Below, piece after piece: positions 1 to 64,000 of a DNA stretch of 64,000 nucleotides. The notes beneath the pieces are model-generated. The model had not been told where the DNA came from. It ran no database searches and saw only the letters and a program-made list of their open reading frames with translations. A program made the translations under genes and the position numbers. Origin of the DNA: Pseudomonas sp. 10S4 (GTDB taxonomy: Bacteria; Pseudomonadota; Gammaproteobacteria; Pseudomonadales; Pseudomonadaceae); the NCBI RefSeq assembly GCF_034344865.1, contig NZ_CP133774.1:4340001-4404000 (forward strand), written 5' to 3'. Numbering within the stretch: the stretch's first letter is position 1; the number at the start of each line of letters is the position of its first letter.

Positions 1-2
1 CC

Positions 3-725
3 AAAGGGCTCGCGCAAGCCGGCGCAGCCGTCGTCATCAACGGAAGGAGTCAACATTCTGTAAACGATGCGGTTGCTCGTCTGCTGGCAGCGGTGCCTGA
101 AGCCGTTGTCACGGGTGTCGCTGCAGACCTGAGCACCTCGGAAGGGGTCGAGGCGCTGTTGTCGGGCCTCAGTGGTATCGACATCCTGGTTAATAATGCG
201 GGCATCTATGGGCCACAGGATTTCTTTGAGGCTGGCGATGAGGTTTGGAACAACTACTGGCAAACCAACGTGATGTCGGGTGTGCGTATAAGCCGAGCGT
301 TGCTACCGGCGATGGTTGAGAGTGGTTGGGGGCGAGTGGTGTTTGTCGCGTCTGAATCGGCACGCAACATTCCCGCGGACATGATTCATTACGGCGTGTC
401 GAAGACAGCACAATTGGCCTTGGCGCGTGGTTTAGCCAAGCGAGTTGCGGGAAGTGGCGTAACCGTGAATAGCGTGCTCCCCGGACCGACGCTATCCGAT
501 GGCGTTGCTGAAATGCTGAACGCAGAAGTTGAGCGAACCGGAGAATCACTCGAGTCGGTGGCGTCAGCATTCGTCATGCAGCATCGACCTAGTTCGATCA
601 TCCAGCGCGCTGCCACGGTCGAAGAAGTCGCGAACATGATCATTTACGTCTGCTCGACGCAGGCATCAGCCACCACCGGGGCGGCGCTCCGGGTAGATGG
701 CGGGGTAGTCGACGATATCGTCTGA
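3..725 (+). CDS. SDR-family oxidoreductase, 5' end cut by window
   Basis: Short-chain dehydrogenase/reductase missing its N-terminus, including the first part of the Rossmann fold. The frame is open from base 3 (KGLAQAGAAVVINGRS), so the gene starts before the window. Visible family signs are NNAG after beta-4 (DILVNNAG), a catalytic Ser region (FVASES), the YxxxK pair (HYGVSKTA), and a C-terminal glycine-rich GAALRVDGG segment typical of classical SDRs. About 241 residues are visible; a full SDR is about 250-265. The substrate cannot be told from the sequence. It is the only visible member of its transcription unit and is followed by a terminator at about 809-845. Confidence 0.85.
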   Translation, partial: KGLAQAGAAVVINGRSQHSVNDAVARLLAAVPEAVVTGVAADLSTSEGVEALLSGLSGIDILVNNAGIYGPQDFFEAGDEVWNNYWQTNVMSGVRISRALLPAMVESGWGRVVFVASESARNIPADMIHYGVSKTAQLALARGLAKRVAGSGVTVNSVLPGPTLSDGVAEMLNAEVERTGESLESVASAFVMQHRPSSIIQRAATVEEVANMIIYVCSTQASATTGAALRVDGGVVDDIV

Positions 726-808
726 GTGACACCTGCCCAGGTGGTGACGCGGTGATTGATGTTCTAGGCGTTGTTATCGCGTAGTCAGCCGTTAAACGTT
801 CGCGAAGA

Positions 809-845
809 ACCCGATGAAAAGTCTCTTTCCATCGGGTCTTTTTTT
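809..845 (+). terminator. Rho-independent terminator after SDR gene
   Basis: An 8-bp perfect stem (acccgatg at 809-816 with catcgggt at 830-837) is followed by a run of T to 845. It sits 84 bases after the SDR stop. It also argues against starting the next gene at 771, because that start would put the hairpin inside the coding region. Confidence 0.8.
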
Positions 846-884
846 GATGGCTGGAACTCAGTGATTTGCAGAGTTGATCTCCTG

Positions 885-1586
885 ATGTTGAATGCGTTAG
901 TTGCCTTTCTCGCGGTATCTGTTGGGGTCGTAATGGCTGATGAAGTGGTAAATACCCAATACTCACATTCCAGTGAATTTTGCCTTTCAGGTGTCTCGCT
1001 GGTTGAAAGCGTTTACCGAGGCCAGGCCGCTCTGGAAATCAAAATGCCAACGTCTTCCTACCAGGACGAGGCCAAAGAGCGGTTACTGGATAGGGACTTT
1101 ATGGCTTGGCTACCCGTTGATTTCAAAGACGGGTCAATTGAAGTTGATGTTGCCAGTGACCTTGCTTCAGACGCGCCGGCCTATGCCAGGGGCTTTATTG
1201 GCGTTTCTTTTCGTATCGACAGTCAGGCCCGCTTCGAAAGCATCTACCTGCGCCCGACCAATAGTCAGGCCGACGATCAGATAAGGCGAAACCACTCCGT
1301 ACAATACGCAGGTTTTCCAGATTTCAGGTTTGACCAGTTGCGTAAAGAGTCACCCGAAAAATATGAGACTTATGCGGATATCGAGCTTGGGCGATGGATA
1401 CACATGAAATTAGTCGTCAAGGGATCCAAAGCCAGCTTGTATCTCGACCATAAAGAAAAGCCCGCATTTATTGTGAACGATCTCAAGTTTGGCGCTGAAC
1501 AGCGCGGCGGTGTCGGTATTTGGATCGAGTCCGGGACCGTCGCGCATTTTAAGGATTTACAGATAACCCCAGGTGATGAGCTGTGA
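885..1586 (+). CDS. Secreted hypothetical protein with a lectin-like beta-sandwich (LamG/DUF1080-like)
   Basis: A 233-residue protein when started at the ATG at 885. That start gives a clean signal peptide (MLNALVAFLAVSVGVVMADE) and avoids the upstream terminator. A longer in-frame start at 771 exists but would read through that terminator. The mature part is rich in alternating hydrophobic strands and ends in a segment typical of concanavalin-like folds (GGVGIWIESGTVAHFKDLQI), as in the DUF1080/laminin-G group, whose members bind or cut glycans. The family call is by pattern only. The protein is probably periplasmic or secreted. It is convergent with the MFS gene downstream, so it appears to be monocistronic. 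Confidence 0.6.
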   Translation: MLNALVAFLAVSVGVVMADEVVNTQYSHSSEFCLSGVSLVESVYRGQAALEIKMPTSSYQDEAKERLLDRDFMAWLPVDFKDGSIEVDVASDLASDAPAYARGFIGVSFRIDSQARFESIYLRPTNSQADDQIRRNHSVQYAGFPDFRFDQLRKESPEKYETYADIELGRWIHMKLVVKGSKASLYLDHKEKPAFIVNDLKFGAEQRGGVGIWIESGTVAHFKDLQITPGDEL

Positions 1587-1623
1587 TCGCCGGGGCTGCC
1601 GTGGCGCCAGCGCCAGTTGGCTT

Positions 1624-2994
1624 TTACTGCGGCGCCGGCACCCGGGTTTGGCGGGAAACGTACAGATTCACGCCGATGCACATGAGCAAGGTCAACGCAG
1701 AGAGCAGCATGGCCTTCGACATTCCGTAGGAGAACGATGCCTCGTCAGAGTGGGCGATCAGTGTGCCGAAAACGGCAACGCCGATCACGCCGCCCAGTTG
1801 CCTGGCAGAGGCCATCAAGCCCGAGGCGATACCTGCATCGTGCTGGGTCACCGACGAGAGCATCGAGTTGGTAATGGACGGGACAGACATCGCGCTGCCA
1901 ATACCCACGAGCATGAGCGCGCCGTTGAGCTGCCACAGCGAGGTGTGTGGAGTGGTTTGCGACAGGGCGATGAACCCGATGATCTGAATCGTGAAACCCG
2001 TCGTGATAATACGCGTGGCGCTGAACCGCTTGGCGAACCTTGCCGAGAGCATGGTTGAGAGTGTCAGCACCGCGGTCAGCGGTATAAACGACAGGCCGGT
2101 CTTGAACGCGTCGTAATGCAGGAATGTTTGAAAGTAAATGCTGAAAACAAAGACCGTTCCATAGAAGGTCAGGTTGATCGCTGCGCCTGCGAGCGCCATG
2201 CTCCCCAGCACTTTGTTTGTGGCCAGGCTAGTGGGCAGCATCGGATGTTTTACCCGACGTTCAATCACAATAAAGGCCAGCGCACAGGTGACGGCGATCG
2301 CCATTGCTGTAAGTGTTTCGCTGACCCAACCCTTGGCACTGGATTCGGTTAAGCCATAAGTCAGCGAGGCCAGGCAAATGACAATGCTGATTTGGCCGGG
2401 AATATCGACCTGCTTATCAACCCGAGGGGACGCGGGGGCGTAACGAAGGATCAGCCCGATGGCCAATAGGCCGATCGGAATGTTAAGCAGGAATACGCTT
2501 CGCCAGCCGAAATACTCGATCATCAAGCCGCCGATTACGGGGCCGGCAGCCAGTGCGATACCCCCACAGGCGCCCCAAAGCGCCACGGCTGAACGACGGG
2601 CGTTGGGGTCATGAAATGACACGCGAATCAGGGTCAGTGAGGTCGGTATGAGCAAGGCCGCGCCGATGCCCTGCACGACCCGCATCGTGATCAGTATGGT
2701 CATGCTGTCGGCGAGGCCGCAGCCGACGGAGGCGAGGGTGAAGATAGCGAAGCCCGTTGCGAAGACCGATTTTGCCCCCCACTTGTCGCCCCATGCGCCG
2801 CCAAGGATCAGCAAGGCAGAAAAGGGTAAGGCGTAGCTGTTGATGACCCACTGCAAGCCTGTGAGGTCGGTTCCGAACGCGCTCTTGAGGGCGCCAAGGC
2901 CGACGTTCACCACGCTGACATCCAGTTGAACGACAAGAAACCCCAGGCAGGCAGCGATCAGTATTGCGCGTAACGAAGAGGGCGATTTGGACAT
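1624..2994 (-). CDS. MFS drug-type efflux transporter (DHA2/EmrB-QacA family)
   Basis: A 456-residue inner-membrane protein with about 14 hydrophobic segments. It carries the DHA2 signature near the N-terminus (VVQLDVSVVNVGL, compare LDxTVVNVALP) and the GGAWGDKWGAK loop between helices 2 and 3. It is probably a proton-driven exporter of drugs or aromatic compounds. It is the last gene of a minus-strand cassette with a nitroreductase, an ABM-domain protein and a tautomerase, divergent from a LysR regulator. This layout is common for stress-induced quinone or electrophile detoxification. The substrate is not known. Confidence 0.85.
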   Translation of the reverse strand: MSKSPSSLRAILIAACLGFLVVQLDVSVVNVGLGALKSAFGTDLTGLQWVINSYALPFSALLILGGAWGDKWGAKSVFATGFAIFTLASVGCGLADSMTILITMRVVQGIGAALLIPTSLTLIRVSFHDPNARRSAVALWGACGGIALAAGPVIGGLMIEYFGWRSVFLLNIPIGLLAIGLILRYAPASPRVDKQVDIPGQISIVICLASLTYGLTESSAKGWVSETLTAMAIAVTCALAFIVIERRVKHPMLPTSLATNKVLGSMALAGAAINLTFYGTVFVFSIYFQTFLHYDAFKTGLSFIPLTAVLTLSTMLSARFAKRFSATRIITTGFTIQIIGFIALSQTTPHTSLWQLNGALMLVGIGSAMSVPSITNSMLSSVTQHDAGIASGLMASARQLGGVIGVAVFGTLIAHSDEASFSYGMSKAMLLSALTLLMCIGVNLYVSRQTRVPAPQ

Positions 2995-3099
2995 AACGGT
3001 CGTCTTTCAATGTCCCAGGCAGGTCTTGGTTGTGAAGCGAGCGGCCGCCGCTAGCGAAGCCAGGCTTTGCCTGGCCAGGCTAGCGTTCGCGCCATGGGC

Positions 3100-3714
3100 C
3101 TATACGAACAGCAGCACGTCGTTGACAGCTTTACGAGGCTTTTGCGGCCAGTTGGTTGCGCCAGGATAACCAACGGTAATCAACATGACGGGAATTTCCA
3201 CGTCCGAGAGCGCAAACTCTTTGGCCACAGCCGCCTGGTCGAAGCCAATCATGGGGGTAGAAACCAAGCCCTGGCCCTTGGCTGCCAGCATCAAGGTCAT
3301 CGCGGCCAGTGAGCCTGAGCGGATCGCTTCGTCGCGTTGCAGCTGCGGGTTTTTCTGGTACATGCCTTGAGCCGCGCCCACCCACATGTCGTAGATCGTC
3401 TGGTCAATGATGCCGGCATCGAGTGTCGGTTTCAGGGCTGCCGGCAGTGTTTCATGGGGCTTGAGGGTGCCACAGACAATAAAGGTCACGGCTGCATCCA
3501 TGATCTTCTGTTGACCGAAAGCCAACGGCAGCAATCGTGCCTTGGCTTCGGTGCTGCGCACGGCCAGGAACTTCCAGTTCTGAAGGTTGAAGGCAGAGGG
3601 GGCGTGTGTTGCCAGATCGATCAGCTCAGCGATCTGTTGATCGGTCAATTGACGTTCTGTGTCGTAGCTGTTGGCGGAAATTCGGGACTTAATAACTTCA
3701 GCAATACCGGACAT
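3100..3714 (-). CDS. Nitroreductase-family FMN oxidoreductase
   Basis: A 204-residue protein from the ATG at 3714 (MSGIAEVIKSRISANSYD), which has a good ribosome-binding site (cggagatcac). An upstream in-frame ATG at 3765 lacks one. Family features are the RxSxxxYd segment near residue 10, the APSAFNLQNWKFL FMN-binding stretch, and the C-terminal GYPGATNWPQKPR tail. Members reduce nitroaromatics, quinones or enoates with NAD(P)H in the cytoplasm. It lies between the ABM-domain gene and the MFS exporter in one probable operon. Confidence 0.88.
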   Translation of the reverse strand: MSGIAEVIKSRISANSYDTERQLTDQQIAELIDLATHAPSAFNLQNWKFLAVRSTEAKARLLPLAFGQQKIMDAAVTFIVCGTLKPHETLPAALKPTLDAGIIDQTIYDMWVGAAQGMYQKNPQLQRDEAIRSGSLAAMTLMLAAKGQGLVSTPMIGFDQAAVAKEFALSDVEIPVMLITVGYPGATNWPQKPRKAVNDVLLFV

Positions 3715-3784
3715 TGTGATCTCCGTGCGGGAAGTGGGAGGGGCGCAGCCCGTTGTTGCCGTCAAGCCTGCGCCGTCATTGGAC

Positions 3785-4138
3785 TCAGCGGCTGAAACCG
3801 TCGAAGGGGGTCATGTACACCGCCCCGAACGGGTCCAGGCGTTTGCGGATTTCTGCGTCCGGCGTGCCGTAGACCACCAGGCTCGTAACGGTGCACAGCT
3901 CGAGGAAGCGCTTGCCGAACGGTGCGAAGGTGGTGTCTACGTGGCTGACAACGGCATCGGCGTTATAGCGTTCAAGGATGTGAACGGTGTTGTTGTCTTC
4001 GTTGGCGCTGTATTCGTAAACCAGCGTGCCAGGCTCGGCGCGGGTGGCTGCCACGATGTTCGCGATCAGCGCCTTGAACTCTGGAAACTCTTCGGGTTTT
4101 ACAGCGAGGGAGAACAGGCAGGAGACATGTGGGTGCAT
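3785..4138 (-). CDS. ABM-domain protein, putative quinol monooxygenase
   Basis: A 117-residue protein from the ATG at 4138 (MHPHVSCLFSLAVKPEEF), preceded by a GGAAGAG-type site. Upstream extensions lack family similarity. It is a single antibiotic-biosynthesis-monooxygenase ferredoxin-like domain, with the usual LAVKPEEFPEFKALI start, GTLVYEYSANEDNN centre and HILERYNADAVVSHVDT helix. Relatives such as YgiN oxidise quinols or act without cofactors on small aromatics. Its place between a tautomerase and a nitroreductase fits quinone or aromatic detoxification. Confidence 0.8.
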   Translation of the reverse strand: MHPHVSCLFSLAVKPEEFPEFKALIANIVAATRAEPGTLVYEYSANEDNNTVHILERYNADAVVSHVDTTFAPFGKRFLELCTVTSLVVYGTPDAEIRKRLDPFGAVYMTPFDGFSR

Positions 4139-4224
4139 GGATAGCTCTTCCGTCAGAGGCTTCATAAGAAGCCTGTTGAGAATGCATCGCTGGTCAAGCC
4201 GATGTATTCGGTGCTGATGGGGGG

Positions 4225-4422
4225 TCAGGATTTCTCGGGCGCGTCCCCGAATAGTTTGCCGGCGCCAGCCCAATCCGAAGGCGCAACGTCTTCAAAAATG
4301 ACGTAGATATAGTTGGCATCTGTACCAGTGTGTTTAACGATGCTTTCGGTGATGTCTGCGGCAACAGCGGCTTTTTGTGCGTGTTCTTTACCTTCGAACC
4401 AGCTCACACGTACGACGGGCAT
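4225..4422 (-). CDS. 4-oxalocrotonate tautomerase-family protein
   Basis: A 65-residue protein from the ATG at 4422 with an AGAGGA site in front. Removing Met exposes the catalytic Pro (MPVVRVSWFEGK). The usual helix and strand follow, with a C-terminal YIYVIFEDVAPSDWAGAGK segment in which a family member typically has its Trp. It is the first gene of the minus-strand cassette. The length matches the 4-OT family (about 62-70 residues). The substrate is unknown; the family isomerises enols or dehalogenates small acids. Confidence 0.85.
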   Translation of the reverse strand: MPVVRVSWFEGKEHAQKAAVAADITESIVKHTGTDANYIYVIFEDVAPSDWAGAGKLFGDAPEKS

Positions 4423-4531
4423 GATGGTGTCCTCTTGGGGCATTGATCTGGAGAGAGGTGCGTGATGTGCACCGTTGTCTTTCTAGAACCCATCCTACTG
4501 TTGAGTGTGCTGGCGATAAACGGCCTCAAGC

Positions 4532-4558
4532 TATAATCTGGGTAGACTAAAACTCTAC
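4532..4558. promoter_or_regulatory. LysR-type box and -10 element in divergent promoter
   Basis: A TATAAT hexamer lies at 4532-4537 on the plus strand. The inverted repeat GTAGA-N7-TCTAC at 4542-4558 contains the T-N11-A pattern of LysR operators. It lies just in front of the LysR gene (start 4574) and 120 bases from the tautomerase start, so it could serve both autoregulation and activation. The assignment is by pattern only. Confidence 0.5.
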
Positions 4559-4573
4559 AATAGGAGAGCAGGC

Positions 4574-5476
4574 ATGGTTCCTATCGATTCGTTTCAGGGC
4601 GTCATCACGTTCGTCGTGGCCGCGCGCTCGACGAGCTTCACCCAGGCTGCCGAGCGTTTGGGCCTGTCAAAATCCGCTGTAGGCAAAGCCATTGCACGTC
4701 TGGAAGAGCGCTTGGGTACGCAGCTGTTTCATCGCACCACTCGCCGGATTTCCCTGACCGCGGATGGTGAGGCCTATTTCGCGGCTTGCTCTACAGCACT
4801 TGAGGAGATTGGCGCTGCAGAGAGCGGGCTGGGGCCAGGCGGTGGTGAACCTTCCGGACGTCTGCGAGTGGACATTCCTGTGGCATTCGGTCGTCGAGTC
4901 GTCGCCCCGTTGCTGTTTGAGATCGCCAACAAGTACCCGGCTTTGCAACTGAACTTGACGTTTTCCGACCACCTCGTTGACCCGTTCGAGGAGGGCATCG
5001 ATTTGTTGGTCCGTTTCGGAGAACTGCAAGACACCAGCGGTCTGGTGGCGCGGCGGCTGACCCGACAACGCTGGGCCATTTGTGCCGCCCCCGACTACCT
5101 GAGACGCTTTGGTGTTCCGCAGACCCTGGAAGATCTGAACCATCACCGTTGTATTGTCGGGCATCGACGCGGCCAGCCGTTGTCGTGGCGGGTCATGCAA
5201 GCGGGGCAGACCGTACGTTACGCGCCGCCCTCGACCCATCAGATTGGTGACGGCGAAGCGATGATTCTCGCAGCAGTCGCTGGCACGGGGTTGTGCCAGA
5301 TGCCACGCAGCCTGTTCCAGGACGATATTGAAGCGGGCAAGCTGGTGGAGGTCCTGCAAGTGTATGAACCGGAAGCTGTCGATGTGCATGCCGTGTGGCC
5401 AAAGGTGTCCCATCTACGGCCGAAGGTGAGGTACGTGGTCGATGAGCTGGTCAAGCTGTGTGAGCATTTGCAGTGA
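4574..5476 (+). CDS. LysR-family transcriptional regulator
   Basis: A 300-residue LTTR. The N-terminal winged HTH (residues 5-65) has the motif FTQAAERLGLSKSAVGKAIARLE, followed by the LysR substrate-binding domain (about 95-295). The start has a good AGGAGA site at 4562. It is divergent from the tautomerase/ABM/nitroreductase/MFS cassette and most likely controls it. The subgroup resembles the many Pseudomonas regulators that have a class-III-like effector domain and act on neighbouring oxidoreductases. The inducer cannot be inferred. Confidence 0.9.
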   Translation: MVPIDSFQGVITFVVAARSTSFTQAAERLGLSKSAVGKAIARLEERLGTQLFHRTTRRISLTADGEAYFAACSTALEEIGAAESGLGPGGGEPSGRLRVDIPVAFGRRVVAPLLFEIANKYPALQLNLTFSDHLVDPFEEGIDLLVRFGELQDTSGLVARRLTRQRWAICAAPDYLRRFGVPQTLEDLNHHRCIVGHRRGQPLSWRVMQAGQTVRYAPPSTHQIGDGEAMILAAVAGTGLCQMPRSLFQDDIEAGKLVEVLQVYEPEAVDVHAVWPKVSHLRPKVRYVVDELVKLCEHLQ

Positions 5477-5516
5477 TGCAGGCTGACGCCAGGTGAGCAC
5501 CGTCAGCCTTCATCGC

Positions 5517-6416
5517 TCAATCGCTGAACAGATCAAACATCAGTTGCCGGAACCATTTGTTGGCCGGGTCCCGATTGTATTTACCGTGCCAGAACAAGTT
5601 GATGGCGATCTCGGGAAGCGGCAGAGGCAACGGCAGGCTCGTCAGCCCGAAGGGGCCCGCGCAGCTGTTAGCGAAACGCTCGGGCACCGTGGCGATCAGG
5701 TCTGTGTTCTGCAGGATATGGCCGACAGCGACGAAGTGTGGCACCTCCAGTCGAATGTCGCGTTGCAGGCCGGCCCGCTGCATATGTGTATCGATTTCTC
5801 CATGCCCGGTGCTGGCGGCGACGATCCGGACATGCCCGAATTCGCAAAAGCGCTCCCGTGTCATGGGCTGTTCAGTGAGAGGGTGGTCCTTGCGGCATAA
5901 GCACACGTAGCGATGGTGGAACAGGCGCCTCTGGTAGAAGCCCGCTTGTAGATCCGGCAGCAATCCGACGGCCAGATCCACCTCGCCATTGGCCAGACTC
6001 TCGGAAAGTTCGGCATTGCTGCGCAATGTGCTGACCGATATCCCGGGGGCCTGTTTGAGTAGGGCGTCGATCAACCGTGGCACAAAGTAAATCTCCCCGA
6101 TGTCGGTCATTGCCACGACAAAGCGCTTCTGGCTGGTCGTCGGATCGAACTCGTCATGGCGATTGATCGCGCCGTGCAGCAGGTTGATTGCCTGGGAGAC
6201 TGGTTCAGCCAGTTGAGCGGCATAGGGCGTCGGCTGCATCCCCTGATGGGTGCGCACAAACAATTCGTCATTGAACGTGTTCCGTAAACGCTTGAGCGCA
6301 TTGCTGACGGCGGGTTGAGTCAGCCCAAGGCTCTCGGCCGCAGCTGAAACACTCCGATCCACCAGCAATTGGTGAAAGATCACCAGCAGATTTAGATCCA
6401 GTTCACGCAGGTTCAT
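5517..6416 (-). CDS. nahR: NahR-like LysR activator of salicylate catabolism
   Basis: A 299-residue LTTR that closely follows the NahR pattern from recall: the start MNLRELDLNLLVIFHQLLVD, the HTH GLTQPAVSNALKRLR, FVRTHQGMQPTPYA, AMTDIGEIYFVPRLID, and the end WFRQLMFDLFSD. NahR proteins activate nah and sal operons when salicylate binds. Here the gene is divergent from a salicylate hydroxylase gene, and a TTCA-N6-TGAT site, the NahR binding pattern, lies between them. The regulatory role is therefore well supported by both sequence and context. Confidence 0.88.
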   Translation of the reverse strand: MNLRELDLNLLVIFHQLLVDRSVSAAAESLGLTQPAVSNALKRLRNTFNDELFVRTHQGMQPTPYAAQLAEPVSQAINLLHGAINRHDEFDPTTSQKRFVVAMTDIGEIYFVPRLIDALLKQAPGISVSTLRSNAELSESLANGEVDLAVGLLPDLQAGFYQRRLFHHRYVCLCRKDHPLTEQPMTRERFCEFGHVRIVAASTGHGEIDTHMQRAGLQRDIRLEVPHFVAVGHILQNTDLIATVPERFANSCAGPFGLTSLPLPLPLPEIAINLFWHGKYNRDPANKWFRQLMFDLFSD

Positions 6417-6462
6417 CGCAAATTTTCTCGGCTTTGAGGCGGCTCTTGAAAGTTAATTGGTA

Positions 6463-6476
6463 TTCAGGATGGTGAT
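6463..6476 (+). promoter_or_regulatory. Putative NahR binding site (TTCA-N6-TGAT)
   Basis: TTCAGGATGGTGAT matches the TTCA-N6-TGAT pattern described for NahR sites at nah and sal promoters. It lies 47 bases from the nahR start and about 88 bases upstream of the salicylate hydroxylase ATG. That position suits an activator acting near -70 of the hydroxylase promoter while also touching its own promoter. Confidence 0.65.
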
Positions 6477-6563
6477 AGTTTGTATGGGGTTGAGGGCATT
6501 TATCAATGGTTTGTGAATAGTCATGATCGGGCTATTCCAAAAACAACACATAAGGTTTCCTCC

Positions 6564-7846
6564 ATGAGTAGCCCTCATTCTGTCTTGCAAGTGGGCATTG
6601 TTGGCGGTGGTATCGCTGGCGTTGCCTTGGCACTGGATCTTTGCCGTCATCAACATCTTGATGTGAAATTATTTGAAGCTGCTCCCGCCTTTGGCGAGGT
6701 CGGCGCAGGCGTGTCCTTTGGGGCGAACGCCGTCCGCGCCATCGAAGGACTGGGTATTGGCAAACCCTACGAACTCATCGCTGACCGCACCCCGCAACCG
6801 TGGCAAGACATCTGGTTTGAATGGCGTCGAGGCGTCGATGCCGGTTATCTCGGTGCCAGCGTTGCCCAAGGCGTCGGTCAGTCTTCCGTTCACCGCGCAG
6901 ATTTCCTCGACGCCTTGGCCAAGCAATTGCCAGAAGGTATCGCCTGCTTCGACAAGCGTGCGGTTGGTGTCCATGAGACGGGGGACAGGGTCAGCGTTCA
7001 GTTCACTGATGGCACGGACTATCAGTGCGACCTTTTGATCGCCGCCGACGGTATCAAATCCTCGATTCGCGACTATGTACTCCAGGGACTGGGTCAGCCT
7101 TTGGTCGCGCCCCGATTCAGCGGAACCTGCGCCTATCGGGGAATGATCGACAGCGAGCAACTGCGCGCCGCCTATCGCACTGCGGGTGTTGATGAGCACC
7201 TGATCAACGTCCCGCAAATGTACCTGGGGCTCGACGCCCACATCCTCACTTTTCCGGTCAAGCAGGGCCGACTGATCAACGTGGTTGCGTTCGTTTCTGA
7301 TCGCACCGATCCCAACCCGGTATGGCCGCAAGACACACCTTGGGTCAAAAGCACCAGCCAGGCCCAGATGCTGGAAGCGTTCTCCGAGTGGGGGATGCCG
7401 TTCGCGTGCTGCTCGAGTGCATTCCCGAACCTACCCTCTGGGCGCTTCACGAACTGGAAGAGCTTGCAGGTTATACCCATGGCCGCGTAGGGCTGATCGG
7501 TGACGCTGCCCACGCCATGCTCCCCCACCAAGGGGCCGGGGCGGGGCAAGGGCTGGAAGATGCCTGGCTGCTCGCGCGACTGCTGGGAGACTCTCGGGTG
7601 CTTCAAAGTGATGCCCAAAGCGTGCTTGAGGTGTACGACGCTATCCGCAGACCTCGCGCCTGCCGTGTTCAGCGAACGTCCTGGGAAGCCGGCGAACTCT
7701 ACGAGTTTCGAGACCGTCAGGTCGAAGACCAAGAACCCCTTCTGTCGACAACCCTGGCCAGTCGTTTCGACTGGCTGTGGAACCACGACATGCAATCGGA
7801 CCTGGCAGAGGCTCGCACCCGACTCGGGTGGGCAGAGGCCATTTGA
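6564..7846 (+). pseudogene. nahG: Salicylate 1-monooxygenase (salicylate hydroxylase), one-base frameshift
   Basis: This FAD monooxygenase turns salicylate into catechol with NADH and O2. The start at 6564 (MSSPHSVLQVGIVGGGIAGV) has the GxGxxG FAD site. Later come the DG-type motif (CDLLIAADGIKSSIR) and the GD motif (GRVGLIGDAAHAMLPHQG). The first frame covers residues 1 to about 275 and then fails. The rest (DAVRVLLECIPEPTLW onward) lies in another frame. The break is at the G-run 7390-7394: five G where six would restore EWGDAVRVLLE. With the repair the protein is about 427 residues, near normal length. The nearby genes of the same pathway are intact, so sequencing error is likely, but as given the gene is broken. 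Confidence 0.88.
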
Positions 7847-7918
7847 TTGCGTTCCTGCAATGCTCCAGTTCCCAGAGGCTGGTGCGCTACACCCACAATA
7901 AAAACAGGTGAAACCTTG

Positions 7919-8857
7919 ATGGCCGTCAGCATTTCCAATACCGCACAAATGCTTGAACTGTTCCAAGAAGCAGCAGGACTGAAGAATGCCGCTGGCAACC
8001 CGCGCAACAAACAAATCGTATTACGTATCCTGCAAGAGACCGCCGGACTCATTGAAGAGCTGGATATCAGTGATGATGAATTCTGGGCTGGTGTCGAATA
8101 CATCAACCGTCTCGGCAAAAGCAACGAAGCAGGGCTGCTGGTAGCGGGCCTGGGGGTGGAGCACTTTCTGGATCTGCTCAACGATGCCAAGCAAGCCGAA
8201 GCCGGGCGCACCGGAGGAACACCGCGCACGATTGAAGGGCCTTTGTATGTAGCCGGCGCGCCGCTCAGTCAGGGCTATGCCCGTATGGATGATGGTGCCG
8301 AAGATGATGTTGCGACGCCTATGTTTGTCGAGGGCCAGATCCTGGATTTGAAAGGGCAGCCGATCGCTGGTGCCATGGTAGACCTGTGGCAAGCCGACAG
8401 CCAGGGCAACTATTCCCACTTCGATAAAAGCCAATCCGAATTCAATCTGCGTCGTCGCATTATGACCGACGCCGAAGGGCGTTATCGCGCCAGAAGTATC
8501 GTGCCGTCGGGCTACGGCTGTAACCCTCATGGCCCGACCCAGGAGTGCCTTAACCAATTGGGCAGGCATGGCCAGCGTCCGGCGCATATCCACTTTTTCG
8601 TATCCGCCCCGGGCTACGAACACTTGACCACGCAGATCAACCTATCCAACGACGCATACCTCTGGGATGACTTCGCTTACGCCACGCGGGATGGATTGAT
8701 CGGTGAGGTGCAATTCATCGATGACCAAGCCTTGGCTGCGGCCCATCAAGTGCCAGGACGTTTTGCACAAATGAAATTCGATTTTCAGCTGCGCCCGGCA
8801 GCCAACCTTGAGGCGGAGCAACGGAGCAATCGCCCGCGTGCTCTTCAAGAGGCGTAA
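7919..8857 (+). CDS. catA: Catechol 1,2-dioxygenase
   Basis: A 312-residue intradiol dioxygenase that opens catechol to cis,cis-muconate. The start at 7919 matches the family N-terminus; an upstream extension does not. The N-terminal dioxygenase helix domain covers residues 1-100, followed by the beta-sandwich. Iron ligands are visible: Tyr165 (GNYSHF), Tyr199 (SGYGC), His223 and His225 (RPAHIHFF). It directly follows the hydroxylase whose product it uses. The catB and catC genes that would complete the ortho pathway are not in this window. Confidence 0.93.
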   Translation: MAVSISNTAQMLELFQEAAGLKNAAGNPRNKQIVLRILQETAGLIEELDISDDEFWAGVEYINRLGKSNEAGLLVAGLGVEHFLDLLNDAKQAEAGRTGGTPRTIEGPLYVAGAPLSQGYARMDDGAEDDVATPMFVEGQILDLKGQPIAGAMVDLWQADSQGNYSHFDKSQSEFNLRRRIMTDAEGRYRARSIVPSGYGCNPHGPTQECLNQLGRHGQRPAHIHFFVSAPGYEHLTTQINLSNDAYLWDDFAYATRDGLIGEVQFIDDQALAAAHQVPGRFAQMKFDFQLRPAANLEAEQRSNRPRALQEA

Positions 8858-8902
8858 GTCAAAGCTGCATACCCAGAAAAACTTATTAAAGAGGATAAAA
8901 AC

Positions 8903-10051
8903 ATGTCCCAAAGCACTCTCTCACCCATCGAAGTAAAAGTCGCCGTGTTGCGTGAAGCCGGTGGCAAGCTCCAGATCGAGCGCGCAGAGCTGGCTGTTCC
9001 ACGTGCCGACGAGGTCCGCGTGCGTGTCGTGGCTACAGGTGTTTGCCACACCGATATGGTCGTTCGCGATCAGTTCTTTCCAACGCCGTTGCCAATCATT
9101 TTGGGCCACGAAGGTGCGGGCGTGGTGGAGGCGGTAGGCGCTGCGGTAACGACCATCGCTCCTGGCGATCATGTGGTCATGACCTACATGTCCTGTGGCT
9201 TGTGCCTGCCCTGCGAAACAGGACACCCCGCGCATTGCTCGCATATGCACCCGCTGAACTTCGGCGGCGGGCGCCTCGACGGCAGTACGTCCACCTGCAG
9301 CTGTGCGACCGATGCACCGATACATGACCATTTTTTTGGCCAATCCTCCTTTTCGACCTACGTCGTCGCGAACGAGCGCAATGTCGTGAAAGTCTCCAAA
9401 CAGGCTCCACTCGAACTGCTCGGCCCGCTGGGATGCGGCATTCAGACGGGCGCGGGTTCGGTACTCAAGGCCTTGCAGGTAGAGGCTGGGGCCAGCTTCG
9501 CCGCCTTCGGTGCTGGCGCAGTGGGCTTGGCCGCGGTGATGGCAGCCAAGGTTGCCGGTGCGACCACCATTATCGCCGTCGACGTCACGCCGAGTCGCTT
9601 GAGCCTGGCCCTCGAAGTGGGCGCTACCCACGTGATCAATAGCCGGGAAGAGGACCCGGTTCAGCGCATCCGCGAGATCACTGGCGGCGGCGTGAACTAC
9701 AGCCTGGAATGCTCCGGGCGGGCGGAAGTGTTGCGTCAAGCGATCGATGCGCTCACCACGCTGGGCACGTGCGGGATTGTAGGGGCGACGAAGATGGGCA
9801 CGGAGGTGGCGTTCAACATCAACGACGTAATGATTCCCGGCAAGCGAATCATGGGCATTGTCCAGGGTGACGTGGTCGCTAACGCCTTCATTCCCATCCT
9901 CGTAGACCTGCACCTGCAAGGCCGCTTCCCGTTTGACAAGCTGTGCCGGTTCTACGCGTTTGACCAGGTCAATGAAGCGATGGCCGACAGCGAAAGCGGT
10001 ATCACGATCAAACCGATTCTACGCATGCCGGCCCAGACCGACTTGTCGTGA
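8903..10051 (+). CDS. Zn-dependent aryl-alcohol dehydrogenase (XylB-like)
   Basis: A 382-residue medium-chain dehydrogenase. The catalytic zinc ligands are Cys48 (ATGVCHTDM), His69-Glu70 (GHEGAG) and Cys178 (GPLGCG). Four structural-zinc cysteines lie between residues 98 and 112 (CGLCLPC and HC). The NAD fold has GAGAVGL near 204. The family oxidises benzyl-type alcohols to aldehydes. Between catA and a salicylaldehyde dehydrogenase-like gene, the natural substrate would be salicyl alcohol (inference), although benzyl alcohols in general are possible. It has a ribosome-binding site (aagaggat) and is spaced 46 bases from catA. Confidence 0.88.
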   Translation: MSQSTLSPIEVKVAVLREAGGKLQIERAELAVPRADEVRVRVVATGVCHTDMVVRDQFFPTPLPIILGHEGAGVVEAVGAAVTTIAPGDHVVMTYMSCGLCLPCETGHPAHCSHMHPLNFGGGRLDGSTSTCSCATDAPIHDHFFGQSSFSTYVVANERNVVKVSKQAPLELLGPLGCGIQTGAGSVLKALQVEAGASFAAFGAGAVGLAAVMAAKVAGATTIIAVDVTPSRLSLALEVGATHVINSREEDPVQRIREITGGGVNYSLECSGRAEVLRQAIDALTTLGTCGIVGATKMGTEVAFNINDVMIPGKRIMGIVQGDVVANAFIPILVDLHLQGRFPFDKLCRFYAFDQVNEAMADSESGITIKPILRMPAQTDLS

Positions 10052-10079
10052 TTGTTCAGGCTCATTTAAGGACCCCAAG

Positions 10080-11531
10080 ATGAATGTTCAGCTCGTAATC
10101 GACAATATCCCGCAAGATGCCTCGGATGGTAAAACCTATCAGCGGATCGACCCTGTCAGCGGCAAGGTCGTCACCACTGGCGCCGCGTGCAGCGTCGAAG
10201 ATGCCCGGCGTGTTGCGGCTTCTTCGCAGCAGGCGTTCAAAATATGGTCGAAGGTCGGCCCTACCGAGCGCCGTCGTCTGCTGCTTGCGGCAGCCGACGT
10301 CCTGGAAAGCAAGATGGAGCTTTTCTGCAGAGTCATGGCAGAAGAGATCGGTGCTTCGCAGCTGTGGTCACAGTTCAACGTGGGGGCTTCGGCCAACCTG
10401 CTCCGTGAAGCCGCCGCACTCACAACGCAAATCAAGGGTGAAACCCTTGCCACCGACAAGCCCGGCACCTTATCGGTAACACTGCGCCAACCCGCCGGTA
10501 CGGTATTGAGCATCGCGCCGTGGAACGGTCCGGTCATCCTTGGCACTCGGTCGATCGCTTACCCATTGGCGTGTGGCAATACCGTCATTTTCAAAGGCTC
10601 GGAAAATAGCCCGCGGACCCATGAGCTACTGGCGCAAGCCTTCTATGAAGCGGGCTTTCCGTCCGGCGTGTTGAACTTCATCATCTCTGCGCCCGAAGAT
10701 GCCGGCGCCGTGACGGAAGTGCTGATTGCCCACGACACGGTTCGCCGAGTGAATTTCACCGGTTCGACCAAAGTCGGCCGGATGATTGCCCAGACCTGTG
10801 CGAAACACCTCAAGCGCTGCCTGTTGGAACTGGGCGGCAAGGCGCCGTTTATCGTGCTCGATGATGCCGACCTGGATGGCGCAGTCAATGCCGCAGTGTT
10901 TGGCGCCTTTCTGTACCAGGGGCAAATTTGCATGTCGACCGAACGGTTTGTCGTCGACGAAGCCGTGGCGGACGAGTTCGTTGCGAAGTTTGCGCAGCGT
11001 ATCCGTGGTCTTGAGCAAGGTAACCCGGTGACCAACCCTGCCAGCGTAGTGGGTCCGATGATTTCCCAGGGCTCCGTGCAGCGCATCAACCAGTTACTCG
11101 ACGATGCCATCGGCAAGGGCGCCACGCTTGTTGTCGGCGGGCTGGCGGATCAAGCGCAAATGGCGCCGACGCTGGTGGACCGAGTGTCCTCGGCGATGGA
11201 GATCTACGATGAGGAAACTTTCGGCCCGGTCACCACGGTGGTGCGTGTCAAAGGCGCCGAGCAGGCGCTGGAAGTCGCTAACGACACAGCGTTCGGCCTC
11301 TCATCGGCGATTTTCAGCCGCAATGTCAGCCTTGCCCTGGACCTGGCCAGTCGGCTGGATGCCGGTTGCGTGCATATCAACGGTGCCACCGTGCAAAACG
11401 AGCCTCAGGCACCCTACGGCGGCATGAAGAACAGTGGCTATGGCCGGTTCGACGGCAGCGCCGTTATCGAAGAGTTCACCGAAGTGAAGTGGGTCACGGT
11501 CGAGCCCTCCGACCAACCTTATCCATTCTGA
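10080..11531 (+). CDS. Aldehyde dehydrogenase, salicylaldehyde dehydrogenase-like (NahF type)
   Basis: A 483-residue ALDH started at 10080 (MNVQLVIDNIPQDASDG). Asn149 (APWNGP), the general base Glu250 (LELGGKAPF) and the nucleophile Cys284 (GQICMSTER) are all present. The GQICMST segment and overall length fit aromatic aldehyde dehydrogenases such as NahF and benzaldehyde dehydrogenase. It would oxidise the aldehyde from the preceding alcohol dehydrogenase to salicylate, the substrate of the hydroxylase. It is 28 bases from that gene and clearly in the same operon. Confidence 0.87.
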   Translation: MNVQLVIDNIPQDASDGKTYQRIDPVSGKVVTTGAACSVEDARRVAASSQQAFKIWSKVGPTERRRLLLAAADVLESKMELFCRVMAEEIGASQLWSQFNVGASANLLREAAALTTQIKGETLATDKPGTLSVTLRQPAGTVLSIAPWNGPVILGTRSIAYPLACGNTVIFKGSENSPRTHELLAQAFYEAGFPSGVLNFIISAPEDAGAVTEVLIAHDTVRRVNFTGSTKVGRMIAQTCAKHLKRCLLELGGKAPFIVLDDADLDGAVNAAVFGAFLYQGQICMSTERFVVDEAVADEFVAKFAQRIRGLEQGNPVTNPASVVGPMISQGSVQRINQLLDDAIGKGATLVVGGLADQAQMAPTLVDRVSSAMEIYDEETFGPVTTVVRVKGAEQALEVANDTAFGLSSAIFSRNVSLALDLASRLDAGCVHINGATVQNEPQAPYGGMKNSGYGRFDGSAVIEEFTEVKWVTVEPSDQPYPF

Positions 11532-11541
11532 CGTCAGGCTA

Positions 11542-11571
11542 CGGTAACCGACTCTTAGGAGTCGGTTACCG
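11542..11571 (+). terminator. Strong hairpin after aldehyde dehydrogenase
   Basis: A perfect 13-bp stem (cggtaaccgactc with gagtcggttaccg) closes on a 4-base loop 11 bases after the stop. The following bases are acactcttt, only a weak T-run. It may be a partial terminator or an mRNA-protecting hairpin that lowers expression of the porin gene behind it. Confidence 0.6.
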
Positions 11572-11638
11572 ACACTCTTTGCTTCACGACGACACCTTGT
11601 GTTGCGGTAAGCGGTGCCTGCGTATCTTCAACAAATCC

Positions 11639-12574
11639 ATGGTTGCGACAATGAATAATAAAAATACCTATGCAGCTGTAAGTCTCCTTAGAAATGTTCC
11701 TTGTGCGATGGCTGGATCCGCGTTGGCAATTTTTTTGCCCGCGGTGCAAGCCACCGAAGGAGGAGGGTCGTCGTACCCTATGGGGGCGGAAAACTACATG
11801 ACCGGCGCCATGCCGCCGCCTGGGTTTTATGGGCAAATTTTTGCTGAAAGTTATCGCGCTGATCGTCTTCTCGATAATCGAGGGCAGCGGGCGGTTGACG
11901 ACTTTCATTTGAGTGCAGATGTGATTGCGCCAAGGCTGATTTGGGTCACGGAGCAAAAAATTCTCGACGGGGCGCTGGCATTTCACGTCAACGTTCCATT
12001 GGTTGATCTAAGGGTGGAGGTCAACGACCAGCATCAAAACAAAACTGGGCTTGGGGACATCATCTTTGGCCCGGCTCTGGGGTATCACTACAGCGAAAAA
12101 TTTCACGCGATTTATGCAGTTGACGTCTTCGCCCCAACCGGGCGTTACGATCGCGGTGACCTGGCCAATATTGGCCGCAACTACTGGGCGTTTGAACCCA
12201 TCGCGGCGTTTTCGTATGTCGATCCTGCGGGGGTGAACGCCGACATCAAGATGATGTATGACTTCAATCTGCGCAATGCCGCTACTGACTATCGCTCTGG
12301 CCAGGAGTTGCATGCCGACTACTCCCTGGGTTGGGGCTTCGGCAATGGCTGGGTGGTTGGGATAGGCGGTTACGTCTACCGCCAGACCACCGACGATCAT
12401 CAAGACGGTGACCGCGTTGAGGACAACAAGGGGCGCGCGTTTGCCATCGGTCCTTCGATCAAGTACGCCAGTTCTGCTGGCTGGTTCGTGACCGCAAAGT
12501 GGCAGAAGGAGAACGAGGTGCGCAATCGTCCGGAAGGGGAGGCTTACTGGCTCAAACTGACCGTTCCCCTTTAG
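11639..12574 (+). CDS. SphA/Phenol_MetA_deg-family outer-membrane channel
   Basis: A 311-residue protein with a signal peptide ending near VQATEGG, followed by GGSSYPMGAENYMTG and a run of amphipathic strands ending in an aromatic-rich C-terminal strand (AYWLKLTVPL), as in outer-membrane barrels. It matches the 'MetA-pathway of phenol degradation' family, whose members sit in aromatic catabolic operons and probably let aromatics cross the outer membrane. Two in-frame ATGs (11639, 11651) are possible, neither with a strong Shine-Dalgarno. It is last in the salicylate operon. Confidence 0.78.
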   Translation: MVATMNNKNTYAAVSLLRNVPCAMAGSALAIFLPAVQATEGGGSSYPMGAENYMTGAMPPPGFYGQIFAESYRADRLLDNRGQRAVDDFHLSADVIAPRLIWVTEQKILDGALAFHVNVPLVDLRVEVNDQHQNKTGLGDIIFGPALGYHYSEKFHAIYAVDVFAPTGRYDRGDLANIGRNYWAFEPIAAFSYVDPAGVNADIKMMYDFNLRNAATDYRSGQELHADYSLGWGFGNGWVVGIGGYVYRQTTDDHQDGDRVEDNKGRAFAIGPSIKYASSAGWFVTAKWQKENEVRNRPEGEAYWLKLTVPL

Positions 12575-12739
12575 CGATGGTTCGCGCATCGGCCCCATTG
12601 TCGTTGGCTAAACAGTAGAGATTTTCTCTACACCGCGGCGATTTTCGCGGCGTTTATCCCTGCTGGAAAGCCCTATAGGATCGCGTTGCGCGCGCCTATG
12701 GCGAAACGCATCAGGTACTTTGAAAGCAGGGATAAATCG

Positions 12740-13293
12740 ATGACGGTATCAAAAACCGACGGCTACACCGGCACTGCCAAGTGGTTGCACTGGGGCATGG
12801 CCCTGATATGGTCGGCAGTTGGGGGGTGGGCATTCTGGCCACCCATTGGCGTGACGAACTCAATCCACATCATGAGCTGACCTTTCTGCATAAGGCTACG
12901 GCCAGCACTTTGCTTTTTCTGGTTGTGGTGCGAGTCTTCTGGCGTTTGTTAAAGCGCCCGCCAGCCTTGCCGGTGAGCATGAACCCACTGATGAGGCGTG
13001 GTGCAGCGCTGGGACATATTCTTCTGTATGCGCTTGCACTGATGGCTTTACCACTGTTGGGCTGGTACTGGAGTTCGGTGGCCGAGAAACCCATTCTCGT
13101 CGCCGGCCTGTTCATATTGCCGCCATTGGTTGCGCCCAATCCCGATCTCTATGATTTAGCCACACTCGTCCATACCTGGATCGCGTGGTTTTGCGGCGCG
13201 CTTGTCGGCGGGCATGCGCTGGTGGCGCTCAAGCACCATTTTGTCGATAAGGACGACATTCTGAATGGAATGCTGTCCCAGTCGAGGGGCTGA
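12740..13293 (+). pseudogene. Cytochrome b561-family membrane protein, one-base frameshift
   Basis: A di-heme b561 electron carrier of the bacterial type. It begins MTVSKTDGYTGTAKWLHWGMAL, where the His of KWLHW is a heme ligand. The remaining helices, with further His (HHELTFLHKATAS, LVHTWIAWF, GGHALVALKHHF), lie in another frame. The break is at the G-run 12821-12826: six G where seven would read AVGGVGILATHWRD. The repaired protein is about 184 residues, a normal length. Its partner is unknown, and it shows no link to the salicylate operon. Confidence 0.8.
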
Positions 13294-13319
13294 GCGTCAA
13301 GGCGTTCGCACCGCAGACC

Positions 13320-14855
13320 TCACTTGAAGGTCTTCTGCATCATGGATACGACCAGTGCAATACTGGCGACTATGATGACAGCCCAGAAGTACTCCATGCT
13401 TGCGACCAGGGTTGATTGTTGGTGCAGGGATTGGGCAAGTGTCGATACCGAAATCTGACTGGCTGGGCCCACACCTACGGCAGGTGTGAGTGCCTGAGCC
13501 AGCAGTTGAGTCTGTTCCAGATAGAGCGGATCGCCTGAACTGAAATGCCCGTTGAGATTGTTGTATTGCAGAGTGGTGCGCCATTGCAGGAACAAGGTGG
13601 CAACGGTTGTGCCAAGTGCCATGGCAATCTGCGCCAGCATACTTTTGATCTGATAGGCGTGGGCGAACAGCGTGTCATGGTGTGTCACATCGCGAAAGGT
13701 TTGCATGGCCGCCGTGGCGAGTACTAGCATCACGAAACAGCCGTTAAGCACCAGTGCAGGCAGGATGTTTGACCACATATTGGCGTCGGGGGTCAGAGAT
13801 GACAACAACACGCCAAAGCAGATCAGGGCACTGAAGCCCGCGACGAAGAACTTCTTCGGAGCTGGATACTTTGGAATGACGATAGCCATGACGATCCATG
13901 TCAACAGCGCACCAGCCAAGCCGAAGGCCTGGAACGTGCCGATGGTGTCCCAGGAATAACCCAGTGCCGTTTGCAGGAAATACGGCAAGATGTAGTTGTT
14001 ACTGCCCAGCACAATGTAGGTGAAGCAGAACAACGCAACCCCGAGGATGTAACGAGACTGCATCAAGTCCTTGACCTTAAGGAAGGGCGCCTCTTTACCG
14101 TGTTCGGCGTGGAAGAAGATGTACACGCCCAAGGCGGCGAGCAGCGCGAAGGTAAGGAGGATGAACATCTCGTTGTAAAAATCGTAGTAGGAACGCTGAA
14201 GCACATACAGCAGGAAGAAAGTGCTGACGGATAACAACAGAATATTCGCCGGGCTGGAGGGCGTCCGGTCATCCTCGTGAATAGGTATGTTGGGTAAAAA
14301 ACGTGTGCAGAGAACGGCCGCTACCGACGCACCGACAATCAGTAGCCAGAAGATCGCGTGCCATGTGTCCTCGACGACTACTAGTGATGAAAGAAAGGGC
14401 GCCGCTGCCGTGCCAATGGCCAGCCCAGTGGCGAATACTTTTACCCCGACGAATCGCCCGGGACCCGGCGGGAGTAAGTTGACCATTAGTCGCGCAGAGG
14501 TCATGAACGATGCGCCGCCCAGCGCCATGACCACGCGGCCGGCGGTGAAGGTGGTGAGGTCACTGCTGACGCCGCACACGCAGGCCCCCAACACGTAAAT
14601 GCTGATGGAGCCCAGCATGAAGTTGCGCCAGCCGAGCCGTTCCACCAACCAGCGTTGTTTTGAGATAACCACCACGGCGATACACGCATAGAGCGCCGCA
14701 ATCAGCGTGAACTCTTCAGGGCTGGCGTCGATCTCACCGCGGATGGGGGCCGAGGCAAAGGCGATCATGCCGGCCTGTAGATACTCCAATGCGCATAGCA
14801 GCCCTACTGTGATCAACAAGGCGGCGTTTTTCCGGTACATGAAATACCCCGTCAA
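13320..14855 (-). CDS. MFS efflux pump, EmrB/FarB-like (DHA2)
   Basis: A 511-residue inner-membrane protein with about 14 transmembrane segments, beginning MTGYFMYRKNAALLITVGLL. It is the transporter of a tripartite pump. The membrane-fusion gene upstream overlaps it by four bases (ATGA), so the two are translationally coupled. The family exports lipophilic drugs, fatty acids or phenolics with proton exchange. It is the last gene of the operon tetR / outer-membrane factor / fusion protein / pump. Confidence 0.87.
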   Translation of the reverse strand: MTGYFMYRKNAALLITVGLLCALEYLQAGMIAFASAPIRGEIDASPEEFTLIAALYACIAVVVISKQRWLVERLGWRNFMLGSISIYVLGACVCGVSSDLTTFTAGRVVMALGGASFMTSARLMVNLLPPGPGRFVGVKVFATGLAIGTAAAPFLSSLVVVEDTWHAIFWLLIVGASVAAVLCTRFLPNIPIHEDDRTPSSPANILLLSVSTFFLLYVLQRSYYDFYNEMFILLTFALLAALGVYIFFHAEHGKEAPFLKVKDLMQSRYILGVALFCFTYIVLGSNNYILPYFLQTALGYSWDTIGTFQAFGLAGALLTWIVMAIVIPKYPAPKKFFVAGFSALICFGVLLSSLTPDANMWSNILPALVLNGCFVMLVLATAAMQTFRDVTHHDTLFAHAYQIKSMLAQIAMALGTTVATLFLQWRTTLQYNNLNGHFSSGDPLYLEQTQLLAQALTPAVGVGPASQISVSTLAQSLHQQSTLVASMEYFWAVIIVASIALVVSMMQKTFK

Positions 14856-16042
14856 GGTTTCAGATGCTTGGCATATTGGCCACGGTCATCGTTGGCGCTG
14901 ATCACTTGCTCCACAACGTCATTGGCGTCCTTAAGCTCGTTTTCAAAAATATTGGTGCTGTAGGCCGGTTGCGCGGGTGTCTTCTTGTTAAGCACCTGCC
15001 CACTGGTGTCGTTGGTATCAACGGACACACGCATGGATAGGCCAAGACGCAGCGGGTTGTCGGCGATTTCCTGCGGTTGCAGGGCGATTCGCACGGGCAC
15101 GCGCTGGGTCACCTTGATCCAGTTACCTGTCGCGTTCTGGGCCGGCATCAACGAAAACGCGCTTCCGGTGCCCGCATCCAGACCTACGATGGAACCGTGA
15201 AATATCACCTTGCGGCTGTAGGCATCGGCACGCAGAACCACAGGTTGGCCGATGCGCAAATCTTGGATCTGCGATTCCTTGAAGTTGGCGTTCACCCACA
15301 CCTGGTCGATTGGCACCACCGACATCAGGGCCACGCCTGGATTGATTCGCTGACCAACCTGCACACTGCGTTTGGTGATTACACCGGTAACCGGCGAGTA
15401 GATTTGGCTGCGGTGCAGCGCAATACAGGCATCGCGCAAATTAGCGGCAGCCACCAGCACGTCGGGGTGGGTACGTAGTGTCGTGTTATCGACCATGGCC
15501 AGGCGAACCGCCAGTGCATGCCGGGTACCGTCCAGGCCCGCCAAGGCGTTTTTAAGCACCTCTTCGGCATGGCTAATCTCTTCACGCGAAACAGCACCGC
15601 TGGCGGCAAGCTGACTGCGTCGGCGTACATCATCCTGGGCCTTGTTTACGTCGTTTTGTCGTTGGCTGACTTCAGCTTCCAGTTGTTGCACCTGGTAATA
15701 CTGGGTGCGCGCCTGGCGTACGGCGCGGGCAAGGTTGGATTTAGCGCGCTCGAATTGGATTTCGGCGTCCACAGCATTGAGCGTGACCAGCGGCGAATGG
15801 GCATCGACATGGTCGGTGTTGTCACCACTGATCACCGTCACGGTGCCGCTGACCTGAGAGGTCACCTGAACGATGTTGCCGTCCACATAGGCATCGTCAG
15901 TAGATTCGGTACCCAGTCCCAACAGGTACCAGATGCCCAAGGTCGCCATTAACAGCACAATGCCCAGGATCAGCAGCAACTGAGGGCGATAGGAGGCTTT
16001 GGGGTGAGCAGGATCGACGGGGGAGGACGTTTGGGTGGTCAT
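14852..16042 (-). CDS. HlyD/EmrA-family membrane-fusion protein
   Basis: A 396-residue periplasmic adaptor with one N-terminal membrane anchor (LLLILGIVLLMATLGIWYLLG), then the lipoyl-like start TDDAYVDGNIVQVTSQVSGTV, a coiled-coil hairpin (about residues 100-190) and a beta-barrel. The TESTDDAYVDG motif is typical of EmrA. It joins the inner-membrane EmrB-like pump to the outer-membrane factor encoded just upstream (6-base gap). Confidence 0.9.
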   Translation of the reverse strand: MTTQTSSPVDPAHPKASYRPQLLLILGIVLLMATLGIWYLLGLGTESTDDAYVDGNIVQVTSQVSGTVTVISGDNTDHVDAHSPLVTLNAVDAEIQFERAKSNLARAVRQARTQYYQVQQLEAEVSQRQNDVNKAQDDVRRRSQLAASGAVSREEISHAEEVLKNALAGLDGTRHALAVRLAMVDNTTLRTHPDVLVAAANLRDACIALHRSQIYSPVTGVITKRSVQVGQRINPGVALMSVVPIDQVWVNANFKESQIQDLRIGQPVVLRADAYSRKVIFHGSIVGLDAGTGSAFSLMPAQNATGNWIKVTQRVPVRIALQPQEIADNPLRLGLSMRVSVDTNDTSGQVLNKKTPAQPAYSTNIFENELKDANDVVEQVISANDDRGQYAKHLKP

Positions 16043-16048
16043 GATTTA

Positions 16049-17545
16049 TCAGCTACGGTTGGGAGTGCAGGGGGTGGCGGAGAACTCGGGGCGATAGCCA
16101 CCACCCAGAGCCCGGCTCAAGTTGGCTTGCAGAGAAAGCGCACGGGATTGCAACGCGACCAATTGACTTTTTTGGGTCAGTGTCGCGTTCTCGGTGGCCA
16201 GCACTTGCAGGTACGTGGCCAGCCCCGCGCCATAGCGCAGGTTGACCAGATCGGACGCGGCCTGGGCTGTGTTGACCGCCTCGAGTTGTTGGGCCAGTCG
16301 TTCTTTTAACCAACGCAACGAAGACAGTTGATCGGCGATGTCACGTAGCGCATCGATGACGGTCTGGTTGTAGTTTTCAACGGCAAGGTCGTAAGCCGCA
16401 TCCTGAGCATCCAAATTGCCGCGCAAGCGTCCACCCTCGAAGATGGGCAGGCTGATCGCCGGCGAAAAGCCCAAAATTCGACTGCTGTGGTCGTTGAAGG
16501 TGTCGAACGCGAGGCTTTGCAGGCCAATAAAGGACGTGAGGTTCACGTTTGGGTAAAAACGGGCTTTGGCCACATCAATCTCATGCCCCGATGCCTCTAC
16601 GCGCCAGCGTTGAGCGACCACATCGGGACGGTGCCCGACCAGCTCGGCAGGAATATGGCTGGGTAGCGCGATGGTGTTGCTTGCCTGCATGTGGGGGCGG
16701 GCGATTGAGCGTCCACGGTCAGGTCCCTTGCCCAGTAAAGAGGCGAGCTTGTTCTGGTTCAGCTCAATCACTTCTTTGAGGCCAGCAATGTTGGCCCGGC
16801 TGGCGGGCAGCGAGGCTTGGGATTGCTTGATATCAATTTGCGTGCCCAATTCGGCGGTAAAGCGTTGCTGTGTCAGCTGTTCGATGTGGACTTGCTGGTC
16901 GAGTAAAGCTTGAGCAACGTCAAGTTGCTCATAAGTGTCCTGCAAGGCGATATAGGTTTGTACGATGGACGCCGATAGCATCAGCGCAGCCGCGTGGCTG
17001 TCGATCTCAAGCGCATGTCGGCGGCCCACGGCGGCTTCAACGGCGGAACGATTCTTGCCCCAGAAATCCAGTTCGTAGCCAACATTCAGCGTCGCCTGAT
17101 CGACGTTTTGCCAGGTGCCTTTTACGGGCGCAGGCGTAGTGCCATTAGCACTGAAGCGTTCGCGGGTGGTGCTTGCCGCTGCGTCAATACGTGGCAACAG
17201 CGAGGCGCTTTCGACGGCCTCCAGTGCGCCGGCCTGGTGCACACGAGCGGCGGCGGCGCGCAGTGTCGGACTATCCGCGAGCGCCTCTTCAACCAAAGTG
17301 TTGAGCTGCGGATCGTTGAAACTGGTCCACCAGATTTCGGTTGGCCAAGCGGCTGGCGATAACGTGATGCCGCTATTGGCCAGGGTTTCACCGGCATCCC
17401 CGGGTGAGAGCATTCTGGACTGGGGCTTCAAGTCGCTGAAAGAGCAACCGGCAAGCAGGATCAGCAAGACAGCGGCTGACGCTTGGACGGCAAAGGGGCG
17501 TCTGGATCGCACGTCCGTAAACTCCTCATTTTTTCGACTGTTCAT
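16049..17545 (-). CDS. Outer-membrane efflux lipoprotein (NodT/OprM family)
   Basis: A 498-residue TolC-type lipoprotein. The lipobox LLILLAGC lies near residue 34 after a basic N-terminus. Two outer-membrane-efflux repeats follow (about 85-270 and 290-475), with the conserved DLRYGAG-type turn (NLRYGAGLATYLQVLATE). It forms the exit duct of the pump encoded downstream. The TetR operator at 17620-17635 lies 75 bases upstream of its start. Confidence 0.9.
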   Translation of the reverse strand: MNSRKNEEFTDVRSRRPFAVQASAAVLLILLAGCSFSDLKPQSRMLSPGDAGETLANSGITLSPAAWPTEIWWTSFNDPQLNTLVEEALADSPTLRAAAARVHQAGALEAVESASLLPRIDAAASTTRERFSANGTTPAPVKGTWQNVDQATLNVGYELDFWGKNRSAVEAAVGRRHALEIDSHAAALMLSASIVQTYIALQDTYEQLDVAQALLDQQVHIEQLTQQRFTAELGTQIDIKQSQASLPASRANIAGLKEVIELNQNKLASLLGKGPDRGRSIARPHMQASNTIALPSHIPAELVGHRPDVVAQRWRVEASGHEIDVAKARFYPNVNLTSFIGLQSLAFDTFNDHSSRILGFSPAISLPIFEGGRLRGNLDAQDAAYDLAVENYNQTVIDALRDIADQLSSLRWLKERLAQQLEAVNTAQAASDLVNLRYGAGLATYLQVLATENATLTQKSQLVALQSRALSLQANLSRALGGGYRPEFSATPCTPNRS

Positions 17546-17619
17546 GAACGGTATTCTCTGGCGTAAGGACTGGCGGGCAGAAATGAAAAGATGGCGGGTT
17601 GTGAGTGCGATTTAGTCAA

Positions 17620-17635
17620 TAAACACTGTCAGTGT
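17620..17635. promoter_or_regulatory. Putative TetR operator before efflux genes
   Basis: taaacactgtcagtgt contains the perfect palindrome acactg-t-cagtgt. It lies between the tetR stop (17672) and the outer-membrane factor start. A copy matching at 14 of 16 bases, in inverted orientation, lies in front of tetR (18344-18359), which points to shared control. Confidence 0.65.
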
Positions 17636-17671
17636 CGTTATGGGCAAAAAAAGATCTAGGCCTTCTGACGG

Positions 17672-18292
17672 CTATTGAACTCTCAGGCCCTTGACGATCA
17701 CCGCGACTGAATTGTCGATGTCATCCAGATTTTCCAGGTTCGCGGTGATCAGATGCAACCAGGACATGCCTGTGAGCATCGACACGGCAACCTCTACGGC
17801 AGGACCGTCGACAATTTCTCCTGCGCTCACTGCTCTGGCGAATATCTTGCGCAAAGTACGTTCGCGACGCGGTAGAAATTCCTCTCGGAATTCCGCAATG
17901 GCCTTTGAATCCATCTGAATTTCAATGAAGAAACTGCGGAGGGTTTCACCCGCGCTAGACGACCGCCACCAAGTCCAAAGCGAGCGCAAATGCACAATCA
18001 AATCCTGTTCTAGATTGCCAGTGTCGGGGGAGGTGACGAAAGTCAACGCGGCGCGCTCGTAAACATCTCTCAACAAAGCGCCTTTGCTGCGCCACCAGCG
18101 ATAGATGGTCGGCTTGCTTGACCCGGCACGCTCGACCAGCGCGTCCATGGTAAACGCCCGATACCCTTGCTCTTCAAGAATAGCGGCGGCCGCTTCGAGG
18201 ATGGCCTCGGTGCTTTGCGGGCTGCGAACCGCGCCAATCGAGGAGCGACTGCGGGGTTTGGCAGGCGTGGACTTGGTGGGCTTTTGGGTCAT
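17672..18292 (-). CDS. TetR-family repressor of the efflux operon
   Basis: A 206-residue protein. The basic N-terminal tail is followed by a TetR HTH (residues about 25-70: AAAAILEEQGYRAFTMDAL, then SKPTIYRWWRSKGALL). The variable helical C-domain resembles the TetR_C_16/AcrR group. It lies directly upstream of the pump genes on the same strand. Two matching operator-like sequences flank it, one before its own start and one before the pump genes, so it probably represses both until a pump substrate binds. Confidence 0.88.
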   Translation of the reverse strand: MTQKPTKSTPAKPRSRSSIGAVRSPQSTEAILEAAAAILEEQGYRAFTMDALVERAGSSKPTIYRWWRSKGALLRDVYERAALTFVTSPDTGNLEQDLIVHLRSLWTWWRSSSAGETLRSFFIEIQMDSKAIAEFREEFLPRRERTLRKIFARAVSAGEIVDGPAVEVAVSMLTGMSWLHLITANLENLDDIDNSVAVIVKGLRVQ

Positions 18293-18343
18293 GGGCTTGG
18301 CGATGCTCGAAATCGGCTGGTTAATGCTTTGCGGATTCTATAG

Positions 18344-18359
18344 AAACTGGCAGTGTTTA
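18344..18359. promoter_or_regulatory. Putative TetR operator before tetR
   Basis: Read on the minus strand this is taaacactgccagttt, which matches the site at 17620-17635 at 14 of 16 bases. It lies 52 bases upstream of the tetR start, as expected for autorepression. Confidence 0.6.
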
Positions 18360-18451
18360 TACAATAGCGTTTTTCCAAGGCAACGCAGCTAGCTGATGGT
18401 CTGAGGGGCTGCTTGCCGGTGGGGCGCGACGATGAGTTGAAAACGTGCAGA

Positions 18452-19072
18452 CTACGGGAACCGTCTGAACGTCAGGCTGATACGCGGGGAGACCACAGCG
18501 TTGGTTTTCGACAGTGCATGAAGCCAATATTGTTGCGTATCCCCTCGCATCACGATCAGTTGTCCATGGTGCAAAGCCATTTCCCTACGCTCACCGGAGC
18601 TCTTGTGTTTGAAGGCAAACTTTCGAGTTCCCCCCAGACTCAATGACGCGATCACAGCGTGCTCACCCTTAGCCTCACTGTCGCTGTGCCATCCCATTCC
18701 TTGGGTGCCATCCTCATAACGATTGAGCAAGCACGAGTTGAACGTCGTTGCGGTTAAGCGCTCAACCTGGGCTCTGAGCGAGTTGAGGATTTCGACATCC
18801 CATGGCAACGATTGTCTCAGGACACCGGAATGGATGTAGCGCGATGGGGTGTCTGCATACCACGCCACTTGGCGCCTGGTTTCGATGACGTTGCCATTGA
18901 TGAGCGCGGTATCGGCCAGCCAGGCAATCTCTGATATCAGGCGTGATAAAACAACATCGGCTTCTTTCATACTCAGGACAATGCCGAAATCGTTCACGAC
19001 ACCATCCGAAGGAAGCAGATTTAGATCCTCGGGTCGAGCCAGAAATAGGTCTGCTTGCATGGGGGCGTCCAT
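18452..19072 (-). CDS. alkB: AlkB-like 2-oxoglutarate/Fe(II) dioxygenase
   Basis: A 206-residue protein of the AlkB DNA/RNA alkylation-repair family. It has the iron triad as HSD (MGWHSDSEAKG) and a distal His (YWLHALSKT), and the 2-oxoglutarate arginines in the C-terminal RISLTFRRF. NRYEDGTQGMGWHSD and SLSLGGTRKF are family landmarks. It would remove methyl groups from N1-methyladenine or N3-methylcytosine. An alternative start four codons in (19060) is possible. It is not obviously in an operon. Confidence 0.9.
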   Translation of the reverse strand: MDAPMQADLFLARPEDLNLLPSDGVVNDFGIVLSMKEADVVLSRLISEIAWLADTALINGNVIETRRQVAWYADTPSRYIHSGVLRQSLPWDVEILNSLRAQVERLTATTFNSCLLNRYEDGTQGMGWHSDSEAKGEHAVIASLSLGGTRKFAFKHKSSGERREMALHHGQLIVMRGDTQQYWLHALSKTNAVVSPRISLTFRRFP

Positions 19073-19197
19073 TCGACGATCAAAAAATTTACAGAGTGGC
19101 TGAGAGAGCGTACGGCTGATCGGCCATCAAAAGCTTCACCGCCGTCCGCTGCAATCGTCGGGTTGCTTCCAGTGGCGGCATTTGCCTGAGGTCTGGT

Positions 19198-19497
19198 TTA
19201 CTGCTGAGAAAGAATGCTCTCAAGCAATCCGGGGAACCGACAGCCAAGCAAATCGGCACGCAACGAATTCATATGCGTAGTTCCCACGCTACGGGTGTGT
19301 ACAAGCCCTGCATCCCGTAATACCCGAAAGTGATGAGACATGCTGGATTTCGGACGTCCCCCGTCCAGTTCGCCGCAACTGGCCTCGAGAACCCCTGCGA
19401 GGCAGCGAACGATTTCCAGGCGAACAGGGTCACTCAAAGCGTACAGCACGCGTTCGAGAATCAGGTCTTCGGTATTTGGGTGTTTGAAGGCTCGCAT
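19198..19497 (-). CDS. ArsR-family winged-helix repressor
   Basis: A 99-residue protein started at 19497 (MRAFKHPNTEDLILERVLYAL). Upstream in-frame ATGs at 19533 and 19602 would extend into the operator region. The HTH contains LSDPVRLEIVRCLAG, then SMSHHFRVLRDAGLVHTRSVG. It has one Cys in the early helix-turn-helix region (EASCGELDG). It is divergent from xenA, and a palindrome lies between them. It probably represses xenA in response to electrophiles or xenobiotics. Confidence 0.82.
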   Translation of the reverse strand: MRAFKHPNTEDLILERVLYALSDPVRLEIVRCLAGVLEASCGELDGGRPKSSMSHHFRVLRDAGLVHTRSVGTTHMNSLRADLLGCRFPGLLESILSQQ

Positions 19498-19534
19498 GAC
19501 TCGAATAATAACAGGGCTATCGCTAATTACCATA

Positions 19535-19552
19535 GTTCGATTAACATCGAAC
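19535..19552. promoter_or_regulatory. Putative ArsR operator between arsR-like gene and xenA
   Basis: GTTCGATTAACATCGAAC is a perfect inverted repeat with 7-base arms and a 4-base centre. It lies 41 bases upstream of the xenA ATG and 38 bases from the regulator's start. The further TTCG and CGAA elements around it suggest more than one dimer site. Confidence 0.62.
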
Positions 19553-19592
19553 AATCGAATGAAATTGTCTCTTCGTTTCCTGGAGCTCTCCC

Positions 19593-20684
19593 ATGTCTGC
19601 ATTGTTCGAACCCTTCAAACTGAAAGACGTTACGTTACGCAACCGGATCGCCATCCCGCCGATGTGCCAGTACATGGCTAACGACGGCATCGTCAACGAC
19701 TGGCATCATGTCCACCTCGCAAGTTTGGCCCGCGGCGGTGCTGGCTTGTTGGTTGTCGAGGCTACCGCTGTCGCGCCTGAAGGCCGCATCACGCCAGGTT
19801 GCGCGGGGATCTGGAGTGATGAGCATGCGCAAGCCTTCGTCCCTATGGTGCAAGCTATCAAGGCCGCAGGCTCCGTACCCGGTATCCAGATCGCCCATGC
19901 CGGCCGCAAGGCCAGCGCCAATCGTCCATGGGAAGGCGACGACCATATCCCCGCTTCCGATGCCCGCGCTTGGCAAACCATTGCACCATCGGCCATCGCT
20001 TTCGGTGCTCATCTGCCGAACGTCCCGCGCGCAATGACCTTGGAAGACATCGCCCGTGTTCGCCAGAACTTCGTCGATGCCGCCCGCCGTGCCCGTGACG
20101 CAGGCTTTGAATGGATCGAACTGCATTTCGCTCACGGTTACCTGGCCCAGAGCTTTTTCTCCGAGCATTCCAACCAACGTACTGATGCCTATGGCGGGAG
20201 CTTCGAAAACCGCAGCCGTTTCCTGCTGGAAACCCTCGCCGCAGTTCGCGAAGTCTGGCCAGAAAACCTGCCGCTAACCGCGCGTTTCGGCGTGATCGAA
20301 TATGACGGACATGACGAGCAGACCCTGAGCGAATCTATCGAGCTTGCCCGTCGTTTCAAGGCCGGTGGGTTGGACTTGCTGAGCGTCAGCGTTGGCTTCA
20401 CCACGCCCGACGCCAATATCCCCTGGGGCCCGGCGTTCATGGGACCAATCGCCGAGCGCGTGCGTCGCGAAGCCGGTTTGCCAGTGACATCGGCCTGGGG
20501 CTTTGGTACGCCGCAACTGGCCGAAGGGGCGTTGCAGGCCGGGCAACTCGATCTGGTGTCAGTGGGGCGTGCGCACCTGGCCGATCCACACTGGGCGTAC
20601 TTTGCGGCTAAAGATTTGGGTGTCGAAAAGGCGTCCTGGACGTTGCCTGCACCCTACGCTCACTGGCTTGAGCGCTATCGTTAA
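19593..20684 (+). CDS. xenA: Xenobiotic reductase A, old-yellow-enzyme family
   Basis: A 363-residue FMN oxidoreductase almost identical in pattern to Pseudomonas XenA: MSALFEPFKLKDVTLRNRI, PPMCQYMANDG (the redox-tuning Cys25), QIAHAGRKAS (substrate-binding His pair region), FAHGYL and AYGGSFENRSRF. It reduces the alkene of enones and acts on nitrate esters and nitroaromatics using NADPH. It is divergent from an ArsR-type regulator with a shared operator. The length is normal and the frame intact. Confidence 0.95.
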   Translation: MSALFEPFKLKDVTLRNRIAIPPMCQYMANDGIVNDWHHVHLASLARGGAGLLVVEATAVAPEGRITPGCAGIWSDEHAQAFVPMVQAIKAAGSVPGIQIAHAGRKASANRPWEGDDHIPASDARAWQTIAPSAIAFGAHLPNVPRAMTLEDIARVRQNFVDAARRARDAGFEWIELHFAHGYLAQSFFSEHSNQRTDAYGGSFENRSRFLLETLAAVREVWPENLPLTARFGVIEYDGHDEQTLSESIELARRFKAGGLDLLSVSVGFTTPDANIPWGPAFMGPIAERVRREAGLPVTSAWGFGTPQLAEGALQAGQLDLVSVGRAHLADPHWAYFAAKDLGVEKASWTLPAPYAHWLERYR

Positions 20685-20862
20685 GGTGTAACAGCGCGTG
20701 GGGCGGCATCGGCAGTTTGATGCTGTCCCCAAAGGGGTAGTTTTTTTGGTCCTTGTTCCGCCCCCCGAAATCAAGTCTTACCGCTTAGGAAAAAAATCCC
20801 TATGGATTTCATCGAGTAAGACCCTCTATGCGAGTCTCGCTTCCCGTCCCATAGGCATACGC

Positions 20863-20887
20863 AAAAAACGCCACTCATTTGAGCGGC
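20863..20887 (-). terminator. Terminator downstream of integrase gene (minus strand)
   Basis: On the minus strand, gccgctca-aa-tgagtggc forms an 8-bp stem with one G-T pair, followed by gttttttg. It lies about 120 bases after the integrase stop. Otherwise the gap between xenA and the integrase (20685-21006) holds only a weak hairpin with a T-run near 20723-20747 that could end xenA, and no gene that I can see. Confidence 0.6.
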
Positions 20888-21006
20888 TATTTCGTGTGTG
20901 CGTAATTTGTTGGGCATCGCTGAGGGGAGATCAAAGTCGATATTTTTGTATCTGCGCTCCTTCAGAAGTTGCATCTTTTTTAGGGGGGCGCAGACAATAA
21001 GGGTTG

Positions 21007-22448
21007 TCACGTCTCTGTAATTAAGTACGCTGGAAAGGACATCATCGACTCGACCGGCGGGTGCTCGTAGGTTGAGGACAGTACGGCACTGAGTCGATCG
21101 CCCAGCAGATTCCACGCACGTCTCTTTTCTTCTGCGTAATCGTGATGCAGGTAGTGGCGTCTCACCCGAGAACCCGCCAGCACATGGTTTTGGCAGCGAT
21201 CGATGACATCAAGGCTGACACCTAAGGCCTGCATCATGGTCGCGCCCGTGCGGCGTAGGTCATGCGGCGTCCAGTCACCGTTCTGGCCGTCGGCCAGCAC
21301 CAGCGTATCGTCATGGCGCCGTCTGGAGAGAGCCTTACGGTTTTTGAACCAGGCCTGACGATCGCCCACCTGTTTGCTCACCACTTTCAGGTCCACATGC
21401 TGATCATCCTGTTTGTTGGGAAAACACCAACGAGAGTCGCCCGTGAGGGTTTTGAGTTCCTGAAAGAAATGCAGGGTGAAGGGGGATAGGAAGACATGGT
21501 GGTCCTGTTTCTTGCCGCGTGTGCCTTTGACGTTTTCACTGGGGAGGAACCAGGTCTGCTGGTCCAGATCGACATTTTTCCATTCGGCCTGCAGCAACTC
21601 GCCAATCCGGCACAGCGTGCCCAAGCTGATCCAGAGCGCGAGTTGGGTCTCCTTCTTCAGCGGCCGAATGCCCTCATATTTTTGGCCGGCGGGTAGGGCG
21701 TTGTAATCGGTCGTCATTTGTTGGAAGCGCTTGTGCAGTTCCAACAGTTCAGTTGGCGAAAGGATGCGGCTTCTTTCTGCCTCGTAGTCGGCAGGAATCA
21801 GGGGGTGATGTCGACCAGCTCAGTCGGATCGCCCTCAACCAATAAGGCCCGCCAAGGTTGGCGCTTTCTGGCCCAGCTGAACATCTGGCTGAGGTCGGCG
21901 AAGAAGCTGATGGCTTGACGGTGAGCGCCGCGGTTGACCACGGTGCGGATCAGCGCCCGAACATCGTGTTCGGAAACATTGTTCACCGCTGTCCTGCCAA
22001 GTGCCGGGAATAGGTCCTTGTTAAAACGGCGCTGCAACTCGGCATTGCCGTCTTTGCGCGCGACGCCATCCAACAGCCAGGCGCTGGCCAGATCCTGGAC
22101 GGTCAGCGTTTGCACCTTCGTCGTTATTGCATGTTCGGCCTCTACGTTAGCTGCGGCGTATGCCTTTGCCTTGGCGGTTTTTTTCTGCTCGTTGGGATTG
22201 ATCTGCTCATCGATGAGCGCCCTAGCCTGGTTACGCGCCTTGCGGATGTCCGTCAGGGATTTGCGTGGCCAGGACCCGCAGGCGTATTCTTTGTTCTGGT
22301 CGCCCCACCGATAGCGATAGAAAAAGCTGACCGACACGCCGTCCTTACGCAGGGAAATTCGACCCGCGAGATTGCCATCCTCCCGGAGGATCCGGCCGGC
22401 ATCATTGGCGGTCAGCGACTCGAGTTCTTTGATGGTGATTTTGGCCAT
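21007..22448 (-). pseudogene. Tyrosine-recombinase integrase (P4-like), one-base frameshift
   Basis: A site-specific recombinase of an integrative element. The N-terminal half starts at 22448 (MAKITIKELESLTANDAG) with the arm-binding and core-binding domains. The catalytic half lies in a second frame, with the Arg (TLCRIGELLQAEW), HxxR (TPHDLRRTGATMM) and a late His and Tyr (GSRVRRHYLHHDY). The frames split at 21801-21805, a run of five G (C on the coding strand) where six would join VDITP to LIPADYEAER. Repaired length is about 480 residues. It lies 161 bases from a tRNA-Pro 3' fragment, its likely attachment site. Confidence 0.85.
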
Positions 22449-22608
22449 GAAACGGATTCCCCCTACTTTTACCCCCACAAAAACGTCGGCTCTTGATGGA
22501 CGTTCCTGGACTCTCGTAGAGCAGAACACCGCTGGAGCTCAAGTAAATACTAGCTTAGAAAAATCCAGAGTAAAATTTTGGAAGCTTTCAAGAAGTATGA
22601 AAAAGGAG

Positions 22609-22653
22609 ATGGGGTGCTAGGGGTCGAGTGTTCGAATCACTCCGTTACGACCA
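22609..22653 (+). other. attachment site: 3' half of a tRNA-Pro(GGG) gene
   Basis: The stretch reads as a tRNA from the anticodon loop onward. It has loop ATGGGGT with anticodon GGG (22609-22615), GCTAG (3' anticodon stem), GGGTC, T-arm GAGTG-TTCGAAT-CACTC (22626-22642), acceptor CGTTACG, discriminator A and CCA (22651-22653). The 5' half is absent: the bases before it are A-rich and unrelated. This is what an att site looks like after integration into the 3' end of a tRNA gene. The terminator behind it marks the chromosomal side as the right side. Confidence 0.75.
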
Positions 22654-22680
22654 TATTTCCTGAATAAAATCAGATACTTA

Positions 22681-22706
22681 AGCCGATCATCTAGATCGGC
22701 TTTTTT
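22681..22706 (+). terminator. Terminator of the tRNA-Pro locus
   Basis: agccgatc-atcta-gatcggct with an 8-bp perfect stem followed by six T. It lies 28 bases after the tRNA CCA end, as expected for the original tRNA transcript. Confidence 0.85.
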
Positions 22707-22792
22707 GTGCCTGCGCAAAACCCGGGCTACGCCCAGGCGCTTCATTCGATTGTTCGGCGCGTCGTAGGACTCGGTAAACCCAAGGAGAACTT

Positions 22793-23392
22793 ATGAGCTA
22801 CGCAATTATCGGCTTCGGCAATATCGGCCAGGCCTTGGCCAGGGCGTTTGCCCGCAACGGCATCGAAGTATCCGTTGCAACCACGCGCGACCCGGAAAGC
22901 TTTGCATCCGCCGCGGCCGCGATCGGACCCGAGATCATTCCCAAAACACTGGCGGACGCGGTCAAGGCGGACATCGTCTTCCTGGCTGTCCGTTTCGAGT
23001 CGCACCCGGACGTCGCGAAGGCGTTGCCGACCTGGAAGGGGAAGACCATTATCGATGTGACCAATGCCTACGGCGTGTCCCCTGAGGAACTGGGAGGAGA
23101 ACCTTCTTCCAGGGTTGTCGCGCAGGCCTTCACGGGTGGACGACTGGTCAAGGGCTTCAACCATTTGGGCGCTGCCGTCCTTGGCCAAGACCCGGCCGTA
23201 CAGGGTGGCAGGAGAGTCGTATTCCTGGCGAGTGACGATGACGGCGCCGCAGCGGAAGTTGGTGCGCTTGCAGAAAATCTCGGTTTCTCGCCGATCACAC
23301 TTGGCGGACTTTCGGAAGGTGGACTGCTGGTGCAGGCGCGCGGAAATACCTGGGGCCAACTGATCTTCAAAGACTTGGTCAAGTTCGACTGA
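22793..23392 (+). CDS. NADPH-dependent dinucleotide-binding reductase (COG2085-like)
   Basis: A 199-residue protein with an N-terminal Rossmann motif (AIIGFGNIGQALARAFARNG), followed by DIVFLAVRFESHPDVAKAL and KGKTIIDVTNAYG. This is the fold of F420-dependent NADP reductases and small predicted dinucleotide reductases, whose substrates are usually unknown. It is preceded by a good ribosome-binding site (aaggagaac). It may share a transcript with the SnoaL-like gene 80 bases downstream. Confidence 0.82.
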   Translation: MSYAIIGFGNIGQALARAFARNGIEVSVATTRDPESFASAAAAIGPEIIPKTLADAVKADIVFLAVRFESHPDVAKALPTWKGKTIIDVTNAYGVSPEELGGEPSSRVVAQAFTGGRLVKGFNHLGAAVLGQDPAVQGGRRVVFLASDDDGAAAEVGALAENLGFSPITLGGLSEGGLLVQARGNTWGQLIFKDLVKFD

Positions 23393-23472
23393 TAAATAGC
23401 GATCGCAAATTTTGAGGCGGTCCTGGCCAAAACTTATGTGACCAGGTAAGTGCTCAATAATGAAGGAGAGGA

Positions 23473-23904
23473 ATGATGATGCTTAATAATGAAAAAATAG
23501 TCAGAGAGCTTTGCGCCGCTGCGGAAGGGCAAGGAACGGATATCGAGAAGTTTGTTTCCATGTTCTCTGAGGAAGGATACATGTGGGATATGGCATCCGG
23601 CATGAAGTTTCGCGGGAAGGCCATCGGTGAGTCTATCGCGGGTATGGTCAGTGCGTTCCCCGATGTCCACCGTGAGATATTCAACATCCATGTCGCGGGA
23701 GACGTCGTCGTTGTCGAACTCGCGATTCGCGGCACGCACAAAGGTGATCTGCCTCTTCCTTCAGGGACGCTGGCTCCCACGGGCAAGAAGATAGATGTTC
23801 CGTCATGCGATGTTTTTCACCTCGAAGGCGGGAAGGTCATTTCTTTCCATTGCTACAACGAGGCTTCCGCGATGCAGCAACAACTTGGCCTCGTCCCCGG
23901 CTGA
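23473..23904 (+). CDS. SnoaL-like (NTF2-fold) protein
   Basis: A 143-residue protein with the NTF2-like fold used by SnoaL cyclases and many unassigned polyketide- or steroid-type enzymes. Landmarks are FSEEGYMWDMASGMKFRGKAIG, FPDVHREIFNIHV and VVVVELAIRGTHKG. The start is one of the consecutive ATGs at 23473 and 23476, behind aaggagagga. Two related copies follow, one frameshifted and one a fragment, so this is a small local expansion. Confidence 0.78.
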   Translation: MMMLNNEKIVRELCAAAEGQGTDIEKFVSMFSEEGYMWDMASGMKFRGKAIGESIAGMVSAFPDVHREIFNIHVAGDVVVVELAIRGTHKGDLPLPSGTLAPTGKKIDVPSCDVFHLEGGKVISFHCYNEASAMQQQLGLVPG

Positions 23905-23951
23905 ATGACCGACACCACGCGATCCGATGCAAGCGAAATGGAGACGTCTTT

Positions 23952-24364
23952 ATGAGCATTCAAGAGAATATCCAGGTTGTGAAGGACTTTTTTGCAGCAA
24001 TGGGCGGAGGCGATAGGCAAGGTCTGCTGGCGTTGTGTGCAGAAGATTTCGAGTGGATCATTCCGGGGGAGGATTGGCCGCTGGCTGGCACGCACCGCGG
24101 GCACGCGGGATTGGCGGACGTGCTTCAGAAGGCTTCCGCAGAACTGGAAACATCCATGGAGCCCCCGAGTTTGTAGCGCAGGGCGACCGGGTTCTGGTCG
24201 TCGGCGTCGCTACGGGGAAAGTCAAAGCCACGAACAGGACGTTTGAGGATTATTTTGTCTTCGCCATCACTGTTCGCAATGGCAAGCTGACGAACATTCG
24301 AGAATATGTCGACACGCAAGCACTGGCCCGGGCCTCCGAGTCGAACGCGAGTCCGTTGCCCTGA
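23952..24364 (+). pseudogene. Second SnoaL-like protein, one-base frameshift
   Basis: An NTF2-fold protein beginning MSIQENIQVVKDFFAAMGGG with a GGAG site. The first frame runs to METSMEPP. The rest (EFVAQGDRVLVVGVATGKV, FEDYFVFAITVRNGKLTNI) is in another frame. The break is at the C-run 24162-24166: five C where six would join the halves as PPEFVAQ. The repaired protein is about 137 residues, normal for the family. It resembles stress- or polyketide-type SnoaL_2 members more than the copy upstream. Confidence 0.75.
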
Positions 24365-24429
24365 CCCATCGAACTCACCCGAAACAATTCGCAAAGTCAG
24401 CGAATACGTTGAACAGCGATAACGGCGCC

Positions 24430-24590
24430 AAGTTCGACGCATTCGCAAGTGCATTTCCTGATGTTCACCGTGAGCTATTCAGCATCTATGTCGCGGAGAA
24501 TGTCGTAGTCGTCGAGCTCGCAATTCGGGGGACGCATAAAGGTGAGCTGACACTTGCCTCAGGGACTGTCGCTGTTGATAACGGCACGTT
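24430..24590 (+). pseudogene. Fragment of a third SnoaL-like gene
   Basis: The translation contains FPDVHRELFSIYVAENVVVV and LAIRGTHKGELTLASGT, a clear diverged copy of the middle of the protein at 23473-23904. It lacks the N-terminal third and the C-terminal part, and reads into unrelated sequence ending at a stop near 24630. I see no start codon or ribosome-binding site for it. Confidence 0.7.
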
Positions 24591-24818
24591 ATGTACCTTA
24601 CTAACGCCAACTGCGCGCCTCGTTGACTGACGAACCAGGCAAATCGAACTTGGTATAGGCGCCGATCCACGAGTGACTGCGGACTCACCTTCATCGCACC
24701 AGGCTGGATGCAACCAATGCAACCTCATGGCCTCATATAAATACGAGCAGCGCCATGGGGGCAGGTACCCTTTGCAATGGCCGATTGCGATTTTATCCCC
24801 ATAGACAGGTGATTTTTT

Positions 24819-25843
24819 ATGACGATGGCTGAAAAAAACACGTGGACTGGTTGGTTGAGCAATCGATGCTTCATGCCGCAAGACAGCGGGCCAAACTCTA
24901 CTCGGGGCAAGGTCGATTGTGGCAACAGCCTTATGCTCATACTCGGCCCCGTGACGCTTCGGCTTTGGCTTCGGTGTGGTTCACCGCGTATCCGGCATCG
25001 ATTGTCACGCGCGAAAATGGCAGCGTGCTGGAGGCTCTGGGGGATGAAACGTTATGGCACGCGCTGTCGAGAATCGGCATTCAGGGTATTCACAATGGCC
25101 CGCTGAAAAGGTCGGGCGGCCTCTTGGGCACCGAATATACGCCCACGATTGATGGCAATTTTGATCGCATCAGTTTCGACATCGACCCGCAACTGGGCAC
25201 CGAAGCACAGCTTCAGGCACTGACTCGCATGGCCGCCGCGCACAACGCGGTGATCATTGATGACGTTATCCCTTCGCATACCGGCAAAGGCGCGGATTTT
25301 CGTCTGGCCGAAATGGCGTATGAAGATTATCCGGGCCTCTACCATATGGTGGAGATCCGCGAAGAAGACTGGCCACTGCTACCGGACATCGTCGAAGGTC
25401 GCGATGCTCAGAGCCTCAGCCCATTGCAGGTCGACGTGCTTCGAGACAAGCATTACATCGTCGGCCAGTTACAACGGGTGATCTTCTTCGAGCCCGGAGT
25501 CAAGGAGACCGACTGGAGCGCAACACCGATCGTCATTGGCGTCGACGGCAAGCCGCGGCGCTGGGTTTATCTGCATTATTTCAAGGAGGGGCAGCCTTCG
25601 CTGAACTGGCTTGACCCGACCTTCGCCGCGCAGCAGATGATCATCGGCGATGCACTGCACGCCATCGACGTCATGGGTGCGAAAATTTTGCGTCTGGATG
25701 CTAATGGATTCCTCGGTGTAGAACGCAAACTCGATGGCACTGCCTGGTCTGAAAGCCATCCGTTGTCGATTACCGGTAATCAATTGCTGGGCGGCGCGCA
25801 AGAGCCTGACTCACACCTCCAGATTCGACGTTTTTGGGCCTAA
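24819..25843 (+). pseudogene. Trehalose synthase-like GH13 gene, truncated and possibly frameshifted
   Basis: A glycoside-hydrolase-13 protein of the Pseudomonas maltosyl/trehalose-synthase-like type ([55 protein letters not shown]). The last of these resembles the region of the GH13 Asp nucleophile (RLDAN). The coding similarity stops at GNQLLGG and continues for 16 unrelated residues to a stop. About 330 residues remain; by recall a full member has nearly 700, so the C-terminal half is missing. At the start, seven A (24832-24838) where eight would join MTMAEKK to HVDWLVEQ suggests another one-base loss; otherwise GTG at 24842 starts it. It is surely non-functional as a full enzyme. Confidence 0.75.
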
Positions 25844-26110
25844 ACCGCAGTGCCAAACAGACCGCAAACTCACCCGACTTTTTGCTGTTTTGGTGACAAA
25901 CCATTTTGCCGGTAGTTGGCACCGATTGAGTGCCGCTGAGCCCACGAAAGATCCGTCGGCCGCGGCTTCTAGCGGTCAGCTCGGAATCTCTTGCAAGGTC
26001 CTGGTCGGTGCCAAATCTGCTGCTAACTCACACCAGACGATATTCTCTTGGCCCCGTGGATGGTTTTTGGACTATCGCCGAGGCCACCAGCCAAGTATCA
26101 GAGAAAAGGT
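25844..26110. other. Non-coding stretch after the truncated GH13 gene
   Basis: Between the truncated GH13 gene and the Nramp gene I see no convincing coding frame, repeat pair or insertion-sequence end. Codon structure is lost and base composition is lower in GC than the flanks. This is where the missing half of the GH13 gene would have been, so it may be a deletion scar. Confidence 0.4.
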
Positions 26111-27405
26111 CTACGTTGAAAGCATTCCCCAGAACATGCCGATCACTACGAACGCCATTGCTATCGTACAGCTCCAACCCAACACCTTAAGCCCTGAGTG
26201 GATGACGAAAGAACCCATTATTTTTTCGTGTGATGCCATCAACATCATGATGAACATGATAGGTACCGCAATGACACCATTGACGACTGCACTCCAAAGC
26301 AATGCCTTAATGGGGTCAATCGGAGCAAAGCAGATTAATACCCCCAATAATGTTGCCGCAGTAATGATGCTATAAAAAGCTTTGTCTGCTACCGGCTTGG
26401 CCGCGAGGCTGTTCTTCCAATTAAATGTTCCGGCTACTGCATAAGCTGCGGAGCCTGCCAGCACGGGGACCGCTAACATGCCGGTGCCAATGATGCCTGC
26501 ACTGAACAACCAAAACGCAAATTCGCCCGCAATCGGCCGTAAAGCACTCGCCGCCTGTGCAGATGTTTGAATATCTGTGTTGCCATGCATATTCAGCGTG
26601 ACTGCCGTCGTCAACATTATGAAAAACGCAATGATGTTGGAAATACCCATCCCCACCATCGTGTCCATGTTGATGCGCGTAAAGTTAGCTCTCGCCTGGT
26701 TTGGTGCATCAATCAGCGACTGAGCCTTGGGGTCAGCCTCCATGTCTTCAACTTCCTGTGAGGCTTGCCAGAAAAAAGATAGGGGCTGATGGTTGTGCCA
26801 AAAATGGCAACCACCATGATTATGTACTCCGGCTTCCAGGACATCCGGGGCCATAAAGTCCGGTGAATGACCTCTGCCCATGGAATATGCACGGCAAACA
26901 TAATGCCCACATAAGCCAGCAATACCAACGTCAGCCACTTGAGTACTCGCACATAGCGCTTATAGGGGATGAAAACCTGTAGAAGCAGAGAAACCACACC
27001 AAAGCCGACTGCATAGAAGTGAGGCGATCCGCCTATCAACAGCTTCAACGCCGCGCCCATCGCTGCGATGTCGGCTGCAATATTGACGGTATTGGCAAAC
27101 ATCAACAGGGCGACGATGCTATATAAAAAAGGTCGAGGGTAATGTTTTCGTATATTGGTCGCTAGCCCGTGCCCGCTAACCCGGCCTATTTTCGCGCTGA
27201 TGATCTGAATGCCGACCATCAAGGGAAAGGTGAAAAACAAAGTCCAGAGCGTATTCAGGCCAAATTGCGCGCCGGCTTGCGAATAGGTCGCGATACCGCT
27301 TGGATCATCGTCCGCTGCGCCAGTGATCAGGCCGGGCCCGAGCTTTCTTATCCATGAGCGATGGGCAACAACCGGAGGCTTGTCTATGAGTTCTTTGTTG
27401 TTCAT
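26111..27405 (-). pseudogene. Nramp-family divalent-metal transporter, one-base frameshift
   Basis: An inner-membrane Nramp-like carrier for Mn/Fe-type ions. The start is MNNKELIDKPPVVAHRSWIR. The helix-1 motif is GAADDDPSGIATYSQAG, where canonical MntH has DPGN, so this belongs to the DPSG subgroup. The frame shifts after FGTTISPYLF at the A-run 26772-26777 (T on the coding strand). Seven instead of six bases would give PYLFFWQASQEVEDME, the expected FWQASQE motif. The rest carries the late helices (GTGMLAVPVLAGSAAYAVA). Repaired length is about 431 residues. Confidence 0.82.
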
Positions 27406-27533
27406 TTCTTATTTCTCAGGGACATGGGATGCCACATCTCGTTTTGACTGAGGCGCTTTAACGGGAGTTCCGCAATGTTTATCCGCGGGATTTTTCCAGG
27501 CTGAAGGCTTTCAATGGTGAGTTATTGAATCTC

Positions 27534-28718
27534 CTAATGCTCCAGGGCGTAGCGTCGGCAGTGATTCAGGTATCCCTCTTCATGCTTCCCTACCAGTTGC
27601 ACAACGCTGGTCCATAGCCAGGACGGCGCATCCAGCTGTCCTGTCCGGTTTACCTGTAATTCAGCGATCCAGCTTTTTCGAGTTGCCCGATCCATCTGCC
27701 GCGCATGTGCAATTCCAACAACGCGTGCGAGGTACCCTGCCGTGTGCATGGCATCAATCTCGCTTAATTCATCCAGTTCAAGCTTCATGTCCTGAGGCAG
27801 CAACTCTCGGATAAAAAAGCCGTGGTCCAGAAAACGCGTCGTGATCATTCGTTCACCGAGCGAAGGTGAAAGTTGCCGGGCTCCCTCCAGCACTCTTTTG
27901 CCGTTGTCGCGCGGCATATGAGCTCGAGCTGCCCGAGGCGCCGCGGCACCTACGGCTTCCTTGATGTCGATCAAACAATATTCCTGTGCTGCTTTTTCAC
28001 CCACCCCCAGCAGCACCGCGTAACGCAACAAACCGAGCGAACTGCATCCTTTTACCCAGTAAGCCGAATCTAAAAGCTCTACATCAGCGCCATTGGGTCT
28101 TCCCTTCAGAGAAGTGACCAGTTGATGGATTTCCGGGGACGCACAAACGGTTTGTATTGCTGCATTTTCTTTTCGGGACAGTGGCCAGAAGTGTTTTCCC
28201 AAAGGAATGGTGGGACGGGCATTTTCAATACGTTCCCGGGCAAGATTTTTCCATGTTCGTTGCACGGCACTGCGCATGCTCGCCTTTACTTGGGCTGGGC
28301 GCGGGGGCGCTTCATCGGGTCGATCAGCGAACGCTTGCTCATAACCGCGCATCATTTCTTCCAGCATTCGAGCCGTTGTGACACCAGGTAAGTCAGAGCC
28401 TCTGGCCGCAGTCGCCAACGACAGGGCCAGACGCACAAGATCATGCGCTGGATTACCGATGACGGCCTGGTCCAGATCGCGAATATGTATATCAATTTCG
28501 CCTTTGGAGTTCGCTGTAGGTCCAAGATTGCCTGCATGGCAATCACCGCATATCCAGATTGCGGGCCCTTGAGGCAAGCGCCGGCCTGATTGACTGTGTA
28601 GCCATTCGTAAAACTGGACGGTGCTGCCTCGAACATAGGCGTGTGCCGAGCGAGCCATCTTCTTGTTGCGTAGCTGAGTCAAATGCGGAAGGCGTTGCGA
28701 TGGGCGGGGAGGGGTCAT
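27534..28718 (-). CDS. DUF2252-family protein
   Basis: A 394-residue cytoplasmic protein of the DUF2252 family, which has a kinase-like fold and unknown function. Landmarks are KKMARSAHAYVRGSTVQFYEWL, the CGDCHAGNLGPT motif (like the catalytic loop HGDxHxxN of aminoglycoside phosphotransferases), and DIHIRDLDQAVIGNPAHDLVRL (like the DxD metal site). It follows the Nramp gene on the same strand with a gap of 128 bases between the two; the two genes may be unrelated. Confidence 0.82.
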   Translation of the reverse strand: MTPPRPSQRLPHLTQLRNKKMARSAHAYVRGSTVQFYEWLHSQSGRRLPQGPAIWICGDCHAGNLGPTANSKGEIDIHIRDLDQAVIGNPAHDLVRLALSLATAARGSDLPGVTTARMLEEMMRGYEQAFADRPDEAPPRPAQVKASMRSAVQRTWKNLARERIENARPTIPLGKHFWPLSRKENAAIQTVCASPEIHQLVTSLKGRPNGADVELLDSAYWVKGCSSLGLLRYAVLLGVGEKAAQEYCLIDIKEAVGAAAPRAARAHMPRDNGKRVLEGARQLSPSLGERMITTRFLDHGFFIRELLPQDMKLELDELSEIDAMHTAGYLARVVGIAHARQMDRATRKSWIAELQVNRTGQLDAPSWLWTSVVQLVGKHEEGYLNHCRRYALEH

Positions 28719-28764
28719 GGAAATAGCTCGGCGTGGGCAACGGTTGACGCTTGGATCAGGCTAA

Positions 28765-28959
28765 ATGTTTCAAAGTGATTCAGGATTTATTGAGCCTGAT
28801 CTGGCCACCCTTCGTCAGCAAAGCGTGCTGTTGGAGCAGAGCTTCGGTCTTCGCCGTTTGGTGTGGGGCCGTGATTGGCCCCATACGCAACATGAAGACA
28901 GCATCAGTTACGGACGGCGGTGGAGCAGCTTCACGCTCTGGAGTGCTCGACACAACTGA
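28765..28959 (+). pseudogene. C-terminal remnant of an amidohydrolase-2 family gene
   Basis: The 64-residue frame contains LEQSFGLRRLVWGRDWPHTQHE, the end of the TIM barrel in 2-pyrone-4,6-dicarboxylate hydrolase-like amidohydrolases (usual form RLVWGSDWPHT, with the metal-binding Asp). Nothing upstream matches the rest of the enzyme, so this is a remnant. A 42-codon frame (28959-29087) overlaps its stop as TGATG; I cannot assign it and doubt it is a gene. Confidence 0.65.
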
Positions 28960-29187
28960 TGCATTCGTTGCAGCAATCCAAGCGCCAGAAACAATTGATC
29001 AGCGGACTGGATGTGCACATCCAGAATCTGGACAGACGGCTCGGCACCAGGCGCACCATTGATAGAGCGCTGTCACGCAGTCTCTGAACGGGCAGTCTGA
29101 TTAGTTGATCCGACGTTTTGAACCTTCTCATTTTCGGGTAGATCAAACGTGTACAGCGTCAGGCATTGCCTGCCCGGAGATGATCAG

Positions 29188-29328
29188 ATGAAACGCACAA
29201 CTGCATTAATGTTAGTAATTACAGCCACCCTGCTGCTCGGTGGGTGCTGGCCGTATTGGCATGATGGGCATGGGCATGGAGGTGATCATGGTCGCTACTA
29301 CGGAGGTCAGGAGTCCCATCGCTACTAG
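29188..29328 (+). CDS. Small His/Gly-rich lipoprotein
   Basis: A 46-residue protein with the start MKRTTALMLVITATLLLGGC, a clear signal peptide and lipobox LLGGC. After the lipid-bearing Cys the mature part is only about 27 residues, with repeated His, Gly and Tyr (WHDGHGHGGDHGRYYGG). This composition suggests metal binding at the outer membrane, although no family is recognised. It is monocistronic and has its own strong terminator directly behind. Confidence 0.68.
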   Translation: MKRTTALMLVITATLLLGGCWPYWHDGHGHGGDHGRYYGGQESHRY

Positions 29329-29334
29329 TTCCCA

Positions 29335-29362
29335 AGCCCAATCCGAAAAGATTGGGCTTTTT
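29335..29362 (+). terminator. Terminator of the small lipoprotein gene
   Basis: agcccaat-ccgaaaag-attgggct is a perfect 8-bp stem with five T behind it. It starts seven bases after the lipoprotein stop, which supports that short gene as real. Confidence 0.85.
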
Positions 29363-29384
29363 CATGGCTGCCAAAAACCTGCTG

Positions 29385-30290
29385 TCAAACAGTGCCCCAT
29401 CCTTCCCTGACGGCCCGTCGAATCCCTTCCAGCAGCATCGCAAACGCCGGGTTGTCATTGTTCTCGCGCCAGATCAAATACAGTTCGCTTTGCACCCCTT
29501 CGCCCAAGTCGATATCGCGGAACACCACATTCTTGAACACGACGCTGGTGGCGCAACGCGGCACCAGGGCCAGTCCCATTCCAGCGTTGACCAGGGCCAG
29601 AATGGTCAGGGATGAGCCCAGCCACTGCACGTATTCCGGGGCGATACGGGCCGAGCGCAGCATACCGGTCAGCAGTTCGTTGAACGGCGGGTAGGCGGCG
29701 TGGGAGTACATTAAAAACGGTTGGGCATCGAGGTCCTGCACCGACACGACTTCTGCGCTGGCCAGCCGATGATTACTGGGCACTGCCAGCACAAAAGGTT
29801 CGCGCACCAGGCATTCAGTGGCGTAACCCGTTTCCAGCAACGGCGCGCGGACGATGCCCAGGTCGATGCGGCGAGCACGCAGGGCTTCGTGTTGCTGGTA
29901 GGTGTTCATCTCCGACAGATCGATTTTGACGTGGGGCTGTTTGAGCCGCGCTTCGGCAATCACCTTGGGCAGGAATTCATACACCGCGCTGCCGACGAAA
30001 CTGATGTTGACCGAGCCGATGTCGCCTTCGGCAAAACGTCGGGCGGTGGCGGCCGCTTGCTGGGCGCGCTCCAGCAAGTTCTGGGCTTCGATGAAGAAGG
30101 CGCGACCGGCCGCAGTCAGGGCGACACTGCGGGTGGTGCGGGTGAACAGCTCGACGCCCAAGTGGTGTTCCAACAGTTGAATCTGTCGGCTGAGCGGTGG
30201 TTGGGTCATGTTCAACCGTTCGGCGGCGCGACGGAAGTTGAGTTCAGTCGCGACCGTGGTGAAGCAGCGCAGCTGGGTAAGCTCGAACAT
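29385..30290 (-). CDS. LysR-family regulator of the adjacent sugar-acid or aromatic cassette
   Basis: A 301-residue LTTR started at 30290 (MFELTQLRCFTTVATELNFR); the upstream extension to 30341 is unlikely. HTH: FRRAAERLNMTQPPLSRQIQLLEHHLG, of the CatR/BenM-like subgroup. The effector domain ends near REGWGTV. It is divergent from an MFS carrier and a glucarate dehydratase-like enzyme, which it probably activates; the 105-base gap would hold the operator. Confidence 0.88.
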   Translation of the reverse strand: MFELTQLRCFTTVATELNFRRAAERLNMTQPPLSRQIQLLEHHLGVELFTRTTRSVALTAAGRAFFIEAQNLLERAQQAAATARRFAEGDIGSVNISFVGSAVYEFLPKVIAEARLKQPHVKIDLSEMNTYQQHEALRARRIDLGIVRAPLLETGYATECLVREPFVLAVPSNHRLASAEVVSVQDLDAQPFLMYSHAAYPPFNELLTGMLRSARIAPEYVQWLGSSLTILALVNAGMGLALVPRCATSVVFKNVVFRDIDLGEGVQSELYLIWRENNDNPAFAMLLEGIRRAVREGWGTV

Positions 30291-30395
30291 TGATCTAATC
30301 CAGGTATCAATCGAATGCCAAGTTAGATTAGACGGGATCAATTACCGCGTCCATGATCGACTCGCCCCTAAAAAAACAAGATCGGGAGTCGCCCC

Positions 30396-31742
30396 TTGAA
30401 AACCCTTCAGAGTGCACCGCAGCCTACGGTACTCGCCCGTGCCGCGGCCAAAGTGAAGCGCCATGTGCTGCCGCTGTTTGTGGTCATGTTCATCGTCAAC
30501 TACATCGACCGTGTGAACATCGGTTTCGTGCGCAGCCATATGGAAACTGACCTAGGCATTGGCGCGGCGGCCTATGGACTCGGCGCCGGTTTGTTTTTCG
30601 TCGGTTATGCATTGTTTGAGGTGCCGTCCAACATGCTGCTGCAGCGTTACGGCGCTCGCGTCTGGCTGACGCGGATCATGTTCACCTGGGGCTTTGCGGC
30701 CATGGCGATGGCCTTCGTCAAAGGCGAGACCAGTTTCTATGTGCTGCGCTTTATCCTCGGCGCGGCAGAGGCCGGGTTTTTCCCCGGCATCATTTACTAC
30801 TTCACCCAGTGGCTGCCGGCGTCCGAGCGCGGCAAGACCATGGCGGTGTTCCTCAGCGGTTCGGCGATAGCCTCGGTAATTTCCGGCCCGGTGTCCGGGG
30901 CGCTGCTGAACATCAACGGCTTGAGCCTGCATGGCTGGCAGTGGATGTTCCTGATCGAAGGCTTCGCTTCCATCGTGCTCTGCGGTTTTGTCTGGTTTTG
31001 GCTGCAATCCCATCCGCGCGAGGCGATATGGCTAAGCGAAGAGGAGCGGGGCGCGTTGATTGCCGCCATCGCGGAGGAACAGCAGACCCGTGAAGCCGCG
31101 AAAGGGCCCAAGCCCTCGATGTTCAAACTGTTGGCCGACCGGCAGATTGCGCTGTTCTGTTTCATCTACTTTTCCATCGCGTTGACGATCTATGGCGCCA
31201 CGTTCTGGCTGCCGAGCATGATCAAGAAAATGGGCAATCTGGGCGACTTCCAGGTCGGCCTGTTCAACTCGGTGCCGTGGATCATTTCCATCGTCGCGAT
31301 GTACGGCTTCGCCGCGATGGCCAGCAAGTGGAAACACCAGCAGGCCTGGGTCGCGCTGACACTGGTGATTGCGGCGTTTGGCATGTTCATGTCCACCACC
31401 GGCGGCCCGGTCTTCGCTTTTGTCGCGATCTGTTTTGCCGCCATCGGCTTCAAGGCTGCGTCGGCGCTGTTCTGGCCGATTCCCCAAAGCTATCTGGATG
31501 CACGCATTGCGGCGGCGGTGATCGCCTTGATCAACTCCATCGGCAACCTGGGCGGCTTCGTCGCGCCCACTGCGTTCGGTTTCCTGGAGCAATCCACCGG
31601 CTCCATCGAAGGTGGGATGTATGGCTTGGCGGCGACCTCGCTGGTGGCCGCCGTGGTGATCTTCTTCGCTCGCACAACTCCTCGCAGCCGCATTGGCAAA
31701 TCAACCGACGTCGTGGTGTCGAGCCACGCCACAACGCATTAA
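30396..31742 (+). CDS. MFS anion:cation symporter (ACS family, sugar-acid type)
   Basis: A 448-residue transporter with 12 membrane helices, opening with VNYIDRVNIGFVRSHMETDLGI, the usual helix-1 motif of glucarate, galactonate and phthalate carriers (YxDRxN). The start is TTG with a GGGAGT site 7 bases upstream. It lies 31 bases before the glucarate dehydratase-like gene, so it probably imports that enzyme's substrate. Confidence 0.88.
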   Translation: MKTLQSAPQPTVLARAAAKVKRHVLPLFVVMFIVNYIDRVNIGFVRSHMETDLGIGAAAYGLGAGLFFVGYALFEVPSNMLLQRYGARVWLTRIMFTWGFAAMAMAFVKGETSFYVLRFILGAAEAGFFPGIIYYFTQWLPASERGKTMAVFLSGSAIASVISGPVSGALLNINGLSLHGWQWMFLIEGFASIVLCGFVWFWLQSHPREAIWLSEEERGALIAAIAEEQQTREAAKGPKPSMFKLLADRQIALFCFIYFSIALTIYGATFWLPSMIKKMGNLGDFQVGLFNSVPWIISIVAMYGFAAMASKWKHQQAWVALTLVIAAFGMFMSTTGGPVFAFVAICFAAIGFKAASALFWPIPQSYLDARIAAAVIALINSIGNLGGFVAPTAFGFLEQSTGSIEGGMYGLAATSLVAAVVIFFARTTPRSRIGKSTDVVVSSHATTH

Positions 31743-31773
31743 GCCCTGGATATAGATCAATCGGAGCCTGACC

Positions 31774-33048
31774 TTGAAAATCAAACGAGTGACCGTGACC
31801 CCCATCGCCTTCCGCGATCCGCCACTGCTTAATGCCAGCGGCATTCACGAACCCTTTGCACTGCGTTCGATCATCGAAATCGAGAGCGACAACGGCTACA
31901 TCGGCCTCGGCGAGAGCTACGGTGATGCCCCGGCCCTGGCGATCCAAATGCAACTCAAGGATCAACTGATCGGCCTCGATCCGTTCAACCTCAACCAGTT
32001 GCGCGCCATCGTCCAGGCCACCGTAGCAGCGAACAAAACCACCAGCGTTGCCGGCGCCGAACTGGCGCCCGGCTCCCACGCAAGCAAAGCCGTGAGCAAC
32101 GCTTACTCAGCCTTCGAAGTCGCGTTTCTCGACCTTCAGGCGCACTCGCTGAACGTGCCGTTGGTGGACCTTTTGGGCGGTGCGATCCGTGACGAAATCC
32201 CGTTCAGCGCCTACCTGTTTTTCAAGTATGCGCAGCACATTGATTCGCCCTATAAGCCAGACAATTGGGGCGAGGCGCTGAACGAAGAGCAGATCGTTGC
32301 CCAGGCCCGGCGGATGATCGAAACCTACGGCTTCAAGAGCATCAAGCTCAAGGCCGGCGCATTGGAACCGGAACATGAAGTGGCGTGCATCAAGGCGTTG
32401 AAGAAAGCGTTTCCCGGTTACCCGCTGCGGATCGACCCGAATGCTAACTGGTCGCTGGAAACCTCGATTCGCATGGCGGAATTGCTAGGCGATGACCTGC
32501 AATATTACGAGGACCCGACGCCGGGTCTGGAAGGCATGGCCGAACTGCACAAACGCACCGGCCTGCCGCTGGCGACCAACATGGTGGTCACCGATTTCGA
32601 TGAATTTCGCCGCAGCGTGGCGTTGAACAGTGTGCAGATCGTGCTCGCCGACCATCACTATTGGGGTGGTCTGCGCGACACGCAGGCCCTGGCCAAAATG
32701 TGCCAGACCTTTGGTCTTGGCGTGTCCATGCATTCCAATTCGCACCTGGGCATCAGCCTGATGGCCATGACTCACGTCGCAGCTTCGGTGCCGAATCTGG
32801 ATTACGCCTGCGACACCCATTACCCGTGGCAGGAGCCGGATGAAGAGGTGATCAAGGGCGGCAAACTGCCGATTGTCGATGGCTGCGTGAAGATCACCCG
32901 GGCAGCGGGTTTGGGTCTGGAGCTGGATCACGATCAGTTGGGCAAACTGCACGATCAATACCTGACGTGCGGTATCCGCCAGCGCGATGACGTAAGGCAG
33001 ATGCAGCGCTATCAGCCGGATTGGAAGACCGTCAAACCTCGGTTTTGA
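31774..33048 (+). CDS. Glucarate dehydratase-family enolase-superfamily enzyme
   Basis: A 424-residue enzyme starting at TTG (MKIKRVTVTPIAFRDPPLLN). Enolase-superfamily landmarks: KxK base (FKSIKLKAG), metal ligands (RIDPNANW, YYEDPTPG), and the C-terminal His region HSNSHLGISLMAMTHVAA that is characteristic of glucarate dehydratases. It would remove water from D-glucarate or a related acid sugar to give 5-keto-4-deoxyglucarate. It is in an operon with an MFS importer. Exact substrate specificity is inferred only from the family. Confidence 0.85.
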   Translation: MKIKRVTVTPIAFRDPPLLNASGIHEPFALRSIIEIESDNGYIGLGESYGDAPALAIQMQLKDQLIGLDPFNLNQLRAIVQATVAANKTTSVAGAELAPGSHASKAVSNAYSAFEVAFLDLQAHSLNVPLVDLLGGAIRDEIPFSAYLFFKYAQHIDSPYKPDNWGEALNEEQIVAQARRMIETYGFKSIKLKAGALEPEHEVACIKALKKAFPGYPLRIDPNANWSLETSIRMAELLGDDLQYYEDPTPGLEGMAELHKRTGLPLATNMVVTDFDEFRRSVALNSVQIVLADHHYWGGLRDTQALAKMCQTFGLGVSMHSNSHLGISLMAMTHVAASVPNLDYACDTHYPWQEPDEEVIKGGKLPIVDGCVKITRAAGLGLELDHDQLGKLHDQYLTCGIRQRDDVRQMQRYQPDWKTVKPRF

Positions 33049-33054
33049 TAAAGA

Positions 33055-33083
33055 AAAACGCCACTCAATCGAGTGGCGTTTTT
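33055..33083. terminator. Bidirectional terminator between the sugar-acid cassette and the mgd operon
   Basis: aaaacgccactc-aatc-gagtggcgtttt has a 12-bp stem with A and T runs on both sides. It serves both the rightward dehydratase gene and the leftward mgd operon. Confidence 0.9.
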
Positions 33084-33102
33084 GTTTGGGCTTCAGTTGC
33101 AG

Positions 33103-33672
33103 TCAACCAAACTCTTGCAGCGCATCCAGCATCGCTTCACGAAAATAGGTCTTCGAGGCTCGATCACACAGGATGTGAAAACTGTCCTGCTGCGCGGTAC
33201 TTGAGTTGATCACGATCACGTTGATCCGCGCCGCCGAGGTTTGCGCCACGGCGCCGGGGCCGAACGCCAGAGGACTCAAATCGACGCCGCAGAGCTTGGC
33301 CATGACGTTAGCCAAGTGTTCACCACTCAGTTGAAAACAGGCATGGCTGTCCTGACGTGGCAGCAGGTAGTTGGCTTGGTGATCCAGCTCCCAACGGGCT
33401 TCTTCATCGGCGATACGCTGGCCCAGGTCCGCGGGGCTACCCAGCAACAGGTATTCGGTCTGGGACAACCGCGCAACCTGGCTGCCATCGGCTTGAGGCA
33501 CTACACGGTTGGGCGCGTCCGGCAGGACAAAGTCCCGACCTTGCAGGTACGCGGCGCTCTGCGCGCCACGAAAACCCACCCGTGGCAGGTCAGTCAGATC
33601 CGTCAGCGTGCAGCCCGGCAAAGGCGCGAGGGCATGCTGCCCGACAGTGTGTTGTTCTCTGAGGCTGGTCAT
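33103..33672 (-). CDS. mgdD: N-methylglutamate dehydrogenase subunit D (SoxG-like)
   Basis: A 189-residue gamma-type subunit of heterotetrameric sarcosine oxidase relatives. It belongs to the GcvT-fold SoxG family: LTDLTDLPRVGFRGAQSAAYL near the start and SYFREAMLDAL-like end (TYFREAMLDALQEFG). It has no catalytic residue of its own and probably steadies the complex and the folate-binding chamber. It is last in the operon purU-folD-mgdABCD, with a 3-base gap from the alpha subunit. Nearby mgs and gmaS genes favour N-methylglutamate over sarcosine as substrate. Confidence 0.85.
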   Translation of the reverse strand: MTSLREQHTVGQHALAPLPGCTLTDLTDLPRVGFRGAQSAAYLQGRDFVLPDAPNRVVPQADGSQVARLSQTEYLLLGSPADLGQRIADEEARWELDHQANYLLPRQDSHACFQLSGEHLANVMAKLCGVDLSPLAFGPGAVAQTSAARINVIVINSSTAQQDSFHILCDRASKTYFREAMLDALQEFG

Positions 33673-33675
33673 GGC

Positions 33676-36573
33676 TTAAAGCTCCTGCCGTTGGTTGTCG
33701 GGATCGAGGAAGGGCAGCTTCACCACCTCGGCCTGCAGCACAATGCCGCCTTCGACACGGATCGGAATTCGCTGGCCGGGTTGGCTCTGGTCGATGTTCG
33801 CGTAGGCCAGGCCGATGATCTTGTCGAGGGTGGCGGAATACTCGCAGGAGGTGACGTTGCCGCTGATGTCCGGGCCGTTGAGTACCAGATGACCTTCAAG
33901 CGGTTGCAGGCTGCCTTTGGGCAGGGTGAAACCCACCAGTTTGCGTTTCAGCGGTTGGGCGTCGAGGATGTCCACCGAACGGCGGCCGACGAAGAACGGC
34001 TTGTTGCGACTGACCGCCCAACCCATGTCGATTTCTGCCGGGTGGGTCATGCCGTCGGTGTCCTGGCTGATGATCACATGGCCTTTTTCCAGGCGCAGCA
34101 GGCGCTGGGTTTCCACGCCGAAAGGGCGAATGTCGTGGGCCTTGCCGGCCTCCATCAGCGCATCCCACAGCGCCAGCCCGTGCCGTGCCGGGACGTGGAT
34201 TTCATACCCCAGTTCGCCGACAAAACCGACCCGCAACAGCCGCGCCTTGATACCCGCGACCGTGCCCTGGCGCACGCCGAGATAAGGGAAGCCTTCGGCG
34301 CTCAGATCAAGGTCGCTGCAAACCTTCTCCAGCACTTTGCGTGAATCAGGCCCGGCGACGTTCACCGCGCAAATGGCGGCGGTGACGTTGGCGACGTCCA
34401 CGTCCAGCCGCCATTGCGCGTTCCACTTGAGCATCTGTTGATAGATCCGGTCGACGCCGCTGGTGGTGGCGGTGACGTAGAAGTGGTTCTCGGCAAACCG
34501 CGCACAGACGCCGTCGTCGATCACCACCCCGTGTTCGTCGGTCATTAGCGCGTAGCGAGAACGACCGATCGGTTGCTTGAGGAAGGCGAAGGTGTACATC
34601 CGATTGAGCAGCTCGGCAGCATCCGGGCCGCGCACATCGAGGCCGCCTAGAGTCGAGACGTCGATCAGGCCAACCTTGTTGTGCACGTGCAGGGCTTCGG
34701 CCTGCATGCAGCGTTCGCGATCCTTGGCGCTGCCGTAGTAGGCCGGGCGCTGCCAGATGCCGGCGGGCATCATCTTCGCCCCGGTTTGCAGGTGGCGGGC
34801 ATGCATCGGTGTTTGCCGGTAAGGGTCGAACGCGCGACCGGCGACATGCGCCAGTTTCTCTGCGACAAAGGGAGGGCGTGCCGTGGTGACGCCGGTTTCG
34901 CTAATGTTGCGTTGGGTCGCCCAGGCGACCAGCCGTGCGGTTGGCAGCGCCGAGTGACGGCCCTGGGACGGACCCATGCCCACGGTGGAGTAGCGCTTGA
35001 CCAGTTGCACGTCGCGATAACCGATCCGGGTGGCGTTGACGATGTCAGCGACTTGCAGGTCTTCATCGAAGTCGACGAAGTCCTTGCCCTTGGGGTGCGG
35101 GAAGATTGGCCAGTTGAAGTTGACCTGGCCTTCTGTACCAAAAGGCGCACGCTGGGTTCCGACCTCAAAACCCAATGCGAGCGCCGCATCGGCACCGGCG
35201 TTCACGCCATCGGCGATCACGTTGTCCAGCCCATGGCGGCCATTGACCGAGCCGGCGACGCTGAGGTTTTTCGGCAGGCCGCTGAGGGTGAACTCGGCGC
35301 GCTGGTCGTCGTAGGCGAGTTTGCCACCGGCCTGGCATAGCAATTGATAGACCGGCATGTAACCGGCTGACATGCACAACAAGTCGCAGTCCAGGCGTTG
35401 TCCGCTGGCGGCGACTTGACCTTGGGCGGTGATCTGGCGCACCTCGACGCCGTTGATATGGCGCATTCCTTTTTCGTGCAGGGCTTCAAAAACGGTGCTG
35501 TTGCTCAGGCAAGGAATCTTACGTTGCTCCACGGCGTGCAGTAGGGCGGAGTCTCCCGGTGCATGGCGCAAGTCCACCAGAGCAACCACTTCCACACCTT
35601 GATCATGCAGATCGAGGGCGGCGAGGTAACCGTCATCGTTGCCGGTCAGCACCACCGCGCGTTTGCCGGGTTTGACCGCGTACAGTTTCATCAAGCGTTG
35701 CGCGGCGCTGGTCAGCATCACCCCGGGCAAGTCGTTGTTGCGAAAGATCACCGGCTGATCGAACGAACCGCTGCACACCAGGCACTGGCGGGCGCGCACC
35801 TTATACATCCGTTTGCCCTGGATCACCGGCAGGTAGTTGTCGGTGAACCAAGCGTTGCAGGTCGCTTCGGTCAGTACCTGAATATTGGCGTGCTGTTCCA
35901 CTGCCGCCAGCAACTCGTGGCGCAGGGTTTCGCCGCGCTGGCCTTCGATGTCGAAGCGGCCATAGGTCAGCGAGCCGCCGAGCACCGCTTGCTGTTCGAT
36001 CAGCAACACCTTGGCTCCGGCATTGGCGGCGGTCAGCGCCGCGTGCAGGCCGGCGGGACCGGCGCCGATCACCGCGACGTCGGTGAACAGGTAGGCCTTG
36101 TCGTAGTACTCGGGCTGGAACTTAAGGTCGAGCACGCCGAGGCCGGCCTTCTTGCGAATGATCGGCTCCCAGACTTTCCACATGCCCTTGGGCTTGTAGA
36201 GCGAGCGGTAATAGAAACCCACCGGCATGAATTTGGAGAACTTGCCCAAGTAGGCGTCGCGGTCGTTGTCGAGCGAGCCGTTGACGTTCTGCGCCGTGAC
36301 CTGCAAACCGGCATACAACGCGTGCGCATCGGCCAGCACATTCGGTTCTTCAGGCAATTGCACCAGGCTGTTGGCGTCCTGCCCGGCCATGGTCAGCGGG
36401 CCACGCGGACGGTGATATTTGAACGAACGCGAGAGCAGGAAACGCCCGTTGGCCAACAGGGCGCTGGCGATGCTGTCGCCCTGGAAGCCTTGGTAGTGTT
36501 GGCCGTCGAAACTGAAATCCAGAGGCTGATCACGGTCGATCAACAGGCCCATCGGGGCGGGGAGGCGGTTCAT
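33676..36573 (-). CDS. mgdC: N-methylglutamate dehydrogenase large subunit (SoxA-like)
   Basis: A 965-residue subunit started at 36573 (MNRLPAPMGLLIDRDQPLDF). Its ATG overlaps the stop of the previous gene (ATGA). Domains in order: an N-terminal ferredoxin-like Fer2_4 region (30-110), the NAD/FAD Rossmann fold (VAVIGAGPAGLHAALTAANA near 170), and a C-terminal GcvT aminomethyltransferase-like tetrahydrofolate domain (about 590-960, with GFVGELGYEIHVPA). The folate domain passes the oxidised methyl group to tetrahydrofolate as 5,10-methylene-THF. This fits the folD and purU genes at the head of the operon. The frame is intact. Confidence 0.88.
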   Translation of the reverse strand: MNRLPAPMGLLIDRDQPLDFSFDGQHYQGFQGDSIASALLANGRFLLSRSFKYHRPRGPLTMAGQDANSLVQLPEEPNVLADAHALYAGLQVTAQNVNGSLDNDRDAYLGKFSKFMPVGFYYRSLYKPKGMWKVWEPIIRKKAGLGVLDLKFQPEYYDKAYLFTDVAVIGAGPAGLHAALTAANAGAKVLLIEQQAVLGGSLTYGRFDIEGQRGETLRHELLAAVEQHANIQVLTEATCNAWFTDNYLPVIQGKRMYKVRARQCLVCSGSFDQPVIFRNNDLPGVMLTSAAQRLMKLYAVKPGKRAVVLTGNDDGYLAALDLHDQGVEVVALVDLRHAPGDSALLHAVEQRKIPCLSNSTVFEALHEKGMRHINGVEVRQITAQGQVAASGQRLDCDLLCMSAGYMPVYQLLCQAGGKLAYDDQRAEFTLSGLPKNLSVAGSVNGRHGLDNVIADGVNAGADAALALGFEVGTQRAPFGTEGQVNFNWPIFPHPKGKDFVDFDEDLQVADIVNATRIGYRDVQLVKRYSTVGMGPSQGRHSALPTARLVAWATQRNISETGVTTARPPFVAEKLAHVAGRAFDPYRQTPMHARHLQTGAKMMPAGIWQRPAYYGSAKDRERCMQAEALHVHNKVGLIDVSTLGGLDVRGPDAAELLNRMYTFAFLKQPIGRSRYALMTDEHGVVIDDGVCARFAENHFYVTATTSGVDRIYQQMLKWNAQWRLDVDVANVTAAICAVNVAGPDSRKVLEKVCSDLDLSAEGFPYLGVRQGTVAGIKARLLRVGFVGELGYEIHVPARHGLALWDALMEAGKAHDIRPFGVETQRLLRLEKGHVIISQDTDGMTHPAEIDMGWAVSRNKPFFVGRRSVDILDAQPLKRKLVGFTLPKGSLQPLEGHLVLNGPDISGNVTSCEYSATLDKIIGLAYANIDQSQPGQRIPIRVEGGIVLQAEVVKLPFLDPDNQRQEL

Positions 36574-36868
36574 CCGGCGATCTCCTTGGCGGCGTTGAAT
36601 TCGACGCGGGTGCTGAACAGTTCTTTGGGGTCGAAGGTGCGCAGGATTTCGTCGGTGACGGTGTGTCGCTCCGCCAGAAACCAGTAGCTGGAGGGGTGTG
36701 CATCCACCACTCACGTACCACGCCGGCGAGGTTGTCGGTGTTGAACACGTAATCGGCCCATTCGCCGTCGCTGCACGTCAGCGGATCGGGCATCGGTTTG
36801 AATTCACCGCCGTAGGTGAACTCGCTGATATTGCGCGGCCCGTTGAGCGGGCAAATCATGATTTTCAT
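36570..36868 (-). pseudogene. mgdB: N-methylglutamate dehydrogenase subunit B (SoxD-like), one-base frameshift
   Basis: A small delta-type subunit of about 98 residues after repair. It starts MKIMICPLNGPRNISEFTYG and continues EWADYVFNTDNLAGVVREWW. The first frame is lost at the run 36693-36696 (four C on the coding strand; five would read MHTPSSYWFLAERHTVTDEI). The second frame ends AAKEIAG at a stop that overlaps the next ATG. SoxD proteins bind zinc through a CPxCG pair. Here the second Cys is Asn (CPLNG), as expected for the N-methylglutamate branch or a loss of zinc. Confidence 0.8.
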
Positions 36869-36881
36869 CGTCTGCTCTCCG

Positions 36882-38124
36882 TCAGTGGCTGGCCGCTGTG
36901 GCGCCCATTTCGTTGACTTGCTGGAAGGTCGAGAAGCGCTCAAGGGCAAAGGGCTTGATCAGGTCCGGGACCTTGCCGCCACTGGCGACCAATTCGGCCA
37001 TGGTCTTGCCGCAAATCGGCGTGGCCTTGAAACCCCAGGTGCCCCAGCCGGCGTCGAGGTAGTAATTCTTCACCGGCGACAAACCCATGATCGGGCTGTA
37101 ATCCGGGGTCATGTCAGTGATGCCGGCCCATTGGCGCATCAACTTGGCGTTGGCCAGGAACGGAAACATTTCGATGGCATGGGCCAGCAGGCTTTCCTTG
37201 AGTTCCATCGTCGAGCGCGTGTTGAACAGCGGATAGGGATCGGAGCCGCCGCCGAATACCACTTCGCCACGGCTGGTTTGCTGCACGTAGCAGTGCAGCG
37301 CCGAAGAACTCACCAGCGGATCGAGGAACGGCTTGAACGGCTGGGTGACCATCGCCTGAAGTGGGAAGGTCGTAATTGGCGAGCGAATCCCGGCCTTGGC
37401 CATCAACAGCGAACTGTGCCCGGCAATCGCCTGCACTGCGCAGCCGCACTTGATGGTGCCGCGATTGGTTTTGACCGCGGTGATCGCGCCGTTTTCGATG
37501 ATCAGGTCCTGGACTTCGGTGAGCTGATGAATTTCCACGCCGCGCTTGGCCGCCTGCTTGGCGTAGCCCCAAGCCACCGCGTCGTGACGGGCAGTGGCGC
37601 CGTCGATGTGCCAGAGGCCGGCGATCATCCGGCAAGTGGCCAGGATCGAGGTTGAGGCTGGGCACCAGTTCGCGGATCTGCTGGCGGTCGATCATCTCGG
37701 TACGCCCGCCAAAGTGTTTGTTCACTTCCGCTCGCTGGCGGAACGAACGCACCGTGGCATCGGTGTGGGCGAGGGTTAGTTGGCCGCGCTCGGAATACAT
37801 GATGTTGAAGTCGAACTCGTTGGACAGCGACTGGAACATCCGCACCGACTCGGCGTAAAAACGCACGCCTTCGCTGGTCAGGTAATTGGAGCGAATCACC
37901 GCTGTGTTGCGCGCGGTATTACCGCCGCCCAGGTAGGACTTCTCCAGTACTGCGATGTTGGTGATGCCGTGGTACTTGGCCAGGTAATACGCGGTGGCCA
38001 AGCCATGGCCGCCGGCACCGATGATCACCACGTCATAGCTCGATTTGAGTTCTTTGGGTGGCGGCAAATCCACCTCCACCGGGTACTCCGAACTTAGCCC
38101 GTATTTCAATAGATTGAATGGCAT
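36882..38124 (-). pseudogene. mgdA: N-methylglutamate dehydrogenase subunit A (SoxB-like), one-base frameshift
   Basis: A flavoprotein beta-type subunit with the oxidation site. The start is MPFNLLKYGLSSEYPVEVDL. FAD motif: DVVIIGAGGHGLATAYYLAK; then LEKSYLGGGNTARNTAVIRS, typical of SoxB. The second half (GLWHIDGATARHDAVAWGYA, PVKNYYLDAGWGTWGFKATP) is in another frame. The switch is near 37626-37630, where one extra base would be removed to read HLPVIAGLWH. This is an insertion, unlike most breaks here. Repaired length is about 413 residues. Its start overlaps the folD stop by 19 bases. Confidence 0.82.
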
Positions 38125-39011
38125 ACGGCCTCCGATTGGCTGCGTTGGGCCTGGTGTTGATTAAGGGCGGCGGTCACGGTGTTCTTCATCAAAAAGGCGA
38201 TGGTCATCGGTCCGACTCCACCGGGTACCGGGGTGATGGCGGCGACGTGGGGCAGGGCGCTGTCGAAGTCGACGTCGCCCACCAGACGGCTGCGGCCATC
38301 GTCGTCGATGCGGTTGATACCGACGTCGATCACCACCGCGCCAGGCTTGAGCCAACTGGCGTCGATCAGTCGTGGTCGGCCGACGGCGGCGATGACGATG
38401 TCTGCCTGGCGACACAGGGCTTGCGCATCACAGCTGCGCGAATGCAGCACAGTCACCGAGCAATCGGCTTTTAGCAGCAGGGCCGCCATGGGTTTGCCGA
38501 CGATGTTTGAGCGGCCGATCACCACCGCGTGCTTGCCGCGCAGATCGCCGCAGGTTTGTTCCAGCAAGTACAGGCAGCCGCTGGGCGTGCAGGGCGTGAG
38601 CACCGCGCGACCCTGGCTGAGGCCGCCGACGTTTTCACTGTGAAAACCGTCGACGTCCTTGGCCGGATCGATGGCTTGCAGTGCCCGTAATTCGTTGATG
38701 TGCGCCGGCAGCGGCAATTGCAGCAGGACGCCATTGATCGAGTAATCGGCATTGAGCGTGGCGATCAGGTTCAGCAGTTGTTCGGTGCTGGTGTCCGTGG
38801 ACAATCGGTACTCCAGGGAGCGGATGCCGACTTCTTCGGCGCGCAGGATTTTATTGCGTACATAAACCTGGCTGGCCGGGTCGCTGCCCACCAGAATCAC
38901 CGCCAATGCCGGTTGAATGTCTTGCTCGCGCAGGCTGCCCACGTCCTCGCGGACCTGTGCCAACACCCGGGCTGCGGTGGCTTTGCCGTCAATCAGTTTG
39001 GGCGCGCTCAC
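38106..39011 (-). CDS. folD: Methylene-THF dehydrogenase/cyclohydrolase (operon copy)
   Basis: A 301-residue bifunctional FolD. Catalytic Tyr and Lys lie in VYVRNKILRAEEVG. The NADP site has VIGRSNIVGKPMAALLL, then GVGPMTIAFLMKNT near the end. It turns 5,10-methylene-THF into 10-formyl-THF. In this operon it would take the product of the Mgd complex and pass it to PurU, which starts four bases apart (ATGA overlap at 39008). A second folD is at 47020-47927; this copy is the pathway-dedicated one. Confidence 0.92.
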   Translation of the reverse strand: MSAPKLIDGKATAARVLAQVREDVGSLREQDIQPALAVILVGSDPASQVYVRNKILRAEEVGIRSLEYRLSTDTSTEQLLNLIATLNADYSINGVLLQLPLPAHINELRALQAIDPAKDVDGFHSENVGGLSQGRAVLTPCTPSGCLYLLEQTCGDLRGKHAVVIGRSNIVGKPMAALLLKADCSVTVLHSRSCDAQALCRQADIVIAAVGRPRLIDASWLKPGAVVIDVGINRIDDDGRSRLVGDVDFDSALPHVAAITPVPGGVGPMTIAFLMKNTVTAALNQHQAQRSQSEAVCHSIY

Positions 39012-39874
39012 CGGAAAACCACCGTTCTGTCCTGGTTGAGGAAAACCCGGTGTTCGAGGTGGTACTTGACCGCCTTGGACAGGGCCACGGTTTCGGTGTC
39101 GCGGCCAATCGCGACCAGATCGTCGGGCATGTAGACGTGATCGACGCGCTGCACTTCCTGCTCAATGATCGGCCCTTCGTCGAGGTCGCTGGTGACGTAG
39201 TGCGCGGTGGCACCGATCAATTTCACGCCACGCTGGTACGCCTGGTGATAGGGCTTGGCACCCTTGAAACCGGGCAGGAACGAATGGTGAATATTGATCG
39301 CGCGGCCCGAGAGTTGCTTGCACAAGTCATCGGAGAGGATCTGCATATAGCGCGCCAGTACCACCAGTTCGGTGCCGGTGTCGTCGACGATCTTCATTAG
39401 TTCGGCTTCCTGCCGGGCCTTGGTGTCCTTGGTCACGGGTAGGTAGATGAAGCGAATGCCTTCGCGTTCGGCCATGGGCCGCAGGTCTAGGTGGTTGGAG
39501 ACGATGGCGGTGATGGTCATGTCCATCTCGCCCTTGTGGTAGCGGTAGAGCAGGTCGGTCAGGCAGTGGTCGAACTTGCTGACCATCAGCAGTACACGCA
39601 TCGGTTCGCGGGTGTCGTGCAGCTCCCAGCTCATGTCGAAGGCGCTGGCGACGTCGCTGAAGCCGTCCTTGATCTGCTGCAGGTCGCCTTGATGCCCATC
39701 GTTGAAACGGAACACCGCGCGCATGAAAAACCGGCCGCTGAAGTCATCGTCGAATTGCGCCATCTCCCCGATGTAGCAACCGTTGTCCGCCAGGTAAGTG
39801 GTGACGGCGGCGACAATGCCGGACACCGCGGGACAAGTGATTTTGATGATGAAATGGTTTTTTTCGTGTTGCAT
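39008..39874 (-). CDS. purU: Formyltetrahydrofolate deformylase
   Basis: A 288-residue PurU with an N-terminal ACT domain (residues 8-85, ITCPAVSGIVAAVTTYLADN) and a hydrolase domain with the formyltransferase-like motif NIHHSFLPGFKGAKPY and catalytic Asp (YVTSDLDEGPII). It releases formate from 10-formyl-THF and returns free THF. It is the first gene of the purU-folD-mgdABCD operon. In serine and sarcosine catabolic clusters purU plays the same role of recycling folate. Confidence 0.92.
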   Translation of the reverse strand: MQHEKNHFIIKITCPAVSGIVAAVTTYLADNGCYIGEMAQFDDDFSGRFFMRAVFRFNDGHQGDLQQIKDGFSDVASAFDMSWELHDTREPMRVLLMVSKFDHCLTDLLYRYHKGEMDMTITAIVSNHLDLRPMAEREGIRFIYLPVTKDTKARQEAELMKIVDDTGTELVVLARYMQILSDDLCKQLSGRAINIHHSFLPGFKGAKPYHQAYQRGVKLIGATAHYVTSDLDEGPIIEQEVQRVDHVYMPDDLVAIGRDTETVALSKAVKYHLEHRVFLNQDRTVVFR

Positions 39875-39965
39875 GACACGTCCTCGGGATGATGGCGGCA
39901 GCTCATCGCATAGCGAAAAAACGTCAGCGGACAGAGACCTTGTCCATGAGGGTGTTTTCTTATGG

Positions 39966-39980
39966 GGAATAATATATTCC
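39966..39980. promoter_or_regulatory. Palindrome upstream of purU operon
   Basis: GGAATA-ATA-TATTCC is a perfect inverted repeat 92 bases upstream of purU. Similar GGAA/TTCC elements (ttcctattgggaa at 41569-41581 and aggaataaa near 41598) lie in the gmaS promoter. They could be sites of the XRE-cupin regulator that lies between the two operons (inference). Confidence 0.4.
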
Positions 39981-40105
39981 TGATGTTGGCTTTATAAGGG
40001 GAATGGTTGGGTGACGTCTAGGGATTTTTGTGAAAGTTTTTTAACTGGTGGGAAAATTTTTGAGCGGAAAGGTGAGGGGGCAGGGTCTGATTATCGAGGG
40101 GGATT

Positions 40106-40749
40106 GAGTACATATCCGTTGCTGCGGTCATGGCTGCTGGCGGTTTCGCTCCTACAGCGAGTCCCTTTTTCAAACGCCAAAAAGGAACCAAAAGGCTTTG
40201 CCCCTCCATTCGGTGCCTCGCCTAGGCTCGGGATGCCCTCACTCCGGCATTGCTCCGGGGGCCCGCCGCCATCGGCCATCCATGGCCGGGGGCGGCTACC
40301 GCGGCATCCATGCCGCGGTGCCCCCTACGCAACGCCTGCGTTCGGCCTCTGGGAAAGGGGCAGGTAGATCAAGATCAAAAGCCAAAGCAAAGCAACAGCA
40401 AGATCAAAAGATCGCAGCCTTCGGCAGCTTCTACGGGTGGACGCGCACTTGAGATCAGGCCGGTCGGCCGCCTCGCTTTTGATGTTGACGCACCGCCCCC
40501 TCGAGAGGCCGAGTGGAGGTTCTGCGCAGTGGGCAACCCGGCATGGATGCCGGGTTAGCCGCCCCCGGCCATGGATGGCCGATGGCGGCGGGCCCACGGA
40601 GCAGGACCGGAGCGAGGGCATGCCGAGCCTGGGCGAGGCACCGAACGAAAGGGGCAGAAGCGCTTTGGTTACTTTCGCGCTTTTCGAAAGTGACCCGCTG
40701 TAAGAGCGGAACCAATAGCCGCCGCTACCGAAGAAATGGATATGTACTC
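40106..40749. repeat. 644-base imperfect inverted repeat, non-coding
   Basis: The left end gagtacatatccgttgctgc and the right end (minus strand) gagtacatatccatttcttc begin long arms that stay complementary with many mismatches. Inside, ccgccatcggccatccatgg faces ccatggatggccgatggcgg, and gcctcgcctaggctcgg faces its near complement. Open frames within it are arm artefacts without codon bias. I recall similar elements, one per several intergenic gaps, in fluorescens-group genomes. It separates the purU operon (ends at 39874) from the regulator gene at 40778. I see no transposase. Confidence 0.75.
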
Positions 40750-40777
40750 AAAAAAGAGCTCACCAGGAGTTTCAAAC

Positions 40778-41395
40778 TCACTCCTTATCGTTGCCATAAT
40801 TCATGATCGACAACAGCCGAATCGGCACCAGCACCAATTCCTCCGGCCCATGGGGAATTTCCCCTTCAAAGGTCAGGCTGTCCCCAGCCTCCATGCGATA
40901 CAACTGATTGCCGTGGCGATAAATCAACTCGCCTTCGAGCAAGTGCAAGAACTCGGTGCCAGGGTGGGAGAAGGTCGGAAACTCCTCGCTCGCGTCATCC
41001 ATGCTCACCATGTACGCCTCGAAACTCTTCTTCGGCCCACGGGTGTGGTTGAGCAAGTGGTAGGTATGGCCTTTCTCGGTCCCACGGCGCACCACTTCCA
41101 TCCCTTGGTCAGCCTTGACCAGCAGTGCGCTGCCACCTTGCTGGTCGTATTCGCTGAACAACTTCGAGAGTGGCAAACCCAGCACGTCGCACAGACGGCT
41201 CAGGGTATCGAGGCTGGTGGAGACCTGGGCGTTCTCGATCTTGCTCAACATGCCTTGGCTGATGTCCGCAATCTTGGCCACGTCGGACAGTTTCAAATCC
41301 TGGGCCTGGCGCTGACGCTTGATCTGCATTCCCAGGTATTGCTCAAGCTTGAGGCGCGGGGCGGTTTCGGTGGGCATAGTCATCAGGTCCTGCAC
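40778..41395 (-). CDS. XRE-family HTH regulator with C-terminal cupin
   Basis: A 205-residue protein. HTH at residues about 20-75 (LKLSDVAKIADISQGMLSKIE) and cupin at about 125-195 (HPGTEFLHLLEGELIYRHGN, then GDSLTFEGEIPHGPEEL). Starts at 41395, 41380 or 41374 are possible. It lies between the leftward purU-mgd operon and the rightward gmaS-mgs operon, so it is the likely specific regulator of methylamine use. The cupin may sense a pathway amide or N-methylated amino acid. It is divergent from gmaS. Confidence 0.85.
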   Translation of the reverse strand: MQDLMTMPTETAPRLKLEQYLGMQIKRQRQAQDLKLSDVAKIADISQGMLSKIENAQVSTSLDTLSRLCDVLGLPLSKLFSEYDQQGGSALLVKADQGMEVVRRGTEKGHTYHLLNHTRGPKKSFEAYMVSMDDASEEFPTFSHPGTEFLHLLEGELIYRHGNQLYRMEAGDSLTFEGEIPHGPEELVLVPIRLLSIMNYGNDKE

Positions 41396-41420
41396 GGTTT
41401 CCGTTCAGTAATATTAGTTT

Positions 41421-41437
41421 TGCACTGAGAAAGTGCA
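41421..41437. promoter_or_regulatory. NtrC-type enhancer site
   Basis: TGCACTGAGAAAGTGCA is a perfect inverted repeat of the form TGCAC-N7-GTGCA, the classic NtrC pattern. It lies about 130 bases upstream of the sigma-54 promoter at 41553-41568, a normal enhancer distance, and 26 bases from the divergent regulator start. Confidence 0.75.
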
Positions 41438-41552
41438 AAGCGCGAGTCTTGGCTCGCCGGTTGTCGGCGGTATTCCCACCGAGAAAAGAACTTTCCCATA
41501 TATACAGCACAAAAGCGCCTTTTACGGCGCCTCGACGTTTCGCTCGCGAATC

Positions 41553-41568
41553 TGGCAAGGGCTTTGCA
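41553..41568 (+). promoter_or_regulatory. Sigma-54 (-24/-12) promoter of gmaS-mgs operon
   Basis: TGGCAAGGGCTTTGCA matches the consensus TGGCACG-N4-TTGCA at all fixed positions except one (A for C at the sixth base), with exact GG-to-GC spacing. The transcript would start near 41580, giving an 80-base leader to the gmaS ATG. Confidence 0.8.
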
Positions 41569-41659
41569 TTCCTATTGGGAAACTAACTTTCTTTTTAGGA
41601 ATAAAAAGAACTTAAGGCCTACCCACAATTGTTTTGCCTTTCGCGAGGAGTGACGAGCA

Positions 41660-42994
41660 ATGTTGCCAGCAGAAACCCAGCGCATCATCGACAAGCACGG
41701 GATCAAGTACGTGCTTGCGCAGTTTGTCGATATTCACGGTGCGGCCAAAACCAAGTCGGTGCCGATCTGTGGTCTCAAGGCCGTCGCCGAAGAGGGGGCG
41801 GGTTTCGCCGGCTTCGCGATCAGCGGCATGGGCATGGAGCCCCACGGCCCGGACTTCATGGCCCGTGGTGACTTGTCGACCCTGACACCGGTGCCTTGGC
41901 AGCCGGGTTATGGCCGGGTGGTGTGCATCGGCCATGTCGATGGCAAACCGCATCCTTATGACAGTCGTTATGTGCTGCAACAGCAGGTGCGGCGCCTGGA
42001 GGAAAAGGGCTGGACCCTCAACACCGGCCTGGAGCCCGAATTCAACCTGATGCGCCGCGACGAAAGCGGCAAGCTGCAACTGGTCGACATCAGCGACAAC
42101 CTCGACAAGCCTTGCTACGACTACAAGGGCCTGTCCCGTTCCCGAGTGTTCCTCGAACGCCTGACCGAAGCCTTGCAGCAAGTCGATTTCGAGATCTATC
42201 AAATCGATCACGAAGACGCCAACGGTCAGTTCGAGATCAACTACACCTACAGCGACGCCATGACCTCGGCGGACCGCTTCACCTTCTTCCGTATGGCCGC
42301 CGGCGAGATCGCCAATGACCTGGGCATGATCTGTTCGTTCATGCCCAAGCCCGACCCGAAACGCGCCGGCAACGGTATGCACTTTCACCTGTCGATCAGC
42401 AGCGCCGAGAACAAAAACCTGTTCCATGATGCCAGCGACCCGAGCGGCATGGGCCTGTCGAAAATGGCCTATCACTTCGCTGCCGGACTGCTCGCCCATG
42501 GCCCGGCGCTCTGTGCCTTCGCGGCGCCCACGGTCAACTCCTACAAGCGTCTGGTGGTGGGCAATTCATTGTCCGGCGCGACCTGGGCGCCAGCCTTTAT
42601 CGCCTTCGGCGCCAACAACCGTTCAGCCATGGTGCGGGTGCCTTACGGGCGCCTGGAATTTCGTCTGCCGGACGCTGGTTGCAATCCCTATCTGGTCAGC
42701 GCCGCAATCATCGCCGCCGGTTTGGACGGCATCGACCGGCAGCTGGAAATCGACACCGTTTGCAACGAAAACCTCTACAGCCTGAGCCTCGAACAGATCG
42801 CCGCGCGGGGCATCAAGACCCTGCCGCAATCACTCAAGGAAGCCTGCGATGCGCTGGAAGCCGACCCGCTGTTCGCCGAGGTGCTGGGCCCGCAGATTGT
42901 GGGCGAGTTCATCAAGCTCAAGCGCATGGAGTGGGTGGAATACAGCCGTCACGTCTCCGATTGGGAGATCCAGCGCTACACCGAATTTTTCTGA
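41660..42994 (+). CDS. gmaS: Gamma-glutamylmethylamide synthetase (glutamine-synthetase family)
   Basis: A 444-residue glutamine-synthetase-fold enzyme of the type found in N-methylglutamate clusters. Landmarks are [31 protein letters not shown], and [12 protein letters not shown] (the His metal-site loop). It is shorter than GlnA (about 469) and lacks the usual adenylylation Tyr region. It joins methylamine to glutamate with ATP to form gamma-glutamylmethylamide. It leads the operon with mgsABC behind and has a sigma-54 promoter, consistent with nitrogen control. The GlnT name would be an alternative without the context. Confidence 0.88.
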
Positions 42995-43066
42995 CTTTTT
43001 GCATAGACAACCATTCGGGCACCCGGCACGGCGTCGAGTGTTCACTGCCTCCGAAGGAGACTTGAT

Positions 43067-43972
43067 ATGTGTGGAATCGTAGGTCTTTATCTGAAAAATC
43101 CGCAGCTGGAATCCCAGCTCGGCAAGCTCTTCGAACCGATGTTGCAGGCCATGACCGATCGTGGCCCGGACAGTGCCGGCTTCGCCATTTACGGCGATGA
43201 AGTGGCGGACGGCTGGGTCAAGCTGACCCTGCAGGCGACCACCGAAGGCTTCGACTGGAAAGCCCTGATGGGCGAACTGGAAGGGCGCCTCGGCTGTTCG
43301 CTGGACTGGTTCCAGAACGCCAGCGCCGCTGTGCTGAAGATCCATGCCGAAGAGGCACCGGTGCGTCTGGCCCTCGCCGAGCTGGCGCCGAGCATCCGCA
43401 TCATGAGCGCCGGCCAGAGCATCGAAATTCTCAAGGGCATGGGCTTGCCGCAGGAAATTTCCCAACGCTTCGGCCTCGCCGGTATGAAGGGCAGCCACAT
43501 CATCGGCCACACCCGCATGGCCACCGAAAGCGCGGTGACCATGGAAGGCAGCCACCCGTTTTCCACCGGCGCCGACCTGTGTCTGGTGCACAACGGCTCG
43601 CTGTCCAATCACTTCCGGCTGCGTCAGGAACTCAAGCGCGAAGGCATTCATTTCGAAACCGACAACGACACTGAAGTCGCCGCCGGTTACCTGACCTGGC
43701 GCCTGCAGCAGGGCGACTCGCTGAAAGAAGCGCTGGATCATTCGCTGGAAGAACTGGACGGTTTTTTCACCTTCGCCATCGGCACCCGCAACGGTTTTGC
43801 GGTGATCCGCGACCCGATCGCCTGCAAGCCAGCGATCCTCGCCGAGACCGACGATTACGTCGCCATGGCCTCCGAATACCAGGCGCTGTCGAGCCTGCCG
43901 GGGATCGAACACGCCAGGGTCTGGGAGCCGGCACCGGCCACTATGTACATCTGGGAACGCGAGTCAGCTTAA
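43067..43972 (+). CDS. mgsA: N-methylglutamate synthase subunit A, class-II glutamine amidotransferase
   Basis: A 301-residue Ntn-type amidotransferase subunit. Cys2 is the nucleophile (MCGIVGLYLKN); the family lines HTRMATESAVTMEGSHPF and CLVHNGSLSNHFRLR follow. It is shorter than the amidotransferase part of GltB and is a free-standing subunit. It releases methylamine from gamma-glutamylmethylamide and channels it to the MgsC synthase. Confidence 0.9.
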   Translation: MCGIVGLYLKNPQLESQLGKLFEPMLQAMTDRGPDSAGFAIYGDEVADGWVKLTLQATTEGFDWKALMGELEGRLGCSLDWFQNASAAVLKIHAEEAPVRLALAELAPSIRIMSAGQSIEILKGMGLPQEISQRFGLAGMKGSHIIGHTRMATESAVTMEGSHPFSTGADLCLVHNGSLSNHFRLRQELKREGIHFETDNDTEVAAGYLTWRLQQGDSLKEALDHSLEELDGFFTFAIGTRNGFAVIRDPIACKPAILAETDDYVAMASEYQALSSLPGIEHARVWEPAPATMYIWERESA

Positions 43973-43983
43973 GGAGCGCACAC

Positions 43984-44667
43984 ATGAAAACCATCGATCT
44001 TTCCACGGCCAGCGTGCGCGACCTCAATCAGGCACTGCACGACCAGGCCAAAAACGTCACCGACCACGAGTGGCTGGTGACCCATGCCAACGGCAAGCAC
44101 AACCTTGCGGTCGGGGTGAACCAAGCCGTGTCCATCGATATCCAGGGCCACGCCGGTTACTACTGCGCTGGCATGAATCAACAGGCCTCGATCACCGTCC
44201 ACGGCAACGTCGGCGTCGGTTGCGCCGAGAACATGATGTCTGGCTACGTGCGGGTCAAGGGCAGCGCGTCCCAAGCGGCCGGGGCCACGGCCCATGGCGG
44301 CTTGCTGGTGATTGAAGGCGACGCCGGTGCGCGGTGCGGGATTTCCATGAAGGGCATCGACATTGTGGTCGGCGGCAGCATCGGTCACATGAGTTGCTTC
44401 ATGGGCCAGGCTGGTCGGCTGGTGGTCTGCGGCGACGCCGGCGATGCGCTGGGCGATTCGCTGTACGAAACCCACATCTACGTGAAAGGCAGCGTTGAGT
44501 CCCTGGGCTCGGACTGCGTCGAGAAAGAGATGCGCGCCGAGCACCTGCAAGAGCTGCAAGAACTGCTCAATCGCGCCGGTTTCGAACACCAGGCGGCTGA
44601 CTTCAAGCGCTACGGTTCGGCCCGCCAGTTGTACAACTTCAAAGTCGATAACGCGTCCGCGTACTGA
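43984..44667 (+). CDS. mgsB: N-methylglutamate synthase subunit B (GXGXG/GltB C-terminal-like)
   Basis: A 227-residue right-handed beta-helix subunit corresponding to the C-terminal domain of glutamate synthase alpha chain. It has repeated G-x-G motifs (QGHAGYYCAGMNQQ, GNVGVGCAENMMSG, VGGSIGHMSCFMGQAG). It probably spaces the amidotransferase and synthase subunits. It lies 12 bases from mgsA and 21 bases from mgsC. Confidence 0.9.
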   Translation: MKTIDLSTASVRDLNQALHDQAKNVTDHEWLVTHANGKHNLAVGVNQAVSIDIQGHAGYYCAGMNQQASITVHGNVGVGCAENMMSGYVRVKGSASQAAGATAHGGLLVIEGDAGARCGISMKGIDIVVGGSIGHMSCFMGQAGRLVVCGDAGDALGDSLYETHIYVKGSVESLGSDCVEKEMRAEHLQELQELLNRAGFEHQAADFKRYGSARQLYNFKVDNASAY

Positions 44668-44687
44668 TCCGCGCGAGGAGAACAGAT

Positions 44688-46028
44688 ATGAGCGACCCAA
44701 TTAGCCAAAAAGCCCCTCCCGTGCTGCGCGAGTCGGCCACCTTCGACCGCCTGACCATCCAGGAAATCCAGCGTGCCGCCGAGACCGGCATCTACGACAT
44801 TCGCGGCGGCGGCACCAAGCGCAAGCTGCCGCATTTCGATGACTTGCTGCTGCTCGGCGCCAGCGTTTCGCGCTACCCGCTGGAAGGCTATCGGGAGAAG
44901 TGCGGTACCGATGTGATCCTCGGCAACCGCTTCGCCAAGAAGCCGATTCACCTGAAGATCCCGGTGACCATCGCCGGCATGAGTTTCGGTGCCTTGTCGG
45001 CCAATGCCAAGGAGGCCTTGGGCCGTGGCGCGACCATCGCCGGCACCAGCACCACCACCGGTGACGGCGGCATGACCCCGGAAGAACGCGGCCAGTCTCA
45101 GCACTTGGTCTATCAATACCTGCCGTCCCGATACGGCATGAACCCGGACGATTTGCGCAAGGCTGATGCCATCGAAATCGTCCTCGGTCAGGGCGCTAAA
45201 CCCGGTGGTGGCGGTATGTTGCTGGGCATGAAAGTCACCGAGCGGGTGGCCGGCATGCGTACCTTGCCGATCGGTGTCGACCAGCGCAGTGCCTGCCGTC
45301 ACCCGGACTGGACCGGGCCGGATGACCTGGCGATCAAGATTGCCGAGCTGCGGGAAATCACCGACTGGGAAAAACCGATCTACGTGAAAATCGGCGCCAG
45401 CCGGCCGTATTACGACGTCAAGTTGGCGGTGAAGGCCGGCGCCGATGTGATCGTGCTCGACGGCATGCAGGGAGGTACTGCAGCGACTCAGGAAGTGTTT
45501 ATCGAACACGTCGGGATTCCGATCCTGTCGGCCATTCCCCAGGCAGTACAGGCGCTGCAAGAGATGGGCATGCATCGCAAGGTTCAGCTGATTGTTTCGG
45601 GCGGTATTCGCAACGGTGCCGACGTGGCCAAGGCCATGGCGCTGGGGGCGGATGCAGTGGCCATCGGTACGGCGGCGCTGATTGCCTTGGGCGACAACCA
45701 TCCACGGCTGGACGAGGAGTTGAAGAAAATCGGCTCGGCCGCCGGTTTCTACGACGACTGGCAGAACGGTCGCGATCCGGCCGGGATTACCACGCAGGAT
45801 CCGGAGCTGTCCAAACGTCTGGACCCGGTGGAAGGCGGTCGGCGTCTGGCCAACTATTTGCGGGTGCTGGTGCTGGAAGCCCAGACCATGGCCCGGGCTT
45901 GTGGCAAGTCGCACCTGCATAACCTTGATCCTGAGGATTTGGTGGCGTTGACGGTGGAATCGGCAGCCATGGCCCGAGTGCCGCTGGCGGGGACCAACTG
46001 GGTTCCCGGTTCCGGCACTGGCTACTGA
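44688..46028 (+). CDS. mgsC: N-methylglutamate synthase subunit C (FMN glutamate-synthase-like)
   Basis: A 446-residue FMN-dependent synthase domain (TIM barrel) with the family lines IPVTIAGMSFGALSANAKEA, GTSTTTGDGGMTPEER, VKIGASRPYYDVKLAVKAGA, and GGIRNGADVAKAMALGADAV. It reduces the imine of 2-oxoglutarate and methylamine to N-methylglutamate. Together MgsABC act as the separated domains of GltB. The operon ends here, after which lies a repeat and then the Amt-like gene. Confidence 0.9.
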   Translation: MSDPISQKAPPVLRESATFDRLTIQEIQRAAETGIYDIRGGGTKRKLPHFDDLLLLGASVSRYPLEGYREKCGTDVILGNRFAKKPIHLKIPVTIAGMSFGALSANAKEALGRGATIAGTSTTTGDGGMTPEERGQSQHLVYQYLPSRYGMNPDDLRKADAIEIVLGQGAKPGGGGMLLGMKVTERVAGMRTLPIGVDQRSACRHPDWTGPDDLAIKIAELREITDWEKPIYVKIGASRPYYDVKLAVKAGADVIVLDGMQGGTAATQEVFIEHVGIPILSAIPQAVQALQEMGMHRKVQLIVSGGIRNGADVAKAMALGADAVAIGTAALIALGDNHPRLDEELKKIGSAAGFYDDWQNGRDPAGITTQDPELSKRLDPVEGGRRLANYLRVLVLEAQTMARACGKSHLHNLDPEDLVALTVESAAMARVPLAGTNWVPGSGTGY

Positions 46029-46043
46029 GGCTGAATGAAAAAC

Positions 46044-46176
46044 TTGTGGTGAGGGGGCTTGCCCCGTTGGATCGCGTAGCGGTCCTGAATCCGGCAACCG
46101 CGGTCCTTCAGACAGACTTCGTTCGCCGTTCTGCGACCGCTTCGCGGCCGAACGGGGGCAAGCCCCCTCGCCACAA
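46044..46176. repeat. Inverted repeat (REP/REPIN-like)
   Basis: Arms ttgtggtgagggggcttgcc and ggcaagccccctcgccacaa face each other across about 90 bases with further internal pairing (cgttctgcgaccgcttcgcgg region). It is one of the Pseudomonas short repeats and fills the gap between mgsC and the Amt-like gene. Confidence 0.75.
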
Positions 46177-46318
46177 CAGCTCGCTCGCCACAGTTATAGG
46201 CGCGTCTGAAAGACCGCAGCATGTTTATTTGATCATCAAGAGGCCTCTAAAGAGGCCCGCGCTCATTCACTTCGCTCACTGCCAGACACTTCCCATTTCT
46301 TTTGCAGGAGCTTTGAAC

Positions 46319-46966
46319 ATGGTCAATCGTCTTCTCGGCAAATCCCTTCTGGTCTTACTGGCGGCCAGCGCACTCGCACCGCTGGCACAAGCGGCCGATG
46401 CGCCCACGTTGAACACGGGCAGCACCGCCTGGATGATCACCGCGGCGGTGTTGGTGTTGTTCATGTGTTTGCCGGGCCTCGCGTTGTTTTACGGCGGTCT
46501 GGTGCGGGCGAAAAACATGTTGTCGCTGTTTACCCAGTGCTTCGGCGTCGCCGGTCTGGTCGGCATCACGCCAGCGTGCGCGTATGTCGGCGTCGGTGGG
46601 GCGCTGGCCATCGGCCTGTTGTGCGGGGTGTTCTGCTACTTGAGCGTCACCGTGCTGAAACGTCGCTTCGGCTATGACGACAGCCTCGACGTGTTCGGCT
46701 TGCACGGCATCGGTGGGATGATTGGCGCGGTATTGACCGGGGTGCTCTGCGTGCCATCGATGGGCGGATTGGTCGAAGGCGTGACCATGGGCGCTCAGGT
46801 CGTGGCGCAAATCAAGGGCGTGGTGCTGACGACGGTTTACTGCTTCGCCATCAGTTGGGTCATTCTCAAGGTGATCAACGCTGTGATCGGCTTGCGCGCC
46901 GATGAGTCGGTGGAGGAGATGGGGCTGGATCTGGCGGAGCACAACGAGCGTGCCTACAACCATTAA
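46319..46966 (+). CDS. Ammonium transporter (Amt) with the middle half missing
   Basis: A 215-residue Amt-family protein from the ATG at 46319 behind gcaggagc. The signal peptide ends near AQAADAP and the first helices are normal (PGLALFYGGLVRAKNMLSLF). The sequence then jumps from FTQCFGVAGLV to GITPACAYVGVGGALAIGLL, which in full Amt proteins lies about 200 residues later. The C-terminal part (DSLDVFGLHGIGGMIGAVLT) and cytosolic tail are present. The fusion is in frame, so this is an internal deletion rather than a shift. The first few helices and the last helices remain, but the conducting pore and its His pair are incomplete. Nonetheless codon use is normal, and it may be retained as a regulatory or inactive fragment. 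Confidence 0.8.
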   Translation: MVNRLLGKSLLVLLAASALAPLAQAADAPTLNTGSTAWMITAAVLVLFMCLPGLALFYGGLVRAKNMLSLFTQCFGVAGLVGITPACAYVGVGGALAIGLLCGVFCYLSVTVLKRRFGYDDSLDVFGLHGIGGMIGAVLTGVLCVPSMGGLVEGVTMGAQVVAQIKGVVLTTVYCFAISWVILKVINAVIGLRADESVEEMGLDLAEHNERAYNH

Positions 46967-46984
46967 TCATTGCTGTTGATCAAC

Positions 46985-47011
46985 ACGGCCCACCTTCGAG
47001 TGGGCCGTTTT
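46985..47011 (+). terminator. Terminator after the Amt-like gene
   Basis: acggcccac-cttcga-gtgggccgt is a 9-bp stem with TTTT behind. It lies 19 bases after the Amt-like stop, between it and the convergent folD copy. Confidence 0.85.
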
Positions 47012-47019
47012 CGTTGGGC

Positions 47020-47927
47020 TCAGCGCAACGCGGCGACGCGCTGCAACTGGCTGGCGATCAGGGTGTTTTTCAGCAGATAGGCAATCGTCATCGGGCCGAC
47101 GCCCCCGGTACCGGCGTGATCGCGCTGGCGACGGTGCGGGCGCTGGCGTAGTCGACGTCGCCCACCAGATGGCTGCCGGATTCGTCAGAGATGCGATTGA
47201 TCCCGACATCGATCACCACAGCCCCGGGCTTGAGCCAACTGGCGTTGATCAAATGAGGACGACCCACCGCCGCAACAACAATATCCGCCAGTCGACACAG
47301 CGCCGGCGCATCGACGCTGCGCGAATGCACCACGCTAACCGAGCAGTGGGCCTGCAACAACAAGGTTGCCATCGGTTTGCCGACGATATTCGACCGACCG
47401 ATCACCACCGCGTGCAAGCCGCTGATATCACCGCACGTCTCTTGTAGCAGGCGCATGCAGCCGCTGGGCGTGCACGGCGTCAGCACTTCCATGCCTTGCA
47501 CCAGGCCGCCAACGTTTTCGCGATGAAAACCGTCGACGTCCTTGATCGGGTCGATGGCATGGATCACTGCCGCCTCGTCGATATGCCCCGGCAATGGCAG
47601 TTGCACCAGAATGCCGTTCACCGTGACGTCGGCGTTCAATTGGGCAATCAGTTCCAGCACTTGCGCCTGGCTGGCGTCGTCCGGCAGACGGTATTCAAGG
47701 GAGCGAATCCCGACCTCCTTGGCCCGCAGCAGTTTATTGCGCACATACACATGACTGGCCGGGTCGTCGCCGACCAGCAGGACCGCTAATGCGGGATAAA
47801 TTTGCTGTTCGGCCAGGGCCAGAACCTCTTCCCGGACTTCATTGAGAACCAGGGCAGAGATGGCTTTACCGTCGATATCCCGGGCCAGTGTTGGGGTACT
47901 GCTGATCAAATGCGTCACCGTCGTCAT
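47020..47927 (-). pseudogene. folD: Second FolD (housekeeping-type), one-base frameshift
   Basis: A methylene-THF dehydrogenase/cyclohydrolase starting at 47927 (MTTVTHLISSTPTLARDIDG). It has VYVRNKLLRAKEVGIRSLEY, QLPLPGHIDEAAVIHAIDP and GRSNIVGKPMATLLL. The frame breaks at ASAITPVPGA. At 47102-47106 there are five C where six would give TPVPGGVGPMTIAYLLKNTL to a stop at 47020. Repaired length is about 302. It resembles the copy in the mgd operon strongly; two folDs so close are notable. Confidence 0.85.
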
Positions 47928-48035
47928 TGAAAGAGCAGGGCGCAGGTTACCAGTCGATGGCTGCTGACTACCACCCGCAGAGGATGGACAGGATGTCGCG
48001 GGCGAGATGCGGTCTGTCAAACACCGCAAAACAAC

Positions 48036-48059
48036 TGTGGGAGCGGGCTTGCTCGCGAA
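48036..48059 (+). repeat. Single REP unit
   Basis: tgtgggagcgggcttgctcg and the following cgaa form one REP half-element without a facing partner close by. It lies in the folD upstream region. Confidence 0.6.
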
Positions 48060-48099
48060 GGCGTCAGATCCGGCACCGCTTAAACATGTTTAACGACGG

Positions 48100-48438
48100 C
48101 CGTTTAAAGACACTCGCCGTTACGTCCCAAAGGCTACGACGCCTTGCGCCGTTACCTACGCGTAAGACAGAATCCGCCGGCTTGTGCGTCTTTGGGGTGG
48201 GCTATATCGTTTCCCGGTCACTGAAAAACAGTGATCGGGTTTGGTAGCCCATTCATGAGATCTGCATAGCATCACCATTCGCGGCGTCTTTCGTCTCGGC
48301 ATTATGGTGGTCATGCGCAGGGCACCTTCGGGTGCGCCGGTTTCTCATGTCCGGTCTACCAACCTGCGTATGGCCGCCACCCTTCGTTTGGTAGCGAGGT
48401 TGGTTGGCTCCTTTATTGACTACATGAGAGATCTATCT
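48100..48438 (+). ncRNA. Structured leader upstream of the DUF6124 gene
   Basis: About 340 non-coding bases rich in hairpins. The strongest nests GGGCTA (48199-48204) with TAGCCC (48245-48250) around CCCGGTCACTG-AAAAA-CAGTGATCGGG (48213-48239, 11 pairs with one G-T). Then come a ggcacc-ttcg-ggtgc(g)cc stem near 48324 and accaacct...aggttggt near 48357-48405. I recall similar leaders before DUF6124 genes in fluorescens-group genomes. It may be an RNA regulatory element or a separate repeat family; the function is unknown. Confidence 0.55.
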
Positions 48439-48801
48439 ATGTTCAAAGTCACACCGAATCCCCCAACTCTTGATCCAGTACCCTTCGACGCCTCTCTTGA
48501 CCCCAAGAAACTGAAAGAGGCGGCCGACCGCGCGCTCAATTTCTACCTAAACCCCGGGGCGCCGAAAGAGCCGATACCGCCCCGCAAGCCCGGCATCATC
48601 TTCCTTATCGACCCCACGGTGGATGACGAAACGCTGCTGGTCCAAGCCTGCGAATCGTTGGGTTCGGCAAGCGACATGGCGAGTGAGATCGCCAGCTTAA
48701 TGGACGGCCCACAGCGCAATAAGATGCTGTTGCTGCAACAGGCGATCATGTTGAGTGGGTTAGTGGTCAATCGCGTACTGGATAACCATAAACCTGGGTA
48801 G
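48439..48801 (+). CDS. DUF6124-family protein
   Basis: A 120-residue cytoplasmic protein started at 48439 (MFKVTPNPPTLDPVPFDASL). The ATG at 48304 would include leader bases. Landmarks are DPKKLKEAADRALNFYL, PGIIFLIDPTVDDETLLVQA and LLLQQAIMLSGLVVNRVLDN. DUF6124 proteins seem to be confined to Pseudomonas and often occur in several copies per genome; their role is unknown. The long structured leader in front is its most striking trait. Confidence 0.8.
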   Translation: MFKVTPNPPTLDPVPFDASLDPKKLKEAADRALNFYLNPGAPKEPIPPRKPGIIFLIDPTVDDETLLVQACESLGSASDMASEIASLMDGPQRNKMLLLQQAIMLSGLVVNRVLDNHKPG

Positions 48802-48812
48802 TCGCCAGGCAT

Positions 48813-48903
48813 TGTAGGAGCGAAGCTTGCTCGCGAAGACGGCGGCATAGTCAAAAACTATGTCGCCTGATACACCGCTTTCGCGAGCAAGCCCGCTCCC
48901 ACA
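48813..48903. repeat. REPIN (paired REP elements)
   Basis: tgtaggagcgaagcttgctc and gagcaagcccgctcccaca face each other around a small hairpin (ggcggcatagt...actatgtcgcc). It lies between the DUF6124 gene and the LLM monooxygenase gene. Confidence 0.8.
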
Positions 48904-48925
48904 TTAAATCGCTGATGTCTTGGGA

Positions 48926-49969
48926 TCAGCGAAACGCCGGCACCACTTGTTTGATAAACAGCTCCAGCGATTTTTTCTTCTCGGCATGGGGCAAGCTGTT
49001 ATCGCACCAGAAGCTGAACTCGTCGACCCCCAGTTCCTGGTAATACTTGATGCGCGGAATGATTTCTTCGGCGGTGCCGATCATCGCTGTCTTGTGCAGG
49101 CTCTCCAGTTCGAACTCAGGGCGAGCGGCGAATTTCTCTTCCGGGCTTGGTGCCAGGAAACCGTTGACCGGCACTTCCTTGTTGCCGAACCAGGCGTCGA
49201 AGGTGCGATAGAACTTCGAGATCGCCTTGGCCCCGACTTTCCAGCCTTCAGGATCATCCGCCGCGTGTACGTGGGTGTGGCGCAGCACCATCAGTTGCGG
49301 GCGTGGCACGTCTGGATTGTTGTCCAGCGCAGCCTGGAATTTGTTCTTCAGGTCGAGAACTTCTTCGTCGCCTTTCATCAGCGGCGTGACCATGACGTTG
49401 CAGCCGTTGGCCACCGCGAAGTTGTGCGAGTCCGGGTCGCGGGCGGCGATCCACATTGGCGGGTTGGGCTTCTGGATGGGCTTGGGCACGCTGGTCGAAG
49501 TGGGAAATTTCCAGATATCGCCATCGTGGGCGTAATCACCTTGCCACAGGGCGCGAATCACCGGGACCATCTCCCGCAGCGCCTGGCCACCGGACGAAGC
49601 AGGCATGCCGCCGGCCATACGATCAAATTCAACCTGGTAAGCGCCGCGGGCCAGGCCGACTTCCATGCGGCCGTTGCTGATCACGTCCAGCAGCGCGCAT
49701 TCGCCAGCGACCCGGATCGGGTGCCAGAACGGCGCGATGATGGTGCCAGCGCCGAGGTGAATGGTGGTGGTCTTGGCGGCCAGGTAGGCCAGCAGCGGCA
49801 TCGGGCTCGGCGAGATGGTGTATTCCATGGCGTGGTGTTCGCCGATCCAGACCGTGCTGAAGCCACCGGCCTCGGCCATCAGGGTCAGTTCGGTCAAGTC
49901 TTCGAACAACTGACGATGGCTGATGCTGTCGTCCCACCGTTCCATGTGCACGAACAGGGAAAATTTCAT
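48926..49969 (-). CDS. Luciferase-like flavin-dependent monooxygenase (LLM)
   Basis: A 347-residue (beta/alpha)8 monooxygenase that uses reduced FMN supplied by a reductase. Landmarks: FVHMERWDDSISHRQLFEDL, GFSTVWIGEHHAMEYTISPS, GAGTIIAPFWHPIRVAGECA and GLARGAYQVEFDRMAGG. The family includes RutA, which opens the uracil ring by C-N cleavage, and bacterial luciferase. It shares a promoter with the flavin reductase gene just upstream (36-base gap), whose operator matches a GntR-type palindrome. Members of this type open or oxygenate small cyclic compounds; the true substrate is unknown. Confidence 0.88.
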   Translation of the reverse strand: MKFSLFVHMERWDDSISHRQLFEDLTELTLMAEAGGFSTVWIGEHHAMEYTISPSPMPLLAYLAAKTTTIHLGAGTIIAPFWHPIRVAGECALLDVISNGRMEVGLARGAYQVEFDRMAGGMPASSGGQALREMVPVIRALWQGDYAHDGDIWKFPTSTSVPKPIQKPNPPMWIAARDPDSHNFAVANGCNVMVTPLMKGDEEVLDLKNKFQAALDNNPDVPRPQLMVLRHTHVHAADDPEGWKVGAKAISKFYRTFDAWFGNKEVPVNGFLAPSPEEKFAARPEFELESLHKTAMIGTAEEIIPRIKYYQELGVDEFSFWCDNSLPHAEKKKSLELFIKQVVPAFR

Positions 49970-50005
49970 GACGCTTACCTCGGATTTTTATTTTTGACGG
50001 TCGGT

Positions 50006-50490
50006 TCAAGCCAGGACGGGCAGGGCGCCCATTTTGCCGTGGCAGTAAACCAGTGGGCCGGTGGTGCGTTGCGGCACAATCAGGTTCTTCACCGCGCCAA
50101 CCATAATCGCGTGATCGCCACCTTCGTATTCGCGCCACAACTCGCATTCGATAATCGCCGTGGCATTACTCAGCAGCGGGTTGCCCAGTTCACTCAAGGT
50201 CCACTCGATGCCTTGCGCCTTGTCCTTGCCTTTACGGGCAAAGGCATAGGCTTCGTTTTGCTGGCCACCGGAAAGCACATGGATGGCAAAGCGTTTGTTC
50301 TTGATCAGGATCGGATAGGAATCGGAACTGTAGTTGGGGCAGAACAACACCAGGGCCGGGTCCATGGACAGCGAGCTGAACGCGCTGGCGGTGAGGCCGA
50401 CGATCTGCCCGTCGTCATCCAGCGTGTGATCACAGTCACGCCGGACGGGAACGAACCCATGACTTGTTTGTAGATGGCGGCATCGATCAT
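50006..50490 (-). pseudogene. Flavin reductase (RutF/HpaC-like), one-base frameshift
   Basis: An FMN reductase partner of the LLM enzyme. The start is MIDAAIYKQVMGSFPSGVTV. After VIT the frame shifts and resumes as SMDPALVLFCPNYSSDSYPI. The site is near 50424-50426, where one base is missing (atcacacg for the expected atcaccacg). Repaired length is about 161. The intact paralogue at 58631-59116 has the same layout (FPSGVTVVTTLDPDG), so the repair is well guided. The two are close copies within one regulon. Confidence 0.82.
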
Positions 50491-50540
50491 TGGACGGTCC
50501 TCGGACGGTGTACGACGGATTATTATGCTTGTTGGTCTGA

Positions 50541-50550
50541 TGGTATACCG
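50541..50550. promoter_or_regulatory. GntR-type operator A (TGGTATACCG)
   Basis: atggtataccgtaatac around 50540-50556, 51 bases upstream of the flavin reductase start. It matches the palindrome family TGGTATACCA seen at three other promoters in this cluster, with one change in the right half. Confidence 0.65.
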
Positions 50551-50635
50551 TAATACATCGTTTGCAAGGGCTTTTTGAAGTGAGGCGATAGGCGTAACGT
50601 CAGTCAGATAAGCGATAGAAACAGCGATGAATAAC

Positions 50636-50739
50636 CTGTGGCGAGCTTGCTCCCGCTGGGCTGCGAAGCGGCCCCCGCTCTATCTAAAAAGAAGGGGACT
50701 GCTGCGCAGTCCAACGGGAGCAAGCTCCCTCGCCACAGT
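50636..50739. repeat. REPIN-like inverted repeat
   Basis: ctgtggcgagcttgctcccg faces cgggagcaagctccctcgccacag. It fills the gap between the flavin reductase gene and the ABC ATPase gene and probably acts as a boundary between these transcription units. Confidence 0.75.
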
Positions 50740-50759
50740 TTCTAACCGGCGCTTGCAGG

Positions 50760-51918
50760 TCAATGGGCGCCAGCAGCCTTGTTCAAATCGCTTTCGGCCC
50801 ATTGCGTATAAACGCAGGCATCCGCAGTCGCCCAGCGCACTCGCACCGGATCGCCGGCCTTGAGCGGCATGCCCGCGGCGGACAACGCCTTCACAGTCAT
50901 CGAGGTCCCGCCCGAGGTCACCACGCTGCACGTCTGGCTCTCACCGAGAAACAGCACTTCCACAACCTTGGCCGACACTTCGTTCCAGCCGGCGGCCAAC
51001 GGTTCCTGAGTGGCTTGTTCGACGCTCAGTGCCAGGGCTTTTTCCGGGCGGACCATCAGCAGCACATCCTGATCGGTATGCAGGCCGGCAGTCAGGCGAA
51101 TCGATAGTGACTGACCTTCAAAACTGGCTGCCGCATTGCCCTGGGCCTTGAGCTTGAGGAAGTTCGAGTTGCCGAGGAACGAGGCGACAAACGCATTCGG
51201 CGGGTTCTGGTACAGGTCGTAGCCGCTGCCCAAACCGACGATTTTGCCGTGGCTGAAAATCGCAATGCGCTGGGACAGGCGCATGGCTTCTTCCTGATCG
51301 TGGGTCACGTAGACGATGGTGATGCCGAGGCGCCGATGCAGCTGACGCAGCTCATCTTGCAGATCCTCGCGCAGCTTTTTGTCCAGTGCGCCGAGGGGTT
51401 CGTCCATCAGCAGGATGCGCGGTTCGTACACCAGCGCCCGAGCGATCGCCGACGCGCTGTTGCTGGCCGCCGGAGAGTTGGCGAAGGGCGGCGATGGGCG
51501 AACTGTTCCAGTTGCACCAGTTTGAGCATCGCATCGACCCGACGCTCGCGCTCGGCGCTGGCCAATTTGCGAATCGCCAGCGGGAACGCGATGTTGTCGC
51601 GCACCGACAGGTGCGGGAACAGGTCGAATAGCGCTGGAACACCATGCCGATATCACGCTTGTGCGGCGGCACGTTGACCAGCGATTGGCCGCTGACCAGG
51701 ATCTCGCCGCTGCTCGGTGTTTCGAAGCCGGCGAGCATCGACAGGGTGGTGCTTTTGCCGGAGCCGCTGGAGCCGAGGAAGGTCAGGAATTCACCGTCCT
51801 GGATGTCCAGCGAGATGTTGTCCACGGCGGCAAAGTCGCCGTAGTGCTTGTTCAGGTTGCGCAGGCTGACCAGGGTCTTGTTGTTCTGCTGCGCAGGGTC
51901 TTTGATCACGGCACTCAT
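50760..51918 (-). pseudogene. ABC importer ATPase (PotA-like), three indels
   Basis: ATP-binding subunit of a spermidine/putrescine-type importer. It has Walker A LGSSGSGKSTT, signature LSGGQQQR, Walker B ILLMDEP, an H-loop (VYVTHDQEEAM) and a C-terminal TOBE-like domain. It starts MSAVIKDPAQQNNK. Three shifts divide it. One C is lost near 51622-51623 (after MVFQRYST; repaired to TLFPHLSVRDNIAF). One base is gained near 51480-51481 (repaired RRPSQLSGG) and one near 51449-51450 (repaired QRVAIARALV). Repaired length is about 385. It is the last gene of the importer operon. Confidence 0.82.
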
Positions 51919-51935
51919 TACTTACTCCTGGGCGC

Positions 51936-52745
51936 TCAGGCGCTGATTGCATTGCGCCGGCGCAGGGCGGCGGCGATCACCATGACCAGTACCGACAGGC
52001 CGATCAGCAGCGTCGAGGCGACGGCGATCACGGGTGTCAGGTCCTGACGCAGGGTGGTCCACATTTTTACCGGAAGGGTTTGCAGGGTCGGGCTGGCCAT
52101 CATCACGCTCAGCACCACCTCGTCCCACGACACCAGGAAGGCGAACAGCGCACCGGCGACCATGCCCGGACGGATCGCCGGAAAGGTCACCTTGAACACC
52201 GCTTGCAAGCGCGACGCACCGCAGATCACCGCTGCATCCTCGATCGACTGATCGAACAGCTTCAGCGAGTTGATGATCGAGATGATGGTGAACGGCAGAG
52301 CAACAATCACGTGGCTGACGACGAAGGCAAACATCGTCCCGGTGTAACCGAGTTTGAGAAACAACGCGTACACCGCCACCGCGATGATCACCAGCGGCAC
52401 GATCATCGGCAGGGTGAACAAACCGTAGAGCATTTCCCTGCCAGGGAAGCGGCCGCGCACCAGGGCGAAAGCGGTCGGCAGGCCGAGGGCCACGGAGAAA
52501 ATAGTGGTCAGCACCGCGACCTTGAGGCTGGCGAACGCAGCGTTCATCCAGTCGGCGTTAGAGAAAAACTGGCCGTACCATTTCAGCGTCCAGCCCGGCG
52601 GTGGGAACACCAGCCACTGGGAGGAACCGAACGACAGCAGCACGATGAACACAATCGGCAATAGCAGGAACAGCGCGATCAGGCCGGTGGTGAAATACAG
52701 GCCGAACCGCATGCGCCGGCTCATGGCATTGGGGGTCAGGAGCAT
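51936..52745 (-). CDS. ABC importer permease (PotC-like)
   Basis: A 269-residue inner-membrane permease with six predicted helices and the EAA-type loop (EDAAVICGASRLQAVFKVTFP). It belongs to the spermidine/putrescine/Fe-type group II. It lies 6 bases from the partner permease gene. Which compound it carries cannot be told from the sequence alone. Confidence 0.88.
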   Translation of the reverse strand: MLLTPNAMSRRMRFGLYFTTGLIALFLLLPIVFIVLLSFGSSQWLVFPPPGWTLKWYGQFFSNADWMNAAFASLKVAVLTTIFSVALGLPTAFALVRGRFPGREMLYGLFTLPMIVPLVIIAVAVYALFLKLGYTGTMFAFVVSHVIVALPFTIISIINSLKLFDQSIEDAAVICGASRLQAVFKVTFPAIRPGMVAGALFAFLVSWDEVVLSVMMASPTLQTLPVKMWTTLRQDLTPVIAVASTLLIGLSVLVMVIAAALRRRNAISA

Positions 52746-52751
52746 GACGGC

Positions 52752-53681
52752 TTACCTCGCGTTGCTGGCGCCAACCGGGGATTCCGGCTGAAGCTTCAGG
52801 TAGAAGTAGAACAACACCAGCGTGATCACAATCAGCAACGCGGCACCCGCACTGGCCAGGCCCCAGTTAAGGAACGACTGCACCTGCTGGATGATGAACT
52901 CGGGCAGCATCATGTTCTGCGCACCACCGAGCAGCGCCGGGGTGACGTAGTACCCGAGCGACATCACGAACACCATCAAGCCACCGGAGAACAACCCCGG
53001 CCGGCACAGCGGCAGGAACACCCGGAAGAAGTTGGTCCAGGGGCTGGCGCCGCAGATCGAGCCGGCTTGCAGGATCATCGGGTCGATGGCCTGCATGGTC
53101 GCCTGCAACGGCAGGACGATGAACGGGATCATGATGTAGCTCATGCCGATCACCACGCCGGTCAGGTTGTGCACCATTTCCAGCGGCTGATCGATGATGC
53201 CCATGGCCATCAGCGCCTTGTTGATCACCCCGGAGGCTTGCAACAGCACCAGCCACGAATAGGTCCGCGCCAAGAGGCTGGTCCACATCGAGAGCAGCAC
53301 GATGCTGAGGATCCAGCGACCCCAACCGCGCGGCACCAGGGTAATCGCCCAGGCCAGCGGAAAGCCCAGCAGCAGGCTGAACAACGTCACCAGCCCGGCC
53401 ACCGAAAAGGTGTTGAGCAAGACCCGCGCATAAGCCGAGTTGGCGAACAATTGCTGGTAGTTGCCAAGGCCCGGTTCCGGCTCAAGCACACCGCGCAGCA
53501 GCAAACCGATCAACGGCGCCAGAAAGAACAGGCCGAGGAACAGCAGGGCGGGGACCAGATTGCCGGCCCCGCGCCAACGCTGAACCAGCGAAGGGGTTTG
53601 CTTCATCACAGCCGCCTTGCCAGGAGCGCCAACGGCGCTCCCGATCGGAGTGGATGGACGGGACGCGGCCGTCATTTTCAT
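52752..53681 (-). CDS. ABC importer permease (PotB-like)
   Basis: A 309-residue permease started at 53681 (MKMTAASRPSTP), whose ATG overlaps the stop of the binding-protein gene (ATGA). A longer start at 53702 is possible. It has about six helices and the cytoplasmic EAA loop (ICGASPWTNFFRVFLPLCRPG). Confidence 0.87.
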   Translation of the reverse strand: MKMTAASRPSTPIGSAVGAPGKAAVMKQTPSLVQRWRGAGNLVPALLFLGLFFLAPLIGLLLRGVLEPEPGLGNYQQLFANSAYARVLLNTFSVAGLVTLFSLLLGFPLAWAITLVPRGWGRWILSIVLLSMWTSLLARTYSWLVLLQASGVINKALMAMGIIDQPLEMVHNLTGVVIGMSYIMIPFIVLPLQATMQAIDPMILQAGSICGASPWTNFFRVFLPLCRPGLFSGGLMVFVMSLGYYVTPALLGGAQNMMLPEFIIQQVQSFLNWGLASAGAALLIVITLVLFYFYLKLQPESPVGASNAR

Positions 53682-54709
53682 TTGACCAGCCATTCGTTCC
53701 ACCGTGTCGCGATGGCCGAACCGTTTTTGGCCCAGTACGCGAAGTCTAGAGTGATCTGATCCTTAGCGTAGGCAGTCGGCAGGTTCGGGGCCAGTACCGA
53801 GTCCAGGCGCGCGACGCTGTCGACGTTGACCGGGGCATAGGCTGTCAGGTTGGAAAAATCCGCCTGACCCTTGGCGCTGCTGGCGCTGGCCAGAAACTTC
53901 ATGGCCGCCGCTTTGTTTTTCGTGCCTTTAGGGACCACCAGAATGTCGGCCATGACCAGGTTCTGTTTCCAGCTCACGCCGACCGGTGCGCCGTCTTCTT
54001 GCAGGGCGTGAATTCGACCGTTCCAGAACTGACCCATGCTGACTTCACCGGAGGCGAGCAACTGCTGCGACTGCGCGCCGCCGCCCCACCAGACAATGTC
54101 TTTCTTGATGGTGTCGAGTTTCTTGAAGGCGCGGTCCAGGTCCAGCGGGTAGAGCTTGTCGGCAGGCACGCCATCGGCGAGCAAGGCCAGTTCAAGCACG
54201 CCAGGACTCGGCCATTTGTACAGGGCGCGTTTGCCGGGGTAGGTTTTGGTGTCGAACAGGGCGGACCAGTCCTGGGGTTTGGCGGCGCCGAGCTTGCCTT
54301 CGTTGTAGCCGAGGACGAAGGAGAAGAAGAACGAACCGACGCCGTAATCGGAGACAAAGCGCGGGTCGATCTTGTCGCGCTGGATCGCGGTGAAGTCCAG
54401 GGGTTCGAGCAAGCCTTCGGCGGCGGCGCGCAGGGCGAAATCGGCCTCGACGTCGACCACATCCCACTGCACGTTGCCGCTTTCGACCATGGCTTTGAGT
54501 TTGCCGTAGTCGGTCGGGCCGTCCTGGACGACAGTGATGCCGCTGGCCTTGCTGAACGGATCGGCCCAGGCCTGCTTCTGCGCATCCTGGGTACTGCCGC
54601 CCCAGCTGACGAAGTTGACGCTTTCAGCCGCGATTGCCGCGTGGCTGACTGTGGCCAATAAACCTGCAAAAAGAATTGCAGTTGCACCTTTGTTCAACAC
54701 CATTTTCAC
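53678..54709 (-). CDS. ABC importer periplasmic binding protein (PotD-like)
   Basis: A 343-residue protein with a signal peptide ending near AAIAAES. It belongs to the PotD/AfuA-like extracellular binding group (NFVSWGGSTQDAQKQAWADP). Conserved acid residues of the polyamine site (D and E residues in WDVVDVEADFALRAAAEG) are partly present. It is the first gene of the importer operon. Operator B lies about 150 bases upstream. Confidence 0.88.
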   Translation of the reverse strand: MKMVLNKGATAILFAGLLATVSHAAIAAESVNFVSWGGSTQDAQKQAWADPFSKASGITVVQDGPTDYGKLKAMVESGNVQWDVVDVEADFALRAAAEGLLEPLDFTAIQRDKIDPRFVSDYGVGSFFFSFVLGYNEGKLGAAKPQDWSALFDTKTYPGKRALYKWPSPGVLELALLADGVPADKLYPLDLDRAFKKLDTIKKDIVWWGGGAQSQQLLASGEVSMGQFWNGRIHALQEDGAPVGVSWKQNLVMADILVVPKGTKNKAAAMKFLASASSAKGQADFSNLTAYAPVNVDSVARLDSVLAPNLPTAYAKDQITLDFAYWAKNGSAIATRWNEWLVK

Positions 54710-54869
54710 GCCCTCATTTGTTGTGTTTTTGAGCGGGTTGTTGATGCCCGCCTATCGGGAGCAGTAGGTCCATCGGGGCCTTAAAGGCGACCGTGCCAAG
54801 GGCTTTTGTTTGTGCTGTCCCTGGCGGGCGCACTTGGCAAATTTGTCCGGCCTATGGAATATCATATTA

Positions 54870-54879
54870 TGGTATTCCA
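54870..54879. promoter_or_regulatory. GntR-type operator B (TGGTATTCCA)
   Basis: It lies in the importer promoter and belongs to the same palindrome family as operators A, C and D, with one base changed (TGGTATTCCA). A second half-matching copy, TGGAATATCA, lies at 54855-54864. The 54710-55112 gap otherwise holds the REPIN listed next. Confidence 0.55.
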
Positions 54880-54987
54880 AACTTTGTGCAAGCACTTTGC
54901 CTTACCGGCTATCAGGCAGAAGTGGGTTTTTTTGGTCGGGTTAACTCAAATATTGGCTGGTTAAGAGATGGAGCGAACAATGAATTA

Positions 54988-55081
54988 CCTGTGGCGAGGG
55001 AGCTTGCTCCCGCTGGGCTGCGCAGCGGCCCCAACAATGGGACTGCTGCGCAGTCCAACGGGAGCAAGCTCCCTCGCCACA
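54988..55081. repeat. REPIN-like inverted repeat
   Basis: cctgtggcgagggagcttgc faces gcaagctccctcgccacat, around gctgcgcagcgg and actgctgcgcagt. It lies between the ABC importer operon and the ribBA gene. Confidence 0.78.
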
Positions 55082-55112
55082 TAAGCTCATTAACACCATC
55101 AAAAATCTGGAT

Positions 55113-56222
55113 TCACTCGGTAAACGGGATGCTCTCAACCACTTCCAGGTCGTAACCAGTCAAACCGGCGTACTTCAATGGCGGGCCCAAGTGACGCAGC
55201 TTGCCCACGCCAAGGTCTTGCAGAATTTGTGCCCCGGTGCCTACTTCAGAATAGATGCGCGACTGTGAGCGGCTGAACTGCCGAGGCGGCTGGGTCAGTT
55301 GCGGCACCCGCTCCAGCAGCGCTTGCGACGACTCGTGGTTGGCCAGCACCACCACCACGCCGCGACCTTCTTCGGCCACGCGCTGCAACGCTGCCCACAG
55401 CGTCCAGTTCGACGGTCCGCTGTACTGCGCGCCCACCAGATCGCGCAGCGGATCGATCACATGCACGCGCACCAACGTCGGTTCATCCCGGCGCACATCG
55501 CCCATGACCATCGCCATGTGCACGCCGCCCTCGATTCGGTCTTCAAAGGTGATCAGCCGGAATACGCCATGCACCGTCGGCAGCTCCCGTTCGCCGATGC
55601 GCACCACGGTGTGTTCGGTGCTGAGGCGGTAGTGAATCAGGTCGGCGATGGTGCCGATCTTGAGCCCGTGCTGGCGCGCGAACACTTCCAGATCCGGGCG
55701 CCGGGCCATGGTGCCGTCATCGTTCATCACTTCAACGATCACCGAGGCTGGTGTGAGGCCGGCCAGGCGCGCCAGGTCGCAACCGGCTTCGGTGTGCCCG
55801 GCACGGGTCAGCACGCCACCTTCCTTGGCCCGCAACGGGAAGATATGACCTGGTTGCACAATGTCGGCGGGACCGGCGTCGGAGGCGACGGCGGCTGCGA
55901 CTGTACGCGCGCGGTCGGCAGCGGAGATGCCGGTGGTCACGCCGATGGCGGCCTCGATAGAGACCGTGAACGCCGTGCTGAACACGCTGGCGTTGGTCGG
56001 CACCATTTGCTCCAGGCCCAGGCGCTGACAGTGTTCATCGGTCAACGTCAGGCAGATCAAACCACGGGCCTCGCGGGCCATAAAGCTGATGGCTTCGGCG
56101 GTGCAACAATCGGCGGCGATCAGCAGGTCGCCTTCGTTTTCGCGGTCCTCGTCATCGACCAGGATCACCATTTTGCCTTGGCGATAATCTTCGATGATTT
56201 CTTCGATGCTGTTGAAGGCCAT
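55113..56222 (-). CDS. ribBA: DHBP synthase fused to degenerate GTP cyclohydrolase II (RibBA type)
   Basis: A 369-residue protein started at 56222 ([20 protein letters not shown]). The N-terminal 3,4-dihydroxy-2-butanone-4-phosphate synthase has [19 protein letters not shown] and [14 protein letters not shown] (metal and substrate residues), making a riboflavin precursor from ribulose-5-phosphate. The C-terminal part (from about 210) has GTP cyclohydrolase II fold but no Cys zinc site, so it is probably inactive (RibBX type). Its place inside a flavin-using catabolic regulon suggests it supplies extra flavin. Confidence 0.87.
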
Positions 56223-56256
56223 GCTGGGATTCTCGATGATTGATGGATACGTAATG

Positions 56257-56266
56257 TGGTATACCA
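56257..56266. promoter_or_regulatory. GntR-type operator C (TGGTATACCA)
   Basis: A perfect 10-base palindrome between ribBA (start 56222) and the divergent DUF1330 gene (start 56294). It is the cleanest copy and would control both. Confidence 0.72.
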
Positions 56267-56293
56267 TAATACAAAATAAACCGAGAGGTCACT

Positions 56294-56590
56294 ATGAAGG
56301 CGTACTGGATTGCTCACGTGGATGTCACCGACCCCGATCAATACAGCCACTACACCCAGCGCGCGCCAGCGGCGTTCGCCTTGTACGGCGGGCGAATCCT
56401 GGCGAGGGGCGGGCGCAGCGAGGCGATGGAAGGTCGGCAGACGCCGCAGCGCAGCGTGGTGATTGAGTTCGACTCTTACGAGCAGGCGCTCGCCTGCTAC
56501 CACTCCGAGCAATATCAAGAGGCGAAGCGGCACCGCGCGGGTGCGGCGTTGGCGCAGGTGATCATCGTCGAGGGCGTGGCGCCGGCCTGA
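56294..56590 (+). CDS. DUF1330-family protein
   Basis: A 98-residue protein (MKAYWIAHVDVTDPDQYSHY) of the DUF1330 ferredoxin-like fold. Landmarks are GGRILARGGRSEAMEGRQT, PQRSVVIEFDSYEQALACYH. Its role is unknown; members occur in aromatic and terpene catabolic clusters. It has operator C directly in front and is the only plus-strand gene of the regulon. Confidence 0.82.
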   Translation: MKAYWIAHVDVTDPDQYSHYTQRAPAAFALYGGRILARGGRSEAMEGRQTPQRSVVIEFDSYEQALACYHSEQYQEAKRHRAGAALAQVIIVEGVAPA

Positions 56591-56605
56591 CAAACGCCAC
56601 ATAAC

Positions 56606-56676
56606 TTGTAGGAGCGAGGCGTGCCCGCGAAGGCGATTTCAAGGACGCCATCGCGGGCAAGCCTCGCTCCTACAAA
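56606..56676. repeat. Short REPIN variant
   Basis: ttgtaggagcgaggcgtgcc faces ggcaagcctcgctcctacaa with a 30-base centre. It lies between the DUF1330 and Nudix genes. Confidence 0.75.
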
Positions 56677-56703
56677 GCATGGCGCACGACACTGATCACA
56701 TCG

Positions 56704-57267
56704 TCAGCGGATAAAGTGAATCCTGCCGCTGTCGTCGTTGCCGATATAGATGCCATAGACCCCGGCCTGGCGTTCCTCGATGTAGCGTTCAAGGATCTGC
56801 CGGATTGCCGGGTAGTAGATGCTTTCCCAAGGAATGTCCTCGGGCGCGAAGAATTTGTAGTCCAGGGTTTCCGGGCCGTACTGGCCGGTGATCTCCAGCG
56901 CGATGGCGCGGAAGATGATGTACACCTCGCTGATCTTCGGCACGCTGAAGATCGAGTAGGGTGAGAGGATTTCCGCGCGAACGCCGCTCTCTTCCCAGAC
57001 CTCGCGCAACGCTGCCTGCTCGGTGGTCTCGCCACCTTCCATGAAGCCCGCCGGCAAGGTCCAGGTGCCCGGACGCGGCGGGATCGCGCGTTGGCACAGC
57101 AGGTACTTGCCGTCCTGCTCGATGATGCAGCCGGCGATGATTTTCGGATTGATGTAGTGGATGTAGCCGCAGGCGCGGCACATCAGGCGCTCGTGCGTAT
57201 CGCCCGGCGGCAGTTGGTGACCGAGGTCACTGCCGCCACACTTTGGGCAAAAGCTCGGGCTGAACAT
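56704..57267 (-). CDS. Nudix hydrolase with zinc ribbon
   Basis: A 187-residue protein. A zinc ribbon (CPKCGG and CRACGY) is followed by a Nudix box GFMEGGETTEQAALREVWEE with catalytic Glu residues. It resembles NudC-like ADP-ribose/NADH or FAD pyrophosphatases. It begins 2 bases from the GntR stop, so it is in the same operon. A role in flavin nucleotide recycling would fit but is only inferred. Confidence 0.85.
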   Translation of the reverse strand: MFSPSFCPKCGGSDLGHQLPPGDTHERLMCRACGYIHYINPKIIAGCIIEQDGKYLLCQRAIPPRPGTWTLPAGFMEGGETTEQAALREVWEESGVRAEILSPYSIFSVPKISEVYIIFRAIALEITGQYGPETLDYKFFAPEDIPWESIYYPAIRQILERYIEERQAGVYGIYIGNDDSGRIHFIR

Positions 57268-57269
57268 GT

Positions 57270-58022
57270 TCAGCGACCTATGCGCGGTTCTTTGAGCGCG
57301 ATAGGGGCGGTGATTTCAGGCATTTCACCGGTCTCTTCCTGCTTGCTCTTGAGGTAATCGAGGGCAACCTTGGCGGCGGAGCGCACGTGATCGACGCAAG
57401 CCTGGTGGGCGACCAGCGGATCACCGCTCTTGATCGCCTCGACCATGCGTTCCATTTCCTGGTTGCTGGCGCCGCGACGGTTTTCCTGGGACACCGAGGT
57501 CGCCCGCAGGTAGCTGATGCGCGCCTGCAACTGGCGCAGTTGCGTGGCCGCGACATGGTTGCCGGAGCCTTCGAGCAAGACGTCGTAGAAACCTTGAACC
57601 GAATCGATCACCTGTTGCAGTTCGCCGTCCTTGAGGGCCTCGCGGTTAACCTCGAGGGCTTTTTCCAACGCCTTGATGTCCTTGGCCTTGGCGCGCAGGG
57701 TGAACAGCTGGACGATCAGGCCTTCGAGCACGCAACGCAGCTCATAGATATCGCCGGCGTCGGACAGGGTAATGATCGCAACCCGTGGGCCCTTGGCATC
57801 GGCGAACTCCACCAGGCCTTCGGATTCCAGGTGACGCAAGGCTTCACGCACCGATGTGCGGCTAACGCCCAGGCGATCGCACAGATCGCGTTCGACCAGA
57901 CGGTCACCCGGCAGGAGCTGGAAGTTCATGATGGCGCTTCGCAGTTTATCCAGCACGATTTCGCGCAGGGTAATGGGGTTGCGATTGACCTTGAAGCTGT
58001 CGTCGAGTGGCAGGCGTTTCAT
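57270..58022 (-). CDS. GntR-family (FCD subgroup) regulator of the catabolic cluster
   Basis: A 250-residue repressor. Winged HTH at residues about 15-80 (LVERDLCDRLGVSRTSVREALRHLESEGLVEF) and an all-helical FCD domain (about 95-230) with late His residues. FCD-type GntR proteins bind TGGTnnACCA palindromes, as found at four promoters in this region. It is encoded inside the longest operon, so it is probably autoregulated. The effector is unknown but likely an intermediate of the pathway. Confidence 0.9.
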   Translation of the reverse strand: MKRLPLDDSFKVNRNPITLREIVLDKLRSAIMNFQLLPGDRLVERDLCDRLGVSRTSVREALRHLESEGLVEFADAKGPRVAIITLSDAGDIYELRCVLEGLIVQLFTLRAKAKDIKALEKALEVNREALKDGELQQVIDSVQGFYDVLLEGSGNHVAATQLRQLQARISYLRATSVSQENRRGASNQEMERMVEAIKSGDPLVAHQACVDHVRSAAKVALDYLKSKQEETGEMPEITAPIALKEPRIGR

Positions 58023-58108
58023 GGGGTCCGCTCTGAGTGTGGCTGTCCATGCAAAAGAGTACTTCGATCCAGGATCATCCGTGCTCGGTCAGATCAAACA
58101 GCCAAGGG

Positions 58109-58498
58109 TTAACTTGAGGCCTCGGCATCGGCTTCGGCGAAGGCTTCACGGGCAAGCCGGAAACTGTCCACGGCAGCGGGCACTCCGCAATATATGCCGA
58201 CCTGAAGCAGAATTTCGCGTATTTGCTCACGACTCAGGCCGTTACGCAAGGCGCCGCGCACATGCAGCTTGAGTTCGTGCGGCCGGTTGAGGGCCGAGAT
58301 CATGGCCAGGTTTATCATGCTGCGTTCTTTAAGCGACAAACCCTCCCGGCCCCAGACATGGCCCCAGCAGTATTCGGTGACCATCTCCTGCAACGGTCGG
58401 GTGAAGTCGTCGGCGTTGTCGAGGGAGCGCTGCACATAGGCTTCGCCCAGCACTTGAGTGCGGATCTTCAAGCCTTTTTCGTACTTCTCGTTGTTCAT
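58109..58498 (-). CDS. Carboxymuconolactone decarboxylase-family protein
   Basis: A 129-residue helical protein of the CMD/AhpD group (MVTEYCWGHVWGREGLSLKE, RSMINLAMISALNRPHELKL, GLSREQIREILLQVGIYCGV). The single Cys region (YCWGHVW, not CxxC) matches CMD-type enzymes rather than AhpD. A gamma-carboxymuconolactone or similar lactone reaction is possible. A REPIN separates it from the flavin reductase gene upstream. Confidence 0.82.
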   Translation of the reverse strand: MNNEKYEKGLKIRTQVLGEAYVQRSLDNADDFTRPLQEMVTEYCWGHVWGREGLSLKERSMINLAMISALNRPHELKLHVRGALRNGLSREQIREILLQVGIYCGVPAAVDSFRLAREAFAEADAEASS

Positions 58499-58521
58499 CT
58501 CTATGCCTCACATGCAATCCC

Positions 58522-58612
58522 TGTGGGAGCGGGCTTGCTCGCGAAAGCGGTGTGTCAGTCAATGTGGATGTCGACTGACACGACCCCTTCGCGAGCAAGC
58601 CCGCTCCCACAA
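58522..58612. repeat. REPIN inside the operon
   Basis: tgtgggagcgggcttgctcg faces cgagcaagcccgctcccaca, with an internal tgtcagtc...gactgaca stem. It splits the operon between the flavin reductase and CMD genes. Confidence 0.8.
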
Positions 58613-58630
58613 GGGGTTTGTGTAAACCCG

Positions 58631-59116
58631 TCAGCCCAGCGTGGGCAGCGGGCCCAGCTTGCCTTTGTGATAGATCATCGGCGTTACCGGTTGTTCGGGC
58701 AGGATCAGGTTCTTCACCGCGCCGACGATGATCGCGTGGTCACCGCCGTCGTATTCGCGCCACAGTTCGCACTCGATGATCGCCGTGGCCTTGCTCAACA
58801 ACGGGTTGCCCAGCGCGCTCAAATGCCAGTCGATGCCATTGGCCTTGTCCTTGCCTTTCCCGGCAAAGGCGTAGGCCTCGGCGGTCTGGTCGGCGGACAG
58901 CAAGTGAATCGCAAACTGCTTGCTGTCGCGCAGGATTGGGTACGTATCTGAAGCATAGTTGGGACAGAACAACACCAGCGCCGGGTCGATCGACAGCGCA
59001 CTGAAGGCGCTGGCAGTAATGCCGACGATGCCGCCGTCCGGGTCCAGGGTGGTGACCACCGTGACCCCGGACGGGAAGGAGCTCATGACTTCTTTATAAA
59101 TGCCGGGTTCGATCAT
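58631..59116 (-). CDS. Flavin reductase (intact paralogue)
   Basis: A 161-residue flavin reductase-like protein (MIEPGIYKEVMSSFPSGVTV). It has ASAFSALSIDPALVLFCPNY and ELWREYDGGDHAIIVGAVKN. It is a close copy of the frameshifted gene at 50006-50490 in the same regulon. It would feed reduced FMN to the LLM monooxygenase. Confidence 0.88.
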   Translation of the reverse strand: MIEPGIYKEVMSSFPSGVTVVTTLDPDGGIVGITASAFSALSIDPALVLFCPNYASDTYPILRDSKQFAIHLLSADQTAEAYAFAGKGKDKANGIDWHLSALGNPLLSKATAIIECELWREYDGGDHAIIVGAVKNLILPEQPVTPMIYHKGKLGPLPTLG

Positions 59117-59127
59117 TTCGCAGACTC

Positions 59128-60607
59128 CTAGCGCATCACAAACGGGTCAGGCATCGGCGCCTGGGAGAGGTTGATCCACACCGTTTTCAGCTCGGTGTAG
59201 GCCAGCACCGAATCGATGCCGCTTTCGCGTCCATAGCCGCTGTTCTTGAACCCGCCAATTGGCGCCATGGCCGACACGGCTCGGTAGGTGTTGACCCAGA
59301 TGATCCCCGAGCGCACATCCCGAGCCAGGCGATGGGCGCGGCCCAGGTCGCGGGTCCAGATGCCGGCGGCGAGGCCGAACTGCGAGTCGTTGGCAATTGC
59401 CAGCGCTTCGGCTTCGTCCTTGAAGCGAATCACCGACGCTACCGGGCCGAAGACTTCTTCCTGCATGATCTTCATCGAATTGCTGTCGCATTCGAACAGC
59501 GTCGGCTCATAGAACCAGCCGTCACCCAGATTCTGCGGACGCTTGCCGCCGAGCTTCAGGCGCGCGCCTTCGGCAATCGCGTCGGCGACCAAACCTTCGA
59601 CCACCGCCAATTGCTGCGCCGTGGCCATCGGGCCCATTTCGCTGGCGTCATCCTGTGGGTTGCCGATGCGGATACGCTTGGCACGTTCCACCAGACGCTC
59701 GACGAATTCGTCGTAGATTTCGTCTTGAACCAGCAGTCGCGAACCGGACACACAGCTCTGGCCCGAGGCGGCATAGATTCCGGCGATGGCGCGTTGATGG
59801 CCTTGTCGAGGTCGGCGTCGGCGAAGACGATGAACGGCGCGTTCCCGCCCAGCTCCAGCGACAGCTTGGCGAAGTTTTCGGCGCTGCTGCGCACCACATG
59901 CCGCGCGGTGGCAGCGCCGCCGGTGAAGGCGATCTTGCGAATCAGCGGATGGCGGGTCAGGGCCGCGCCAGTGCTCGGGCCGTACCCGGTGACCACGTTG
60001 ACCACACCCGGCGGAATGCCGGCTTCGAGGGCCAGTCGCGCCAGTTCGAGGATGGTTGCCGAAGCGTGTTCGGACGGCTTGATCACGATGGTGTTGCCCG
60101 CCGCCAGGGCTGGCGCGAGTTTGATCGCGGTCAGGTACAGCGGGCTGTTCCAGGGAATAATCGCCGCGACCACGCCCATGGCTTCGTGCACGGTGTAGGC
60201 AAAAAGGTCGGGCTTGTCGAGGGGCAGGGTGCCGCCCTCAAGCTTGTCGGCGAGGCCGGCGGTGTAGTGGAAAACTCTGGCAGGTAGCCAACCTGGCCAC
60301 GGGTTTCGCGAATCAACTTGCCGTTGTCGCGGCTTTCCAGTTGGGCCAGTTGCTCCTTGTTCTCGGCGATCAAGTCGCCCAGACGCCGCAGCAGTTTGCC
60401 GCGAGCAGTGGCGGTCAAGCTGCGCCATGCCGGGCCGTCGAAGGCAGTTTGCGCCGCTTGCACGGCGCGCTCGACGTCGGCCTCATCCGCATCGGGCAGT
60501 TCGGCCCAAGGCTGGGCCAGCGCCGGGTTCAGGCTTTCAAAAGTCTTGCCGGACAGGGCATCGACCCATTCACCGCCGATGCACATCTGGAAGCGTGCGA
60601 GTGTCAT
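59128..60607 (-). pseudogene. Aldehyde dehydrogenase, two one-base frameshifts
   Basis: A typical ALDH of about 493 residues after repair. The start is MTLARFQMCIGGEWVDALSG and the end NLSQAPMPDPFVMR. The Asn (IIPWNSPLYL), Glu (LELGGNAPF) and Cys (ASGQSCVSGSR) are all present. Breaks: an A-run 60271-60274 (four, needs five; repaired YLPEFFHYTAGLAD) and a missing base at about 59790-59793 (repaired AINGAIAGIYAASG). It probably oxidises the aldehyde from ring opening. Its start overlaps the hydrolase stop by four bases. Confidence 0.86.
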
Positions 60608-61452
60608 GCAACGATCCCCTTTATAGGTTTTTGTTGGGCGTGCGCAGTGTCGAGAAACTCCAGCAACAACTGGTTGACCAGGCGCGGCGACTCTACCGGC
60701 ATCATATGCCGTTGCTCGGCGAGTACGGCAACTCGCGCGCCGGGAATACGCTCGGCCAGTTGCTCGGCCATTTGCGGCGTCGAGCCCGGATCGAGTTCAC
60801 CGGTCGCGACCAGCGTTGGCGCCTGAATGCTGCCGAGGTCTTCGGCTCGGTACATGTCCTGGGTGGCGAACAATTCGTAAGTGGTCAGGTAACCCTGCGG
60901 ATCATTGCCGGCCAAGGTCTGGCGCAGGGCGGCGATTTGCGCCGGGTTGGCCGCTTGGTATTCACGACTAAACCAACGCGACAACGCGGCCTCGGCGTTG
61001 GCATCCGGCCCGTGTTCGGCGGCCTGAGCAGTGCGTTCGATGACGCCGGCGCGTTGTTCGGCGCTGCGATTGAACACGCTGTTGAGCACCACCAACCCTT
61101 GCAGGCGTTGCGGGTAGTGCAAGGCAAACGCCCGCGCCACCAGCCCGCCCATGGAGAAACCGATCACCGTTGCCTGGGGCAAGTGCAGATGATCGAGTAG
61201 TTCCAGCAACTGGTCGGCATAACCGAGCAGGCAGGTGCCACTTTGTGGTCGAGGACTGGCGCCGTGGCCGAGCATGTCGTAGGCGATCACGCGGTATTTT
61301 GTGGCCAGGCCAACGACCTGGCCGCCCCACATTTCTTTGTTCAGGCCCACGCCGTGGATCAAGACCACGGGCTGGCCTTGGCCGGTCGCCAGGTAACTGG
61401 TGCCAGCCGGGGTGCTTTCAGCGGTGAGCCGAATCATGGAGCGCTCCTGCAT
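60604..61452 (-). CDS. Alpha/beta-fold hydrolase
   Basis: A 282-residue hydrolase. HGxG oxyanion site VLIHGVGLNKEMWG and nucleophile elbow GFSMGGLVARAFAL (Ser). The catalytic His is in AEQRHMMPVESPRLV near the end. Start at 61452 or 61437 is possible. In analogy with RutD, it could hydrolyse the ring-opened amide or an ester intermediate. Confidence 0.87.
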   Translation of the reverse strand: MQERSMIRLTAESTPAGTSYLATGQGQPVVLIHGVGLNKEMWGGQVVGLATKYRVIAYDMLGHGASPRPQSGTCLLGYADQLLELLDHLHLPQATVIGFSMGGLVARAFALHYPQRLQGLVVLNSVFNRSAEQRAGVIERTAQAAEHGPDANAEAALSRWFSREYQAANPAQIAALRQTLAGNDPQGYLTTYELFATQDMYRAEDLGSIQAPTLVATGELDPGSTPQMAEQLAERIPGARVAVLAEQRHMMPVESPRLVNQLLLEFLDTAHAQQKPIKGIVA

Positions 61453-61481
61453 GCTTTTTTATTGGTGTTGCACCGACGCAA

Positions 61482-62072
61482 TTACTGGGCTTTTTCAGCG
61501 GCCAGTTCTTCCAGGTCGATGTAACGGTTGCCGATGCGAGGGTGCAGGCGGCCGCCATCGGCGCAACCCAGCACCACGACGATTTCGTCGGCACGCGGCG
61601 CGTCTTCGATCTTCATTTCCAGGGTGATGTAGTGCGAACGCAAGCCTTCGTCGTCCTTGTGCATCATCGGAATCTGGATCGACGTGCCCGGGCCACCGCG
61701 CTTGTTGGTGAAACTCAGGTAGCTCTTGGCTTTGACTGCTTCACGGTAGTGATTGCCGAAGCGCAGGGTGTGGATCACCGCAGAGGCGTGTTCGATCTCG
61801 CCGTCCGCACCGACTACAGCGGCTTTGCCATAGGCTTCAATCTTGTCTGCACCGCCGATGATCTTCACCAGGCGTTCCACCATCAGCGCGCCGAGGTCGG
61901 AGCAGTTGGCGCGGATTTCCGGCTTCAAGTCTTCGACAAAGCCACGGCCCAGCCACGGGTTTTTCATCACCACCGCCAGGCCAACCATGGTCACCGGCGT
62001 GTCGGTGGCCTTGCCGCCTTCGATAAAGGTTTCTTCGACGTAGCTGACGATCTTGCGGATTTCGAAACTCAT
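61482..62072 (-). CDS. DUF1185 ('amino acid synthesis') family protein
   Basis: A 196-residue protein started at 62072 (MSFEIRKIVSYVEETFIEGG) with a GGAG site; longer starts lie in the operator region. Landmarks: VVMKNPWLGRGFVEDLKPEI, GKAAVVGADGEIEHASAVIH and RADEIVVVLGCADGGRLHPR. Enzymatic role unknown. It is the first gene of the seven-gene operon, and operator D is 42 bases upstream. Confidence 0.85.
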   Translation of the reverse strand: MSFEIRKIVSYVEETFIEGGKATDTPVTMVGLAVVMKNPWLGRGFVEDLKPEIRANCSDLGALMVERLVKIIGGADKIEAYGKAAVVGADGEIEHASAVIHTLRFGNHYREAVKAKSYLSFTNKRGGPGTSIQIPMMHKDDEGLRSHYITLEMKIEDAPRADEIVVVLGCADGGRLHPRIGNRYIDLEELAAEKAQ

Positions 62073-62113
62073 GGGCGGCTCCATATTCAGGGTAAGAGTG
62101 TCTGTGCGTATGA

Positions 62114-62123
62114 TGGTATACCA
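62114..62123. promoter_or_regulatory. GntR-type operator D (TGGTATACCA)
   Basis: A perfect palindrome identical to operator C, flanked by AT-rich bases (gatggtataccataatac). It lies before the DUF1185 gene, the head of the catabolic operon. Confidence 0.72.
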
Positions 62124-62228
62124 TAATACTAGTTGCGCAAGACCCTGAAAGGAGTTTGTGTTGGGAGGAGGCGACCAGCGGCGGGGAGAGTTTTGCTGCG
62201 TGCTGATTCGGGAACGAAGTACAAAACC

Positions 62229-62317
62229 TGTGGGAGCGAGCCTGCTCGCGAAGGCGACGGCGCATTCAACATTTATGTGCCAGACACACCGCTTTCGCGA
62301 GCAAGCTCGCTCCCACA
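62229..62317. repeat. REPIN
   Basis: tgtgggagcgagcctgctcg faces cgagcaagctcgctcccaca. It separates the catabolic operon from the EAL-domain fragment. Confidence 0.8.
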
Positions 62318-62412
62318 AGGGCTCTGTGGTTAGCCAAGCTAAACACTGAAGTTGGCCGGCATTCAGGACGCCTGCCGATACCGCCCCGGGCGTCTATCCA
62401 AAACATCAACTG

Positions 62413-63003
62413 ATGCGCGAACTCGACCGCAGCGTGGTGCACAGCGTGATCGACCGCTTGCTGCAAAACGAACACCTGCGCCTGGGCTGCAACATCTCCG
62501 CCCAAAGCGCGATCGTCGACGGCTACTGGCAGCAGATCCTCGCGCAATTGCGCGACGCGCCCTCGGTTGCCGCGCGGCTGGTGATCGAAATCACCGAAAG
62601 CGCCACACCGCCGAGCATCTCGGCCGCCATCGAGTTCGTCCAGTGCCTGCGCGAACTCGGCTGCCGGGTGGCCATCGACGACTTCGGCGCAGGCCTGGGC
62701 ACCCTGGAGTTCATCCGTCAGACCCGCCCGGACATCGTCAAGATCGACCAGGGTTACCTGCAACGCGCACGCCTGGAAACCAACAACGCCCAGACGCTCG
62801 GGCACTTGGTGCAACTGTGCAAAACCCTGACGCCGTGCGTGATCATTGAGGGCATCGAGTCCGAAGCCGATCGTGCCCTGGCCACTGCGTGCGGTAGCGA
62901 GTGGGGGCAGGGTTATCTGTTTGGCCGGCCACGAATGGATGCGCTGGGTGAGCGGTGCGTCGTGCAATCGATGGAGACTGAATCGGGGTCAATTGGCTAT
63001 TGA
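62413..63003 (+). pseudogene. EAL-domain fragment (truncated cyclic-di-GMP phosphodiesterase)
   Basis: The 196-residue frame holds the later EAL motifs: the N-region (LGCNISAQSAI), E (VIEITES), DDFGAG, K (DIVKIDQG), E (IIEGIES), and QGYLFGRP. The first motif, EAL (and L/R), is missing: the sequence before the ATG does not continue the domain and meets a stop. The active site would lack one metal ligand, so it is likely inactive. A REPIN lies just upstream, which may mark the site of the deletion. Confidence 0.75.
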
Positions 63004-63100
63004 AGCCCGATAGGCTCAATGTTGAGTAAGTCCGGAGTCTGTGGTCCGTTTATGATTGTCGGGCGTCATAAATAAATTGCCAGGGGTCTATTGGCGTCCT

Positions 63101-63869
63101 TCAATCAAGTCGATGACATACATAAGCTTGAGTCTGATACGGAAACTCAATAGTTTCACGCCCACGCAGGGATGGATGGGTCTGGATCAACGCCTGCAAT
63201 TGCTCAACAACTTTCGCTTTCTCTGCGGGAGGCAGCGCAGCAATGAAACTCACTGACATGAACCGGTCAATGATCACCTCTTGGGCGCTGCCGGTCTGTG
63301 TATAGGGAAAGCAGGTCACTTCGGGATCAGAGAAGTAGCGGCCGATGAAGGGCCGTCGCCAGTTCCCGTTGTGAAAGCGTGGAGTGTCGCCTTCGTAGGG
63401 AGTGATGATGTCGGTGATGGCTGCCACCCAGTCGACCGACTCATCGCGTACGTTCCAGATCAGCCCGAGTCGGCCGTTCGGTTTGAGCACTCGGTGAATC
63501 TCGGCCAGCGCCGGTTCGGTCGCGAACCAGTGAAAGGCCTGAGCGCATACCAGAGCCTGAGCCGTTCCAGATTCGAGCGGGATCGATTCGGCCGTTCCCT
63601 CCAGGATCCGGACGTCCGGCAGATTTTTGGCAAACTCGGTTCGCATGGCTTCAACCGGTTCGATGGCAACCACATCGATGCCCAAGGATTTGAGCAGGCG
63701 AGTGAACTTGCCAGTGCACGGCGCCCAAGTCGATGACTGTCGATTCGGGATCGATACCGAGCGTTTCCCTGAGCCAGGCCTTAAGGTCGGCTGGGTAGTC
63801 CGGGCGGCCATGAGCGTAGGTACTGGCTTCTGTCGAGAAACCCAACTGAGCCGTCTTATGAACACCGGT
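63101..63869 (-). pseudogene. SAM-dependent methyltransferase, one-base frameshift
   Basis: A class-I methyltransferase of about 255 residues after repair (MTGVHKTAQLGFSTEASTYA). Motif I is broken: the first frame reads TVIDLGAVHWQ and the second WAPCTGKFTRLL. An extra base at 63718 (A on the plus strand) explains this; removal gives TVIDLGAGTGKFTRLLKSLG. The rest has VVAIEPVEAMRTEFAK, CAQAFHWFATEP and RVLKPNGRLGLIWN. The substrate is unknown. Confidence 0.82.
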
Positions 63870-64000
63870 CATGATCAGCAACTCTCTTTGTGAAGGGCGA
63901 TTATGAAGCGCGCAGTATCAGGTTTCGTTTCCTTGCCTGGTGGAGGCGCGTCGGTCCACTTGCTTCCAATCTATAGCAAAACGCGCCAGGTATTTTCGCA

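Follow-up and report, generated by a model that had tools for sequence, protein, structure and literature searches.

Four palindromes of one family lie among the operons of a gene cluster in Pseudomonas sp. 10S4, and the question raised by this locus is whether they are the operators of a single regulon and which compound such a regulon would serve. Throughout the text, "the window" means the whole stretch of DNA that was analysed (64,000 nucleotides, numbered from its first letter). The analysis points strongly to a repressor-controlled, trigonelline-type (tgn-type) catabolic regulon for an N-methylpyridinium-carboxylate betaine, with the plant betaine trigonelline as the first choice. The regulon, the operator, its presence at operons that are scattered and the occurrence of a homologous gene set elsewhere were computed here, and we infer that the regulator represses and does not activate, what its inducer is and which betaine is the actual substrate. 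The pathway is of an already known kind; a widespread betaine-degrading system thereby gains a regulator and an operator that is conserved from gammaproteobacteria to rhizobia, and the supply of flavin is tied to a flavin-consuming pathway.

The operator and its proposed regulator

All four palindromes reported in the initial annotation are present in the window sequence. They are located before the operon of flavin reductase 1 and the LLM oxygenase (50535..50556, minus strand, GTCTGATGGTATACCGTAATAC; core TGGTATACCG at 50541-50550), before the ABC importer (54864..54885, minus strand, ATATTATGGTATTCCAAACTTT; core TGGTATTCCA at 54870-54879), between ribBA and the DUF1330 gene (56251..56272, no strand assigned; core at 56257-56266) and before the DUF1185 operon (62108..62129, minus strand, GTATGATGGTATACCATAATAC; core at 62114-62123), the last two having the perfect core TGGTATACCA. 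The same family is thus found at four promoters, as had been proposed, but the shared operator extends further than was claimed and is a 22-bp palindrome near GTATTATGGTATACCATAATAC. In an alignment of the regions before DUF1185 from 30 Pseudomonas loci, the 22 columns with the highest conservation (0.952 versus a median of 0.564) read GTATTATGGTATACCATCAGAC.

When one mismatch to the palindrome was allowed, these four sites were the only matches in the window; shuffled windows contained 0.44 matches on average, and none of 100 shuffles reached four. The whole 7.27-Mb genome contains no perfect site other than those at 56257 and 62114. A genome-wide search with a 17-mer of the family (up to three mismatches) recovered the four known places and three others; a wider regulon in this genome was rejected, as the search added only these three places, each with three mismatches. 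Chance origin of the palindromes was ruled out by the window shuffles, the genome counts, control palindromes and the distribution of a 13-mer. A promoter-consensus scan of the region gave three promoter-like matches versus 3.7 expected, and a search for the operator word in open-licence PMC papers yielded, among the matches listed, only virus, animal, fungus and plant subjects.

The GntR-FCD regulator encoded at 57270..58022 (minus strand) carries a GntR helix-turn-helix (62.3 bits) and an FCD domain (83.7 bits), both above the Pfam cut-offs. It is the proposed repressor of the four sites, and its co-occurrence with them makes it a candidate binder of the TGGTATACCA operators. The initial annotation had named related clusters as the place to look for the sites, and they are indeed present there: upstream of DUF1185, a site with at most one mismatch was detected in 104 of the 106 locus rows that have a GntR gene within 6 kb, and in 7 of the 39 rows that have none within this distance (several rows can come from one genome), while same-letter control palindromes averaged at most 0.21 regions in any set of DUF1185 rows. 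The regulator was found in 169 of 298 sampled genomes of the genus. The 13-mer TTATGGTATACCA occurs in all 31 sampled regulator-positive Pseudomonas genomes (169 known) versus none of the 20 regulator-negative ones (129 known), and its reversed pattern, used as a control, in none of the 51; the window-type LLM has the same distribution (31/31 versus 0/20). The 30 Pseudomonas loci contain 56 perfect sites, whereas 29 control palindromes occur there 0.28 times on average. In this genus a site precedes flavin reductase 1 or the LLM gene in 26 of 30 LLM loci, linked or unlinked, the binding-protein (SBP) gene in 29 of 29 rows and ribBA in 30 of 30.

Some of the genes also occur in other neighbourhoods, which had been put forward as a possible objection, and the site travels along with them. 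Scattered operons keep the operator: eight remote copies were located at distances of 19 kb to 1.05 Mb to the regulator gene. Each of the eight separates DUF1330 from ribBA, and the importer adjoins with a site of its own. The four sites are a true regulon, and the idea of one regulon with one operator and a GntR-FCD regulator is borne out by the co-occurrence of site and regulator. No site within one mismatch was found before DUF1185 in an Arthrobacter plasmid cluster, although its LLM is 78% identical, or in the L102 locus; these two cases were counted against the tgn-type reading.

Gene content and the proposed pathway

The genes named in the initial annotation are present, with two corrections concerning the RibA half of "RibBA" and three broken reading frames. 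The FMN-dependent LLM (bacterial-luciferase-like) oxygenase (48926..49969; PF00296, 187.9 bits) is accompanied by flavin reductase 1 (50006..50491), whose frame is broken near 50425 as judged from open frames and relatives, and by flavin reductase 2 (58631..59116; PF01613), whose frame is intact; all three lie on the minus strand, and the PF00296-PF01613 pair typical of a tgn cluster is thus available in the window with reductase 2 intact and reductase 1 broken. The genome contains two DHBP-synthase genes. According to sequence and domain models, one of them, "RibBA" (55113..56222, minus strand), encodes a RibB-type enzyme with a RibA-like half that contains no cysteine, and it is probably a RibB whose RibA-like domain is dead. 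The importer comprises, on the minus strand, an ATPase (50760..51918; frame broken at 51451, 51481 and 51624 by comparison with relatives), co-conserved PotC-like (51936..52745) and PotB-like (52752..53702) permeases, and a periplasmic binding protein (53678..54709).

The DUF1185/AA_synth protein of the TgnF family (61482..62072; PF06684, 236 bits; PDB 2qtp, 3byq), an alpha/beta hydrolase in a TgnD-like position (60604..61452; domain models) and an aldehyde dehydrogenase (ALDH) in a TgnC-like position (59128..60607; frame broken at 59792 and 60274 by comparison with relatives) share one minus-strand operon, a run of genes that is also kept in relatives. A stand-alone Nudix protein with a zinc ribbon (56704..57267, minus strand; domain models) is weakly related to the C-terminal portion of reductases in other clusters: among 75 named contig loci, 62 have a match to the Nudix query (22-43% identity) that follows the reductase match in frame. 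In the reductase of Psychrobacter, Pfam did not call a Nudix domain. The DUF1330 gene (56294..56590; PF07045, 125.7 bits) is on the plus strand. The PcaC-like CMD protein (58109..58498, minus strand), with a TIGR02425 score of 153.9 bits against a cut-off of 155.7, is possibly the decarboxylase of the hydrolysis product; counterparts with 73-76% identity were found in all six regions compared, one from A. baumannii (L221) and five from a genus presumed to be Acinetobacter. The window cluster lacks an SSADH (TgnE) gene. In 7 of the 30 Pseudomonas loci (L049, L050, L052, L053, L061, L063 and L064) the cluster includes a second ALDH gene; the one in L049 reaches 733.8 bits with the SSADH model, whose cut-off is 646.35, and the A. 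baumannii cluster likewise has an SSADH above the cut-off.

The uncompensated indels in flavin reductase 1, the ATPase and the ALDH represent either sequencing error or gene decay. The ATPase (384 aa) is whole in L044 and L045, the ALDH in the same two loci (493 aa) and in L046 and L049, and flavin reductase 1 (161 aa) in L045. Within the stretches compared, nothing outside the cluster aligned in the same-species genome G216, and four stretches outside the cluster aligned in G100. The three broken genes and the missing SSADH were also counted against the tgn-type reading.

In the pathway that we propose, the ABC importer would take up the betaine by means of its aromatic-box binding protein, the flavin reductases would supply FMNH2 to the LLM oxygenase, with extra FMN from the RibB copy, and the oxygenase would cleave the betaine ring. 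The ring-opened aldehyde would then be oxidised by the ALDH, and the hydrolase would free methylamine, formate and CO2, leaving succinate semialdehyde; the CMD protein may aid the decarboxylation. SSADH, found in the cluster of several relatives, would yield succinate with the help of the DUF1185 protein. The GntR-FCD protein would occupy the 22-bp operators before each operon and be released by the betaine or an early intermediate.

Substrate and alternative readings

The window LLM is 45-51% identical to the Acinetobacter, S. meliloti, Psychrobacter and Ruegeria enzymes (clade A), which are 63-72% identical among themselves. In a midpoint-rooted tree, read for its topology only, it joins the Arthrobacter enzyme in a sister clade (clade B) of the Acinetobacter and rhizobial ones; since it falls outside the TgnB clade, it was treated as working like TgnB and not as TgnB. 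This distance means that substrate or product may differ, and it was counted against the tgn-type reading. It is therefore conceivable, though rather unlikely, that the same regulon uses its clade-B oxygenase to open a different ring (homarine, N-methylisonicotinate or another small N-heterocycle) and reuses the downstream genes. Besides the deep split in the tree, the hydrolase favours this alternative, being mostly 28-39% identical to those of clade A versus 55-65% for DUF1185. However, the importer is 57-68% identical to that of the clade-A clusters and has the same pocket, DUF1330 and CMD also occur in Acinetobacter, and no second LLM at E<=1e-50 was found in the 31 regulator-positive Pseudomonas genomes. 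Excerpts of PMC8269262 also argue that homarine is an unlikely TgnA/B substrate, which would, if anything, leave homarine to another enzyme.

The initial annotation had suggested import and ring opening as in the Rut pathway, in which a two-component flavin oxygenase opens the ring. Flavin-dependent ring opening, aldehyde oxidation and hydrolysis are supported, and Rut is a functional parallel only. LLM, flavin reductase and alpha/beta hydrolase are also Rut parts, but the window proteins score far below the RutF (63.8 versus 254.75 bits) and RutD (89 versus 238.5 bits) cut-offs, on which grounds a Rut-like pathway was rejected. The partner genes differ as well: DUF1185, ALDH, SSADH and betaine-type transporters are not known to be Rut parts, and the gene set fits tgn-type clusters. 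A Rut-like pathway for a pyrimidine or another amide ring is accordingly very improbable.

The periplasmic binding protein belongs to the Pf622/Atu4243 family, the scaffold of a fluorescent sensor of the neurotransmitter GABA (PDB 6dgv, 9d57, 4eq7). It is identical to the binding-protein part of 6dgv (Pf622, iGABASnFR) at 300 of 317 aligned pairs (94.6%), and all eight GABA-pocket residues are kept, the pocket having five aromatic side chains. In excerpts of the respective papers Atu4243 is described as highly GABA-specific (PMC3907764), Pf622 as interacting with GABA only (PMC6819510) and iGABASnFR2 as crystallised with GABA (PMC12999171); the first two reports were counted against the betaine reading, and all three favour a genuine GABA importer captured by the cluster, GABA and trigonelline both ending in succinate semialdehyde. 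We consider such a capture doubtful. With Atu4243 as the sole query, 12 of the 13 genomes found have a family member beside LLM and flavin reductase (for the gene in Agrobacterium itself, nothing at or above 90% identity was found in plasmid records, nor above 87% in the phylum and order samples). The window genes read include no aminotransferase, which GABA use would require, the five aromatics suit a flat cationic ring, and the sensor Kd of 9 uM, even after a mutation that raised affinity 10-fold, is weak for a cognate ligand, although the GFP insertion may weaken binding too. The genomic setting predicts a betaine as the natural ligand, with GABA probably a mimic. With moderate confidence we propose that the Pf622/iGABASnFR binding protein and Atu4243 evolved as receptors of trigonelline or a closely related pyridinium betaine, GABA being a flexible mimic that fits the arginine-aspartate-aromatic pocket, and that atu4243 would be derepressed when this betaine, or the product of its ring opening, acts on a similar repressor. 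If so, the GABA sensor should respond to trigonelline, a common dietary compound.

Comparison with trigonelline clusters

The trigonelline cluster tgnA-F of Acinetobacter baylyi ADP1 and the chemical steps of the pathway were reportedly described by Perchat et al. in 2018. The enzyme set of the window is that of this degradation, so the pathway cannot be called undescribed, as had been thought probable; its connection with TgnA-F is drawn from the names of the families, from gene content and from the A. baumannii counterpart. In excerpts of the cited papers, TgnA/TgnB is the trigonelline oxygenase of A. baylyi (PMC8269262), TgnB a luciferase-like protein (PMC11354265) and TgnF a DUF1185 protein assisting TgnE (PMC7913881). 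The same gene families and operator were found in A. baumannii and another six Moraxellaceae regions, as well as in rhizobia; on pSymA of S. meliloti they lie between noeB and nifT. The Psychrobacter region L105 has two BCCT betaine-type transporters and a cytosine/purine-type permease in place of an ABC importer, and these transporter types were counted as support for a betaine substrate.

The A. baumannii cluster shares with the window the DUF1185, alpha/beta hydrolase, flavin reductase, LLM, ALDH, CMD, DUF1330 and GntR genes and the operator, and also has SSADH. Compared with Acinetobacter tgn, the Pseudomonas cluster has a sister-clade LLM in its own operon, a second reductase, a RibB copy and the stand-alone Nudix gene; an ABC importer replaces the cytosine/purine-type permease, and the window has no SSADH. 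According to excerpts, S. meliloti fails to grow on trigonelline when pSymA is missing (PMC4207669), and the trigonelline genes are located in the symbiotic region of pSym (title of Goldmann et al. 1991, cited in PMC12489286). The pSymA locus (L222) has DUF1185, hydrolase, reductase, LLM, ALDH and importer genes adjoining nif/nod genes, a GntR gene and a one-mismatch site, as in the window; unlike there, the enzyme and importer genes are consecutive on one strand, the LLM is 51% identical to that of the window, and ribB, DUF1330, CMD and Nudix have no match.

Operator sites and the extent of the regulon

The initial annotation described four palindromes of the TGGTATACCA family before four operons around the gene of a GntR-FCD regulator; all four were found at its coordinates, and the case for them proved stronger than stated. 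A search for TGGTATACCA with at most one mismatch gave exactly four matches in the window, a number reached by none of 100 shuffles of the window, and the two perfect sites are the sole perfect ones in the 7.27-Mb genome. A genome-wide search for a longer 17-mer, allowing up to three mismatches, recovered the four window sites plus three further places. The operator is a 22-bp palindrome: GTATGATGGTATACCATAATAC is located at 62108-62129, and partial versions can be read in the flanks of the other three window sites. In an alignment of the 180 bases upstream of the DUF1185 gene from 30 Pseudomonas loci, the 22 best-conserved columns are the operator (0.952, against a median of 0.564). The best-conserved stretch upstream of the gene for the importer's binding protein is also its site (0.948, median 0.747, n = 21). 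For ribBA (n = 22), the best-conserved upstream stretch (0.921, median 0.791) falls in the coding start of the divergent DUF1330 gene and not on the site, the core of which is invariant. GC-rich palindromic repeats that resemble Pseudomonas REP elements lie between the operons (50640-50745, 54985-55083, 56606-56680, 58518-58615 and 62212-62318), and relatives have matching repeats in several positions.

The regulator is present in 169 of the 298 sampled genomes of the genus (E ≤ 1e-60), and 30 regulator-positive regions were compared with the window. Perfect sites number 56 in these 30 regions, where 29 control palindromes built from the same half-site letters gave a mean of 0.28 and a maximum of 2. 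A site was located at most 400 bases upstream of DUF1185 (30/30), ribBA (30/30) and the binding-protein gene (29/29). The last two counts include eight remote loci, and only rows with a usable gene start were scored. The 13-mer TTATGGTATACCA, counted on both strands so that a symmetric site counts twice, had two to four matches in each of 31 regulator-positive genomes (those of the 169 whose regions were compared) and none in 20 regulator-negative genomes listed among 129, and the reversed pattern was found in 0 of the 51. An LLM (luciferase-like FMN-dependent oxygenase) gene of the window type was identified in all 31 positive genomes (84-100% identity) and in none of the 20 negative ones, of which one (G044) has a 42% identical relative.

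The initial annotation also proposed that its reading would fall if individual genes were found in different neighbourhoods. Scattered operons were indeed found, yet the site goes along with them. In eight genomes, a copy of the 13-mer lies apart from the regulator and LLM genes, at a distance of 19 kb to 1.05 Mb from the former. Each of the eight copies stands between the DUF1330 and ribBA genes; next comes the importer, which has a site of its own. Thirty LLM loci were obtained from the 31 genomes (G145 gave none), and the site precedes the LLM gene or that of its reductase in 26, including six in which 46-883 kb separate the LLM gene from that of the regulator (G213, G057, G149, G094, G018 and G015). 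Of the other four (G268, G125, G160 and G205), three have no site and one has a match only inside the ATPase gene. Because the reductase in these four seemingly starts directly behind the ABC ATPase gene (the frames of one region, L046, were examined), the reductase gene may be transcribed from the importer's promoter.

The initial annotation advised looking for the site in homologous clusters. Across all sets of loci, it was found (at most one mismatch) upstream of DUF1185 in 104 of 106 regions whose GntR gene lies no more than 6 kb away, and in 7 of 39 that lack such a gene. Rows are loci, a few from the same genome; lacking a usable start of DUF1185, 4 of 80 named contig loci and 3 of 12 Atu4243-led ones were not counted. 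The two GntR-linked exceptions are an Arthrobacter plasmid (L220) and L102; contigs labelled as Roseobacter relatives mostly have neither regulator nor site. In L077, L080 and L081, more distant DUF1185 genes (34-41%) occur as tandem pairs with neither LLM nor GntR matches in the vicinity, so the family apparently has another use there.

The importer's binding protein

The window's binding protein matches PDB entries 6dgv and 9d57 (the GABA sensor iGABASnFR, based on Pf622 of P. fluorescens) and 4eq7, presumably Atu4243; compared with the binding-protein part of 6dgv, 300 of 317 aligned pairs are equal, engineered changes included. The eight residues that an excerpt on iGABASnFR2 gives for the GABA site (W9, T13, F100, F102(Y), W202, R205, D228 and Y264; PMC12999171) are all kept in the window protein and in 4eq7 (Y at 102). 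They are likewise kept in 80 of 80 rows of at least 55% identity (F or Y at 102; rows are loci, some from one genome), and just 91 of 314 positions show the window's residue without exception in the 57 rows of 55-80% identity. Several pocket positions differ in the four rows below 55%.

Atu4243 as the sole query detected 5 of 249 genomes (E limit 1e-60) and 10 of 179 (1e-120), 13 of them distinct. Twelve, the window's included, have LLM and flavin-reductase matches in the same 20-kb region, and these are all the genomes at 59% identity or more; DUF1185, hydrolase and ALDH genes are likewise nearby in 11 of the 12. The 20-kb region of G1363, 39% identical, has no such LLM/reductase neighbourhood. 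Among the best 25 loci listed, the binding proteins are 80-87% identical to Atu4243 and all alphaproteobacterial.

In the portions of two reviews available to us, Atu4243 is called highly specific for GABA (PMC3907764) and Pf622 is described as interacting with GABA only (PMC6819510). According to the former, the atu4232 product fully represses atu4243 and the relief of this repression is unexplained, as would be expected of a repressor that awaits a betaine. The Kd of iGABASnFR is given as 9 µM (excerpt of PMC6747460), a value measured after a mutation that raised affinity tenfold (excerpt of PMC12999171). Such affinity seems weak for a cognate ligand, and the GFP insertion may contribute. 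A flat cationic acid should fit well in an aromatic box that also has an arginine and an aspartate. Nipecotic acid and arecaidine, ring analogues of GABA, are known GABA-uptake ligands. Our hypothesis is that trigonelline is the natural ligand of the binding protein. The chief interest lies in the betaine setting of a protein family whose members are described, in the excerpts available, just as GABA receptors.

Integrity of the pathway genes

Uncompensated indels were detected in reductase 1 (50425), the ATPase (51451, 51481 and 51624) and ALDH (59792 and 60274) of this strain; the ATPase and ALDH were scored against the same-species genome G216, and reductase 1 against G100 and G268, in all of which the frames are whole. 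The indels may reflect sequencing error or decay; if real, the strain cannot run the pathway as annotated. An ammonium-transporter-like ORF at 46046-46966, read from its translation, seemingly lacks the middle of the protein.

Comparison with trigonelline-type clusters

The reference pathway is trigonelline degradation by tgnA-F of Acinetobacter baylyi ADP1, which according to Perchat et al. (2018) reportedly proceeds by C5-C6 cleavage, oxidation and hydrolysis to methylamine, formate, CO2 and succinate semialdehyde. In the excerpts available, TgnA/TgnB is the ring-opening oxygenase (PMC8269262), TgnB is a luciferase-like protein (PMC11354265), and the DUF1185 protein TgnF stimulates the succinate-semialdehyde step of TgnE (a paper on coumarin degradation, PMC7913881). 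An A. baumannii region (L221) has the window's gene families in a different order: DUF1330, GntR, site, DUF1185, hydrolase, flavin reductase, LLM, ALDH, site, permease, an ORF without a Pfam match, transposase, SSADH and CMD. Its 4.09-Mb record (NZ_CP104448.1), labelled a plasmid in PLSDB, is probably a chromosome, to judge from its size. Five further regions resemble it and were taken as Acinetobacter because their LLMs group with that of A. baumannii (four of five in the tree). The PcaC-like CMD protein, 73-76% identical in A. baumannii and these five, might decarboxylate the hydrolysis product.

On pSymA of S. meliloti (L222), DUF1185, hydrolase, reductase, LLM, ALDH and NIPSNAP genes and an importer of the window's kind are located between noeB (with an IS21 pair) and nifT. 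The trigonelline genes of S. meliloti reportedly map to the symbiotic region of pSym (title of Goldmann et al.). Without pSymA, S. meliloti does not grow on trigonelline, as stated in an excerpt of PMC4207669. The Psychrobacter region (L105) has no match to the ABC importer; it encodes two BCCT betaine-type transporters and a cytosine/purine-type permease. The tgn gene set, the pSymA growth data and these betaine-type transporters point to a pyridinium betaine as the substrate.

The midpoint-rooted LLM tree splits in two, with the L074 and L079 enzymes outside both clades. Clade A comprises the enzymes of Acinetobacter, S. meliloti, Psychrobacter and Ruegeria, which share 63-72% identity with each other, and clade B those of Pseudomonas, others of its order and the Arthrobacter plasmid. 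Since the window LLM is only 45-51% identical to the four named clade-A enzymes, it is a putative TgnB-like oxygenase of a clade distinct from that of TgnB. A cluster of this type on plasmid pDCT5 of the actinobacterium Arthrobacter dokdonellae (L220, 5342-16068) points to transfer between phyla; its LLM is 78% identical to the window's, and it also has two DUF1185 genes, a tautomerase gene and one for riboflavin kinase.

Compared with tgn, the Pseudomonas clusters have an extra flavin reductase, a RibB copy (one of two DHBP-synthase genes in the genome) and a separate Nudix gene. The RibA half of the window's "RibBA" (55113-56222) scores 37 bits against a model cut-off of 205.85 and is cysteine-free, so probably just the DHBP-synthase half is functional. 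With its riboflavin kinase gene, the Arthrobacter cluster is a second example of one that includes a gene for flavin supply. A Nudix-protein match follows the reductase match in frame in 62 of 75 named contig loci (22-43% identity), and both parts share one 303-residue ORF in Psychrobacter (7900-8811 of L105), for which Pfam calls the reductase domain only. The C-terminal part of this ORF, like that of reductases of other clusters, is weakly Nudix-like and ends in a similar GxYGxYxG...SGxxH stretch. The initial annotation of an undescribed flavin-dependent ring-opening regulon was thus partly right: the regulon is real, but its gene families and operator match trigonelline-type clusters, so that it is of a described kind, set apart by a separate clade of the oxygenase and an additional gene for flavin supply.
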